Shown here in pieces: positions 1-64,000 of a stretch of DNA of 64,000 nucleotides. Position 1 is the first letter of the stretch. The number at the start of each line of letters is the position of its first letter. Origin of the DNA: Chrysaora quinquecirrha (Eukaryota > Cnidaria > Scyphozoa > Semaeostomeae > Pelagiidae); the NCBI GenBank assembly GCA_014526335.1, contig JACTAT010000037.1, positions 2,561,777-2,625,776 of the forward strand, read 5' to 3'. The notes below the pieces were generated by a model. It was not told the origin of the DNA and did not search any database. It saw only the letters and a program-made list of their open reading frames with translations. A program made the position numbers and the translations under genes.

Positions 1-1
1 C

Positions 2-2182
2 TCTGACACAACCAAAGTCCAAGAAACACCTTTGGAAGAACAAAATGTAGACGACGGTAATGAAATGTTTGTTGATGATAAAGAGGGAGGGGATCCAGAT
101 GTTTCTAGATAACGTTTAAATAGGAGTTTTCATTACACTGGAGTGTCTCCTGTAAAGCTGCATGGTTTGAGTAAATCAAGACAGGTATCAGGTATCAAAG
201 ACAAACTAAAAAGGGCACAAACCTTTCAAGAAGAGCACGCTGCAAATGTCATTGGAGTTGAAATAGCAGAGATGAAGGAGCCTAGCGTTGAAGAAGAATT
301 GAAGAAGGAAAACTTGGAAAAGGCAACAGAGCTTGATAAGTTGCATTACCTTTTAAAGGAAAAAATTCAAATTTCCAGTAAGAAAGAAAGGATTAAATTA
401 TTAACTCTAGCCCCAGACAGTTGGTCAAGAAAAAAAGCTGCTGATTTCTTTGATGTAAGTGAATACTGCATCAGAGCTGCAAGGGAACTGAAGAGAAAGA
501 AGGGAATCCTTGCAGAATCTGACAAGAGTGTTGGAAAGCCATTGTCAGATGCCGTTATTAATGCTGTAAAGGCATTCTATCAAGAAGATGAATATTCCAG
601 AATGATGCCTGGTCAGAAAGACTTCGTGAGCATTGGGAGAGGGATACATATGCAGAAACGCCTACTGCTCTGTAACTTATCGGAATTGTATTCAGCCTTT
701 AAACAAAAATATTCATCTTTAAAGGTTGGCTTTTCAAAATTTTGCTCACTGAGACCCAAATGGTGTGTTTTGACTGGTGCTTCAGGGTCACACTCTGTTT
801 GTGTTTGCTCAGATCATCAAAATGCTATCCTTCTTTCTTACGCAATTTCATTGGACTTCACATACAAAGATTTGATGAAAAAGGTTGTTTGTTCCACAGA
901 GGAGAGAGAATGTATGGTGCATCGATGTAGTAACTGTCCAGGTAAAGATGGTCTGAAAGATTTTCTCACATCAGAATTGTCAGAGATTGAGGATGATGTA
1001 ATACACTATCAGCAATGGCAAAGCACAGACCGAGCAACTCTAACATCATGCACATCTTGTCTTGATGAGTATATCGAAACACTATCTACTTCAATTGACC
1101 AGCTTACGTCACATTCCTATATTGCAAAGTGCCAAGCACAGTATTTAAAATATTGTAAAGAAAGTCTCAACAATTCAACATGTATTATGCTTCTAAATTT
1201 CGCCGAGAATTACAAGTATGTTGTTCAAGATGAAATCCAGTCATTTCACTGAAATAACCAACAGTGCACCCTTCACCCTGTTGTGCTTTACTATTTGAAC
1301 CAGGAAAATGCTCTCAAGGAAACATCACTCTGTATAATATCGGATGATAATGATCACGACACATGGTTTGTTCACCAAGTGCAATGTATAGCAGTTGGTT
1401 TCATCAAGGATAAAATGCCAAACGTTACCTTTGTCAAATACTTTTCTGATGGTTGTGGAGGGCAGTATAAGAATTATAAAAACTTTGTTAATCTTTGCTT
1501 TCACAAGGATGATTTCGGAATCGATGCAGACTGGACATTCTTTGCAACAAGTCATGGCAAGTCTCTGTGCGATGGGATAGGAGGAACAGTCAAGAGGTTG
1601 GTGGCTTGTGCAAGTTTGCAAAGGCCATTTGATCAACAGATTCTTTCGTTTGAATCAATGATTGACTTTTGTACTGGAAATATCAAATCTATACATTTTG
1701 AAACAATTTTTGCAAAAGACATGGAAGCAAGTCGTACCATTCAAAACATTAGATTTGAACTAGGAAAAGCACTACCTGGAACAAGAAGCTATCACTACTT
1801 TAAACCAGGAGATAACGGAAATATTAAATACAAACGCACAACTTACGACTCTGAATTTCAAGGTGAATTTTCTGTTACTTATCAATTGCCTGTTAGATGT
1901 GATATTGATAGCCTCAGAGTATCTGGATTTCTTTGCTGCACATATCATAATTTTTGGTGGATAGGCATAATTGATGAAATTGACATTGAAAGAAAAGAGG
2001 TCTATGTGAACTTTATGCATCCTCATGGTCCGGTTAAATCGTTAACATGGCCAAGGCGTTCTGATAAATGCTGGGTTACAATAGACAATGTCGTATGTAA
2101 AAACGATGCACCTTTAACAACATCTGGCAGAACATATGCAATCAGTGATTCAGACTTTAATAAAATAATTGACTGTATTTAG
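2..2182 (+). pseudogene. Transposase-like protein broken by two in-frame stops
   Basis: One frame reads through from position 2 to the TAG stop that ends at 2182, about 725 residues, interrupted only by TAA at 110-112 and TGA at 1250-1252. The TGA falls in SFH-stop-NNQQ, where a tryptophan codon would fit, so it looks like a simple nonsense mutation. Visible parts are a lysine/glutamate-rich N-terminal third, a Cys/His cluster (CMVHRCSNCPG, near 911-943), and a C-terminal block with YFSDGCGGQYKNY and HGKSLCDGIGG followed by a CWVTIDNV segment. From memory this arrangement recurs in multicopy uncharacterised proteins of invertebrate genomes and resembles an RNase H-fold transposase; I cannot name the superfamily. 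No terminal repeats were found and the 5' end lies outside the window. Confidence 0.55.
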
Positions 2183-3680
2183 AACATTGTAAACACATTG
2201 ACACTTTGCCATTACTGCATTGTTATAACTCCAATTTCCTTGTATGTAAGTTTTAGTTAAGATTTTAGTTCTATTTGAAAAAGTTTGATAGATTAAACAA
2301 TGCTATTAAATCATAAAACCAGATACTAGTGACAATTAGACACTTTTTAACATAACATGTTTAACCCAATTCTCCTTAAAAGAGATGGATAACATCTCTT
2401 TGGATGTTTTTTGCTTGCATATTAGCATTTCTATTGACCACTCAATTATACTCGAAGATGAGAATAATAGGAAAAAGGAACCAATTTTCAAACTGCTCTA
2501 AATTTTAAGGCAAGGAATAGCAAAACAAGTTTATTGCAGCATGAAATACACCTGTCATAGTACTTTCAGGAAAAGTCAAAAGATTTCTTAAAATAGCTCT
2601 GCCACACCCAAAATTTTGAGGTCAAAGATGCCGAGGTGAAAAATCTCTATTTATAACTTTACAAGGCATTGAAACTGTTAGGGGTATGTGATATCACAAA
2701 ACTGACAGCATATTCAGATCCAGCTACCAAAAAATAGGTATAAACGTTATTTTTACATTTCAATCATGTAGTTTTTGAAAATGACGACTGATTAAAGTTG
2801 GTGCAGTTTACTTTTGCCATGCCCTTTTTTAGAAAATTTTACGGAAACGCCCAAAATTTAAAAGGAACACGTGGTGTAAACATGGCAAAAATCTGAGACT
2901 TAGTGGTAACATATGAAACAAATTTGGGATGATTTGACATTGAATGACACACAGGTGTTACAATGACATGAGCAAAAAGCATGTCCGTAATGTTGGAGAT
3001 ATGGTCTGAATGTCCTCTATTTTGTGCATGTTACTCAAGCCTTGTTGTAATGAATTGATTGTTCTTTCCATTTTTTGATTCGAAAAGGACTCCACAGGCA
3101 GTGGCGTTATGCAAAGACTGGAGAAGTCAACTCTTGCTTTCTGATGCCTTTCTTAATTTAATGATTATCATACTCAGAAGATTTAAATCAGGGTTATTTT
3201 ATGGCCACTTCTTTTTTTTGCAATCATAATGAAGTCAGGATCATTTTCTTTGATTATTTCTTTGAATGGAGCTTATTTTTCTTTCAAGAGGTGTTTTTTA
3301 GGTTGAAGTTTGCCTGCTTTTATTGCGGTAAGATTTTGCAGCAGGACAGATTTTACATTGATTACAAACAAAATGTTTGGGGGTTGTTTTTTGGCCCACC
3401 CTATAATAACAAAAGTTGAAAAATATTAACTGTTGCGCTTCCTGGTAGGATTTCAGTTCTTTGATCCCACTTCAGTTGGCCAGGTCTAAAAAGCGGATAC
3501 TGAAATATTCATTTGTGGTTATCATAAAATTTCTACATTATCAAAGGCAGATGTACTCCATCCCGCTATAGGAGTTTGTGTCCCTCTTGCCCTTGGAAAC
3601 CTGGCTCCCTTTCATGAGATAAAGATGTATGGTTCGTATTGCTTAATTCTATGATAAAAATCAGTTATACAACCCAATCA
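2183..3680. other. Non-coding stretch, nothing recognised
   Basis: This AT-rich interval follows the broken transposase-like frame. I see only short chance frames, no RNA gene, no clear terminal repeats and no match to the elements elsewhere in the window. Confidence 0.4.
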
Positions 3681-4108
3681 CCTGATTGATAAGGACACTT
3701 AAAAATGCTAAACACCGCATATGGGTATTCTGAGGAAGCATATCCTAACAATGCTTGACCAAACAGCCTGATTGATTAGGACACTTAAAAATGCTAAACG
3801 TCGCATATGGGTATTCTGAGGAAGCATATCCTAACAATGCTTGACCAAACGGCCTGATTGATTAGGACACTAAAAAACGCTAAACGCCGCATATGGGTAT
3901 TCTGAGAAGCATATCCTAACAATGCTTGACCAAGCGGCTTGATTGATTAAGACACATAAAAACGCTAAACGCCGCATATGGGTATTCTGAGAAAGAATAT
4001 CCTAACAATGCTTGACCAAACGGCCTGATTGATTAGGACATTTAAAAACGCCAAACACCGCATATGGGTATTCTTAAGAAGGATATCCTAATAATGCTTG
4101 ACCAAATG
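3681..4108. repeat. Tandem repeat, 86 bp unit, five copies
   Basis: The landmark GATTGAT starts at 3684, 3770, 3856, 3941 and 4027, giving a period of 85-86 bp. Each unit contains GCATATGGGTATTCT and ATCCTAACAATGCTTGACC with few differences; the fifth unit is the most diverged. There is no spacer between units, so this is a short satellite or minisatellite and not a CRISPR-like array. Confidence 0.9.
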
Positions 4109-6989
4109 GAAAATGGAAAAATGTAAGAGAGCTCAACATTCAATCTTTTGCAATAGTGTATTCATCTAATGATGTTAAATTTGAAAGCATTTGGGTAATC
4201 TATGTTTTCTTAACATTAAATTAAAAAATCAGTGATAAGCACTAGCACTAGTGCTGTTCTTCAGCAGTCTTTGCTCATCACAGTTGAAAGTGATAGTCCT
4301 TCCCATGCAGAATATAGGAGCTCTTGCAAAAACAGCTTGTAATTGCCATGATACTTCATATTCATAAAGAATGAATTTGCCAGCAGTTGTTACAGAGACA
4401 TCATGTAAACCTAGAAGATGAATATCAAATGGTGTTTTAAGCATCAGATACTAGGCATTCAGATGAATTTTACCTCTAGTCAATGGCTGCCATGCTACTG
4501 TGGCTTGGGCTGGATCCCTAACCCCTCTTATCCCCTGGCAGCATAACCATGCTGGATTATAGAGAGAATGAAAAGTTCCATTTCTATAGCTGAAGTTGGG
4601 GCCCTAAAACTCTGTGTGCCCTTTTTGTGGGAAAAAAGTGGCATTGAAAAATATGCCCAAAGGCAACATATGTGGCAAAACGTTTTGTGCCATTGATACT
4701 AAAATGGGAATCTGAAGAAAAGTAAAAAATTATAAGCAATACCATACACAAAGAGAGGGCCAAAGAAGCAAAGCCACAGAATTCTATATTGGAAGTTAAA
4801 GTAGTTGCACACTAGATATGGTCTTAAAATTCCTTTGTACATCTGAAGGGCATTGTACACTCTGGTACCAGTATTTACTCTCCACCTTCAATTATTTTCC
4901 AACCCCATTCAGATATTCAGATGTTAAAAGCTACTTTCAGTCCTAAAAGAGAAACATCCATTTTAAAAATCTGCTATATTTGGGAAACTGAAAAGACAGA
5001 AGAATGATTTGTTTTCCTCCAGCTTTTTAAATGAAAAATTAGCCTGACATTCACCAGAATTGAAAAATAAACTTGTTGTTCAATTCAACCTTACAAATAA
5101 ACCATTTCAATTTACAGCCATTTGGATTCAGCACATTAGTTTCATTGCTAGTAGAATGTTTGAGCACCTACACATTTTTTAAGGAGAACACTTGGCTTCA
5201 TTTTTCACCTGCCTGTTTCTTTGTTTTGAGTGATTTTTTACCACCTTTGTCACCTTCTTACCTTTATAAAAAACATTGGGGCAAGGGCTTCATACTGGTG
5301 AACTGTGGTTCTACTTACCTCCAGTAGTTTCGAAAATATCTATCTAGAAAAAATTTTGAACGAAATTTCAGCCTGGTGTTGCTTAGGTTGCAAAATCACT
5401 TGGGGTTCGCCAGTTTTGGGTGAAATTTTACGTACTGTTTGGTCATTTTTCATGATCAAATCCCTACAAAGAAATCTAAGGGATTTAAAAAGGGGCCCTT
5501 ATCTGTCCCTATTGTTCATATAGGCAGATATAGGCCTAGGCCAAGCCAATTATAGGATGTCTATCAACTTCTGCAAATATAACATTCACAGATTAGATTA
5601 TCTACCTACTGAAGCAGCATTAGCATGCTGCAATTGGACATAAGCCATAAAGACATCTTAGAATGGAATGATATTGAGATGGTTTATTATAAAAACGAGG
5701 AGATATTACTATGTTTCATCACTAGTAACTTTTAGGGAATAGTGCTAAGACAATGTTTTACAAACAAGGGAACATTAAGAGGAGATTCTGTCAACAGATT
5801 ATAACACAACCAGGTAACATACCACAACCCTCTAGAAGAATTAAAAGAGCGTTATAAGAGAACATTAAACAATATTAATTAATTAAATTTTTACCTCTTA
5901 AAAATTGTAATGTTCCCTTAATTTTTCCAATCGATTATGCGTTAACGCCTTAGGCGCTACAAATTCTTCAATGTTTTGAGACGGAATACCAATTTGTTGA
6001 CAAATCCTCTTCTCTATATCTCCACCTTTGTAAAACACAAACCCAAAATGATGATACGCTATCGTCCAAAAGAATTGTCAGCTTGCGTATGCATTGATAA
6101 TTCTTTGATGTCTGAATGTATTGCACATTCATTAGGGCTATCTTTGACTGCATTCTAAAATAGAAAGGTAAAATAAAAGACGTCAAAAAGTGTCTGAAAA
6201 GAGTTTGATAGTAGTGTTTGAGCGGTTTAAATTATTTACTTTCCTAGTTGATCAAAAAGATCGAAAAATAAAACACAAACTTAATGGGGCATTGATGAGC
6301 AGCATTGCCTGTCTACCAAGGATCTCCCGTGTCCAAGAATTTTTCATGGATGGAAAAGTCTTCAGCCACCTGTTCTGAAGCTCACCAGATGGCTGTTGCA
6401 ACAAATGGCCTACTTTTCCCACACTGTACGAGGATTCTACACGGCCTGTGATGACATTGGCCAGAGCATTTGCCGATAGGCTTTCAAGTCTGAGAGGGGT
6501 GGTGTTAATTAAACGATAAAAATGATGAACTATTAATTGATGAATTGCGATTAAACGATAATAATCTCATTAGTTTTATTGAAATTGAATGGTTTGAGTG
6601 GCCTGAATGAATGGTTCTAGTGTTCATATGGTCTGGACATTTCTTGGGATTTCTTTTTTGGTTAAAACACTTTATGTAGCAACCGAAACAAAATAAGCTT
6701 TGAGAGAAAAGATTTGCTGCCGACTTCTATTTATGAGTGTCCTGAAGGGGTAAAAAGGGACGGGATTGGCCTATTTTTGAGCTGGGAAAATGGGATTGGA
6801 TTTACTGGGGCTAGAATTTTGTCCCCTGGGAATGGAGAACTGAACACAAGAACGTTAAAAAAATACATAAAACACGTTTTTAACAAGTAGTATTTAATGA
6901 AAATGTAGCTTTTTAATTATTTAAATGTAATGAATAACAATTCCAGACCTTTCTACATCTTTACACACAGACTGAACATGTCAGTTCAA
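4109..6989. other. Non-coding stretch, nothing recognised
   Basis: Only frames shorter than about 85 codons without recognisable motifs occur here on either strand. I found no terminal repeats, RNA genes or similarity to the array elements. Confidence 0.4.
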
Positions 6990-8681
6990 TTAGAATGAGT
7001 TCCCGATCCCCAAGCAGATCATGCAAATTCCATTACCCAGACAAAGATGGCAGTGAACATTAGATCTGTCGAAGCTTAGTACATTAATTCGAAAAAGACA
7101 GAGACTGGGAATGAGATTTATGTTCAGATTCAGTTTATGCCCGTGCTTGTTTTTACTCAATGAACTTCTAGATTGAGAGATCCTTGCTGCACATTTCCTG
7201 AAAGACTCGAGTTTGACAAGATTCATACAGTTTGAACACTGAGATGACCCATCATACAAAAATTTCTTACAGTTGCTGCTCTTGATCGTTCCTTTTATTA
7301 CCACTGACTTAAATCCCTCTGAGTAATGAGGAACAGAATACCATAAGACTTCGCCATTCTTGTCATGTCCCGAAAAATGTTCTTTTTGTAACCCAGCTAG
7401 CAAAATGTCATTTTGGTTCCATCTAAAACATTTCTGGTACAAACCATGGCAGCAAGTTCCATAGAGATTCTTTGATTGTCAATCCTGCTTGTCAATTGTC
7501 AATTTTGCTTGGCTTAAAGTAGCTATCTACTGCAGCCTGCCTTTTGATTGGTTTTTTGTTTTGATGGCTTTTTGCATGCTCTTTGATGTTGTTTATAAAG
7601 CTTCCCCGTTCTGGCAAAATCTTGATCAAATGGTTGCAAACGGAACATCTTACCATCTCTTCCTTGCTATTGGCCAACTCCTCAAACATCTGTTGGTGAA
7701 GCTTGTTGATTTGTGCCAATCATTTTTCTCTCTCCTCCTTCCTTTCTTTGGACTTTTCTTGACTTGCAGACTGTTTCTTTGCCTTGCCCAACGCCTTTAC
7801 ATTTGCTTGGTGTTTTGATGTCTTCAAGTCTGCTTTTAAATTAAATAATGATTTCTCCCCTGGTCCAGCCTCCACAAGCTTTTTCGTTTTACTGCTACAG
7901 GGTAAACAATTCATGTACAATTTTCCAGAACATTCTCCGAGCTGAAAATGTCCCTCCATATTCATCTGACGCAGCATTGCCTTAAATTTATCCTTTTCCA
8001 TCTTTCGGGGTTGTGCTTTGTCAACAGACTTTGAAAAGTTTCCTGTTGAAATTATAGCAGCGGGTGTTTCCGACATTTGCTGTTCACAACCTATAAAGAG
8101 ATGGCACATATTTCTTTAAAAGTGCACAACACATGATCTTTCTAGAAAGAAAGTCAAAATCACTCGTTACTTCAAAACAAAAGGATTTCATCTCCTTTAT
8201 TAACTTTATAACTTTAATTTCAGCAAGATACGTCTTCCAAAGATCGAAATTGAGTATTTGATAAAAAACTGTACAAAGGAGTATAAAGGGAGTATAATGT
8301 CTTAGCTTAATAAAATGTGATACTTTTACTACTATAACAAATTTTGTGAGAACTTCTACGTATATTACTTTTGCTTTAGTTTAGGTTTAGGTAAAATTGT
8401 CTTAACATGTGACGCAAAAAGCCAAGTCAACAAGGAACTGTTAGCCTTCTACCTTCCAGGTTTTCCTCGAGTGTTTCGACTTGCCCTTGATCTTTGAAAA
8501 TTGTGCCATCTCCACATCCGCTTTCTGGCAGCAAGACATTTGTCGAATCACGATGGTGTTTGGGAACGCAGTTGCAATAAGCACATTTGATGCTTCATGT
8601 CTCAGCTACGAATTTTTTACAAATCTTGCAATTTTTGAACTCACCACGCTTAATACCCTGACAATCTAACTATGCCATGAT
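6990..8681 (-). pseudogene. Decayed Cys/His-rich transposon-type gene, at least three pieces
   Basis: Reading the minus strand downward, a first piece at about 8681-8455 starts MA-stop-LDCQG and carries CKICKKF and CAYCNCVPKHH, with two in-frame stops. A second piece at 8098-7492 holds a lysine-rich segment with ECSGKLYMNCLPC and a second finger-like motif CSVCNHL...HAKSH, interrupted by TGA at 7722-7720. A third piece at about 7476-6990 contains GTCCHGLYQKC and CSNCMNL. The alternation of open pieces with possible introns suggests a multi-exon gene of a multicopy element, now dead. I do not recognise the family; the metal-binding residues are visible, a catalytic domain is not. Confidence 0.4.
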
Positions 8682-9498
8682 GAAATCAGCCAAAATGAGT
8701 ATATAAAGTGGAAGTTAAAATGAAGTTATTCGAAATTCCAACCATGTGTGAAATGAAATCTATGAGAACGGCGGGAAATTTTTGAACAGGCATAGGTAAC
8801 TGCCTTTTTTTGACATTCAGAAACGCAATTGGCTAAATGGCAAATCAAACGAAACTTTTGGCCTATGGCCTCATGGCTTGATTGTGTTATCAGGCTGGAA
8901 CAGTGGCTGGAAGGTTTCGGTTGGACTGTTACTTTTCCTCCATTTGTTGACCAGACTGCTTTTATGATGGCGCTAGCTTGAAAGATAGCAAGGGAGGAGG
9001 CAAGAGCTGAAGATTGGTCCTAGGTTGGTACCGTTCATTCCTGCAATTTAGGCCCAACAACATGACGGGCCATACTAACGAACCAGTGTTCGCAGTTGAC
9101 AGAGAAGAGAATACCACTATTGACAAAACAAAGCAACCAATACTAGCTTGATTTAAATTATTCAAGCTCCAGTCAAGTTGTATTCACAGCTCATATATAT
9201 TTTGTAATAGTTAAAACAAATTTATTCCGTGTCATTCTATGGGGCTTATCACATGAGCCCGTTTGACTAGAAACAAGCCGCCATCACATTACGTTTTTAT
9301 AGCCCCGTCTATCGGGCTGAAAACAGTCACGTGAATTACGCTGCATAAAATTTTCCCGCCTTTTCTTTCGAGACACGATTTTTATAATAGGCCTAGATTA
9401 ATAATGGACGACCAGATATAATCTGCTTTTACTGTTGTGGTTTCACTGTTGTCATCTGTCCAAGTCGTATGCAATAGCATACAAAATATAATACAATT
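8682..9498. other. Non-coding stretch upstream of a Harbinger-like fragment
   Basis: No gene is recognised. Around 9240-9320 short GGGCT/AGCCC inversions and a CACGTGA box occur, which could be the end and promoter of the element whose coding fragment follows at 9499, but no matching second terminus was found. Confidence 0.3.
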
Positions 9499-9711
9499 AT
9501 GGAAGTCGGGAAAAGTAAATATCAGTTTGTTTTCAATGTTATTTTGTCTTTCAAAAAGAAGAATCTTAGGAAGAGAAAAAGGCAGTTGAACCAACGAAAA
9601 ATGGAGAGGAAAAAAAGAAGTGTTTGGAGTCATCCTGGTCGCACAGAACAATGGTGGATGAACATGTTATCAGGATTAAGCCCATCAGAAACTTGGAAAA
9701 AGAAGTGTTGA
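9499..9711 (+). pseudogene. N-terminal fragment resembling a PIF/Harbinger transposase
   Basis: The frame encodes a very basic stretch followed by SVWSHPGRTEQWWMNML and PSETWKK. A basic region followed by a W-x-P-G-R-x-x-x-W-W block and then WKK is how many invertebrate PIF/Harbinger-type proteins begin, ahead of the DDE nuclease domain, which is absent here. The frame stops where a fragment of the U1-type retrotransposon begins (about 9703-9723), so the gene was truncated by rearrangement or insertion. Assignment rests on the short motif only. Confidence 0.4.
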
Positions 9712-9903
9712 AATTAAGAAAAAAGTGTTGAAATTAAGCTTACGCGTTGAGAGTGGGAAAGTTGTTGTAATTCAAAGCAGGTGTTAGCAAACCTTGTAAA
9801 ACGCTCGCCAATGATATCCCAGAATGTTTTATAAAACTCTACTGGAATACCATCGAGGCTGGGTGTTTAATTATTTTTCATCTTAGAATGTGCTGTGTAT
9901 AAT
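9703..9903 (-). mobile_element. Stray fragment of the U1-type non-LTR element (reverse transcriptase region)
   Basis: This piece matches, on the same strand, the reverse-transcriptase segment of the U1-element copy at about 40.92-41.10 kb; the shared stretch encodes the region around GIPVEFYKTFW. A 16-bp direct repeat, AAGTGTTGAAATTAAG, occurs at 9703-9718 and 9723-9738 at its left edge. It is not next to any U1, U2 or 5S sequence, so it is a dead piece outside the array. Confidence 0.75.
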
Positions 9904-10830
9904 AGTCAGGGTGCTTTGCAAAACGAACATGCAAATCCGGAAGAAATCACGAAAATTGGTGGACATGGGTAATTTTACATGCTGAAAAAGATAAGATGCA
10001 GACCCCACCTGAAAAATGCCCAAACCTGAAAAATGCCCCCAAGTGCTATTTTTAGATAGGGGTACTTGATACCAGGCCTCCAAGTTTTATAGAATAACTG
10101 CCCTATGATAAGCAATACTGCCGTGAAAATCGGCAAAATTGGGTAATCATGCATGCTTAAAAAGATAGGATGCATTCCATAACTACAAAATGCCCCAGAG
10201 TGCTATTTTTAGACTGGGTTACTTGGTTCCAGACCTCTGAAACAGTATGATGTTATAACTGCCGTCTTATAAACAATACTTCCGTGAAAATTGGCAAAAG
10301 TGGGTAATCACACATGCTTAAAAAGATAGGTTGCAGTTTATTACTTCAAAATAACCCCAAATGCTATTTTTAGACTGGGGTACTTGGTTCCAGACCTCGG
10401 AAACAGTTTTATGTTATATCTGCCGTATGATAAGCAATACTGCCAAGAAAATTGGCAAAGGTGGGTAACGACGCATGCTTAAAAAGATAGAGTGCAACCC
10501 TACAAAATGCTTCCAAGTGCTATTTTTAGACTGGAGTACTTAGTTCCAGACATCTGAAACAGTTTTATGCTATAACTGCAGTCTTAAGCAATATCGATAT
10601 AAATTGTAGTAAAAGTGGATAAGTTTGCTTGCTTAAATAGATGGGATACAGGTCTTAACTACAATATATGTTTTTGAAGTGCTATTTTTGAGCTGGAGGC
10701 CTGCTTGATTCCAGACCTATGAAAAATAGTCATTCTATAACTGCCGTCTAATAAGGAATATTGACGTAAACATTGGCAACAAAGGGTGAACTGGAGTGTT
10801 ATTTTTAGACAGGGGCACCCACAAGCACTT
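9904..10830. repeat. Degenerate tandem repeat, about 146-171 bp unit, six copies
   Basis: GCTATTTTTAG-like landmarks occur at 10045, 10202, 10373, 10519, 10681 and about 10798. Each unit also carries forms of ACTGCCGT, ATTGGCAAAA and CATGCTTAAAAAGATAG. The units differ by substitutions and small indels, so the array is old. No coding function is seen. Confidence 0.8.
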
Positions 10831-10957
10831 TTAATTAACTGTAATGGAAAACATTATAAACCTCATTCGATGGCCATCCCAAACAGTTTTGGATGGAAAT
10901 GTTGCACAACAACGGCAACAAAAGACTAAATACTTACTTAATACATACGCTATATAC

Positions 10958-11889
10958 AACTGGCAAATCTTTTGCATTTGCACCTTGATTTGCAGTTTTT
11001 ATTGCAGCCACACTTAACCAGCTCTCTGCAAGCTTCAGATGCTTCAGGTATAACCATCCATTTTGGTACACAGGAGCATTCGTATTGGATCCATCCCCAT
11101 TCGTTTACGTTAGGAATTTCCTGCCTTTCCTGGAATTTCTCGATTGACTGTCCCAATATGATTCTGTAATAGAGATTTTAAATCTTATCAGAGCTTCACA
11201 AAATTACAGGAAACAACCATTTAACACAAATACTTCTCTTTGGTTTGCGTACTTCGTAGTTGGTTTCAATTGTTTATGGGAAGTGTTATGCAGCCAGATG
11301 CTCTAAAATAGATATATGCTTCCATGAAAGTACTATATTTTTATACATATGTAGCTAGTTGGCTCCAATCTAGCAATGTTAAAGATTTCTTCTGTAGATG
11401 TGTTTTCATTTCTTTTATAAAACTAAAATCTGAATTATTCTTGCCGCTATAACCTGCCAAGTATCAAGGAAGGTTGAATACTGTAGTTTTTCATCTACTT
11501 CGTCCGGCACTACAGTAAACAACGCCACCACGGCATAAAGTAAATTTCATCTTGGAATGTAGAAGGTAAAAAGTGAAGTCGTTTTAACATTTTCAATCTC
11601 ACAATGTGCAGTGTGATAAATTTCTCTTTAGCTGAAAAATACAAGTGTGCCAGAATACTTAAAAAATCATTGAAAATTCTCTTACCCGCCTTAAAGTGCG
11701 GCTCTCCTAGAATGCTGAATGAGTGCATCTCTAGTTGGTGGTAAATTTTCAATTCCTCAACCTTTTCCAGCAAAGAAAGCTCTTTGGCATGAATTCACAT
11801 CTTCAAGGAAGCTTGATCTATTGTAGAGCAGAACCACATAGCGCTTGAGATCATCTTCATTTGGTTGTTGCGTGCCACCTCTTGATAAT
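10958..11889 (-). pseudogene. Transposon-type protein with C-terminal CXC-like cysteine cluster, two exons
   Basis: The first exon, about 11889-11686, follows a TTATTCAG acceptor and reads RYVVLLYNRSSFLEDV ... LPPTRDALIQH before a GG|GTAAGAG donor. It contains an in-frame TGA and a TAA. The second exon, about 11163-10958, follows TATTACAG and reads NEWGWIQYE ... PEASEACRELVKCGCNK then CKSRCKCKRFASC before a GTATAT donor. The C-x-C-rich tail resembles tesmin/CXC clusters and, from memory, ends many multicopy invertebrate proteins of unknown function. The two stops make it a pseudogene. The 11164-11685 interval is the presumed intron. Confidence 0.5.
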
Positions 11890-11995
11890 CTGAATAAGCA
11901 TGATAATAACACTAAATTTCTGGTCTATAAAATCAAGCAAATTGATAGCATTGGAATAGTTCAAAAGTGGTTTAAAAAAAAACAATAATTTTTAC

Positions 11996-12997
11996 CTGGA
12001 TATGATCTGGATTTGATGTCACTGTCATAGTCAGAAAGTATAACCGTGCTACCGTCCAGATTGTCAATGTTACTGTTACTGTCACTGTTGTTGTCACTGT
12101 TATTGTCACTGTCCATGTCATTGTCAGAATGTGGTGTACGAGTACTGTTGTGTGTGGTAGGCCTGTCACCGTTTTGTCTTCTGTCACAGTCTCTGTAATG
12201 GTGTCCATCGTCTCCACAGTGAAAGCAGAGCTTTAGACCCTGTAGATTGCATTGTGATGTGAGGTGAAATTTAGAATTGCATTGGATACAAACTGGTTGA
12301 CATCCCCTGAATGATATGAGTAACTTCTGTCCTTTGATGATGATAAATGGAGGCAATGGATTTTGTGGATCTGGTTGGATGGTTATGAGACGTTTGCCAG
12401 TGGAAATGGTAGGAAATTCAGGGTATGTTTGGTGCCAGATGTTTATTATTTTGCCATATTGTTGGAGCTCGTCATGAATTTCAGGGTTGCTGATGTCCAG
12501 TGTTGCAAAGGGAATGGTTATGAGAGTGGGTCGTTTCCGAATGGGTGTGATTGGTAGTGGATGTTGTGGTTGTGATGGCAAGAAGAATGATTTGGAAAGG
12601 AGGACATCAACCAGTTCAGGAGAGGAGAGAATCGCATTCCAATTTTGGTGACCAGGTTTTGGAGGCATTCTTTGTAGATGGAAAATGGTAGTGGGATTGT
12701 TCAATGTTTTGTGAAGTGATGTTATAATTTCAATGTGGGATGTAGAAGATGGGGTGAAAAATTTTATTCCCCTAGATGCTAGGCTTGATGTTGCCTCCTT
12801 GTTTTTCATTAAACGTTGTCCAATGTGTTACCTCGTAATGGTGTTGTTTCCTGATCTTCTTCTTCATGTGGTGGTATATCAGAGAGTTCCGCATGCGTAT
12901 CTTCATGTTGTTCTTTTTCTTCAGAATTCTCAACCATATCAGCCCACGTAGTTTCCATCATGTTATCACCCACTGCAATATTACCTGACGAGTCCAT
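11996..12997 (-). pseudogene. U1 element copy A ORF1 (RNA-binding, CCHC knuckles), frameshifted and truncated
   Basis: The start codon is at 12997-12995, only 10 nt from the U1 junction. The N-terminal part (MDSSGN ... TTWADMVEN, acidic) ends in a frameshift near 12810; the frame then continues from about 12800 as SRGIKFFTPSSTSHIEI, a conserved block RPTLITIPFA ... FPTISTGKRL that looks RRM-like, and two C-x2-C-x4-H-x4-C knuckles (CIQCNSKFHLTSQC and CFHCGDDGHHYRDC). The Asp/Ser/Asn-rich tail is cut near 11996. This is the layout of ORF1 proteins of Tx1/L1-type elements, which bind the element RNA. Confidence 0.75.
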
Positions 12998-13007
12998 GTT
13001 AAGACAT
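11996..13007 (-). mobile_element. U1 element copy A: 5' fragment at the edge of the array
   Basis: Minus-strand non-LTR retrotransposon whose 5' end abuts nt 22 of a U1 snRNA 5' end (13008-13029). Only ORF1 survives; homology to the other copies stops near 11996, to the left of which no array sequence is seen. This is either the array boundary or a large deletion. It is related to copies B-E but clearly diverged, so it is an independent insertion. Confidence 0.8.
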
Positions 13008-13029
13008 TTCTTCCCCATCAGGTAAGTAA
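13008..13029 (-). ncRNA. U1: U1 snRNA 5' end fragment (nt about 1-22)
   Basis: The minus strand reads ACTTACCTGATGGGGAAGAA, i.e. the U1 5' end with the 5' splice-site-pairing ACUUACCUG and the start of stem-loop 1. The next base downstream begins a retrotransposon. One base in the cap-proximal ATACTT is changed here. Confidence 0.85.
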
Positions 13030-13392
13030 TCAGATTTTTCTTGCAGAGGGAGCGTCGTTCAGGAACTTCTCATTTCAAATGTGGTATATCGGCAACAGAC
13101 CACATGTGAGAGGGTGGCACTTCCATTCCGTAGAGACTGGCATAGTATGAGAAGAGATTTGGTTGGACTCGTCGCTGTCGCAAGTCACTCATGCTATGGT
13201 GGTGGTGAAAGGTTGAATAAATAAGGCAGAACATACAATGCTTGAGGCATAATAAAAGTTGATGTGTGGAATGTGAGAGACAGATTGCCAAGACATCCGC
13301 ATGTTGCTGCATTACTGTTGGCAAGACGATGACGACAGACAGAGATGTTGGATAGTGGAAGGTTTACTGTGTTGCTTGTTTTATATTTACAC
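13030..13392. other. U2-U1 intergenic spacer of the array (U1 upstream region)
   Basis: This spacer recurs at 34839-35130 (partial), 44219-44590 and 59969-60345 with high similarity, always just upstream of a U1 5' end on the minus strand, so it should contain the U1 promoter. I could not pick out a defined proximal element. Here it is cut off from its U2 by the P element. Confidence 0.75.
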
Positions 13393-13399
13393 TTCTAGA
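13393..13399. repeat. Target-site duplication of the P element, left copy
   Basis: TTCTAGA lies directly left of the left terminal repeat and again directly right of the right one (24126-24132). The unoccupied spacer copies at 44.58 and 60.33 kb have a similar but uninterrupted sequence. Confidence 0.8.
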
Positions 13400-13448
13400 C
13401 ATAGTCAATAGAAAAACTATGGTCTGGAAGGCCGGCGAAGATCAAAAG
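13400..13448 (+). repeat. Left terminal inverted repeat of the P element
   Basis: 49 bp beginning CATAGTCAATAGAAAAAC and ending GAAGATCAAAAG; it matches the reverse complement of 24077-24125 with one mismatch (A/G at its fourth base). It contains an internal CATAG...CTATG inversion. Confidence 0.95.
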
Positions 13449-13477
13449 GCGATCTTTTTGTTAGGGTCGTAAATCTG

Positions 13478-13500
13478 TCACGTGACATTTACCGTGCACA
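13478..13500 (+). promoter_or_regulatory. Subterminal inverted repeat, left (candidate transposase-binding/promoter site)
   Basis: A 23-bp block starting TCACGTGAC and ending ACCGTGCACA lies 78 bp inside the left end and 133 bp upstream of the transposase ATG. It recurs inverted at 24015-24037 with two mismatches, just upstream of the second gene. In Drosophila P elements subterminal sites bind transposase and overlap the promoter; by analogy this block may serve both genes. Confidence 0.5.
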
Positions 13501-13632
13501 AAATCTTCTTGCCATGGCCGGCCTCTACAGTTGTTATTGAAAAACATGGCATTTAAAGATCGTTGTTTCTTGTTTTTTCACTTATTATACATCGAATTTC
13601 GTGTTCTCGGTACTTAATAAATCTTGTGTAAG

Positions 13633-13864
13633 ATGCCGGGGGATAATTGTGCTGTTTTCGGCTGTGGATCGAGTCGCAGAATGAAAGGATTGGGAATTTT
13701 CAAGCTTCCTGCACCGACTAACGACCATCGAAAAAAATGGAGAAGAGATTTATTGAACGAAATTACTAAAAGCCGTGTTATTGATCAAGCATTTAAAGAA
13801 AAGATCGAGAAAGACACAGTATATATTTGTGAAAGACATTTTCAGTCTGCGGATATTGAAATAT
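13633..13864 (+). CDS. P-element transposase, exon 1 (THAP domain, N-terminal part)
   Basis: ATG at 13633 opens MPGDNCAVFGCGSS, a THAP zinc-coordinating module with Cys6 and Cys11, a tryptophan in KKWRRDL, and C-x2-H in ICERHF (near residues 66-69). The exon ends at 13864 before GTAAGA, leaving one base of a split codon. Joining to position 20150 completes a phenylalanine codon and continues into ESGKKK ... GALPTVNMP, which supplies the AVPT-like box that normally closes a THAP domain. The fit of frame and motif strongly supports this splice. THAP domains bind the transposon ends. The alternative, a separate THAP gene, is unlikely. Confidence 0.85.
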
Positions 13865-14469
13865 GTAAGAAGCTTATTTATAATTTTTATTCTTATAGAT
13901 CATTTCGGCAGAAAAAAAACTTTTTCAAATTGCAAGATATCAATTTTTGGATGTGAAAATCGTATAAAGCACCCTAAAATTAGTCTAGGTGCAAAGTTTT
14001 ACTATCTCAGCACGTTTATTATCGATTCTACGAGCGTCAAAAGTTTACAATTTTATAAGGGCTTTGACCGTGTGAGGTAAAAAGTTTCACCAAGTTCATT
14101 TTTTGCGGTCAAAGCCTTTATGAAATCGGGAACTTTGAATGCTCATAAAATTAAGAACACAAGCGCTAGGACAATGAAACTTTGTACCTAGACCAAGTTT
14201 TGGCTGCTCTTTAAGATTTTCGTATCAAAAACTCGATATCATGTGATTTCGAAAAATTTTAATGCCGTGTGACGTCATACCAAAATGATCTATACCTTTG
14301 TGTAGATATGTATTTCTTTTTCTTGCATACAGATACCTTAGACTAGGGTCTTGCTAGATATCGCTTATGGTTTTTGTGCAATGTTTATATTTTAAAAACC
14401 AAGCAGGAACACCGCGACGCAGAAAACAAAAGATAGACTATGGTTTGCAATTAAAATATTTTTTAAAGA

Positions 14470-14520
14470 AACTAATATTTCGCCCTGCCAAGCAGGGCTT
14501 CTTCAGAGTGTGATAGAATC
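14470..14520 (-). ncRNA. Candidate hammerhead ribozyme motif of Penelope-like element 1
   Basis: On the minus strand CTGAAGA is followed by a perfect stem GCCCTGC/GCAGGGC with a two-base loop and then GAAA, the order of the hammerhead catalytic core (CUGANGA, stem II, GAAA). Minimal hammerheads are known from Penelope-like elements. Stems I and III were not resolved. Confidence 0.5.
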
Positions 14521-14859
14521 GAGAAAATTTTTTAACAGTATATACAAGTAATTATTTTGAAATATGGTTGGTGAAATCTGATTGGTGGTATGTTTGATGC
14601 TTCGCAGTGGCAAGGTGTGGTGTGGAAGATGTGCATGTTGTCGTAGTGAGGGCGTAAATAATGATAATAATCATAACGGTGAAATGATAATAAAATTAAT
14701 AATTATATAAAATTGATTTATTATTGATAAAAGAGAGAATAATCTCCATAATTATTATAATAGTAATAAGGGTAAAAATAGTTAGGTAGTGGGAAGAAGA
14801 GGTTAGAGTGGGTTAGCGGTCAGTGGTCCTGTTTAGTCCGTTAGGTGCGAGAGTGTTAG

Positions 14860-17190
14860 CTAGGCCAATGAAATATTGTTCTTTGGCTCTTCTAACACTC
14901 TCCCGTTTGTTATGTAGTTGTAGGATAGGTAGAATTTGTAGGTCGTCAACTGTGTGTCCGGGTCTACAGAAGTGATCTGCAACCCCGGATTTGTCACGTT
15001 TTTGTTGATAATGTCCCTACGGTGCTCGTTGAGTCTGTCTCGTAGTCGTCTTCCCGTCTGTCCGATGTACTGGCAGTTCTTGTCCCTGTTCTGTTGGCAC
15101 CGCAGGCATTGTATGACGTAAATGACGTTGGTCGAGTTACAGTCCAGTCGCTGTTTGATGTTGAATGTTTTGTCTGTGTTGGTAAATGTAACTGTAGTGG
15201 CCCGTCGCGTATGTGCGTACATGTGTAGCAGTTGCGTTTGGACGAGCATTTGTGTACGCCTTTGGGATCGTTAGTTACGTCATTTTTATCTTCGCACGTA
15301 CCAGGTGATCCCTTAGGCTTTTCGTCCTTCGGTAGCTCAGTACTGGTGGTTGGGGGAAAGCTTCTTTGCAGTCTTCAGAGGTCTGTAATGACGTGTAATG
15401 TTTTGTAAGTATTTGACCCAATTGAGGTAACCCTGGATGGTAGGTTACCACAAAAGGAGTCCTGTTGTTCTGTTGCTTGTTTTTAGTCTTTAAGCTGTCT
15501 TGTCTAGTAATACGAGAAGCTTTCCGTATTTCGTTTCGTACATGTTTCCGTCTGTAGCCTCTGTTCGTTAGGTACGTAAGCAATTCAGTAGTTCGTTTTG
15601 TAAAGGTCGTGTCGTCTGAACAGATGCGTCGCAGGCGTAAAGCAAGACTGAATGGTATGGAGTTCTTGGTGTGTTTGGGATGCGCAGAAGAATGGAGAAG
15701 ATATTGATGGGTATCAGTCGGTTTGATGTAGAGGTCTGTGGAGATGCTATGGTCTGTGTTGAGTGTGACAGTGACATCGAGGAAGTGAGTTGAGGTGGAG
15801 GAGATGTCGCTAGTGAATTTGATAGTGGGATGAATGTTGTTGAGATTGTCAATAAATTCAGTCTGTCTTGTCCGTGCGTCCAAATCAAAAAAATATCGTC
15901 AATGTAGCGCCACCAGACAAGTGGCTTGAATGGTGCGCTGTCTAGGGCCCTAGTTTCAAGAGCCCCCATAAACAAATTAGCATATGGGGGTGCCATTCTA
16001 GTGCCCATGGCCGTACCGTGTTTCTGTAGGAAAAACTGTCCGTCAAACTCAAAATTATTGTTCTTCAGTATTATGTCGATCAAGTCACATACTGTTTCTG
16101 TAGGTGGGTTGAGTTTAGAGCGTTTGTTAAGATGTAGCCTGGCAGCCTCAATGCCTTCAGCGTGAGGAATGTTAGTGTAAAGAGATGAGACATCAAGAGT
16201 GACAAGAAGAGAGTCCTTAGGAAGATTGCCGAGTGTGGAAACCTTGTTGAGAAAGTGGGTGGTGTCTTTGATGTAAGATGGAAGTTTGAAGACCAGTGGA
16301 TTAAGGATATGGCTGACGTATTCAGAGATATGTTCTGTGGGATGGCCGTTAGCTGAGACAATGGGTCTGCCAGGAGGGTTCTGTCTGTTTTTGTGGATTT
16401 TGGGAAGCGTGTAGAATCTGGAGCAGCGTGGTTGGTGTGGAAGAAGGTAGCTATAGGTGTCTTTTGTTATGTATTCGTTCTGTTTCATCTGTTGCAAGTA
16501 TTGTGTAACCGTTTTAGTCACTTTGTTTGTCATGTCAGTGTCAAGTTTTTCGTAAAAATTAGTGTCGTTGAGCTGTCGGTTGCATTCGTCTATGTAAAAC
16601 TGTTTGTCCATGACTACTGTACCAGACCCTTTGTCAGCGGGTTTGATGACAATGTCAGTGCGTTTAGTTAACTGTGTAAGAGCTGTGCGTTCGGTTTTGG
16701 TGAGGTTGTCGGATATTTTTGTAGGAGTGATTTTATCTATGTCACGTTCAATATTGTTGATGTAGAGGTCCAGTGCTGGGTCAAGGTTACGTGGTGGTGT
16801 CCAGTTGCTAGGTTTCTTGTATTCATGTGTCTTCTCGTCATCGTCCTTGTCAGGTCGGTCACTGTCTGTTTTGTTTCTAAAGTAATGTTTAAGTCTAAGT
16901 CTACGTTCAAAGTCTTTGAGGTCAGCGTTAAGTTCGTTCCAGTCTATGCGTTGTGGTGTGGGGCAGAAGTTGAGTCCTTGTGACAGTAGAGAGTATTCGT
17001 CTTTGTTAATGTTGGCTGTCGAAAGGTTGATAACCGTCTCTGTCTCAAGGTGTTGCGGTTTGCGTCTCCTGTTTCGTGTCCTAGTGGTGAAAGTAGTGTT
17101 ACTGTTAAGTTGTCCGTTGGTGATGTCTTGTTGCTGTTGTGTTTGCTGTCGTCTTGTGTAGGAGGAGTTGTTAGGGGGTAGGTGTTAGAG
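14860..17190 (-). pseudogene. Penelope-like reverse transcriptase plus GIY-YIG endonuclease, frameshifted
   Basis: The RT frame opens near 17190, in the +1 frame relative to the upstream ORF and overlapping its end. Visible in order: NKDEYSLLSQGLNFCP, IKPADKGSGTVV, YTLPKIHK, RPIVSANGHP, LDVSSLYTNIPH, GTAMGTRMAPPYANLFMG and the catalytic YIDDIF (near 15900). A 4-nt deletion near 15885 shifts the frame. The endonuclease follows: CSSKRNCYTCTH (another shift near 15280), VIYVIQCLRC, YIGQTGRRLRDRLNEH, and a further shift before the conserved tail. Penelope elements use this RT-EN to copy their RNA at nicked DNA. The element cannot make an intact enzyme. Confidence 0.85.
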
Positions 17191-18448
17191 TTAGTCTGTT
17201 ATTAGGGTTATTGTGGCTATTATTAGTGGTTAAAGCGTTAGTTTCGTCTTTGTCGCTGTTCTGTTTCATGTTATCGTCGTTGTTGCGGTTCGTGTTAACG
17301 ATGGTTTCAGTTGTGTGACTGTCTGTGTCGAAGTTGCTGTTATTGGTTAAATTGTTGCCGTTGCTGGTAGCAACGGTTCTGTTCTGAAAATTGTTAAGGT
17401 TATGGATGTTGACATCTAGTAAACTAGATCTGTTGGTGGTGACATTAATGTTAGTAGGATAAGAGGAAGTAAGATTAATGTTAGTAGCATTTTGTTCACG
17501 ATTCAGGAAATGATAATTTTTGTTGTTATTAGTGGCGTAATCGAAATAAAAAGGATGAAGTGTATTATTTCTAAAAGAGAACGAGTTTTGTTGAGGACGA
17601 TGATTTGTGAACATTTTACGTTTGATGTATGTATGAGGATGGTATTGGGGAGAGCGATTTGTGGATGGCATATGGGGTACTTGGTATGATTCAATGTTTT
17701 GGTTTGTTTGAATTATGTCATTATGGGAATATTTACAAAAGTCACTACTGATCAAATTAGAATTACGAAAGGTTTGGATAGGAATATTTACACAATTTGA
17801 AGGTGCGTCTCTCTTTAATTTCTTCAGCTTTCTTGATTTTAATTGATTTTTAAGATTGATGCATGAGAATGAGATAATTTCTTGAAGACGAATCAGAAGA
17901 ATCTTGGTGCAGGTTTTTGATAATTTGAGCCATAGATTATATATATTATGTTGATTTAAGTAGATTGAATGTTGATGGTGGTGTATGAGCAAATTCATTT
18001 GAGATCGAGCCAGATTCCGATTGTTTTGATGCCATAAATTTACAATACTAGGATTGAGATCAGCGTTTGGATTAGATTTCGGAATTAAACCTCTTGGAAT
18101 TAATCGTTGGGAATTATATGTTAGCAGTAGATCCAGATGATGTTGATTTTTGATTATTTTGAAGCTCTCACGTTTTATTTTGTTAAAGATTGTTCTTTGA
18201 TCATGATTGAGTTGATTGCAGATTGATGTTGGTCCTGGGTTCGTTTCGATGTCCATGCAGATCAATGAATAAATCGAGAAGAAGAGTAACATAATTCCAG
18301 TTGCTAGTAGGATTATGCGATTTCTTGAATTTTTAAACTTTCGTTGTGCAGTCGATTTTTCGTTATTTGATGAATCAAAGTTATATACAGAGTGATTTCT
18401 ATTAAATGTTCCAATTATTTGTCTCCATTGTGGCAAATCAATACCCAT
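17171..18448 (-). CDS. Penelope-like element ORF1 with hydrophobic segment and 2A-type motif
   Basis: Open frame of 425 residues from ATG 18448. Residues about 43-65 form a hydrophobic stretch (IILLATGIMLLFFSIYSLIC) directly followed by M-DIETNPGP at residues 66-73 (18253-18230). D-[VI]-E-x-N-P-G-P is the conserved core of 2A translational-recoding peptides, where ribosomes skip the Gly-Pro bond. The remaining 350 residues are Asn/Ser/His-rich and of low complexity, with no domain I know. The RT frame begins in the overlapping +1 frame at its end. A hydrophobic leader before 2A recalls signal-type 2A sequences reported from sea-urchin genes, but whether this one works is inference. Confidence 0.65.
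   Translation of the reverse strand: MGIDLPQWRQIIGTFNRNHSVYNFDSSNNEKSTAQRKFKNSRNRIILLATGIMLLFFSIYSLICMDIETNPGPTSICNQLNHDQRTIFNKIKRESFKIIKNQHHLDLLLTYNSQRLIPRGLIPKSNPNADLNPSIVNLWHQNNRNLARSQMNLLIHHHQHSIYLNQHNIYNLWLKLSKTCTKILLIRLQEIISFSCINLKNQLKSRKLKKLKRDAPSNCVNIPIQTFRNSNLISSDFCKYSHNDIIQTNQNIESYQVPHMPSTNRSPQYHPHTYIKRKMFTNHRPQQNSFSFRNNTLHPFYFDYATNNNKNYHFLNREQNATNINLTSSYPTNINVTTNRSSLLDVNIHNLNNFQNRTVATSNGNNLTNNSNFDTDSHTTETIVNTNRNNDDNMKQNSDKDETNALTTNNSHNNPNNRLTLTPTP
18230..18253 (-). promoter_or_regulatory. 2A-type ribosome-skipping motif DIETNPGP
   Basis: Codons GAC ATC GAA ACG AAC CCA on the minus strand followed by GGA CCA give D-I-E-T-N-P-G-P, an exact match to the 2A core. It sits in frame at residues 66-73 of the 425-residue Penelope-like ORF1, just after a hydrophobic segment. 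Confidence 0.7.
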
Positions 18449-18525
18449 AGTTATCTATCGTTAAACAGTAGTTATGTTCTACTTCAGAGAGAGAGAAACT
18501 TGTGGCCTAAGGTGAACGTAAATAA

Positions 18526-18604
18526 ATTGAAAAAGGAAAGACCACTTAACTGGCTGCTGCGTGTAGAAATCTTTCTTGCGGCGAAGAGATAAATATAAAA
18601 ACCA
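18526..18604 (-). repeat. Inverted copy of the host flank between the two Penelope-like elements
   Basis: About 79 bp here are the near-perfect reverse complement of 20064-20140, the P-element intron sequence just downstream of Penelope-like copy 2. The block is sandwiched between the 5' ends of the two copies, a footprint of the insertion mechanism. Confidence 0.85.
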
Positions 18605-18610
18605 TTCTAC

Positions 18611-19790
18611 GGCCATGGGCACTAGAATGGCACCCCCATATGCTAATTTGTTTATGGGGGCTCTTGAAACTAGGGCCCTAGACAGCGCACCATTCAAGCC
18701 ACTTGTCTGGTGGCGCTACATTGACGATATTTTTTTGATTTGGACGCACGGACAAGACAGACTTACTGAATTTATTGACAATCTCAACAACATTCATCCC
18801 ACTATCAAATTCACTAGCGACATCTCCTCCACCTCAACTCACTTCCTCGATGTCACTGTCACACTCAACACAGACCATAGCATCTCCACAGACCTCTACA
18901 TCAAACCGACTGATACCCATCAATATCTTCTCCATTCTTCTGCCATCCCAAACACACCAAGAACTCCATACCATTCAGTCTTGCTTTACGCCTGCGACGC
19001 ATCTGTTCAGACGACACGACCTTTACAAAACGAACTACTGAATTGCTTACGTACCTAACGAACAGAGGCTACAGACGGAAACATGTACGAAACGAAATAC
19101 GGAAAGCTTCTCAGATTACTAGACAAGACAGCTTAAAGACTAAAACAAGCAACAGAACAACAGGACTCCTTTGTGGTAACCTACCATCCAGGGTTACCTC
19201 AATTGGGTCAAATACTTACAAAACATTACACGTCATTACAGACCTCTGAAGACTGCAAAGAAGCTTTCCCCAACCACCAGTACTGAGCTACCGAAGGACG
19301 AAAAGCCTAAGGGATCACCTGGTACGCAAGAAGATAAAAATGACGTAACCAACGATCCCAAAGGCGTACACAAATGCTCGTCCAAACGCAACTGCTACAC
19401 ATGTACGCACATACGCCGACGGGGCCACTACAGTTACATTTACCAACACAGACAAAACATTCAACATCAAACAGCGACTGGACTGTAACTCGACCAACGT
19501 CATTTACGTCATACAATGCCTGCGGTGCCAACAGAACAGGGACAAGAACTGCCAGTACATCGGACAGACGGAAGACGACTACGAGGCAGACTCAACGAGC
19601 ACCGTAGGGACATTATTAACAAAAACATGACAAATCCGGGGTTGCAGATCACTTCTGTAGACCCGGACACACAGTTGACGACCTACAAATTCTACCTATC
19701 CTACAACTACATAACAAACGGGAGAGTGTTAGAAGAGCCAAAGAACAATATTTCATTGGCCTAGCTAACACTCTCGCACCTAACGGACTA
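18611..19790 (+). pseudogene. Partial Penelope-like RT-endonuclease, frameshifted
   Basis: Starts mid-RT (AMGTRMAPPYANLF, YIDDIF). The frame is intact across the region broken in copy 1, then shifts near 18942 by loss of one base, again in the 5' part of the GIY-YIG domain near 19571, and again before the conserved tail. The last shift is shared with copy 1. No start codon of its own is expected. Confidence 0.85.
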
Positions 19791-19939
19791 AACAGGACCA
19801 CTGACCGCTAACCCACTCTATCCTCTTCTTCCCACTACCTAACTATTTTTACCCTTATTACTATTATAATAATTATGGAGATTATTCTCTTTTATCAATA
19901 ATAAATCAATTTTATATAATTATTAATTTTATTATCATT

Positions 19940-19990
19940 TCACTATCACACTCTGAAGAAGCCCTGCTTGGCAGGGCGAAATATTAGTTT
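19940..19990 (+). ncRNA. Candidate hammerhead ribozyme motif of Penelope-like element 2
   Basis: CTGAAGA (19953-19959), the stem GCCCTGC/GCAGGGC and GAAA (19978-19981) reproduce the hammerhead core seen inverted at 14470-14520. Confidence 0.5.
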
Positions 19991-20149
19991 CTTTAAAAAT
20001 ATTTTAATTGCAAACCATAGTCTATCTTTTGTTTTCTGCGTCATGTGTTCCTGCTTGGTTTTTATATTTATCTCTTCGCCGCAAGAAAGATTTCTACACG
20101 CAGCAGCCAGTTAAGTGGTCTTTCCTTTTTCAATTTATTTATATTTTAG

Positions 20150-22554
20150 TTGAGTCTGGAAAAAAGAAAATGAGAGATGGTGCCTTACCAACTGTTAACA
20201 TGCCCAAACAAAAAATTCAGGGCAACCAAAGACAAAGAAAAGAAAGAAACATTCCAGATGAGGGGAAACAACAAGTACTATCACCATCACGCTATTACAA
20301 AGATTTCAATGAGCTTTGTCAAAGAGTTCATGGTTTAAAGTCTCTCAGTGACTGGTGCATCACATTCAAAGAAGACAGAGTCATTTTGAAAATGACTGAG
20401 ATCCCATATATCTTGCCAAAATATGAGATAACAATTGATGATAGCCTTGGGTTTACTATTTCTGTATTTGGTTGGCTGATACCGGGTGATCACGAGCTCT
20501 ATTTGGAAAATAAGAGGACTGTTTGGAATATAACAGTTTCTAATCTTGTAAAGAAAGTCATGTCATATCAGCTGTGCTCTGGTCTTGCTGTCAGTGACAT
20601 TTTAAGTAACGTTGTCAATCATGTTATACCTAAACTACAGGATCCACTCTTTGCTGAAGAAGGAAACCCATTTCCATCATTACAATATAACAGATCAATA
20701 AACTGTGCAATTCTTATTACGGTGAATGTGTGTAGCTTTTGTAGCAAACAAGATACATATGCTAAAGCATCCAAGGCTGCCAAAGACAGGCGCATGTCAA
20801 TTCCAGCTAAATTAAAAGCACCAATATCAGCTACTTCAACACACCGAATAAAATTGACATTAAGTCAGCAGCGTTTAAAGTGTGCAGAACTTCAAGAAAG
20901 AATCACTGAAATGGAAGCTGAGTTAAAAAAATCTTCTGTTGAAATTGACCCAGAACTGAGCAGTGACTTTTTTAATATTCTTGACAATGCAAAACTGACA
21001 CCATTTATGAAGCTTTTTTGGAATGAGCAAAAGAAAATGATTGGCAAATCAAAATCAGCTGTCAGGTTCCATCCAATGATAATTAGATTTTGCCTTTCGC
21101 AAGCACAGAAATCAGCTTCAAGTTATGATGAGTTTCGTGATACTTTTGAAGAAGTGTTGCATTTGCCAAGTCGCAGAGTTCTAAGAAACTATAAGAACTG
21201 GGTTCGACCAAAACCAGGTTTTAATGAAGAAGTAATCTTAGAGCTGATGAGAAAGTCAGACAATTTTTTTGATGTTGAGTGTTATGTGGTCATTGTTTTT
21301 GATGAGATGAAGATTAAGTCAAATCTTGTCTTTGACAAACACAGTGATGAACTGATTGGCTTTACTGACCTTGGTGATGAAGAGCTTAACTTTGCTGCTT
21401 TAGAAAAAGCTGATGAGCTTGCAACTCATGCTTTAGCCTTCCTCATAAAAGGCCTCTGTACAGAATTAAAATTTTGTCTGGCATATTTTGCAACACATGG
21501 TGTAACATCTGCACAAATTTTTCCAATTTTTCGGGAAGCTGTAGGCATATTAGAGATGCGATGCAACCTGTGGGTCATTGCCACCACGTCAGATGGGGCA
21601 TCTCCAAATCGCAGATTTTATAGAATGCACAGAATGCTTGATGGTGATGCAGGAAAGAATGTATGCTATCGTACCACTAATCTTTATGCACGAGACAGGT
21701 TCATCTATTTCTTGTCTGATGCGCCCCATCTTGTAAAGACAGCAAGAAACTGTCTTTATCACTCCGGGGATGGAAAATATACCAGATTCATGTGGAATAA
21801 TGGATTTTACATCATTTGGAAACACATAAGGAGCATGTACTTTGCAGATTTAGATCGAGGTTTAAAATTGTTGCCACGATTGACTGCTGACCATGTTAAC
21901 TTGTCCTCATATTCGGTTATGAGGGTAAATCTGGCTGCACAAATCCTGAGTGCTACTGTAGCTGCTGTGCTGAAAAATTATGGTCCACCAGAAGCTGCTG
22001 GGACTGCCAAATACTGTGAAATGGTTGACAAGTTCTTTGATTGCCTAAATGTCAGGAACACAAAGGAGCATGTACACAGGCGCAAGCCATTTCTAGCACC
22101 ATACACAGATAAAAATGATGTGCGTTTCACCTGGCTAGAGAGTGAGTTTCTTCCTTATCTTTCTTCATGGAAAGAAAGTACAGAAAACAGGGATGGAGAT
22201 TTCTCACAAAATGATAGGAACAGAATGTTCATTTCCTGGCAGACAATGGAAGGATTCCAAATCACCACATTTGCCATTATTGAAGCTATAAAGTATTTGC
22301 TTTCCCAGGGAATGGAATATGTTCTTACAGAGAAATTTTGTCAAGACCCTGTTGAGGAGTACTTTGGAGGTCAGCGGAAAATGGGTCGTAGATCAGACAA
22401 TCCAGATTTATTCATGTTTGGCTACAACAACAATGCCCTTACTGTCCAAAGGAATATAGGCCCAAATACTGGGAACACTAGAGGCAGACATGGTAACTCG
22501 AAGAAATCAGCATGGGTTGAAGTAGACAATGAACCAGTACCAAAGCGTAAATAA
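20150..22554 (+). CDS. P-element transposase, exon 2 (end of THAP, zipper, RNase H-like nuclease)
   Basis: The acceptor is TATTTTAG|TT (20148-20149), preceded by a pyrimidine-rich tract. Joined to exon 1 it gives 878 residues, against about 750 for Drosophila P transposase. In order: the THAP-closing GALPTVNMP, a leucine-zipper-like helix near residues 310-340, then the P-type nuclease core with acidic residues in [10 protein letters not shown] (Asp462), [11 protein letters not shown] (Asp559), [12 protein letters not shown] (Asp601) and [11 protein letters not shown] (Glu813). These motifs identify a P-superfamily transposase, which cuts and rejoins the element ends. No stop or frameshift is present. 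Upstream open codons back to 20008 are Penelope/intron sequence, not protein. Confidence 0.9.
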
Positions 22555-22606
22555 AACTTTACATAAAATATGACATGACAGTAAAACATAAATGAAAAAC
22601 GAGTTA

Positions 22607-23680
22607 TTATTCTTGAACATTTGGATTACTGCTGGATCTTTGGATTTCTTTCCGCAAAGCCTTTGACTTGACAAGTTTTTCTTTCACTTTATATCTTTGA
22701 ATAATATCCTTTGCATAGGAAAATGAACGTACCCTAACATACAACTTTATAATACTTGTCAATAAATCAGAAAGAAGTGTTTTGTCATTACAATCAGTTT
22801 CTGACTCCTCTACTATTGTATTAAAATGAGAAACAATTTCTGGGTCTTTGACACATTTTTCCACCACTAAAGCTGTGTTAATTTTCCTTTGGCCACATGT
22901 AGCAGAATTTTTCCTAAAATTGAATTCAGCTATTTCAAATATTCTTCTTGGTGAAGCCTTCAAGTCCCATAAACCTCCATGATTTAATGTGGTCACTAAA
23001 CTTGATGCTGGTGGATTTCTCATTGTTTCACCTTGGGAATTGAATGTTGTTGTTTTCCCAGCTTTTAGAATTTGCATGCAATCCTGGCTCTCTTTAGTTG
23101 CAAATTTCTTTGATTTTTTTAATTTTTTAAACAAGTTGTGAAAAACATATCCACCAAGATAGCCAAGACCATCAGTTTCTTCTTTGCTCAGCTTTGTTTG
23201 ATTCTGGTTTGATGGAGTACCACCATTCAATGACTTCTTGTGATGTATCAACACGCCATCAGCAATTTTTGAAGACAGAAATGTTGCTGAAGGGCTTGTT
23301 AAAGGTGTAAAATAATCATCTGAATGCAAAACTATTGTGGAATAGAATGCTGTATAAAATTCTTCAGCATCACCATGTTTTTCCAATTTTCTGTAAGGCT
23401 CCTGAATGTCTTTGTAGAGAGCTGACTGTTCTGTTAGCATGACAGGGAAGCTTTGAACCTCCTCAATCATTTTCAAAGGGAAGCATTTATTTGTTGAAGC
23501 TGTAGCAATTGCATTCTCAACAACAGTAGTCAAAGAAGCCAGGGAAATATCTATTTCAGATTTTGCTGCTGCATCATTTCCTTCCTCAGTTCTGTGCTTT
23601 GCAGTTGAGTGTCTTTTTAATCCACCTTTGCTCTTGCATTGTTTTTTGCATACAGGACAGATAAACAGACCGGCTTGAAC
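22607..23680 (-). CDS. P-element second gene, exon 2 (C2H2 zinc finger plus conserved C-terminal region)
   Basis: The acceptor lies at 23682-23681 (TTCTCTTAG). The exon encodes 357 residues: a classic C2H2 finger CPVCKKQC ... HSTAKH (C-x2-C-x12-H-x4-H) within the first 25, then TTVVENAIA, and a block GLGYLGGYVFHNLFKKLKK that resembles a motif near the C-terminal end of many transposase-like proteins. It ends at TGA or TAA near 22607, 52 bp from the transposase stop and convergent with it. The frame is open and lies wholly inside the P-element ends. I do not know its function; it could be a DNA-binding accessory or regulatory protein, or a separately encoded transposase C-terminal part. Confidence 0.75.
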   Translation of the reverse strand, partial: VQAGLFICPVCKKQCKSKGGLKRHSTAKHRTEEGNDAAAKSEIDISLASLTTVVENAIATASTNKCFPLKMIEEVQSFPVMLTEQSALYKDIQEPYRKLEKHGDAEEFYTAFYSTIVLHSDDYFTPLTSPSATFLSSKIADGVLIHHKKSLNGGTPSNQNQTKLSKEETDGLGYLGGYVFHNLFKKLKKSKKFATKESQDCMQILKAGKTTTFNSQGETMRNPPASSLVTTLNHGGLWDLKASPRRIFEIAEFNFRKNSATCGQRKINTALVVEKCVKDPEIVSHFNTIVEESETDCNDKTLLSDLLTSIIKLYVRVRSFSYAKDIIQRYKVKEKLVKSKALRKEIQRSSSNPNVQE

Positions 23681-23848
23681 CTAAGAGAATAAAGTTGAAT
23701 TTCTAAAAAAAAATTACTTAGAAAATGGTTAACGAAAGAAGGCTAGTTTGGACAATATATTCTGGATTCAAAAAACCTAAAAGACCTTAAAGGCCTAGAC
23801 AGCTAAGAGTCAGCTAGACTCATCTTATCTTCAACTGATTTCACTTAC

Positions 23849-24001
23849 CTCTTCACTTTCTTCTTCAAAAAGCCATTGAATGTCTTCTTCTTCATCTAGT
23901 GCATTTAGAATTGCGTCTAAGTTATCACCAGTAATAATAAGGGACTCCAAAATATTGGAGCTGTCGATTTGCCGTGTGGATCGCCTTTCGGAGGACGCCA
24001 T
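23849..24001 (-). CDS. P-element second gene, exon 1
   Basis: ATG at 24001 lies 76 bp inside the right terminal repeat. The exon gives 51 residues beginning MASSERRSTRQIDSSN and ending in an acidic run EEESEE before GAG|GTAAGT (donor 23848-23843). The 168-bp intron (23848-23681) keeps the frame: 153 nt of exon 1 are followed directly by VQAGLFICPVC in exon 2, 408 residues in all. The inverted subterminal block at 24015-24037 is directly upstream of the start codon. Confidence 0.75.
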
Positions 24002-24014
24002 GATCAACAAAATG

Positions 24015-24037
24015 TGTGCACGGTAACGGTCACGTGA
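24015..24037 (-). promoter_or_regulatory. Subterminal inverted repeat, right (candidate transposase-binding/promoter site)
   Basis: Reverse complement of the block at 13478-13500 with two mismatches, 88 bp from the right end and 14 bp upstream of the second gene's ATG. Confidence 0.5.
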
Positions 24038-24076
24038 TGTATCTAAACAACATGCGGGCGGCCTCTTTTGTCAATT

Positions 24077-24125
24077 CTTTTGATCTTCGCCGGCCTTCCA
24101 GACCATAGTTTTTCTATTGACCATG
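24077..24125 (-). repeat. Right terminal inverted repeat of the P element
   Basis: Reverse complement of 13400-13448 with one mismatch; the target duplication TTCTAGA follows at 24126-24132. Confidence 0.95.
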
Positions 24126-24139
24126 TTCTAGATGAGGGG

Positions 24140-24318
24140 GTGGGCCATCCATGGCAGCACTGCAATACCAGGACAACCCGTGTCCGGGGTGAAGCAAGCT
24201 TCAGACCCATGGACCAATTCAAAAAATCAGTTTAATATTTGAGCACCGTGTATATCAGATATTAAGCTGATAAGAACGGATACTACACTTGATCTTAGCC
24301 AAAAGGCCGAGAAGCGAT
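24140..24318 (-). ncRNA. U2: U2 snRNA gene, full length but with damaged stem IIb and Sm site
   Basis: The minus strand starts ATCGCTTCTCGGCC and includes TTTTGGCTAAGATCAAG, the branch-point-pairing GTAGTA, and the 3' CTGGTATTGCAGTGCTGCC. Compared with the 60.35 and 44.60 kb copies, stem-loop IIb has lost bases (ACACGGTGC instead of GCACCCAAGGGTGC) and the Sm site reads ATTTTTTGA instead of ATTTTTGGA. It may therefore be a variant or a pseudogene. A P element sits 7 bp beyond its 3' end. Confidence 0.9.
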
Positions 24319-24460
24319 AACAAACTAGTCTTTGCTTCTAGCCGCATCTCCACACGTGTTGGAATCACACGTGGGTGCAAGACAACGACACGGAATTGCC
24401 AGTCCGTGTGCAATGCCTTGCTACGTCGGTTGAAAAGAAGGACTGCAATTGCAAAAAGTG

Positions 24461-24580
24461 AAGCCTACAACACCAGGTGTTCCCAGGCGGTCACCCATCC
24501 AGGTACTGACCTGGCCTGACCATGCTTGACTGCGGTGATCGGACGAGAACCGGTGTATTCATGTTTGTATGGTCTTGGGG
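24461..24580 (-). rRNA. 5S: 5S rRNA gene copy
   Basis: 120 nt on the minus strand carry the 5S 3' half with GTCAGTACCTGGATGGGTG, CCGCCTGGGAACACC and the terminal GTTGTAGGCTT. The 5' end is altered (CCCCAAGACCATAC instead of GCCTACGACCATAC at 60.8 kb) and further changes occur in helix III, so function is doubtful. Confidence 0.85.
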
Positions 24581-24803
24581 GAAAGCTAGAGGGCCGAATG
24601 TGCATTACACTATAGGCTAGAGACGCATACATGTGCACATGCACATGTACGTATACCCTTTGATACACACGAAGTGGGTAGATGAGGATAGATGTTGGTT
24701 GGTGTGCAGTTCTGCTGAGAAGGTGCGGTGAGGACTCTGGCCAGTTGGAACAGCGGGCGTGGCATTCGTGGAAGCCCAGCTTGCTCTTTAATAGTGTTGC
24801 AAA
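24581..24803. other. U1-5S spacer, part interrupted by the Gypsy element
   Basis: Corresponds to about 60798-61017 in the reference copy of the unit; it continues at 32100-32314 across the Gypsy insertion. Confidence 0.8.
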
Positions 24804-25030
24804 TGTAACGAAGTACACAAGAACCAAGATAAATAACTCAACTTTATTCAATCCAATATTTCTCTTCAAATATAAACTTCAAGAAACGATAAACTCTAAA
24901 TCACAGCAATTCACTATTTCCCAACCGAACTCTCTGACACACTTCTCCAACAACTAGTAAACGCCTCATTACATAATTACGCCCATGTCCATGTCTCGTT
25001 CCAAACCCCCCATTAACTCACATCTCTACA
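24804..25030 (-). repeat. 3' LTR of the Gypsy element
   Basis: 227 bp from TGTAACGAAG to CATCTCTACA, about 95% like the LTR at 31873-32099. Confidence 0.95.
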
Positions 25031-25041
25031 CTCCCCAAGCC
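25031..25041 (-). promoter_or_regulatory. Polypurine-like tract of the Gypsy element
   Basis: On the minus strand GGCTTGGGGAG directly precedes the 3' LTR, the expected place for the plus-strand primer of reverse transcription. Confidence 0.5.
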
Positions 25042-25312
25042 TGAATTAAACTTAATCCTAAATTAAAACAAAATAAACAAAATAATTAAATCTACGAATA
25101 TCAACTACAGATTTTTTTTAAACTTTTTTTTTTTTACTAAATGTCCATAACTTAAAAGTCAACGCAGCGTAGCTATATAAGTGATTTTCTCTATTTACAA
25201 ATACAGTCACTGATAGTCTATTTCTATTGATACTTCCATTAGTATTCCAGCACTGGATCTCCGTAACGCTCTTGTGGTCTTCCATTTCTCCTTAGATCAT
25301 AAGGCCTATTAT

Positions 25313-26170
25313 TCACAGGTTCAATGTATCTCTCAATGTTTCTTCCCAGACGAATCGGTGGCTCGAATTTTGTTGTAGCCCTCTAGCTCTGAAGTTTTTC
25401 AAAAGTACCGTATCTCCGATGTTAAGTGATTTACTTTGCCTCGAGCGATATTTTGAGTCATAATCATGCTTCTGTTTCTTTTGGGCTTTCTTAAGTTTTT
25501 CGACAACAATATTTCTCAACTCAACTTGTCTCTTCTTCAACTCTTCCAAATACTTAGCTGGACCATGCGTTGGCTTAGCTGTGATCTCTTTTTGTTCAAT
25601 ACCGAACGGCAATCTAGCATCTCTACCACATAACATTTCAAATGGTGTTACTCCTGTCGAAGATTGCTTGCTTACTCTGTAGGCTAGAAGTGCATGAGGT
25701 AATTGCTCATCCCAGTCGTCTTGGTCGTTGTTTACTTTCATACGTAATAGTGACTTCAAAATCGAATTAAATCTTTCACAGAGTCCGTCAGTTTGCGGAT
25801 GATAAGCTGTCGTTCTCTGTTTTTCAATCCCAAAAAGTTGACACATTGATGTTACGAGATGCTACTCGAAGTTTTGTCCTTGGTCCGTAAGCAAAACCGA
25901 AGGCATACCATGTCTCGCAAATATTTGCTCAAGAGCTCTAACGACTGTTTCAGCTTCTTGATTAGGTAGTGCTGCTGCTTTAGCATATTTCGTATAGTAA
26001 TCAATGACTGCCAGTATATACTAATTGCCTGAACGAGTAGTTTTCAGTGGTCCAACTATGTCTACCCCAATCATGTAAAATAGAATTTGGACTATTTCGA
26101 TCGACTTTCAAGGCCATCGTGGTCTAGGCACAATTTTGTTTTTTGCACAAAGTTCACAACTGGCACAAAA
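25313..26170 (-). pseudogene. Gypsy integrase, broken by stops
   Basis: After the HHCC region the core shows GVDIVGP (first Asp), LLTDQG (second Asp) and CERFN (Glu), i.e. the D,D,E triad of retroviral-type integrases, followed by the DTVLLKNFR segment. In-frame stops occur near 26020 and 25860. Integrase would insert the cDNA; this copy cannot. Confidence 0.85.
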
Positions 26171-27825
26171 TGATTCGCCTGATTTGAAGAAACCTGGCGA
26201 GTAGAATTTCTTTTGAATCACATCAAATGTCTTAGCAACGCCTAAATGACCGACTTGTTCGTGAGCTTCCTTCAAAATCGTTTTTGTGACGAAATTAGGT
26301 AATACAATTTGATTTCTCTCCGTATTTGTGTCATCTATCAACCTCCTGCACAGAAGACTGTTTTCTATGGTCAATGAATTGAAGATATTGTACAACGCAT
26401 GTAGTACTTTGGATGCATTATCTGGCTTCTCCTCCGGTCGAGTTCCTTCAACTAACCAACTCTTCACTTCATTGATATCTTTGTCAAGCTCTTGAAGTTC
26501 TTTTAACTCGTCAACTGAATATCCTAATACTTTAATGCTTTTCACTGGAGCACGTGAAAGCACGTCTGCGTGTTTCATTAGCGATCCTGCTTTATGCTCA
26601 ATAGTATACTCGTATTCTTGTAGCTTAATTAGCCATCGAGCTATTTTCCCATTAGGATGTTTTATTCCCTTTAGCCACTGCAGAGCTTTATGATCTGTAA
26701 ACACCTTGACATGTCGGCCATAAATATAAGGATGAAAATATTGCATTGACCACGCAACTGCGAATGCTTCCTTTTCAGTAGTGGTCCAGTTTTTCTCTGA
26801 GCCTGAAAAAGCTTTGGACGCAAAAGATATAACTCGTTCTGTACCATTTTCATCTTTCTGACTTAAAATCGATCCAATGCCCACATCACTAGCATCTGTG
26901 TACAAGATATAATCACAATTGGTATCCGAAAATCCTAGAACTGGGGACGAGATAAGTTGTTCCTTTAGCATATCAAAAGAATCTTGACAACTCTTATTCC
27001 AAGTAAATTTTACATCCTTTTGCAGCAAACGATGTAAAGAATGAGCAATGTCACTGAATCCAGATATAAATCGACGATAATACGATAGCTCTGTTAGGTC
27101 TTTTGGAACTGGATATTCTTTGATGGCAGTTACTTTCTCCGGATCTGGGGAAAGACCCTCATCCGTGATCTGGAACCCAAGAAATCTGACATTTTTATGT
27201 CCAAAATTACATTTTGATGGCTTTAACTTTAATACCGCACTTCTTATTGTATTAAACACTTCTGTAAGGTTACTCATGTGTTCTTTAAAATTTCGACCAA
27301 CACTAAGGACGTCATCTAGGTTAACCAGACATTTGTTTGGTAGCAAACCTTGTAGGACGTTCGACATCAGACGTTGAAATGTCGGAACGGCATTTGACAA
27401 GCCAAAAGGCATACGCTTAAAATGATATATATCACCACCGGGAATAACGAACACAGTTTTTTCTTGGCTAGACATCTCTACTGGGACTTGCCAGTATCCA
27501 GACTCTAAGTCTAATGTTGTGAAGTATTTGTGGCCAGATAACGTGTCTATAAGATCATTGATTTGAGGTAACGGGTAAGCATCCTTAACTGTCACTTCAT
27601 TAAGTTTACGAAAATCGATGCAAAACCTCAAAGTACCGTCTTTCTTTCTTACCAATACTATTGGGCTCGCCCAAGGTGATTTGCTTGCTTCTATTATGTT
27701 ATTTTGAAGCATTTCTTCCACTTGTTCCTCAACTACCGGTCTCAGAGCATTCGGTAAGCGACGTGGTAACTGTTTTATTGGCGCAGCGTCTCCTGTTTCA
27801 ATCTTATGTTCAGCTTTAGAGGTTA
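26108..27825 (-). pseudogene. Gypsy reverse transcriptase, RNase H and integrase zinc-binding part
   Basis: A long open stretch with RT blocks FRKLNEVTVKDAYPLPQI, TTLDLESGYWQV, RMPFGLSNAVPTFQRLM and the active site LVNLDDVL, where the usual tyrosine before LDD is an asparagine. RNase H follows with YILYTDASDVG, TTEKEAFAVAWSM and HADVLSR. The HHCC zinc finger of integrase is present (HEQVGHLG ... CASCELC). A frameshift near 27826 separates it from the upstream protease-RT linker. Confidence 0.9.
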
Positions 27826-29001
27826 ACCTAGCTCACTCAAGTTTTTGGCAAATAACGCGGGATTTTCTCTTAAAAGCACTTCAATTTGTTCTTTCTCCTT
27901 AGGCTTTAAATGCTCAAGATCAAAATGCAGATCATTTTCACTTTGATTCACATGCTCATTACCCCCTGAATCCATAATTAGATCGTTAATTTCATTGTCA
28001 ACTTGTTGCAAACACCCAACGTTAGTTCCTTTGAATAACTTCACTGAGTTTACCCCCGGATTTTTGATTTGTACGGGTGCTGTTTGTTCTTTGGGTCTAA
28101 CTCCTACACGAGCAACTAATACGCCTCTTTCAAATAAATCAAAATTAGGCTCTAAAACACTCTCAGAAATGGTCGGATTTCGAACATGAGCAGTTTCACG
28201 ACAACAGAGGGATCTTTCAACGACGAATCGTAAATGGCCAGCGGTTGACAACTCAAATCAGGAAATCTCAACACCATATTAGCAGTGTCAATGCTAACTT
28301 TATTGTTCATAAGCCAATCTAAACCCAAAATAATTTCAGAAAGAATTTAATTTTCAACGTAAAATTCTTGATTTCTATGCATGTTATTCAATTCGAGCAA
28401 TAAATTTACTTTGCCTAATATGCCTATTGGCGAGTTATTTGCTGCCCCGGCAACGATATCAGCAGGCAACAATGACTCCTCATTGGTTTTCAAAGATTCC
28501 CATTCATCTTTACTTATCAGGGATATTGAGGCCCCTGTATCAATAATACACAATTTGTTTTGCCGGTTGATTTTTACTTCGACTAACAAAATTTTTCTTT
28601 GATTCGTTGGCGAAACGGCTGTTAGCCTGACTTTTGATTCGTTTTCGACCTTTCTGTCTACCCTTGGACCTTGACCTTGCTCTGGCCTTTGCCCTTCAGC
28701 CTCTGAATGCACCTCTGGTTTTGCCTGACAAAATTTCGAAATATGGCCTTGCATGCCACATCGATACCAAACAGGAGGCTGTCGGTTCGGATGGTTTCCT
28801 CTTTGAAAATTTACATTCTGATTTTCATTTCGACGTGCCACAGCATGATAACAAGCACGGGCAAGATGCCCTGGTTTTTGACAGAGAAAACAAATTTGAC
28901 CAGAAGTCACATTATTTCTACGTTTAAACTCTTTAAATGTAGGACACTGTTTAGCTAGGTGCCTGTACCCACCACAACTGTAGCAAGTTCTTGCTGCTTG
29001 C
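27823..29001 (-). pseudogene. Gypsy nucleocapsid, protease and protease-RT linker, frameshifted
   Basis: Three zinc-knuckle-like motifs (CYSCGGYRHLAKQC, CFLCQKPGHLARAC, and a third whose first cysteine is replaced in WYRCGMQGHISKFC) are followed by the aspartic protease motif IIDTGASISL. Frames shift near 28347 and 28260. At its 5' end it continues the gag frame seen on the far side of the nested element, with GAVSLGQAARTC across the empty site. Confidence 0.85.
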
Positions 29002-29011
29002 CCCAAACTTA

Positions 29012-29074
29012 TACCCTGGGTGCCAGACTCTCGAAATTAAGAAACGAGAGTCTGGTTCAGTGCGCCCTGACCTC
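29012..29074 (+). repeat. Left terminal inverted repeat of the nested element
   Basis: 63 bp matching the reverse complement of 31071-31133 with two mismatches; contains an internal 11-bp palindromic arm pair. Confidence 0.95.
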
Positions 29075-30658
29075 GTTCCTGTGCAGACCGCCTGAACTCA
29101 TTTGAAAGTTCTTCTTGCCAATTCCACTGACTGGACTACGACTGTACAAGGAGGAGTTCGTCTGAAACATATGCTGGAGTTTGAGAAAGTTTTGTTTAAG
29201 ATATTACATATACCATTGTCAAAGAATCATAATTACGGCACAAACAGATGGATCGACACGCTGGGTGATGGATCCATGATTTAGAGCAGCGATGTGGCCA
29301 GACAGACGTTTCAACTGCATCCTTTTCCATCCAGCGTCTTTTCTAATGTGGCCTAAGAGGAAGTATTTTGATCTTTGATGCAAAGAAAATGTCAAAACTT
29401 TACAAGACCGAAATTGAACTTAAGGAAATAACGCAACAGCATCATGATGTGAAATATATGAAAGCTGCACGTAGCAGATGAAATTTTAAATCACACAGAC
29501 ATACTAATTGGTTGATTAGATAATATCAAACTATTGTTGTAAACACAGTGCTTGGTGTCAGCACTGCACCACCAAAAGTTGCTGAGTTGTTTCATTGAAG
29601 ACGCTCAAATATTTTACACAAACTTGGATCATCCCACATCACCAATAGTTTCTATTTCAAATAACATTTTAACTTTTTGATAGTATATGTACAGTTAAAA
29701 TCTTAATTTATGATTCTTTTATTTCATGGCACAATAACAAATACCACTACTTGACAGAATATGATTCAACTCAAGATACTATGAAAAAGCACTTGTTGGC
29801 AATTAGGGTATCCTTTGTAATACATTGTTTTCAAATAAAATAAGATGAAGGCAAAAATTGACAACATACATAGGTACTGTCTGTCAGGCTTAAAACAATG
29901 CACAATGCAATAATTAAGTTATAGTAAATGTTTTCAACGATAGTTCTTATTTATTCTTATTAAACAAAATGTTTTCTAACTTTGCAGCAATTTCAATTTT
30001 GTAGCAGTTTTATCTGACAGGGATTGCATGGTTCAGATAATGTTGTTTTACATGTATTGACTTTTTTTAGCATTGACCATCTGTCATTGCACCTAACTTC
30101 TCAAATTGGGACATGATCATTGACTTGGTGCAATGTTAAAATTTTATCTAACTTGGTACTATTCTTTCTTTAATTTGAGCAATATGCCACTCCAAAGATT
30201 TTTGTGGCTTGTGTGTACAAACTAGCAGATAATAAGTTAAAGTTATTTCAGAGAAATCAATTGAAATCTTTTTTACTTTCCACAAAGGTCTCTTTTGAAA
30301 ATGTGACATGCAGCAACTTGTGATAAATCTTTGCAGCACCAGAAATGTATTCACTAAGATACCAGGGCACAGACATCAACATTTTCAGGAATTCGACAGA
30401 AATCTGCTCTCCAAACTTGAAGTTTGATCACTTAACAGATGGTAAAGATCATATGAGAAAACTAAAGGATGATTTGTAGTGCTTGACTAATAAGACCTAG
30501 TGTACATTCACATGATGCTCTTTGTAAAAATTTCCCTGAGTTCTGTGATTTGTTGATGTCAGTTTGATCACTCTTAACAATGCCATGAAAATACTAGCAC
30601 ACTTTAGGACACAACCATTGCAGATATGATTAGTATGTACCGATAAAAATGTTTTTAT
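29075..30658. other. Interior of the nested TIR element, nothing recognised
   Basis: AT-rich, only short frames on both strands. If the helicase gene had more exons they are not recognisable here. Confidence 0.4.
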
Positions 30659-30936
30659 TTAGATGTGAACAGTTTCATCCATCACAGCCAACAAAGGCAG
30701 TATCACAACTACCACTGGTTTCTCCACAAGGCCTAACTTCTTTGCAAAGAGAGGCGCCGCCTGAAATATCAGTGACTTTCCGAAGCCAGTTGGCAATATG
30801 GCGAATGTGTCCTGTCTTTCAACAAACAAAGCTCCTAATGATTTCAGCTGCTCTCTGTTGAGTTCCACAACATGAGGAAAAAACTCTTCGATAACAGCTT
30901 AAACTGCATCTTCGGACTTTGCGGCCGCCATTATCA
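30659..30936 (-). pseudogene. RecQ-like helicase N-terminal fragment
   Basis: From ATG 30936 the frame reads MAAAKSEDAV, a TAA stop, then EFFPHVVELNREQLKSL and a Walker A motif ILPTGFGKSLIFQ, followed by VVVVILPLLAVMDE in the place of motif Ia, and ends at 30659. The motif order matches the start of RecQ/SF2 helicases. The rest of the helicase (DEAH box, C-terminal lobe) is missing. Helicase genes accompany some DNA transposons; whether this one belonged to the element or was captured is unknown. Confidence 0.7.
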
Positions 30937-31070
30937 ATCGACATTCTCTTCTGTTCAGCGTTTTACACAGGAGGTTATTTCAAGTGCTGGACATTGTTTT
31001 ACCATGACCTTTTGAACTTACAGAAATATGTATACTGGCTCCTTATTGGTCAAAACAGGCTCACCAGAAA

Positions 31071-31133
31071 GAGGTCGGGGCGCACTGAACCAGACTCTCG
31101 TTTTTTAATTTCGAGAGTCTGGCACCCAGGGTA
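31071..31133 (-). repeat. Right terminal inverted repeat of the nested element
   Basis: Partner of 29012-29074; followed by the target duplication at 31134-31143. Confidence 0.95.
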
Positions 31134-31785
31134 CCCAAACTTACTGCTCCTACTGCTGTTCTGCTTGGAACTTGTCTCGACACTACCTCTGCTCGCAGAG
31201 CCTCCATGGTAGAATTGGCAGCCTCGAACCTCCTTGCTATCAGAAAGGCATCATCCAGTGTAGCTGGTGGTTCTTGCAACAGCTTGGTTTGTGTTGCCCT
31301 ATCTCTCATACCAAGTATAAACTGGTCCACGATACGAGTAGTATACTGTACTCTTCTCCATGAAAACCACATTTGGCTCCAAACTCTCTAAGTGCAACTG
31401 CAAAAGAATCGATCGTTTCTTCAGGCTCTAGTGTCCTTTGATGAAAATTGTGTCTCTTTTCAGTCAACATTTGGTTTCTGTCAAACGAGGATTTCAGCTC
31501 CTTTATCCAATTTTTATAACCATTATCTCCATGAGTAAAATCAACCGATTCTGCTAAACGGAAAGCATATTCACTAAGATTGAACAGTAACGCTAGTCTC
31601 TGTTTCTTTTCGTCTTTCCACACAAGCGCTTCAAAATAAAGATTGCTTTTCTTGACAAATAAATCGAAATCATCTCCAATCTTATACTTCTCTGGTCTTC
31701 TAAATAACGATAATGACAAACGATTACATTCAGAAGAATCCTGCGCTTGCCCAACTACTTCTTCTTCTTGTGCCATACTATACAC
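31134..31785 (-). pseudogene. Gypsy gag, 5' part, frameshifted
   Basis: A frame from ATG near 31773 (MAQEEEVVG) reads through YKIGDDFDLFVKKSNLYFEA and MLTEKRHNFHQRTLEPEE, typical of Gypsy capsid regions. A frameshift near 31350 leads into RIVDQFILGMRD ... LDDAFLIARRFE. It runs into the nested element at 31133 and resumes at 29001. Confidence 0.8.
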
Positions 31786-31850
31786 AATTTATTTACATTC
31801 GTGTCCAGCTAAATATTGACAACATGTCTGACTCCAAAAACAGAATTCAT

Positions 31851-31868
31851 GTCCTGGCAGGGTCGCCA
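31851..31868 (-). promoter_or_regulatory. Primer binding site of the Gypsy element
   Basis: Four bases downstream of the 5' LTR the minus strand reads TGGCGACCCTGCCAGGAC. The initial TGG pairs with a tRNA CCA end; I do not assign the tRNA. Confidence 0.65.
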
Positions 31869-31872
31869 AAAA

Positions 31873-32099
31873 TGTAACGAAGTACACAAGAACCAAGATA
31901 AATAACTCAACTTTATTTAATCCAATATTTCTCTTCAAATATAAACTTCCATAAACAATAAACTCTAAATCACAGCAATTCACCATTTCCCAACCGAACT
32001 CTCTGACACACTTCTCCAACAACTAGTAAACGCCGTATTACACAATTACGCCCAGGTCCATGTCTCGTTCCAAACCCCCCATTAACTCACATCTCTACA
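31873..32099 (-). repeat. 5' LTR of the Gypsy element
   Basis: 227 bp, partner of 24804-25030; followed by CAAAGGATGG of the array spacer. Confidence 0.95.
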
Positions 32100-32314
32100 C
32101 AAAGGATGGGCTTCCGGTTGCGGCAGTACGAATGTGGGAAATGTTGGTGCATCTTCCGGCATCTGGAGCGGAAGATGTGGAACACGGCAAACAGTATGTA
32201 ACTTGCACACTCTTTGTAGAGTGAGGGAATTTTTGTGTGGAGAGATGCCTGGTAACTGGCAAGTCCTGGTGCTGTGCTGACATGTGTGCAGAAATTGACA
32301 TTAGTACTATTGGA

Positions 32315-32453
32315 AGGGGACTAGCGCGAACCCAGGTCCCCACTACCAGAAATTGTACGGTCGAGCTACCAAGGTTTGCAGTAATCGCAGGGGTCAGCCA
32401 AACTGAACTGCAATGGAAAGGCCTAGCCCTGGAAGAATCTCCTTGTTGATCAA
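32315..32453 (-). ncRNA. U1: U1 snRNA 3' portion (nt about 26 to end)
   Basis: The minus strand resumes U1 at TTGATCAACAAGGAGATTC and continues through CCAGGGCTAGGCC (a changed base relative to the other copies), the Sm-site region AATTTCTGGTAGTGGGG and the terminal stem ending AGTCCCC. Its missing first 25 nt lie 2.4 kb away at 34818-34838, beyond an inserted retrotransposon. Confidence 0.9.
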
Positions 32454-32999
32454 TTTTTTTTTTTGAGCTAGGCACATGCCTAAGCCCGTTTAATTTTTCA
32501 ATTTAATGCAACATATTTACAATTGAAATAATTTATTAAATAAGGTTTGAAATTGTTTATGTAAAATGTTCGTTGATATTGTTTATTGAAAATTTTTCAT
32601 TGTTTATATATATTGATCGAGTGTCCAATTTCAAATCTAAATTTAACTAAATTATTCTAAACTACAATTAAATATTCTAATTATTATATGACTACAACAA
32701 AAACAAAAACTATAACTACAACTAATGTAATAAATTACCTACTTCATAACTACAATAAACTAATTAAAAAACTACAACTAATGAAATTAATAACTTACTT
32801 AACTACAATTAATTACTAAATAAATTAAACCCAATACTATAAAAATTCTAATGTTGAAACAAAATTAATAACTACAACTAATTAAATATTTATTAAGCTA
32901 CAATTGAAAGTACCAAATTCTAAATTAACAAAATTCAAACGTTGAAACAAATTAATGAAGGAATAATTAAATCAAGAAAATGGGATGTTGATTTTGAGT

Positions 33000-33776
33000 T
33001 TTCGATTCACGAGGGAAGCAAGGACGCCATTTGACACCATTTTTCTTCAAAAGGATTGAGAGTCTCAACATCTTGTGAAGCAATGAAATTTTCTTCTTTG
33101 AGCTTGGAAATAACCTTGAAGATGAATCTGTTTTTCAAGTCATCTCTTTTGTTGTCAAAATGATTTCATTTCTTGTTTTCCAAATGACTGAAAATGCTGC
33201 ATCTCTTAAAACGTTTTCTACAGGTAAGTCAGGTTTATATTCGTAAAAGCCAAGGATAACAAACTTACAAATGTTGTTTAGATCGAGGGAAGGGTTGATT
33301 TTCTTAACAAGTTTGAATACAAATTTCCACAGTTTACTTACAGGGGTACAATTGAAAAAAAGATGAAGGGAAGTTTCATCATAGGAATTGCATCTTTACA
33401 CGTTGGGGTTTGAACAATCCTATGTCTATATAATCTTTCATAGGTAGGGAGGCAAAGTTGAAGAAACTTTCACTGAATGTTGGCAGATTTTCTGTCATGA
33501 TTTCTTTTAAATAAAGTTTTGAAGAGTCTTGGTCAATTGATGAAACCTATTTTTGTTCCCAAATGAAATTGATGAATAATGAAATGATGAAATTTAATAA
33601 AATTTTTTGCCTTTCCACCTTTGATTAGAAATATTGAAATTTTTGCTGTTATCATTTAAGTGTGTCTCCTGCAGGAAAACAATATCATGCTTGTCATTAT
33701 TTAAGTTGTGAAAAATGGTTTCTGCTTTGGCCTGATCATTCAGGCCATTAACGTTGATACTTAATATAGATGGCAT
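33000..33776 (-). pseudogene. U1 element copy B ORF2 remains (endonuclease start fused to C-terminal part)
   Basis: Starts MPSILSINVNGLNDQ with the catalytic Asn and IVFLQETHL with the catalytic Glu of APE-type endonucleases. Near 33590 the sequence jumps to the C-terminal region, recognisable by comparison with 61989-62834 (Cys/His-rich segment). RT is absent. Confidence 0.8.
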
Positions 33777-33929
33777 ATTCTACTTTGGAATTGGGACACA
33801 ATTCATTTCAATTATTAATAAGATTTAAATGAGACAAAAAGCCATAAGTGAAATACTGATAATAATTATGACGACAAGTTTGCTGTTTTCTGTTTCTTTT
33901 TCTTTGCCTTGATCTTGTCTGGCTTTGTC

Positions 33930-34807
33930 TTAGTAGTGCATGATGATTCCGATGAGATGGGTCTTTTTTGGGGATGTGGTTGAGATGGTAAGGATGATTC
34001 TAGTGGATTTAATGGATTGATTGATCGTTGCTGGAGCTTGTGTTGTTGTATTTGAATAATGGAATAGTGTGGCTACAATGTGAGGTGTTATTGGAGATTG
34101 ATGAAATGAATTATTTTCTGTGATAGGAGAAGATGGAATTGATGGGTTGATGTTGCAATGCAGGTGATGTTGCAATGATTTGGCTGGTAGTGTCAGAAGA
34201 TGTAGAGTCTTGTGGAGTGGATGGTGTTTGATTAATGGAATTGGGGCCATCTGACTCCCGATCACTGCTTTTGACAAACTGGGTCTCGTCATCGTCCTGT
34301 TTGTCACTCCTGCTCTCTTTGGGCCTAAGTTTGTACCTAGGCCCAGGTGGTCCGTTCTGCTGCTCACATTCACTCTCGCTGTCATGTTGTTGTTGTTCAG
34401 TTTGTAAAGGCCTAAGTCAGGACTTAGGCCTACGAGGAAGTGGTCTGTCCAAGTCGCTGTCTGCGTCAGAAAGTATAACAGTGTCACCATCAAAGTTATG
34501 AGATCCACTGTTATTGTCACTGTCCATGTCATTGTGAGAGGTTGGTCTGTCGCCGTTTCGTCTAATGTTGCAGTCAGTGTGGTTGTGCCCATCGTCACTG
34601 AGTAATAGCAGAGTTTTTAGGCCCCTAAGGTTGCAAGTGATGGTTTGATGGAATTTTGAGTTGCAGTGCATACAAATAGGCTGACGTCCTCTGTATGAAA
34701 GCAGTATTATGAGTGCCATCATCTTTTTTTTGAGTATTTTCCACAATATCTGCCCAGCTTGCATCCATATCCATGATTTGCACCGCACTATTACCTGACG
34801 GGTCCAT
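33930..34807 (-). pseudogene. U1 element copy B ORF1 remains
   Basis: ATG at 34807 gives MDPSGNSAVQIM ... ASWADIVENTQKK. The frame then passes over a deletion straight to the knuckle region RGRQPICMHCNSKFHQT ... C and a damaged second knuckle DDGHNHTDC, followed by the Asp/Ser-rich part and a basic tail near 33930. Several frameshifts. Confidence 0.75.
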
Positions 34808-34817
34808 GCTAACACAT

Positions 34818-34838
34818 TTCTACCCCATCAGGTAAGTA
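34818..34838 (-). ncRNA. U1: U1 snRNA 5' end fragment
   Basis: ATACTTACCTGATGGGGTAG on the minus strand, the U1 cap-proximal region, cut at the same point as the other copies. Confidence 0.85.
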
Positions 34839-35130
34839 TGCAGATTTTTCTTGCAGAGGGAGCGTGGTTCAGGAACTTCTTGTTTCAAATGTGGTACATC
34901 GGCAACAGACCACAAGTGAGAGGGTGGCACTTCCATTCCTTTGAGACTGGCATAGGATGAGAAGAGATTTGGTTGGACTCGTAGCTGTTGCAAGTCACTC
35001 ATGCTATGGTGGTGGTGAAAGGTTGAATAAATAAGGCAGAACATACAATGCTTGAGGCATAATAAAAGTTGATGTGTGGAATGTGAGAGACGGATTGCCA
35101 AAACATCCGCATGTTGCTGCATTGCTGTGT
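34839..35130. other. U2-U1 spacer (partial)
   Basis: Highly similar to 13030-13330, 44219-44515 and 59969-60265. It stops at the hairpin at 35131; the U2 gene expected next is missing. Confidence 0.8.
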
Positions 35131-35168
35131 GCAAGACGATGACGACAGACAGGTCGTCATCGTCTTGC
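35131..35168. repeat. Perfect hairpin at a rearrangement junction
   Basis: GCAAGACGATGACGAC, loop AGACAG, then the exact reverse complement. The left arm and loop are normal spacer sequence (compare 60264-60285); the right arm is a new inverted duplication at the point where U2-element sequence begins. Confidence 0.95.
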
Positions 35169-35312
35169 AGTAGGTATACCCTTAAGTAGGTACACTCTTA
35201 AGCAGTAGGTACACTTGCAGTAGGTACTCTTGCAGTAGGTACTCTTGCAGTAGGTACACTTGCAGTAGGTACTCTTGCAGTAGGTACACTCTTAAGCAGT
35301 AGGTACACCTCC
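35165..35312. repeat. Minisatellite of GCAGTAGGTAC units at the end of the U2 element
   Basis: About nine copies of GCAGTAGGTAC(A/T)CTT-like units of 15-24 bp. The full-length U2 element at 44.78 kb has only one such unit (TTAAGCAGTAGGTACACC), so this is a local expansion. Confidence 0.9.
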
Positions 35313-38300
35313 AGGCCCTCCATAGACATGGCAAGGGCAGTGTACATGAAATCAGTTTAATTACAATGATACTAAAATTTTATTGATCGGAACTAATTAG
35401 TTACAATGATACTGTATTAATTCCATACCATACTGTTATGAAACACATTGAATCAGATGTAATTGTCAATCTTACTTAATACAATAGTATATGAAAGCTC
35501 ATAGTATTGTTTGTGTGGTGATTGAACTAGGTGAAATGATTAAAAAATCAAATGTTAAATTTAATTGAATTATTTTCAACGCTTGCAATTAAACTATTTA
35601 CAGTGAAAGACTTGAGAGACTTTCCTCCATCCATTGATATCGTGTTAAAGGCTATCTTGATTCGATCTCTGATTACTTTTCTGATTTTGAGGATGATATG
35701 CTTACTACTTTGAAATTTCTTGTCGTAAACAGCTTTGCATCTGCTATTCCAGATGTGATAACATATTAATTTTATTAGATACAATAAAAGACGTATATAA
35801 TGAAAACTTACAGAGGCGGGGAGGATGCCCAAGAAAACAGTTTCCGTTGTCAAATCGAAACTGTTTGTGCCGAGAGATTGCAATATTTCTTTAAAATTAT
35901 TCCAAGTCTCTATAGCAACAGGGCATTCTAAAAACACGTGCTCTATGGATTTGAGATAATCTAAAGTTTTCAAATCGCGGTGGGTAATCTTCCAGAAACA
36001 TCATTTTCGTATCCTGTAGATAGGCCGTGAAGAGAGGAGGACCAAATAATATTCCAAGGGAGGTTGCGTGACTGGACGACGATCTCCCAGATTTGTTGTG
36101 ATTGAGGGTCAATCTGCAACCTATTTAATATAAGTTTATATAAATTACGTACATTAAAGCTATCAGAATTAAATGATTTGATATCAGCACTAAGCTTATT
36201 TACAAGCGACAATAAAATATCGTAGAGGGGAGGGCGATATAGTGAATTTGGAGTGTTATTGCTTCTAAGAAAGGACCATAAGGTAGAGTATTTTGAAAGA
36301 GTGCGACCAATCCAATAGCGAGCAAGGAAAATCCATTTAACAGTTGCTCCTTGATCGCAAATTTTGTGTAAGGAGCGCAGAAGGAGGGCTTGATTCTTCA
36401 GCCGAAGGTTAATGAGGCCTAAGCCCACTTTATCTCGTGGTTGGCAGATGACTTCTCGTTAGACGAGTTCATATCTAGAAGACCATAAGAAGTTGAATAC
36501 AAGGGTATAGATTCTTGTTAGGATGTTTGGAGGAATAGGATAGACAGTAGAGAGGTAAATAAGACCGGAAAGACCAAGTGTATTAATGATCATTACTTTT
36601 CCATGCAATGATATAGAGCGATTCCACCAAGCAAGGAGACGTTGCTCCAGTTTATTGACCCGCTTAGTAAAAGTGTTGTTGATTGCCTCATTTGAGCCAA
36701 AAGCAACACCAAGGATTTCAATGTCATCAGAAGCCCAGTTTAGTTCTGGGACAGAGCGTGAAGCGCAACCTTTGTATTTCCCGAACCATTCACCTTCAGA
36801 TTTCCCTTTCGAGAAATTTACTTTGGAGCCTGATCCAGCTTCAAAATCACGGACTGATTTGAAAGCTTCTTTTACTGAATTATCGTCAGTAACAAGGATG
36901 GTTGTGTCATCTGCATATTGGCTGATTTTAGCCGGTGAAGCGGAACCAGGAAGTGACAAGACTATTATTGCGAACTGTGTTACCTAGTGTTTCTGCTACC
37001 AAACAGTACAATAAAGGAGAAAGAGGGCATCCTTGGCGGACCCCTCGTTGGAGAAGAAACTTTCTGGAAGAATGGCCGTTATTTAGGACACATGACGACA
37101 CATTGTTGTAGATTGTTGTGATGAAGCTGATGAAGATGGGTCCGAAATTCATACGCATCATAATTTTATGAAGAAAATCCCAATTTACAAAATCAAAAGC
37201 TTTCTCTTGGTCAACTTTGATAATTGCTAAGGAAAGATTCTTTTGTTGGGCGTAAGGGATTCAATCTCTAACTAGAAAAAGGTTATCAAAGATAGTTCTT
37301 CCGGGGACGCAACATGTTTGGTCCTCGTTCAATATAGAAGGAAGAACGGTTTTAAGGCGGTTTGCAAGGGCTTTAGTGCCAATTTTATAATCAACATTAA
37401 GGAGAGATATTGGACGCCATTTTTTGAGGTCCAGTTTGTCTCCTTTTTGAACAAAAGGGATATCAAAGCAAGTCTCATGGACTCGGGGAGCAAACCAGAG
37501 TAAAGAGAGTAATTGAGAACATCAACAAGATTGGAGCCAAGTATTGGCCAGAAAGTTTTATAAAATTCTGAAGGAAGGCCATTAGAGCCGGGCGATTTTT
37601 GGCTCTTCATTGAGGACAGAGCATCGTAACATGATTGTGAATCAAGTTTAATCTCTAAAGAGTCCCTTTCTTTGGGCGATAGACGTTTTTCGATTTGTGA
37701 AAGAAGAAATTCTTGAGTTGCAAGATCAGGATTCTCAGCAGTGTATAAATTTTCGTAAAACTGAGCAGACTTTTCTAATATATCCTGAGTGGAGGTAACG
37801 GTTCTGCCATGGCATTTTAATGCAGAAATGACTTTAGAGCTTTGGCGAGAATTTTCCAAAGAGTAAAAGTATTTGGAAGACTTTTCAAACTCGGTGTAGA
37901 AGCGTTCCTTTTTAACGAATTCTTGCACCATGAACGAGAGTGTTATCAAGGTCTGTAATGTCAGACTTTAGAGCCTCGATGGCATCTAAAACAGGCCTAG
38001 ACGGCTTTAAGGCGCTAAGATCCCTGAGCTTCTATTCTAAACGGGCTCGCTTTTGGCAACGTTCCTGTTCTAAGCGCTTAGAGAGTTTCATAGCGATATG
38101 TTTAATTTTGCGTTTTCCAATATCCCATCAGGCATTTAAATCTCGGAAGTAAATCTTCCGTAGTTGCCAATGGGACCAGAAAGATTTTATTTTATCAACA
38201 AAAACGGAATTATCTAAGAGAGAGGTATTAAATTTCCAGACCCCCGGACCCTTTTTTAAAGAGTTTGGGAGTCTAAAAGAGATGCTTGGAGCATCATGGT

Positions 38301-40381
38301 CGGAATAGCCAAAAACACTATGTGAGAATAACTACAATTATGAAAAATATCTCCAGACATAAAATTTGTCTAACCGACACGAGATAGAACCATCAGGATT
38401 TGTCCATGTGAAATTTCGTGTTCACGGATTCAAATGTCAGAAAACGTCCTTTAAATCGTATGAAAGATTGAGCAATTGCAAGGCTTTTAATACTGTTATT
38501 GCTAGATCGGAGTCTCCACCGTTTTTGTCTAAAAATGAGTCTTCGATGCAGTTGAAATCTCCACCGAAAACTGTGGGGATACCTCCTTTCAGAACAGCAT
38601 GTAGGATTCAAAAAAGTCTTTACGCTGAAAGACATTGTTAGGCGCATAAATGTTGCAAAACTGAATATTTGCCTCACCAAAGTCGCATATGAGATTCAAA
38701 TACCATCCAGCAAGATCATAGGATTGAGAAATTAATTTGAAATTTGATCTGCGGAGAAAAGCGTGCAAACTCCTTCACTGTGGTTGTTGCCAGGAGACAA
38801 AAACACTTGGCCATCCCATTCCTGTTTTAACAGATCAAGATCAGCACAGGAAAGGTGCGTTTCTTGCAAGAAGATACATCCTGTTTTTGGTTTTTAACCC
38901 ACTGGAGTATGGTCTGACGTTTGCGAAAATCCTTCAGACCATGAGAATTTATTGTTATGCATTTTAAGTTCATGGTTAGACTATTTTAGTGTCTGGAGAT
39001 GTTTTATTTAAAATATTGCTAGGCAAAGGTATATACGAACACAGACAAATTGCTAATATTTTCATGTGACGGAGTAGTCCATTTTTTAGTCCTTATTACT
39101 ATTAAATTTATACTTGGAATTTTCTTTTTACCATTGATTTCGATCACGCTTCCTTCTGTTGAAGACTCTAATGATTCCTCGAGAGCACGCTTGGAAGAGG
39201 TACTTGCATCTGAGTGGATGGCTTTCTCCTGCTGTGAAGGTTTCGAGTCTGTTGATTTGGGTGGAAGGTTTGGTTTGCGGGAGGGTTTTTTTGGAGGTCG
39301 TTGCGGTTTGGGTGAATCAGAATGTGGGATGGTTTCTTTAGAGGATGGAGTATTTTTTGGTGAAGTTGATGAAGGTGTCAAATGGACTTGCGGTGGACCT
39401 TTGCTGAAGAGCTCTTCAAGAGAATCAGGTTGCGTGTCTTTGAATAGGGTTGGAGATTGTGTGAAAGAGAATGTTTGTGGTTTTTTAGTGTTGTTGAAGG
39501 CAATGTTGGCGAAGGGGTTACGGGGTACAAGATCCGATAGGGTGGATGGAGTGGGCTCTTCTTCCGTGTCAGAAGCAAGAGTGGGTGTTTCTTTTTCATT
39601 ATCGCTTTGGTCCTCATCATCTTTTACATCATCAGCCTCGTTTCCGTCATCTTCATCTCGGTCGTTGTCTTCAGCGTTGGTTTTGTTGCCTTCTTCCTCT
39701 TTATTTTCATTCTCTTCTACTGTGCCTTCATTGCCTTTTTCCTCTTTAATTTCATTCTCTTCTACTGTGCCTTCATTTTCCGCTGTTTCCATTTCTTGGA
39801 TGTTGATGTCTATCGCGAAATTGTCGAAGTCTTCTTCATGAGGCATCCATTCAACACATTCAGAAATGTCATGGCGACCAGATCCGCAAATCGCACACAT
39901 TCTGTTGAGAGGGCAAGCTGAGATGTTGTGATCCAAGGTAGCACAGTTGAAACAAGGGGAACGTTGGCAGTTAATTGCGTTGTGCCCTTGCTGGTCACAT
40001 CTACGACATGTCTCCGGTTGGCGGTTGTATTGAACTCGGAATGATTCGCTACCAAAATGGATAAAAGAGGAGATGGCTCTTCGCAAATTCATTCTTAAGT
40101 GCCGGGCTCCATTTTCACACTCGGGCATTGCAGCGTAGTGGCCTCTTCGGATGCTGAGTACAGTGCCGTACTTTGGAAGCTTTGGAACGATTGCATCATC
40201 ATGTAACTCGAAGGGTACACTGTAAACATTGACAAAAACGATGGTAGAGGCAGGATCGAAAATTCCCAGAGTTTCACCAGAGCTTATTTTGATGGCGGCA
40301 AACTTCATTATTTTCTTTTTTTCTTCAGGGTCTTTGGTCGTAATAATGATGTCACCATTGGTGCTTTTCGATAATGAGACT
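35313..40381 (-). mobile_element. U2 element copy 2, 5'-truncated and fused to a U1 element
   Basis: Carries ORF1, ORF2 and 3' untranslated region of the element found intact in structure at 44746-50460. Its 5' part is missing: at 40379-40383 it joins the RT region of U1-element copy C through the shared bases ACTGG. Its 3' end runs into the minisatellite and hairpin, without U2 sequence. All frames are broken. Confidence 0.9.
35548..38975 (-). pseudogene. U2 element copy 2 ORF2 (endonuclease, reverse transcriptase), many frameshifts
   Basis: The APE-type start reads CITINSHGLKDFRKR with a frameshift soon after. RT parts: SPGSNGLPSEFYKTFWP, RGVRQGCPLSPLLYCLVAE and the active site QYADDTTI (near 36905), then the long thumb region LHGKVMIINTLGLSGLIYL and NLPWNIIWSSSLHGL. 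The C-terminal part with VFLECPVAIETWNNF ends near 35548. Related to Tx1/L1-type ORF2 proteins, which nick the target and prime cDNA synthesis there. Confidence 0.85.
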
Positions 40382-40383
40382 GG
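39019..40383 (-). pseudogene. U2 element copy 2 ORF1 (RRM-like region, three CCHC knuckles)
   Basis: Open frame entered from U1-element sequence at the fusion point. It shows VFVNVYSVPFELHDDA and SFIHFGSESFRVQYN (RRM-like), then CRRCDQQGHNAINC, CFNCATLDHNISAC and CAICGSGRHDISEC, then a strongly acidic Glu/Asp/Asn tract and a Pro/Ser/Lys-rich tail. The authentic N-terminus is replaced by the fusion. Role: element RNA binding. Confidence 0.8.
40379..40383. other. Fusion point of U1-type and U2-type elements (ACTGG microhomology)
   Basis: Upstream on the minus strand the sequence follows the U1-element RT to just before its YADD box (VEFKIT); downstream it follows U2-element ORF1. Both parents share ACTGG at the crossover (compare 55983-55988 and 50000-50005). 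Confidence 0.85.
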
Positions 40384-42438
40384 TAATTTTAAATTCAACA
40401 TTGTTTATTGTAATACCAGTAATGTCTTGGTTTTTTCTGACTGATATTGCATAAATTTCAGAAACGAGGACATATAATAAGGGGGACAGGGGACATCCCT
40501 GCCTCACTCCCCTACCAAGGGTGAATGGGGCAGAGATGTTCCCATTTACTTTAACACGACTACTAATATTATGATATAAAGTTTTAATATATGAAATGAA
40601 TTGTGGCCCAAAACCAAAGCTTTTTAGGGTTTTGAAAAGGAAATTCCAGTTTACACGGTCAAAGGCTTTCATTTGATCTAAGGATAGAAAGGCTGCTGGG
40701 AGGTTTTCATTTTCCGCATAGTAAATAAGATCTCTTAATATATGTCAATTTGCCAAATTTGATCTATTTGGAACGCTACATGTTGGATCTTCAGAAACAA
40801 TGGTTGACAATACATCTCGTAAAGATTGGCAAGAGTTTTAGTAATTATCTTGTAGTCAACATTGAGCAGACTAATTGGTCTCCAATTACCTAGATCACTT
40901 TTGTCACCTTTCTTTTAAAGTGTTGAAATTAAGCTTACACGTTGAGTGTGGGAAAGTTGTTCTAATTCAAAACAGGTGTTAGCAACCTTTGTAAAATGCT
41001 CCCCAATGATATTCCAGAAGGTTTTATAAAACTCTACTGGAATACCATCAAGGCCTGGTGTTTTATTATTTTTCATTTTAGAAAGTGCTGTGTATAATTC
41101 ATCTTTTGTTAGTTGGCCTTCACAAGCGTCTCTGTCAGTGTCAGAAAGTTTGTTTTCTACTTTTGAAAGGAGTTCATCTTGCTTAGTAGTATCTGTTGAT
41201 TCATTTGCAAACATGTCAGAGTAAATTTTTTTGACAGTTTCAAGCATATCTTTTGGATTGTGTACTATTGTTCCTGTTTTGGTCTTAAGAGATTTCATAA
41301 CTTGAACGGCCTGGCGTTTTTTCTCTAAGTTACAAAAATATTTTTTGACCCTTTCACCCTCTTCTCACCAACGTGCTTTCGCTTTGACTTTTAAATTGAA
41401 TGCTTCGTTTGTTTCAAGGCATTTTATTTCTTTTGTGATACGGTCCACTAAATCTTTGAATGATTGTCTGTCTGTCTGTTCTGCTTTTTGGTCGCATTAC
41501 GTAATTGTTTATAGAGTTTTGATTTTTTCTTTTACGTTCAATTGAGAGTTTTATGCAATATTGTTTAGTACTTTTGCTATTTGTTTTTTAGCCTTATCCC
41601 ACCAATCAAGTGGATTACGAAAGTCATCAAAGATAGAAATCCAAAACTGGAGAAATCCGGACATTGCAAGCTGATATTCTTCTTGTTGTAAGATGGGCGT
41701 ATTCATTTTCCATGATCCCTTTCCCCTCTTTATTTTATCAAAATCAAAAACCAGTAACAGTTTTTGATGATCAGAGTGAGGAAAAGGAACAATTTCACAT
41801 TTTGTAAAGTAGTTCATTGTAGCTTTTGAGGTATAAAATCTGTCAAGTCTGCTGTATGTTCCAACTGGGCTTTTGTATGTATATTGTTTTTATCAGGGTG
41901 AAAGGTTCTCCAAATATCTTGTAAATCATTTTCATTAATGGTCTCAATTAGAGGATTTTTTTATCTGTCTATGTATGTTATGTCCCTACTTCTGTCGAAG
42001 TTTGTACCAAGAACTGTATTGAAATCACCACCATAAATTATAAATTCAACATCTTGATAATTTTGGATTTTAGTATGAATTTCAGAAAATTTATCTTTTC
42101 TTTTTTGTGTTTTATTACCTCCTGCAGGAACGTATATATTTATCAATAGAAAGCGGTAATCGTCAAAGGTCAAGCCAGTAAAAATATAGTTTCCTTCTTG
42201 GCAAATGTCATTAGAATGTATAGTTGCATTAAAATTTTCAGAAATGAGAGTGCTAACACCTTTTATCAGAAATAATGGAGTCTTTCGTGGTATGGTTTAA
42301 ATGGGTTTCCTGGAAAAATACAATGCTTGGCTTATCAATTTTTAAATTGTGGAAAATTGCTTCTGCCTTGAGTTGGTCATTCAACCCATTGACATTTATA
42401 CTAAGTATTGAAATAATTTTTTTTGGGTCAGGCCTCAA
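40384..42438 (-). pseudogene. U1 element copy C ORF2, N-terminal half
   Basis: APE-type endonuclease with LSINVNGLNDQLK, IVFFQETHL, INIYVPAGG, YGGDFNTVLG and SDHQKLL near 41785, then the RT approach TPGLDGIPVEFYKTFW, LGNWRPISLLNVDYK, MKAFDRVNWNFLF and RGVRQGCPLSPLLYVLV. It stops before the YADD catalytic box at the fusion. Frameshifts near 41900-42260 and 40750-40920. Confidence 0.85.
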
Positions 42439-42540
42439 AACATTTCATATGCTTGATTACATACAATATTCATTTTGAGAGGAGACGAGAATGAAAGAAA
42501 AAAAGGGAAAATTTATTGCAATGTCAACATCTTCTTTGAG

Positions 42541-44185
42541 TTATTTTTTCGGCTTCTTCTTTCTTTGTCTTTCTTTATCCTGCCGGTGCATCCTCGCTTC
42601 AGATGATGATGAAAATGGAATGGTTCTTTTGACATGGGTGAGTGAGGTTGAGTCTTGTACATGTGGTTGGTGTGATGTAGTAATGGTTGATTGTGACTGC
42701 AATGAAGGATTTGAGTATGCCAGAAGTGATGCTACAACTGAAGTTGGAATTATTAGTGGAGGTGTGGTAATGCTGTCCTTATTTGTTGAAGTGGCAGATG
42801 GATTGTCTTTCGTCGGTGGAATGGAATCTGTGTAAGGCAATGCTGGTTGGATATTGGCTACTGGAGTGACTTGTTGCTGTGGAAGTATGGATTGAGACTG
42901 TGATTGTTGTAATTCCTGTGATAGTTGGGTTTCAAGGAATGATGAAGTGCCAGGTAAATCTGTTTTTAATGGTGTGGATGAGGCATTGATTTGCAGTGAC
43001 AGTGGATGGACAGAGTTTGATGGTGAGACGGCTGAGGTTGATGCTTGAGATGGAGATATGAAACCTTCAACTCCGTCAACACTATGGGAGTCAAATTGGG
43101 TCGCGGCATCTCCAGTATGCTGTGAAGTCGAGGGCTCCAGACGATAAGCAGGGGCCTTTGGTCTGTCAATGTCACTGTTATAGTCGGAGAGTATAACAGT
43201 ATTGGCGTCAAATTCGTTTGGAATGTCGTTGTCCACAGTCATGTTTCTGTCAGAACCATTGCTAGAAAGGCCTGGTCTTCCAATGCTGCATGCCATTGGC
43301 CATTCTCCATTGAGCCTTGCTTGACAGTCTAAGTATTGATGTCCTTCATCACCGCAGTGAAAACAGAGTCTAAGGTCTTTAAGGGCACATTTGAATGATG
43401 GATGAAACTTGGAATTGCAGTGCATGCATATAGGTTGACGCCCCCGGAATGATATCAATATTTTTTGTCCTGATATGTTGATGAAAGGTGGTAATGGGTT
43501 CTCTGGATTTGGGTATATGGTTAAGAGTGAAGATGGATGGAAATTCTTGGTACGTTTGGTTCCAAATATTCTGAATTTTGTCATGGGCTTAAAGTTGCTT
43601 GTGTATTTCAAGATTTGAAATGTCAGGTGATGCAAAAGGGATGGTAATAAGTGTAGGGCGTTGTATGATGGGTGTTATTGGCAGTGGATGATGTGGCTGG
43701 GATGGCAGGAAAACTGTTTTGGCAATGAGGGTGTCAACCAATTCTGAAGATGAAAGGACAGCATTCCAGTTTTGGTGGCCTGGTCGTGATGGCATTCTTT
43801 GGAGGTGATTATTGGCGCATGGGTTGCTGAGAGTTTTATGAATGGTAGTGATTATTTCAATATGTGTGACAGTTGGGCTAGTGAAAAACCTTATGCCTCT
43901 AAATGCGATGCTAGATTGTTGTTGCTGCTGTGTAAGATTTTTAACTGTATTTGCAAACGAATTACAATTATCTGCCTGTACCTGGGAATGAACTGAGGAC
44001 TCTGTGGTCAATCTTTCTCTCCTTCTTCTACTTTCCTGCGCCAATCCTGTTTGCCAATTTTCATCTTCTTCCTCAGATTGAATGTGGGAAACTTCACTTT
44101 CTTCCTCTTCTTCTGCCATATCACTCCAACTTCTGTTACTCTGACCATCGTCTTTGTCGTCCAGAGAACTATTTCCTGACCTGCC
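42541..44185 (-). pseudogene. U1 element copy C ORF1
   Basis: A 1-nt deletion next to the start (44185) shifts the initiating ATG out of frame. The long frame then reads SWSDMAEEEEES, FRGIRFFTSPTVTHIEI, RPTLITIPFASPDISN, a frameshift near 43600, QPICMHCNSKFHPSFKC and CFHCGDEGHQYLDC, then a Ser/Thr/Gln-rich region and a basic tail DKERQRKKKPKK ending at 42541. This is the best-preserved ORF1 of the family. Confidence 0.8.
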
Positions 44186-44197
44186 ATGCTGACACAT

Positions 44198-44218
44198 TTC
44201 TTCCCCCTCATGTAAGTA
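44198..44218 (-). ncRNA. U1: U1 snRNA 5' end fragment
   Basis: Minus strand ATACTTACATGAGGGGGAAG. The splice-site-pairing stretch is mutated (ACTTACATG). Cut at the same U1 position as the other copies. Confidence 0.85.
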
Positions 44219-44596
44219 TGCAGATTTTTCTTGCAGAGGGAGCGTCGCTCAGGAACTTCTCGTTTAAAATGTGGTACATCGGGAACAAACCACAAGTGAG
44301 AGGGTGGCACTTCCATTCCATTGAGACTGGCATAGGATGAGAAGAGATTTGGTTGGACTCGACGCTGTCGCAAGTAACTCATGCTATGGTGGTGGTGAAA
44401 GGTTGAATAAATAAGGCAGAACATACAATGCTTGAGGAACAATAAAAGTTGATGTGTGGAATGTGAGAGACGGATTCCCAAGACATCCGCATGTTGCTGC
44501 ATTGCTGTTGGCAAGACGATGACGACAGACAGAGATGTTGGATAGTGGAAGGTTTACTGTGTTGCTTGTTTTATATTTACATTTCAAGATGAGGGG
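44219..44596. other. U2-U1 spacer, complete
   Basis: Intact spacer between the 3' end of the U2 portion at 44597 and the U1 5' end; matches 59969-60345 closely. It represents the sequence into which the P element jumped at 13.4/24.1 kb. Confidence 0.8.
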
Positions 44597-44745
44597 GTGG
44601 GCCATCCATGGCGGCACTGCAATACCAGGACAACCCGTGTCTGGGGTGAAGCAAGCTTCAGACCCACGGACCAATTCCAAAAATCAGTTTAATATTTGAG
44701 CACCCTTGGGTGCATATCAGATATTAAGCTGATAAGAACAGATAC
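44597..44745 (-). ncRNA. U2: U2 snRNA 3' portion (nt about 36 to end)
   Basis: The minus strand begins GTATCTGTTCTTATCAG directly after the poly(A) end of an inserted element, continues with an intact stem IIb (GCACCCAAGGGTGC), the Sm site ATTTTTGG and the 3' stem to GGCCCACC. The first 25 nt of this gene are at 50461-50485. Confidence 0.9.
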
Positions 44746-45040
44746 TTTTTTTTTAATTTTATATTATTTGGAGGTGCCCCCTGTTAAGCAGTAGGTACAC
44801 CTCCAGGCCCCCATAGACATAGCAGAGGCAGGTTTACAAGAAAACGGATTAATTACAGTGATACAAAGTAAATGGGGCTCTAATTACATTTCTAAGCTTT
44901 TAATTCCATCCATACATTTCTACAATAATCTCAAATACGATTCTAACATATTTTTAAAAACCGATAAAATATTTTGTCCATAGATTGCTTAAATTTTTGG
45001 GTTAAAAATTAAATATTGTTTGTAAGAGCCTAATTAACGC

Positions 45041-48000
45041 TCAAATGTTACAGTGAATTGAAATCTTCTCAACAAAGGCTACAATATTGTTAACAGTAAA
45101 TAATCTCAGAGTTTTACCTCCGTCAGTGGAAGCGGTATTATAAGCAACTTGAATACGATTCCTAACTTCCTTTCTAATTTCGTGAATAATATCCTTGCTT
45201 TGAACACGCTTTTTATCATAAACTGCTTTACATCTGCTAATCCAACTATAATAGCAAATAAGTTTAAGGGGGTAAAGAAGAAGAGGTCTGCATTTCGGTG
45301 CTACATGCACAGGCAAAATGCGTAAGAAAACAGTATCTGATGTCAGATCAAAATCTACAGTTCCCAGAGCCTGTTAAACTGGTTTAAAATTCACCCACGT
45401 TTCTATTGCGACTGGGCACTCTAGGAAGACATTCTCAATTGTTTCTAATTGGTCTCTACAACGGTTACAGTAACCATCTGTCTTGCATCCCCAAGACTTG
45501 ATGTATTGTAGAGTTTTGAACACACAATGGGTAAGTTTCCAAGCAACGTCATTTTCCTGCCCAAGTGACAGTCCAAATAAAGCAGATGACCATATGCTTT
45601 CCCAAGGAAGATTTCTTGATTGGATTATTATTTCCCATGAGCTTTGAGATCGGGGCTCGACCAACATTCTAATCAAGCTGAATTTGTGTAGGTTGTGAAC
45701 ACTAAGATTATCTGGAATAAGTTTGACAATGTCTGGAATAAATTTGTTTACCAGAGATAATAGGGTATCATAGAGTGGGGGGCAGTAGACGGAATTCGGG
45801 CTATTGTTGTTGCGGAGAAAGGTCCAAAGAGAAGAGTATTTGGAAAGGCTGCAACCTATTCAATAACAAGCCAACAATATCCATTTCGCAGAAGCACTTG
45901 GATCGCATATCGCCTTAAGAGAGCGAAGTAAAAGGGCTTGGTTTTTCAACCGAAGATTTATCAGACCTAGGCCGCCACTTTCACGTGGTTGGAACAAGAC
46001 TTCTCGTTTAAGTAACTTGTTTTTGGAAGACCATAAAAAGTCGAAAATGAGAGAGTGAATCCTAGTTAGGATATCTTTAGGTTCGCTGTATACAGTGGAA
46101 AGGTAGATTAAGCCAGAGAGACCAAGTGTGTTAATAATCATAACCTTCCCGTGAAGTAAGAGGGATCGGTTAGACCATGCATGAAGACGATTTTCTAGTT
46201 TGTTAACATGTTTCCTGAAACTGTCATGGATCGCTTTCTGAGATCCAAAAGTCATTCCTAGGATTTCAATGTTGTCTGCAGTCCACTGTAGCTCAGGGAC
46301 AGTGTTTGATGAAAGACCTTGATATTTGCCAAACCAGATAACTTCAGATTTACTTTTAGAGAAATTAACTTTTGATCCGGAGCCAGATTCAAAAGTGTGA
46401 ACAGAGTCGAAAGCTTCTGCTATTTATTTTTCGTCACAGACAAAGATGGTGGTATCGTCTGCATATTGACTTATTTTGACAGTAGTGGGGGATCCCGGTA
46501 GGGATAAGCCGGAGATTTTCTTGTTGTTCCTTACAGCGTTTCCAAGGGTTTCTGCTACAAGACAGTAGAGAAGAGGTGAGAGCAGACATCCTTGACGTAC
46601 ACCCCTCTGAAGAAGAAATTTTCTGAAAGAGTGACCGTTGTTTAGAACAAGCGAATGAACATTATTGTACAGCGATTCTATGAAGCTGACGAAAATGGGT
46701 CCGAAATTCATACGTTTCATGATTTTATGAAGGAAGTCCCAGTTGACTCGGTCACAGGCCTTTTCTTGATCAACTTTGATCAGGGCTAAAGGAAGTCTTT
46801 TCTGCTCTGTGTAGGAGATCAAATCTCAAACAAGAAAGAGATTGTCAAAAATGGTTCGATCAGGAACTGTGCATTTCTGGTCTTTGTGCAAGAGACAGAG
46901 ACGGAAGGACAGTTTTGAGACAATTAGAAAGTGTTTTTGTACCAATTTTATAGTCAACAATTAAGAGGGAGATGGGACGCCAATTCTTGATATCAAGTTT
47001 GTCACCTTTTTTAAAGAGAAGAGTAATCATGGCAAGTCTCATAGACTCGGAGAAGAGGCTGGAGGATAAAGAGTGGATTAAAACATCAACTAGGTCTGAA
47101 CCGAGTGTTGACCAGAAAAATTGGTAAAACTTTGCTGTTTACCCATCAGAGCCTGGAGATTTCTGTGGTTTCATTGAGGAAAGCGCAGCATGGCATGCAT
47201 CTTTGTCAAGATTGATTTCAAGAGATTCACGTTCAGTGGGGGAGAGAACACGAGAGATTTGAGATAAAAGAGATTCTTGAGCAGTGAGATCAGGCTGTTC
47301 GGCCGAATATAGACCTTCGAAAAAGCCAGCTGTTTCTTCTAGAATTGCTGGACTATGAGTTAAGGTAATGTTTCCTGATCTTAACGCGGTGATGACCTTT
47401 GAGCTTTGCTGGGAGTTCTCTAGATTGTAAAAATATTTAGTTGGCTTTTCAAACTCATTATAAAAGCGTTCTTTAGAGCAAATTCTAGCTCCTCTAATGA
47501 AAGAGTTGTCAAGTTGTCAAGCTGAAAGAGTTGTTAGTTCTGTTTTAATCTCTTCAATTAATTCTGAGTTTGATTTAGAAGGCTTGAGAGAGCTCAGACG
47601 TCTGAGTTCTTGTTCTAAATGGGCTCTATTTTGCCCCTTTCAAGAGCAAGACGCTTTGAGAATTTCATGGCAAGATGCTTAATTTTACGTTTATCTATAT
47701 CCCACCAAGCATTTAGGTCACGGAATTCAATCTTCCGTAACTGCCAGTGTGACAAAAAAGATTTAATTTTCTCAACAAAATCCTTGTTCTCTAAAAGTTA
47801 TGTGTTAAATTTCCAAACTCCTGGGCCCCTTTTCAGAGAGTTAGGGAGTTTAAAGGAGATGCTTGGAGCATCATGGTCCGAGTAAGGAAAAAACGTTATT
47901 GTTGAAGATTTACGGTTTCTAAAAATATCTCAAGACACATAAAACTTATCTAAATGACAAAGGATAGAGCCCTTTGGGGTTGGACCATGTAAAATGCGTG

Positions 48001-48555
48001 CAGAAGGATTAGAGTGTCTAAAGACATCTTGTAGTCCGAGGGTAGAGTTCAGTTGTTGCAGGGACCGCAATGCTGTGACTGCTAAATCAGTGTCACCCCC
48101 ATTTTTGTCTAGGTAGAGATCTTCAACAGAGTTAAAGCCGCCACCAAAGACTGTAGGGATGCCCTCTTTTAAAACAGCGTTCGGGGAATAAAAAAACAGT
48201 TTCCTATCCGCAACTTGGTTTGATGCATAAATGTTGCAGAACTGAATGTTTGTTTCTCCAAGATCTGCTATGATATTTATATATCGGCCCAAGATATCAT
48301 TTGACTGGGAAACGATAGAGAATTTGAGCTTGCTTGAAAATAGAGTACAGACTCCTGAGCTGTGGGGACTACCAGAAGATAAAAATATCTGTCCATCCCA
48401 TTCGCGTTTTAGCTGAGGAAGATCGGAGGAGGCGAGATGGGTTTCTTGTAGGAAAATAACGTCCTGATGCTGATTTTTAACCCACTGAAAGATTTTCTGA
48501 CGTTTCCTGAAATCCTTCAGACCATGGGTGTTAATGGTAATGCATTTGAAGTTTA
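45041..48555 (-). pseudogene. U2 element copy 1 ORF2 (endonuclease, reverse transcriptase)
   Basis: Begins near 48555 with CITINTHGLKDFRKR and VIFLQETHLASS (catalytic Asn and Glu of APE type), FGGGFNSVEDL in place of the usual GDFN, and a lost SDHQ-like site. RT fragments: IKNWRPISLL, LIKVDQEKACDRVNWDFL, RGVRQGCLLSPLLYCLV, QYADDTTIFV, LHGKVMIINTLGLSGLIYL. The C-terminal region contains CKTDGYCNRC...VFLECPVAIETW, a probable zinc-binding motif. At least six frame breaks. Confidence 0.85.
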
Positions 48556-48651
48556 TCGTTTAGATAGGTTTATTGTCTTGAGATATTTTCGAGGGGGCAA
48601 GGTTAGAATAAATAGAAAGAATAATTGTAAATAAAAGTTCTATACAAACAG

Positions 48652-50054
48652 TTATTTGAATACTCCTGATATTTGACTTGCAAGAGAGGCATCAGACTTC
48701 TTCTTTCGAGGTTTGGAAACTGACTGCTTTTTTTCTTGAATTACTACACTTTTGAAAGTTGAAGACCCAGAAGATGAGTCATCATGGATTCTTTTTGATG
48801 ATGTTGTGCTACTTTCTGATATGTTTCCTGTATCTTGATCGTTGTTGGCTTCAGGGATGCTTTCCGTAGGTTTGGATGGTTGATATTTCTTTGGTCTTGT
48901 GGACTTTCGGGAGGATCTTTGAGGCTTCGGTGGAATTTCAGGTTTTTGTTGCTCGGTAGTTGCTGTCTTTGAAGAGTCCAAATGGATTTTTGGAGGAGGT
49001 TTGGCGAATAGTTTTTCTAGGTCTGGGAGAGAAGGTGGAAGGATGTTTGCTTTATTCAGGAAAGAGAAGGTGAACTGTTTTGGTGGGGTGTTGAAGGCAA
49101 CGTTGGCAAATGGGTTTGGAAGTAAGGAGCCTGACTGCTGGGTGGGTGTGTTAAATAAGGAGGCTGATGTTTCCATAGATGGTATGGGTTCGTCTTCACT
49201 ATCTGAAACCTTTGTGCTTTGACTTTCTAGAATTTCACCTTCTTCCAATTCTTCAGTTGCCTCAATTTCTTCCGCGACATTTCTCTGTTCTTCTTCTTCA
49301 TCACCGGCTTCTGCATTTCTTTGTTCTTCCCCTTCTGCTTTTCCTTCGTCATCTTCATTCTCATTTTCTGTCTCAACCTCTTCCCCTAGATCTTCATCGT
49401 TTCTTTTTGCTTCTTCCACATTGGACGCGCGGAAAGTATCGTAAATGATTTCGTCATCATTTGGTAGCTATTCAGCTCAATCAGATATGTGGTGTTGAAA
49501 TGAGCCACATATCGCACACATGGATTTTGCTCGCAAGTGTTGACTGTGTGGTCAAGTTCTCCACAGTTGAAGCATCTGGATCTTTGACACTGACTGGCGG
49601 TGTGGCCGGGTCTATCACACTTTCGGCAGGTCATTGGCTGTCCATCATATCTGACCAAGAACGAGTCACTTCCAAAATGGATGAAAGATGGTATGCAATT
49701 GCGAAGGTGCATTCGCAGGTGACATGCTCCGTTTTCACAACCTTGCATTGCAGCATGATGTCCTCTGCAGATGCTAAGGACTCTTCCGTATCTCTTGAGT
49801 TTGCAGGTGATGGCATCATCGTAAAGTTCGAATGGAACATTGTAAACGTTCACAAAGGCCGTAGTATTTGATGGATCCGAAATTGCTAGAGCATCCCCAC
49901 TTTTAAGCTTCAGTGTGGCAAATTTTAGAATTTTGTCTTTGTCTCGGGAACTAGAAACGGTTACCATGATATCCCCATTGGTATTCTTTGCCAAAGAGAC
50001 TGGGGTTACCTCCAGATGCTCTTTACAGAGGTCGAAAACCTCTTTAGGATCCAC
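48652..50054 (-). pseudogene. U2 element copy 1 ORF1 (RRM-like region, CCHC knuckles, acidic tail)
   Basis: Reads MDPKEVFDLCKEHLEV, AFVNVYNVPFELYDDA, SFIHFGSDSFLVRYD, CRKCDRPGHTASQC, CFNCGELDHTVNTC and a partial third knuckle, with a frame break near 49440. A Glu-rich segment (EEQRNAEAGDEEEEQRN) and a Lys/Pro/Ser-rich tail follow. The start at 50054 is the first ATG in frame with the conserved block. Confidence 0.85.
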
Positions 50055-50460
50055 TTGTAGGCCACTTGGTACTCGGAGAGATACTGTTGTTGGACGTTTA
50101 AGACGCGCAAATGCACCAGTTGGTAAAAAACGCCTTTAAACTGGAGCCGGTCTATTGGCATTGTTACCTTGATTTGAAGCAGCAGCAGCTGAATACATGA
50201 TAGAAAAGGAAAAAATTTCCAATTACCACAATAGATGCGATGAGCCAAGATGTGATTACCACAATAGATTCGATCAAGTAAAATTTTTGATTTCCCATGT
50301 GTGCTTTGATGATCCAAAGGACACAAAGTCCACCTGCTGCCAATCAATGGGCCCCAGGCTATATATAGCCCAGACAAATTCACCTTTGCACCCAGAGAAC
50401 AATGGGGTGAGCTCCTCAGTTTCCGGTTGCAATGCAATCGAAAAGGGCATCGCCATAGAG

Positions 50461-50485
50461 CTTAGCCAAAAGGCCGAGAAGCAAT
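50461..50485 (-). ncRNA. U2: U2 snRNA 5' end fragment (nt 1-25)
   Basis: ATTGCTTCTCGGCCTTTTGG followed by CTAAG on the minus strand, then the inserted U2 element. Confidence 0.9.
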
Positions 50486-50626
50486 AACGAACTTGTCTTT
50501 GCTTCTCGCCGCGTCTCCACACGTGTTGCAATCACATGTGGGTGCAGGACAGGACACAGAATGGCCAGTCGGTGTGCAATACCTGGCTACGTCGGTTGAA
50601 AAGAAGGACTGCAATTGGAAAAAGTG

Positions 50627-50684
50627 AAGCCTACAACACCAGGTGTTCCCAGGCGGTCACCCATCCAGGTACTGACCTGGCCCG
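50627..50684 (-). pseudogene. 5S: 5S rRNA gene, 3' half only
   Basis: 58 bp from AAGCCTACAACACC to ACTGACCTGGCCCG match the 3' half of the 5S gene at 60678-60797. The 5' half and adjacent spacer (about 135 bp) are deleted. Confidence 0.9.
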
Positions 50685-51047
50685 TGTACCATCTGATCCA
50701 TACGAAATGGGTGGATGGGGGTAGATCTTGGCAGGTGTGCAGTGCTGCTGAGAAGGTGTGGTGAGGACTCTGGCCAGTTGGAACAGCAGGCGTGACATTC
50801 GTGGAAGCCCAGCTTGCTCTTTAATAGTGTTACAAAGGATGGGCTTCTGGTTGCGGCTGTATGAGTGTGGGAAATGTTGGTGCATCTTCCGGCATCTGGA
50901 GTGGAAGATGTGGAAAACGGCAAAGAGTCGGTAACTTGCACACTCTTTGTAGAGTGAGGGAATTTTTGTGTCGAGAGATGCCTGGTAACTGGCAAGTCGT
51001 GGTGGTGTGCTGACATGTGTGCTGAAATTGACATTAGTACTATTGGA
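50685..51047. other. U1-5S spacer with deletion
   Basis: Equivalent of 60870-61231. No gene seen; plus-strand GCTTGCTCTTTAATAGTG and TCTTCCGGCATCTGGAG stretches are conserved among the copies and may be promoter sequence for 5S. Confidence 0.7.
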
Positions 51048-51186
51048 AGGGGACTAGCCCGAACACAGGTCCCCACTACCAGAAATTGTATGGTCGAGTT
51101 ACCAACGTTTGCGGTATTCCCAGGGGTCAGCCAAACCGAACTGCAATGGAAAGGCCTCGCCCTGGAAGAATCTCCTTGTTGATCAA
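51048..51186 (-). ncRNA. U1: U1 snRNA 3' portion
   Basis: TTGATCAACAAGGAGATTC, CCAGGGCGAGGCC, CTGCAGTTCGG-like stem, AATTTCTGGTAGTGGGG and a 3' stem-loop ending AGTCCCCTT. It follows poly(A) of the inserted U1 element; its 5' 22 nt are at 59947-59968. Confidence 0.9.
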
Positions 51187-51196
51187 TTTTTTTTTT

Positions 51197-51219
51197 GAGC
51201 TAGGCACATGCCTACGCCC
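51197..51219 (-). promoter_or_regulatory. 3'-terminal stem-loop of the U1 element
   Basis: On the minus strand GGGCGTAGGCATGTGCCTAG and CTC directly precede poly(A); TAGGCA pairs with TGCCTA. The same hairpin is at 32465-32487 and 61379-61401. In other non-LTR elements 3' structures are recognised by the element's RT; here that is inference. Confidence 0.6.
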
Positions 51220-51767
51220 GTTTAATTTTTCCAATTAACTCAACATATTTACAATTTAAAATAATATAATAAAATTAGTTATGAAATTGTTCAAATTGAA
51301 ATGTATTGTTCATTGCTAAATGTTCATTGTTTTAGAAATATCGTTAAAGTGTCCATTTTAATTTCAAATACAAATTTAACTAAATTATTCTAATAACAAC
51401 AACTAATAACTATTCTAATAAACTTAATACTACAACAACAACAAAGCTATAACTACAATTAATCTTAATAAATTACTTACTTAACTAATGATAAAACTAC
51501 AACTAATGAAATTAATAAATTACTTAAATATATTTTAAATTACCTAAATAAACCTAAACTACAACTTATTGAATACTTATTAAACTACAATTGAAATTCC
51601 CTAATATTAAGTTAAAAAATTCAAACGTTGAAACAATAAATAATTAATGTAATAAACGCAATAATAATTCATAAAGTCTACGGAAATAAAAGGAAAGACG
51701 GAAAAGTAAAGCAATAAAAAAAAGAGAAAAAAAAATAGAAATCAGGAAAATGTAAACGAGGCAAGTC

Positions 51768-52614
51768 TCAGGGGGCGTTGATTTTGAGTTTTCTATTCTC
51801 AAGGGAAGCAAGGATGCCATTTTTACACCATTTTTGTTCGAGAAGATTGAATGATTCAACATCCTGTGAAGCCATGAAATGTTCTTCTTTGAGCTTGGAA
51901 ATAACCTTGAAGATGAATCTGTTTTTCAAATCATCTCCTTTGTTGTCAAAAATAATTTCATTTCTTGTTTTCCAAATGACTCAAAAAGCTGCATCTCGTA
52001 AAAAGTTTTCTACAGGTAAGTCGGGTTTATATTCGTAAAAGCCAAGGATAACAAACTTACAAATGTTGTTTAGATTGAGGGTGGGGTTGATTTTCTTTAC
52101 AAGTTTGAATACAAATTTCCACAGTTTACTGACAGGGGTACAATTGAAAAAAGCATGAAGGGAAGTTTCATCATAGGAATTGCATCTTTGACCACAGGGG
52201 TTTGGACAATCCTATGTCTATACAATCTGTCATAGGTAGGGAGACAAAGTTGAAGAAACTTCCACTGAATATTGGCAGATTTTCTGTCATGATTTCTTTT
52301 AAATAAAGTTTTGAAGAGTCTTGGCCAATTGACATAACCTATTTTTTGTTCCCAAAAAACTCTAAATTTCTGAGCAATAACATTTTGATCTTTCAAGATG
52401 AGCATATTGTAGATTGTTTTGCAAGTCAGAGATGAAAATAAAACATATTCATCTTTGGTATTTTTAATATAAAAGTCATCAGATAAACTTCTTTCATTGC
52501 TGCACTCAGTTGTTATTTTTTCTTTCCATTCAGGGGGTAAGCGTGATTTCAATTTGGAGTAGAAACTGTCTGAGAAACCAGAAGGGATTAATTCATTCAG
52601 GGCAATGGAAGGTA
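51768..52614 (-). pseudogene. U1 element copy D ORF2, C-terminal part
   Basis: Continues ORF2 beyond the pogo-like insertion: PSIALNELIPSGFSDSF, RLPPEWKEKITTEC, NWPRLFKTLFKR. A frameshift near 52200 disrupts the Cys/His motif that is intact in copy E; the frame ends at 51768. Confidence 0.85.
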
Positions 52615-55109
52615 CTATCTGGTCTCTAATAGACGGGGGGGTTGGAATGGTAGGGGGGTTGGAAAAAATCGAAAAAATTAATAGCCGGGGGGGTTGGAAT
52701 AATAGGGGGGGTTGGAAAATATTTCAAAAATCAATAGCTGGGGGGGTATGAAAAAATTAATTTTCTAAACTTTCGTTTTGGCAATGGAAGCTTTAACAAT
52801 AACATAACATAACAACGATAGCACAAGAACTTTTCTTTTTAAGTTTAGCTTCTACATGTCCTCTAACATATCAAAATGTTACGTTCATCTTCATTAGCAA
52901 TTTCTAAAAGACTGTCATTGTCTTCACTAGAATTTGTATTATCATCATCTTGCCTGGTTTTCGTCAGGATTCTTTTCTTTAAACTGTGCCTTCCTTCAAA
53001 AAAGCCTGCCTTTATTTTATGAAGGTGCGGTTTGAACAATAAACTTGTCTCGTTATCCTCGAACAACTTTTGAAGATCATCCAGAAACTTTGCCTCTTTA
53101 TTCACATCAGAATCACTGCAAATGTTTTGAAGTGATTTGATAGCTGGCACATGGCTAGTAGATGGAAGAAACTCCTGATCTGCAGCGCTTTCAGCTTCCA
53201 CCTCTCTTCTTTCACTTTCCACCTCGTTGTCGCTAGAAAATTGCTCACTGTTTTCAGACTTGGCTTCAGATGCTAAATCTTCAAAGATTGCTTAACCCTC
53301 CATGTAGTCAAGCAACTCCATTCCTTCGATATTATTACGTCGGATTCCTTTTGGAGGGATGAGGGTTTTTATGACGGCTTGTAAGTTGATAGGGAGTTTA
53401 GAGCTCAGTAGCTCTCTTCGGAATTCCAACATATCATCGCCGATTAAGGAAAAGAGCTTATCAGACACAAGGAAATCCTCTGATCCATCCAGTTTATTGG
53501 TGACGAAAAGCTTTTTGAACACAGCAGCAAAATCTACATCAGTTTCCTTCTAAGCAGCAAGAAGCAAGTTGATCATTTCCTCCCGACTTGGTGCAGGCAC
53601 TTTATTCTTATCGACCTCCAATTTCTTTAACATCAGCGCCATTTCCTCATGCCTGTATCTACTCTTGAGATGGTGATGGAGGTCAGTATCATTTGCTTGA
53701 ATAAAACCAGTTATGCCTCCTCCCATTATAACAAGAATGTAACCTCTTAGGTAAAGGGCTTTTCTTACCTCGGGAATGAGATGTACGGCATAATCGTCTA
53801 AGACGTACATGGTGAAATCTTTCTGAGTAAAAGGATTGTAGCGATTGGGAAGATGGCTGATAGTTTCAAGCATTTGCTCGATTCGATAAGAGCCACTCGG
53901 AGACCATTGGTACTTTACAGAATCTGGAACTGATACTTTGGTACGTGTTCCTTTGCCTTTAGATACAAACTCTGGACTTAATTTGATGCTCTTTTTATTA
54001 GTGGCTTGCGTGAAGACCGTCACCCTTTCCCGGAAAGCATATAATTTTCTTTTACAAATGTATCCTCCCCCTTGAATGCGAGTGTTTTTTGCTGGGAGGA
54101 TTCTGTCCAAGCCACTGCTCGTATAGTTGGTTGGCCTTCAGTTTAAAAAGGCGTTGGGGAAGACGTCCCCTCAGCGTTTCTCTCACATCAACAAACCAGG
54201 CAAACAACGCTTGCCGAACATCTGAAGCTTTAATCTTTCTACCGGCGCCAGACGCTCTTGCCTTCTTTGGTGGGCACGAAGAAGGATCTTGTAAGATATC
54301 TATATCTTGGCATGAACGGGAAGCTAGCTTGATAGCTCTCTCAAATGCTGGATCGCCGTTACGGACGTCGGCTAAATCAGAGTAGAACATGCGAACAGCT
54401 TAGGCAACGTACCCTGTAGTTGGTTTGATTGGCACATGTTTTTTTCTTTTGTAGTCGTACTTCGTTTTCCCTTGATTTCGCTGAACCTCAGCATCATATT
54501 CTTCCTTGCAGCTTTTCACCAATTCGGCTAGAGCCAGTTTCTCTTCATTCGAGTATATTTTCTTTTCACCGCGAATAAATTTTCGATCCATCGTTCCTGC
54601 CATCGATGCAACAACTTTTAAGAATGTGTTCGTGTTTTTGCTTGCAAATTCTAGACCATGTTCACACTTCACACAAAAAGAAATTGCAGTGACGCTTTTT
54701 AACAATCACATGTAGGAACACAAAGATTACCACATTCGTCACGTGTGGAACATGATAGGAAGTCTCACGTGAAATTTTCGATCACATTCCACACGTTTAT
54801 GCACATGATAGATCTTTGTATTCGTACACGTGATTGTTAACAACGTCAAGTTTATGCACATGATAGATCTTTATATTCGTACACGTGATTGTTAACAACG
54901 ATGGACATTCCATACTATTGTGCACATTGGAAATTCTATTTTATGTATTGAAAAGTTTTGGGCTAACAGAATTTTGTTGCGTTGCTTTTGTCTTGTTTGG
55001 AACTCGTTGCCAGAATTGATTAGCGGGGGGGGTTGGAATAAGAATGTCCTGGGTGGAAAATTTTCTAAAAATTAATAAGCGGGGGACGTCTATTAGAGAC
55101 CAGAGAGTA
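52615..55109 (-). mobile_element. Pogo-like DNA transposon (2.5 kb) inserted in U1-element ORF2
   Basis: Ends share CT(C/A)TCTGGTCTCTAATAGACG and are flanked by a TA duplication (52613-52614 and 55110-55111). Removing it restores the host ORF2 frame (TVFLPSIALNE). Subterminal GGGGGGTTGGAA repeats occur at both sides. It encodes a DDE_1-type transposase on the minus strand. Confidence 0.9.
52863..54606 (-). pseudogene. Pogo-like transposase (DDE_1 type), stops and frameshift
   Basis: From MAGTMDRKFIRGEKK the N-terminal part contains YSNEEKLALAELVKSC (helix-turn-helix-like), a TAA at about 54402, SDVRQALFAWFVDVRE (second HTH-like region), a frameshift near 54075, then the nuclease part with VTVFTQATN, YVLDDYAVHLIPE (Asp) and GFIQANDTDLHHHLK (Asp), i.e. 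the second and third acidic positions of DDE_1 transposases. TAG at about 53551 replaces a Trp codon kept at 63.77 kb. After EGMELLDYMEG a TAA (shared with the second copy) precedes an acidic C-terminal segment to 52863. Confidence 0.8.
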
Positions 55110-58072
55110 AGAACACAGTTGTAAATTCATAACAAATGTCTCGTATTGTTGTAATCTTAGCGTGTATCCAAGCATTACTGGTATCAACATGTGTGAAATA
55201 GTTGTCGAATAAAGGTTCATTGTAAATTTCTTCAATATCTGTGGGTTTTAGTCTAAGGTCTGAAAAATTTGCTGCAAAACATTTTATGACATCTTGATAA
55301 AACTGTGGGACATGTTTCATTTCAATCGAACGTAATTAACATTTGAATATTTTGGCTCCAATGTTAAAGTTCTTATACTTATCAAAGTTCAAGGCGAACA
55401 GTGCTTTCCATTTTTACTGATTGTCATTTTGAAGATATTTTGAAATCCAAGATAATTTAATGGCATCAGCTTTCTTTTCAATATCTATTATGTTCAACCC
55501 CCCTAATTCGTATGGAAGTCTTGCTTGTGTACGCTTAATAGGATCTTTTTTATTCTGATAAATGAACTTCCACAGTCGGTCGTTAATTTTCTTGAGAACC
55601 CACTGGGGAAGAGGATCTATGGCTGCAGTGTACCAGAAGACCGAACTGGCCAGCTGGTTTGCTACCACAGCCCTCCCCCTCGAAGAAAGATCAGGAGAAG
55701 TCCAAAGGTCTAAGGTTTTTATAAATTTGTTTACACGTGGGTCCCAAGTTTCTTTTTCTTTCAAAACAGGGCTATGGTAAACACATAGAATTTTCAATGC
55801 TTCTCTACCCCATTTCAAATCAAATGGATTGTCTGATCTGTTTTTATATCTGCCAAGCCAAATTCCATTACTTTTTGCTTTGTTTATTTTAGCTCCTGAT
55901 GCCATTTAAAAATCTTGGACACAATCAAAGGTTGATTTGACGGACTGTTCACCTTGCAGGATTATTGTTGTGTCATCAGCATACTGGGTAATTTTAAATT
56001 CAACATTTGTTATTTTAATATCAGTAATGTCTTGGTTTTTTCTGACTGATATTGCAAAAATTTCAGAAACGAGGACATATAATAAGGGGGATAGGGGACA
56101 TCCCTGCCTCACTCCCCTACCAAGGGCGAATGGGGCAGAGATGTACCCAATTACTTTAACTAGACTACTAATATTAGAATACAATGTTTTAATATATGAA
56201 ATGAATTGTGGCCCAAAACCAAAGCTTTCTAGTGTTTTGAAAAGGAAATTCCAGTTCACACGGTCAAAGGCTTTCATTTGATCTAAGGATAGAAGGGCTG
56301 CTGGGAGATTTTCATTTTCAGCATAGTAAAGGAGATCGCTTAATATATGTCCGTTTGAAAGAATTGATCTATTTGGGACACTACATGTTTGGTCTTCACT
56401 TACGATACAAGATAAAACATTGCGTAAACGATTAGCAAGAGTTTTTGCAATAATTTTATAATCAACATTCAGCAGACTTATTGGTCTCCAATTTCCAAGA
56501 TCACTTTTTTCACCCTTTTTATATAATGTTGAAATTAGGCTAACACGTTGGGAATGAGAAAGTTGTTTTAATTCAAAGCAGGTATTAGCAACTCTTGTAA
56601 AATGTTCCCCAATAATATTCCAGAAGGTCTTGTAAAATTCCACTGGAATACCATCGAGGCCTGGTGTTTTATTATTTTTCATTTTAGAAAGGGCTGTGTA
56701 TAGTTCATCTTTTGTTAGTTGGCCTTCGCAACTGTCTCTGTCAATGTCAGAAAGTTTGTTTTCTACTTTTGAGAGCAGTTGATCTTGCTTAGTAGTATCT
56801 GTTGGTTTGTTTTCAAACAAATTGGAGTAAAATGTTTTGACAGTTTCAAGCATATATTTTGGATTGTTTACTATTGTTCCTGTTCTGGTCTTAACAGACT
56901 TCATGACTTGTGCAGCTTGACGTTTTTTCTCTAAATTACAAAAATATTTGGTGACCCTTGCACCCTCTTCTGTCCAACGTGCTTTTGCTTTGACTTTTTA
57001 ATTGAATGCTTTATTTGTTTCAAGGCGTTTTATTTCTTTTGTGATACGGTCTACTAAATCTCTAAATGACTGTCTGTCTGTCTGCTCCGCTTTTTTGGTT
57101 GCATTGCGCAATTGCTTATAAAGTTTTGACTTTTTTTTTACGTTCAATTGAGAGTTTTATGCAATATTGTTTAGTAATTGTTGCTATTTGTTTTTTAGCC
57201 TTATCCCACCAATCAAGTGGATTATGAAAATCGTCAAATATGGAAATCCAAAACTGGAGAAATCCAGACATTGCAAGTTGATAATCTTCTTGTTGTAAGA
57301 TGGACGTATTCATTTTCCATGATCCCTTTCCCCTCTTTATCTTATCAAAATAAAAAACCAGTAACAGTTTCTGATGATCAGAGTGGTGAAAGGGAACAGT
57401 TTTACATTTTGTAAAGTAATCCAGTGTAGCTTTTGAGGTATAGAATCTGTCAAGTCTGCTGTATGTTGCAACTGGGCTTTTGTATGTATATTGCTTTTCA
57501 TCAGGGTGAAAGGTTCTCCAAATATCTTGTAAATAATTTTCATTAATGGTCTTAATTAGAGGATTTTTTGATCTGTCTGTGTATGTTATGTCCCTACTTC
57601 TGTCTAAGTTAATATCAAGAACTGTATTGAAATCACCGCCATAAATTATAAATTCAACATCTGGATAATTTTGGATTTTAGTCTGAATTTCAGAAAATTT
57701 ATCCTTTCTTTTTTGTGTTTTATTACCTCCTGCAGGAGCATATACATTTATCAATAGAAAGCAGTGATCATCATAGGTCAAGTCAGTAAAAATGTAGTTT
57801 CCTTCCTGGCAAATTTCGTTAGAATGTATGGTTGCGTTGAAATTTTCAGAAATAAGAGTGCTAACACCTGCAAAATTATTGGCAGAAATTGAATGAATTT
57901 TGGTGCCTTTCCATCTAATTTCAGAAATGATTGAATGTTTAGTATTTACATTTAGATGCCTTTCTTGCAAAAATATAATATCGGGCTTGTCATTATTAAG
58001 ATGGTGAAAGATTGCTTCTGCTTTGTTTTTGTCATTTAAACCATTAACATTTATACTAACTATAGATGGCAT
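55110..58072 (-). pseudogene. U1 element copy D ORF2, endonuclease and reverse transcriptase
   Basis: ATG 58072 opens MPSIVSINVNGLNDKNK. APE-type residues: Asn in NVNG, Glu in FLQERH, INVYAPAGG, GGDFNTVLD, SRLDRFY and SDHQKLL (Asp, His), so the nuclease triad is complete. A frame break lies between 57116 and 56904. RT blocks: GLDGIPVEFYKTFW, LGNWRPISLLNVDYKIIAK, LLSLDQMKAFDRVNWN, RGVRQGCPLSPLLYVLVSE, QYADDTTII. A TAA at about 55908 replaces a probable Lys codon. The frame continues through the thumb region to the pogo-like insertion. Placement with Tx1/L1-type elements follows from the APE and RT motifs. Confidence 0.9.
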
Positions 58073-58169
58073 ATTGAGCTAGGTTTTGGGACACAATTCA
58101 ATTCAAGCTACAAATTCATTAAAAAAGTAAAAAAATTAGTGAATATGTGTTGATGCTATTAAAAAAAAA

Positions 58170-58783
58170 TTAGGTGAATGTGTGTTGATGTGAATGTGTT
58201 TTTTGCCTCTTCTTCTTCCTCTTTGTTCTTTCTGAGTCTTGGTGTGTGGACGTCATCTTCTGTGATGATGAGGATGAGGAAATGGGTCTTTTATGTTGTG
58301 ATGAAATGGAGGTAGTATTTGGAGATGAGGTGGGTTGACTGAGTGAGAATACAGATGTAATGACTGGGGATGTTGCTTGTGTGTTTGGAGGTGAATAATT
58401 AAAAAGAGTTTGTGCAATAGTTTGTGTGATTAAATGTGAGTTTGGGGTGATTTGTGTGGATGGTGAAAATTGTTGTTGTTGTTCATTGGATGGGGTAATG
58501 TGGATGTGTGGTAATATGTGGATGTGTGGTAATATAGTTTTATTGTGGAAATGCGTTCTGTTGTGATATGTTTGGAAGGATGGATTGTGATTCAAATTGT
58601 TGTGTGGCTTGTGGAGATTCTGGGGAGTTTGGAATGATGATATTGCCTTGTGCCGATATTAATGGTTGGGTTGGTTGAACTGGTGTTGGTTGTGGAATGG
58701 GTGGAGGGCCCTCAGCCTCGCTACCACTGCTTCCGTCAAACTGTGTTGGGTCATCGTCTTGTTGGTCTCCCTCACTCTCATTC

Positions 58784-58823
<40 letters not shown>

Positions 58824-59936
58824 CTTTGTTCGAGGGCCTAAGCCTATACTTAGGCCCTGCTTGTCTGTCCTGTTCGTCTGTCTCACTCTCACAATTGTCC
58901 TGTGGCTGTGATGTAGGCCTAAGACGATTCCTAGGCAGTGGCCTGTCCAGTTCACTGTTATAGTCAGACAGTATTACTGTATCACCGTCAAAATTATTGT
59001 CGTCACTGTTGTCGTCACTCATGTCACTGTCAGATGTTTTTCTTCGTACCGTATTGTAAGTTGTTGGTCTGTCACCGTTTTGTCTAATGTCACAGTCCAC
59101 GTAGTTATGTCCATCATCTCCACAGTAATAGCACAGCTTTAGGCCCCTCAGGTTGCAATTGATGGTGAGATGGAAAGTTGAATTACAATGAATGCAGATG
59201 GGTTGACGTCCTCTAAATGAAATGAGTATTTTCTGGCCGGAGATGATTATGAAGGGTGGGAGTGGGTTTTCAGGATTAGGATAGATGGTGCATAAACGTT
59301 TGCCAGTGGATATTGTGGGAAATTCTTGATATGTTTGATTCCAGATGTTCAATATTTTTCATGGCACTCAAGCTGTTCAAAAATGGCTGAATTTGAGATG
59401 TCAGGTGAGGCAAATGGGATGGTAATGAGTGTTGGTCTTTGGCGTATGGGCTGTATTGGTAATGGGTGTTCAGGTTGAGAAGGAAGGAATATGGTTTTTG
59501 ATAAGAGGACGTCAACCAATTGTGATGATGATAATATGGCGTTTCGATTTTAATGACGTTGTCTGGGTGGCATTCGTTGTAAGTGAGTGATGGCACAGGG
59601 GTTGTTTAATGTCTTGTGAATTGTTTTGATGATTTTGATGTGTGTTATTGATGATTTGGTATAAAATTTAATGCCTCTGAATGCTAGGCCACTGTGAGTA
59701 GTTTCTTTTTTATCTTTACGTCAGGTTTCTGCAAAGGTATTACCTGCGATGTTCTGAGTTTCTGTATCCTGTTCATTGTCTGATGTTATTGATTGATTCT
59801 CTTCCGATTGCTGTTCTTTCTCCTGCGCATGCGCGATTCTTGAAGGCTGTATATTATCATCTTCAACAATGTCACTCCATCTTCTATTGGATTCCATCTG
59901 TAGATCTTCTGTGGCACTATTACCTGACAGATCCAT
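58170..59936 (-). pseudogene. U1 element copy D ORF1
   Basis: ATG at 59936 lies 10 nt from the U1 junction. Reads MDLSGNSATEDLQME, RRWSDIVEDDN, TGA at 59721-59723, LAFRGIKFYTKSS, frameshifts near 59590 and 59350, FPTISTGKRLCTIYPNPEN, CIHCNSTFHLTINC and CYYCGDDGHNYVDC, an Asp-rich block, a CAA-coded polyglutamine run (58783-58822) and a basic tail RTKRKKKRQK ending at 58170. Confidence 0.85.
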
Positions 59937-59946
59937 GCTTAGGCAC

Positions 59947-59968
59947 TTCTTCCCTGTCAGGTAAGTAT
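59947..59968 (-). ncRNA. U1: U1 snRNA 5' end fragment (nt 1-22)
   Basis: ATACTTACCTGACAGGGAAG then AA: intact cap-proximal U1 with ACUUACCUG and the 5' strand of stem-loop 1, whose partner GATTCTTCC is at 51.16 kb beyond the insertion. Confidence 0.92.
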
Positions 59969-60345
59969 GCAGATTTTTCTTGCAGAGAGGGCGTCGTTCA
60001 GGAACTTCTCGTTTCAAATGTGGTACATCGGCAACAGACCACAAGTGAGAGGGTGGCACTTCCATTCCCTTGAGATTGGCATAGGATGAGAAGAGATTTG
60101 ATTGGACTCGTCGCTGTCGCAAGTCACTCATGCTATGGTGGTGGTGAAAGGTTGAATAAATAAGGCAGAACATACAACGCTTGAGGCATAAAAAAAGTTG
60201 ATGTGTGGAATGCGAGAGACGGATTGCCAAGACATCCGCATGTTGCTGCATTGCTGTTGGCAAGACGATGACGACAGACAGAGATGTGGCATAGTGGAAG
60301 GTTTGCTGTGTTGCTTGTTTTACATTTACACTTGAAGATGAGGGG
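59969..60345. other. U2-U1 spacer (U1 promoter region)
   Basis: 377 bp between the U2 3' end and the U1 5' end; strongly conserved with the other spacers. No gene. Confidence 0.8.
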
Positions 60346-60529
60346 GTGGGCCATCCATGGCGGCACTGCAATACCAGGACAACCCGTGTCTGGGGTGAAG
60401 CAAGCTTCAGACCCAAGGACCAATTCCAAAAATCAGTTTAATATTTGAGCACCCTTGGGTGCATTTCTGATATTAAGCTGATAACAACAGATACTACACT
60501 TGATCTTAGCCAAAAGGCCGAGAAGCTAT
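60346..60529 (-). ncRNA. U2: U2 snRNA gene, best-preserved copy
   Basis: About 184 nt on the minus strand: ATAGCTTCTCGGCC, TTTTGGCTAAGATCAAG, GTAGTATCTG, stem IIb GCACCCAAGGGTGC, Sm site GATTTTTGGAA and 3' CTGGTATTGCAGTGCC-like stem. Differences from the usual U2 are A for C at nt 3, TTGTTATCAG for TTCTTATCAG in stem IIa and ATATCAGAAAT in stem IIa/b, so it may be weakly functional. Confidence 0.92.
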
Positions 60530-60677
60530 AACGAACAAGTCTTTGCTTCTCACCGCGACTCCACACATTTTGCAATCACACATGGGTGCAGGACAGCGAC
60601 ACGGAATTGCCAGTCCATGTGTGCAATACCTGGATAAATACGTCGGTTGCAAAGAAGGACTGGAATTGCAAAACGTG

Positions 60678-60797
60678 AAGCCTACAACACCAGGTGTTCC
60701 CAGGCGGTCACCCATCCAGGTACTGACCTGGCCCGACCATGCTTGACTTCGGTGATCGGCCGAGAACCAGTATATTCATGGTGGTATGGTCGTAGGC
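60678..60797 (-). rRNA. 5S: 5S rRNA gene, intact 120 nt
   Basis: Minus strand GCCTACGACCATACCACCATG, written here as its first bases GCCTACGACCATAC, through AGTCAAGCATGG (box A region), GTACCTGGATGGGTGACC (box C) and GGTGTTGTAGGCTT. Length is exactly 120 nt. Transcribed in the same direction as U1 and U2. Confidence 0.95.
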
Positions 60798-61231
60798 GAA
60801 AGCTAGAGGGCCGAATGTGCATGACACTGCAGGCTAGAGACGCAGAAGTGTGCCCATGCACATGTACGTGTACCATCTGATCCATACGAAGTGGGTGGAT
60901 GGGGGTAGATCTTGGCAGGTGTGCAGTGCTGCTGAGAAGGTGTGGTGAGGACTCTGGCCAGTTGGAACAGCAGGCGTTACATTCGTGGAAGCCCAGCTTG
61001 CTCTTTAATAGTGTTGCAAAGGATGGGCTTCTGGTTGCCGCTGTACGAGTGTGGGAAATGTTGGTGCATCTTCCGGCATCTGGAGTGGAAGATGTGGAAA
61101 ACGGCAAAGAGTCGGTAACTTGCACACTCTTTGTAGAGTGAGGGAATTTTTGTGTCGAGAGATGCCTGGTAACTGGCAAGTCGTGGTGGTGTGCTGACAT
61201 GTGTGCAGAATTTGACATTAGTACTATTGGA
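60798..61231. other. U1-5S spacer, complete
   Basis: 434 bp without a gene. It is the reference for the interrupted copies at 24581-24803/32100-32314 and 50685-51047. The Gypsy target CAAA lies at about 61017. Confidence 0.8.
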
Positions 61232-61232
61232 A

Positions 61233-61268
<36 letters not shown>

Positions 61269-61370
61269 ATTGTACGGTCGAGTTACCAACGTTTGCGGTA
61301 TTCCCAGGGGTCAGTTAAACCAAACTGCAATGGAAAGGCCTCGCCCTGGAAGAATCTCCTTGTTGATCAA
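61232..61370 (-). ncRNA. U1: U1 snRNA 3' portion
   Basis: Same structure as 51048-51186, with AATTTCTGGTAGTGGGG and GTTCGCGCTAGTCCCC well preserved. Follows the poly(A) end of U1-element copy E. Confidence 0.9.
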
Positions 61371-61988
61371 TTTTTTTTGAGCTAGGCACATGCCTACGCC
61401 CGTTTAATTTTTCCAATTAACTCAACATATTTACAATTTAAAATAATATAATTAAATTAGTTATGAAATTGTTCAAATTGAAATGTATTGTTCATTGCTA
61501 AATGTTCATTGTTTTAGAAATATCGTTAAAGTGTCCATTTTAATTTCAAATACAAATTTAACTAAATTATTCTAAACTACATAAAACAACAACTAATAAC
61601 TATTCTAATAAACGTAATACTACAACAACAACAAAACTATAACTACAATTAATCTTAATAAATTACTTACTTAACTAATGATAAAACTACAACGAATGAA
61701 ATTAATAAATTACTTAAATATATTTTAAGTTACCTAAATAAACCTAAAGAAACCCAATACTATAAAATTCTAATGTTAAAACCAAATGAATAAACTACAA
61801 CTTATTGAATACTTATTAAACTACAATTGAAATTCCCTAATATTAAGTTAAAAAAATTCAAACATTGAAACATTAAATAATTAATGTAATAAACGCAATA
61901 ATAATTCATAAAAGGAAAGACGGAAAAGTAAAGCAATAAAAAAAAGAGAAAAAAAATAGAAATCAGGAAAATGTAAACGAGGCAAGTC

Positions 61989-62834
61989 TCAGGGGGCGTT
62001 GATTTTGAGTTTTCTATTCTCAAGGGAAGCAAGGATGCCATTTTGACACCATTTTTGTTCGAAAAGATTGAGAGATTCAACATCCTGTGAAGCAATGAAA
62101 TGTTCTTCTTTGAGCTTGGAAATAACCTTGAAGATGAATCTGTTTTTCAAATCATCTCCTTTGTTGTCAAAAATAATTTCATTTCTTGTTTTCCAAATGA
62201 CTGAAAAAGCTGCATCTCGTAAAAAGTTTTCTGCAGGTAAGTTGGGTTTATATTCGTAAAAGCCAAGGATAACAAACTTACAAATGTTGTTTAGATTGAG
62301 GGTGGGGTTGATTTTCTTAACAAGTTTGAATACAAATTTCCACAGTTTACTGACAGGGGTACAATTGAAAAAAGCATGAAGGGAAGTTTCATCATAGGAA
62401 TTGCATCTTTGACACGCAGGCGTTTGGACAATCCTATGTCTATACAATCTGTCATAGGTAGGGAGACAAAGTTGAAGAAACTTCCACTGAATATTGGCAG
62501 ATTTTCTGTCATGATTTCTTTTAAATAAAGTTTTGAAGAGTCTTGGCCAATTGACATAACCTATTTTTTGTTCCCAAAAAACTCTAAATTTCTGAGCAAT
62601 AACATTTTGATCTTTCAAGATGAGCATATTGTAGATTGTTTTGCAAGTCAGAGATGAAAATAAAACATATTCATCTTTGGTATTTTTAATATAAAAGTCA
62701 TCAGATAAACTTCTTTCATTGCTGCACTCAGTTGTTATTTTTTCTTTCCATTCAGGGGGTAAACGTGATTTCAATTTGGTGTAGAAACTGTCTGAGAAAC
62801 CAGAAGGGATTAATTCATTCAGGGCAATGGAAGG
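61989..62834 (-). CDS. U1 element copy E ORF2 C-terminal region, open
   Basis: An uninterrupted frame of about 280 codons continuing ORF2 past the transposon insertion. It includes NWPRLFKTLFKR, a C-x2-C-x8-H-x4-C motif in CQRCNSYDETSLHAFFNC (probable zinc binding, as in C-terminal RT-associated motifs of Tx1/L1-type ORF2), and ends KLKINAP at a TGA. It shows the true C-terminus of the family's ORF2. The protein itself is cut by the pogo-like insertion upstream. Confidence 0.8.
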   Translation of the reverse strand, partial: PSIALNELIPSGFSDSFYTKLKSRLPPEWKEKITTECSNERSLSDDFYIKNTKDEYVLFSSLTCKTIYNMLILKDQNVIAQKFRVFWEQKIGYVNWPRLFKTLFKRNHDRKSANIQWKFLQLCLPTYDRLYRHRIVQTPACQRCNSYDETSLHAFFNCTPVSKLWKFVFKLVKKINPTLNLNNICKFVILGFYEYKPNLPAENFLRDAAFSVIWKTRNEIIFDNKGDDLKNRFIFKVISKLKEEHFIASQDVESLNLFEQKWCQNGILASLENRKLKINAP

Positions 62835-62836
62835 TA

Positions 62837-64000
62837 CTATCTGGTCTCTAATAGACGGGGGTTGGAATAGTAGGGGGTTGGAAAAATCGAAAAATTAATA
62901 GCCGGAGGGTTGGAATAATAGGGGGGTTGGAAAATATTTCAAAAATCAATAGCCGGGGGAGTTGGAAAAAATTAATTTTCTAAACTTTCGTTTTGGCAAT
63001 GGAAGCTTTAACAATAACATAACATAACAACGATAGCACAAGAACTTTTCTTTTTAAGTTTAGCTTCTACATGTCCTCTAACATATCAAAAATGTTACGT
63101 TCATCTTCATTAGCAATTTCTAAAAGACTGTCATTGTGTTCACTAGAATTGGTATTATCATCATCTTGCCTGGTTTTCGTCAGGATTCTTTTCTTTAAAC
63201 TGTGCCTTCCTTCAAAAAAGCCTGCCTTTATTTTATGAAGGTGCGGTTTGAACAATAAACTCGTCTCGTTATCCTCGAACAACTTTTGAAGATCATCCAG
63301 AAACTTTGCCTCTTTATTCACATCAGAATCACTGCAAATGTTTTGAAGTGATTTGATAGCTGGCACATGGCTAGTAGATGGAAGAAACTCCTGATCTGCA
63401 GTGCTTTCAGCTTCCACCTCTCTTCTTTCACTTTCCACCTCGTCGTCGCTAGAAAATTGCTCACTGTTTTCAGACTCGGCTTCAGATGCTAAATCTTCAA
63501 AGATTGCTTAACCCTCCATGTAGTCAAGCAACTCCATTCCTTCGATATTATTACGTCGGATTCCTTTTGGAGGGATGAGGGTTTTTATGACGGCTTGTAA
63601 GTTGACAGGGAGTTTAGAGCTCAGTAGCTCTCTTCGGAATTCCAACATATCATCACCGATTAAGGAAAAGAGCTTATCAGACACTAGGAAATCCTCTGAT
63701 CCATCCAGTTTATTGGTGACGAAAAGCTTTTTGAACACAGCAGCAAAATCTACATCAGTTTCCTTCCAAGCAGCAAGAAGCAAGTTGATCATTTCCTCCC
63801 GACTTGGTGCAGGCACTTTATTCTTATCGACCTCCAATTTCTTTAACATCAGCGCCATTTCCTCATGCCTGTATCTACTCTTGAGATGGTGATGGAGGTC
63901 AGTATCATTTGCTTGAATAAAACCAGTTATGCCTCCTCCCATTATAACAAGAATGTAACCTCTTAGGTAAAGGGCTTTTCTTACCTCGGGAATGAGATGT
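62837..64000 (-). mobile_element. Second copy of the pogo-like transposon, 3' part (continues past the window)
   Basis: Starts CTATCTGGTCTC after TA at 62835-62836, the same site as in copy D. The encoded transposase C-terminal region (63067-64000) is less damaged: the Trp codon in AAWKETDVD near 63770 is intact, while the TAA after LLDYMEG at about 63508 is shared. Confidence 0.92.

Follow-up and report, generated by a model that had tools for sequence, protein, structure and literature searches.

The stretch of DNA analysed here, called the window below, comprises 64 kb (G000, contig C290, positions 2561777-2625776) of a genome of 328 Mb in 740 contigs. It lies within a region of several Mb in which U1-5S-U2 units of about 1.41 kb are interspersed with many APE non-LTR retrotransposons. 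With Rfam, U2 and 5S were each matched three times and U1 twice in the 64-kb window, all on the minus strand. Outside the window, seven intact units follow one another on C290 at a spacing of 1409-1412 bp, and the U1-5S-U2 stretch of the window could be aligned to one intact unit of this contig. Intact U1 genes, with the sequence ATACTTACCTGACGGGGAAGACATCTTGATCAACAAGGAG, are scattered over 1.80-5.61 Mb of C290 in both orientations and also occur on C656; the search gave at least 42 matches, all above the family cut-off, which is a lower bound with 42 of 5306 candidates scored.

The features of the window are listed in Table 1. Its U1-associated elements belong to one family, designated family A, and are named copies A to D. 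In copy D the ATG of ORF1 is at 59936, the endonuclease (EN) piece at 57119-58072 and the reverse transcriptase (RT) piece at 55909-56904, and comparison of the reading frames revealed about 2.4 kb of other DNA within ORF2; its RT is 94.6% identical to that of the genomic locus L091. The arm of copy D that is complementary to U1 has two C-to-T changes, both of which give G-U pairs with consensus U1. Copy C has lost its 3' end, being fused at about 40.4 kb to a U2-type element, and most of its U1-complementary arm is absent. The RT remnant at 9723-9902 presumably belongs to copy A, whose 3' end was not found within the 64-kb window.

Table 1. Genes, gene remnants and retrotransposon copies in the 64-kb window.
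Feature	Position	Strand	Basis
3' part of disrupted U1 (from nt 26), after family A poly(A)	61232..61370	-	Rfam U1 match 61232-61393 and junction
5S rRNA gene of array unit	60679..60797	-	Rfam RF00001, 105.7 bits
U2 snRNA gene of array unit	60341..60529	-	Rfam RF00004, 155.6 bits
U1 nt 1-21, leader upstream of copy D	59948..59968	-	sequence
Family A copy D, reading frames broken	51187..59947	-	both U1 junctions
Arm of copy D complementary to U1 nt 5-16, TCTGTCAGGTAA	59920..59931	-	sequence
U1 3' part from nt 26, following copy D	51048..51186	-	Rfam U1 and junction
U2-specific element: U2 nt 25, element, poly(A), U2 nt ~36	44747..50460	-	junctions; EN and RT pieces by tblastn
Diverged U1 leader preceding family A copy C	44199..44219	-	sequence
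Family A copy C: ORF1, EN, part of RT	40379..44198	-	sequence comparison
U1 leader preceding family A copy B	34819..34839	-	sequence
Family A copy B: 2.4-kb internally deleted derivative, both U1 junctions	32454..34818	-	sequence comparison
U1 leader preceding family A copy A	13009..13030	-	sequence
Family A copy A: ORF1 region and, presumably, RT remnant 9723-9902	9723..13008	-	sequence comparison

Four U1 leaders (nt 1-21, some with changed bases) run directly into a family A element, at 59947, 44198, 34818 and 13008, and at 61370, 51186 and 32453 a poly(A) tract is followed by U1 from nt 26. U1 nt 22-25 (CATC) are absent at the family A insertions. Since intact U1 keeps these bases (...GGGGAAGA-CATC-TTGATCAAC...), the elements join U1 exactly after nt 21 and before nt 26, with four bases missing in between. 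Uninterrupted sites are also present, represented by 51 full-length U1 matches in which overlapping loci were counted repeatedly. A sequence-only reading of this stretch had already placed four 5' ends and three 3' ends in U1; all seven junctions are present, with the sites refined to nt 21 and nt 26. The span to which it had attached the family, 59947-61370, stands only as far as its junctions are concerned, as most of that span belongs to the array unit that separates two elements and the span is not itself an element.

The same junctions were found across the genome. The 3'-end pattern of family A (28 bases, no U1 sequence, up to three mismatches) had 151 genomic matches, compared with none for the reversed control. 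Among the best 100 of these 151 matches, 98 were tails whose poly(A) leads into U1 nt 26 in the sense orientation, a few of them with about one T fewer at the junction. The concentration at this site greatly exceeds chance. By portions, the tails in U1 amounted to 29 of 30, 19 of 20 and all of the remaining 50 (46 fetched, three at overlapping loci and one in the window), and the two tails outside U1 were those of L039 (C152) and L088 (C424). A pattern of U1 leader plus element had 58 matches at the 5' side (control 0), a count biased to U1 by the design of the pattern. The table of these 100 3' flanks bears out the proposal that the family is specific for U1, and also the proposed U1 orientation, which holds in the window and in the 98 tails; the contrary outcome, with most copies outside U1, was not observed among these 100 tails. 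Most copies at one U1 base, together with the separate insertions described below, are what is expected of a U1-specific non-LTR retrotransposon.

A whole family A element was recovered at L097 (C290:3650400-3657100). It measures 6257 bp including poly(A), is flanked by U1 nt 21 on one side and nt 26 on the other, and has both ORFs open, with 565 aa in ORF1 and 1270 aa in ORF2. The domains Exo_endo_phos (APE), RVT_1 and zf-RVT were identified in this ORF2, as were the motifs GGDFN, SDH and YADD, which we take to have their customary functional meaning. No Pfam match was obtained for the 565-aa ORF1, and the ORF1 of this family and of the second U1 family described below (family B) has two knuckle-like motifs. 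The N-terminal APE endonuclease and central RT in ORF2, the best PDB matches to LINE-1 ORF2p, the separate ORF1, the poly(A) tails and the 5'-truncated copies are all features of APE-type non-LTR retrotransposons (L1/Tx1 superfamily). The element at L049 is a derivative of 0.44 kb with both U1 junctions, in which only the two ends are kept, the U1-complementary arm included. An RT search of the genome gave at least 95 matches for families A and B taken together (89 of 3156 candidates scored); among the matches listed, 81 are on C290, all within 1.85-6.40 Mb of this 15.3-Mb contig, and 14 are on C380, C220, C107, C324 and C620. A close RT fragment (91% in one comparison, 85% to L097) is filed under a Desulfobacterales MAG (P0001) and is probably host contamination.

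The 5' end of family A has a peculiar structure. The ATG is at element base 12, so only 11 nt precede the start codon of ORF1. Of 25 distinct 5' ends, 17 have the sequence CCCGTCAGGTAA from element base 17 onwards, which is perfectly complementary to U1 nt 5-16; in six others the match spans 9-10 nt and in two only 6 nt. A chance origin of the 12-nt complement was considered and rejected: when the first 150 nt of L097 were dinucleotide-shuffled 5000 times, a match of 12 was never reached, and the longest, of 11, occurred once. When the 5' ends were folded together with the U1 leader, all of U1 nt 5-16 were paired to the element in 15 of 16 distinct 5' ends, with the only exception being the copy at 44198, and the fold of L097 has an energy of -32.4 kcal/mol (z -4.29; 1 of 200 shuffles as good). 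Among four family B leaders folded likewise, one (L094) pairs 9 of the 12 bases with the element, in other ways. Over the first 36 columns, 12 representatives of family A have a mean pairwise identity of 82%, which falls to 48% further on.

Most copies with a change in the arm retain pairing. The 58 pattern-matched 5' ends include 37 with the exact 12-mer, 15 with C-to-T changes only, in which G-U pairs are kept, and 6 with pair-breaking changes, and all 12 pairs, G-U included, are retained in 52 of the 58. Twelve of the 15 G-U-keeping copies represent one variant and probably share one origin; counted as variant types, four keep pairing and four break it, and of all 36 possible single changes of the 12-mer, 7 keep pairing. 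As the 58 ends have shared ancestry and the pattern allowed only three mismatches, a constraint on pairing is supported by these counts rather than proven.

The complement also resembles a 5' splice site (CAG/GTAAT). Since 5' splice sites are complementary to U1 by nature, the 12-nt complement could be a 5' splice site encoded by the element and bound in trans by U1 snRNP, e.g., to prevent premature polyadenylation or to hold the RNA near U1 genes, and the hairpin in cis would then be a by-product. The retention of GTCAGGTAA in 23 of the 25 distinct 5' ends, those with a match of at least 9 nt, and the G-U pairs with U1 kept in most changed copies agree with such a function. However, the complement extends through U1 nt 12-16, past the stretch of U1 with which 5' splice sites usually pair, and it is positioned within reach of the leader in the same molecule, and we regard this explanation as unlikely, although it deserves consideration. 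The conservation could also reflect nothing but the N-terminus of the ORF1 protein (MDPSGNS), with no nucleic acid pairing involved, because the arm occupies ORF1 codons 2-6. Against this, changes at four-fold sites are few among the 58 copies (three copies at codon 3, none at codon 4 and one at codon 5), and the C-to-T changes that keep G-U pairs in 15 copies (12 of one variant) do change the amino acid; this evidence weighs little, owing to the shared ancestry and the limit of three mismatches, and an effect of the protein sequence only is considered improbable.

The sequence-only reading described one U1 family and overlooked the second, as well as the U2-specific family in these units and the U1 complement at the 5' end of family A. 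The 5' ends of family B follow U1 nt 38-41 (L007, L047, L062, L068, L092 and L094), and beyond its tail, which consists of a GGCATTCGCCAG stem and poly(A), U1 resumes at nt 26, as in L022 and L098. Its insertions are therefore usually accompanied by a U1 duplication of 13-16 bp, whereas four bases are lost at those of family A. Tails of family B numbered 53 at up to three mismatches (control 0). Among the 36 listed tails with an intact 15-base core, exact U1 nt 26-36 are found downstream in 29 and no exact U1 match in 7; of eight tails inspected as sequence, seven are in U1, the exception being L145 (C2). One family B copy (L023/L090), in which about 38 nt of the 5' end are gone, has U1 nt 24 at both of its junctions; the position of the second cut is thus not entirely constant. 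At L090 and L095, B-related 3' sequence without the family B tail ends at nt 24 and nt 26, respectively. The two families are 40% identical in ORF1 over 219 residues and 47% identical in ORF2. No 12-nt U1 complement is present in family B, the longest matches in its ten 5' ends compared being of 5-8 nt, and the complement is therefore not needed for U1 targeting.

A further family in the same units is inserted in U2. The element of this family in the window is 5.7 kb long and located between U2 nt 25 and nt ~36. Its tail pattern had 59 matches, 54 on C290 and five on C380 and C724 (control 0), and all five tails checked join U2 at nt ~36. No long U2 complement was found at its 5' end, the longest match being 5-8 nt.

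Separate insertion of the family A copies is indicated by the comparison of flanks with elements. The 5' flanks (315 bp) of the window copies at 59947, 44198 and 13008 are 93.3-93.9% identical, whereas the first 1.5 kb of these elements are 57-58% identical (69-71% over 0.6-0.7 kb of ORF1 in blastn). Because the elements are far more diverged than their nearly identical flanks, these copies are separate insertions. The copy at 34818 (flanks 94.0-94.6%, element 44-66%) was left out of this argument, since its internal deletion forces unrelated sequence into the alignment. Copies truncated to different extents at the 5' end were found at the site of their own family, in family A at L022 (ORF1 from residue 49) and L096 (from residue 155) and in family B at L019 (from residue 194) and L036 (from residue 70). 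Moreover, tandem insertions have occurred in one U1: at L083 a family A tail and U1 nt 26-40 are followed by a B-like 5' end, and at L149 a family B tail and U1 nt 26-40 are followed by another B-like 5' end.

Some copies, on the other hand, have been multiplied along with the array, as three family A tails (2039266, 2047914 and 2056578) have a constant spacing of about 8.65 kb. It could be argued from these copies and from the tandem arrangement of the units that the copies stem from one or a few ancestral U1 insertions amplified through unequal exchange and gene conversion, with little present site preference. Exchange does happen, as L091 is a chimera in which a B-type 5' end and ORF1 are joined to an A-type ORF2. 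However, the divergence of the three window copies relative to their flanks, the differing truncations at the U1 base of each family, the widely varying poly(A) lengths, the tandem insertions within one U1 and the U1-joined tails on other contigs (C380, C107, C220 and C83 for family A; C324, C620 and C380 for family B) largely refute this explanation, which is left with a very low probability. The earlier claim of separate insertions at one site, made from the strongly differing ORF1 starts and the similar spacers, is in agreement with these results, and the existence of two families adds to the evidence against one insertion duplicated with the array. A regional preference for silent chromatin or a safe haven, with targeting of chromatin and no reading of the U1 sequence, would be compatible with 81 of the 95 listed RT matches being on C290 at 1.85-6.40 Mb, but is refuted by the junction table, i.e., the base-precise junctions of constant strand in 98 of 100 tails, and by the different and equally precise site of the U2 family in the same units, and its probability is negligible.

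Based on these results, it is probable (about 0.8) that these are APE non-LTR retrotransposons which insert at one exact U1 site by means of their own endonuclease and target priming, and that family A is transcribed from the U1 promoter. Most likely, the endonuclease of the element would open the antisense strand with a nick between U1 nt 25 and nt 26, and the end thus freed would serve as the primer when the element RNA with its poly(A) tail is reverse-transcribed. Cutting of the other strand would likely also occur at a preferred place that is specific for the family, at nt 21/22 in family A and at nt 38-41 in family B, because most of the 5'-truncated copies examined still join U1 at the position of their own family. 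The two related lineages would then have a common first nick and different second cuts. An origin of the 5' junction by annealing of cDNA of the U1 leader to the target was set aside, since 5'-truncated copies cannot carry the leader and yet mostly join at the same base. Use of the U1 promoter is suggested by two observations: only 11 nt lie upstream of the ORF1 start codon, and the copies read are in sense orientation. Family A RNA made from this promoter would start with U1 nt 1-21, and the 12-nt complement is predicted to fold with this leader and to hide the bases of U1 that recognize splice sites; binding of U1 snRNA or U1 snRNP in trans may be its role instead. The junctions, their orientation and counts, the ORFs, the conservation and the complementarity are observed, and the nicking, the use of the promoter and the function of the hairpin are deduced. 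The U1 genes disrupted by insertions would be compensated for by the many remaining ones.

The results could possibly be extended to an element that is built around U1 as a whole, with the promoter and the first 21 nt of the gene serving as its leader, a 12-nt antisense that locks this leader or recruits U1 snRNP, and a sister lineage whose second cut is 17 bp away, so that one U1 base is the landing point of two families. This extended proposal is tentative, and we place it slightly below even odds.

The relationship of the families was analysed in two RT trees, which held unnamed or unplaced relatives and human L1 and no named Tx1-clade sequence. In the first, with 125 rows (of 120 database proteins, the length filter retained 115 and removed five), families A and B and the U2 family were each supported at 100, and A and B grouped with P0033 at 98. 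In the second, with 243 rows, A and B were grouped with P0033, P0121, P0122 and P0123 (0.993) and the U2 family with P0110 (0.997), the U1 and U2 families being apart. P0121 and P0110 may be located on one contig of another genome, which provides a lead. Relatives were also sought in public collections, with 20 pattern matches in genome contigs, none of which was confirmed, and none in viral contigs.

Only Keno, Utopia, Dada-U1 and Dada-U6 are reported for snRNA genes in the excerpt consulted of PMC4640811. No U1-targeting non-LTR retrotransposon is named in the titles and abstract openings of the papers listed in the literature searches; an earlier report, or an entry in Repbase or Dfam, is possible. 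Sequence-specific Tx1 elements in crocodilians are mentioned in PMC5753468, which cites the SINEU paper (PMC4494074), and the latter may bear on novelty. U1 would be a new landing site for non-LTR retrotransposons and, if this is true, joins the short list of snRNA genes used by retrotransposons in this way. Two lineages of one genome that share the first nick but cut the second strand at different places would be a natural experiment on second-strand cutting, a poorly understood step, and the U1-complementary 5' end makes it testable how site-specific elements cope with mRNAs that have a leader of host RNA. Targeted gene delivery is a further field in which such elements are of interest.

Among the known elements with which these families can be compared, L1 is not known to be site-specific, R2 has a restriction-like endonuclease, R1 inserts in 28S rDNA and Keno belongs to the Tx1 clade. 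The closest solved structure is human LINE-1 ORF2p (PDB 8sxt and others), to which the EN and RT pieces could be aligned at nearly full length (E 3e-32 and 1.3e-46, respectively; best R2 structure, RT, 3.9e-16), although the RT identity to the family studied here is only 29.5%. A multicopy RNA gene as a refuge and an expected co-transcription with the host gene are shared with R2 and R1 (for R2, which likewise occupies 28S rDNA, see the excerpt of PMC5035012). However, some R2 families have an HDV-like ribozyme at the 5' end (PMC5035012, same excerpt), while no Rfam ribozyme was found at the gathering score in the 64-kb window.

As excerpted, PMC3706591 and PMC8869645 describe Dada-U1 as a DNA transposon; it resides in zebrafish U1 (PMC3706591), and the target gene is thus the same. 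Dada-U1, however, has a DDE transposase and a duplication (GCGAAT/GCGAAC) elsewhere in U1 (PMC3706591); instead of such a transposase and a duplication of 6-8 bp, the families studied here encode an RT and have a 4-bp loss (A) or a duplication of 13-16 bp (B). Utopia is similar in having an snRNA gene as its target and several families in one array, and different in its restriction-like endonuclease and its U2 target (PMC4640811, in the part consulted); in families A and B the target is U1, and an APE domain is present in place of the restriction-like endonuclease of Utopia and R2. Keno is similar in its APE endonuclease, its RT and its insertion at one base of an snRNA gene (PMC4640811 and PMC3706591, in excerpt). 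By its published description, Keno differs in its target, which is U2 in Keno and U1 in families A and B. Insertion in U2 snRNA genes was found in the separate U2 family, which resumes U2 at nt ~36, near the 3' flank that Keno and Utopia have in common in U2 according to the excerpt of PMC4640811.

The U1, 5S and U2 genes on C290, the contig that holds the window, share one tandem unit of 1.41 kb (about 1.8-5.6 Mb), within which all three lie on the same strand, and these units are spread across several megabases of the contig in both orientations. The units invaded by the U1 families are also occupied by an APE retrotransposon family specific for U2, with its site at U2 nt 25/36. Tails of this U2 family numbered 59 genome-wide and were distributed over contigs C290, C380 and C724. 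At two loci (L006 and L040) another type of 5' end, GGCGAAGCTCTATCCG..., followed U2 nt ~25, and this could perhaps represent a second U2 family. The truncated U2-family element at locus L089 is likely a recombinant in which the element was joined to U1.

Exceptional structures were also found among the U1 families. The chimeric copy at locus L091 indicates that the two families have exchanged sequence by recombination or template switching. The family B copy at L023/L090 had U1 nt 24 at both junctions, in which it differed from the other B copies, and about 38 nt were absent from its 5' end. Short derivatives were present in U1 as well; the one at L096 had a different 3' end, which was not poly(A). 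Other mobile DNA in the window is included in the table.

Elements, chimeras, derivatives and other mobile DNA (L, genomic locus)
Feature	Position	Strand	Locus
U2-specific APE element	window 44747-50460	-	other loci: L089; L009, L021, L023, L033
U2-family element without 3' part, then U1 from nt 33	C290:3022600-3029800		L089
Chimera with 5' junction and ORF1 from family B, ORF2 from family A	C290:2657600-2666200		L091
0.44-kb derivative, both family A ends and both U1 junctions	C290 ~2715140-2715582		L049
1.5-kb derivative in U1, family A ORF1 sequence			L096
TNP-like (P-element type) transposase	window 20008-22551	+	
Gypsy-type RT/RNase H/integrase frame	window 26111-27721	-	
RT frame close to 1.3-kb inverted repeat (98%)	window 14679-19943		

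Among the database relatives, an RT fragment (P0001) was 85-91% identical to family A copies. Its NCBI entry is assigned to a Desulfobacterales MAG, and the fragment is likely to be host contamination within a symbiont assembly. Two further entries corresponded to a B-like full-length ORF2 (P0121) and a U2-family-like RT (P0110). Since the longest contig given for both is the same (1,619,861), there is a hint that B-like and U2-like families also occur together in another genome.
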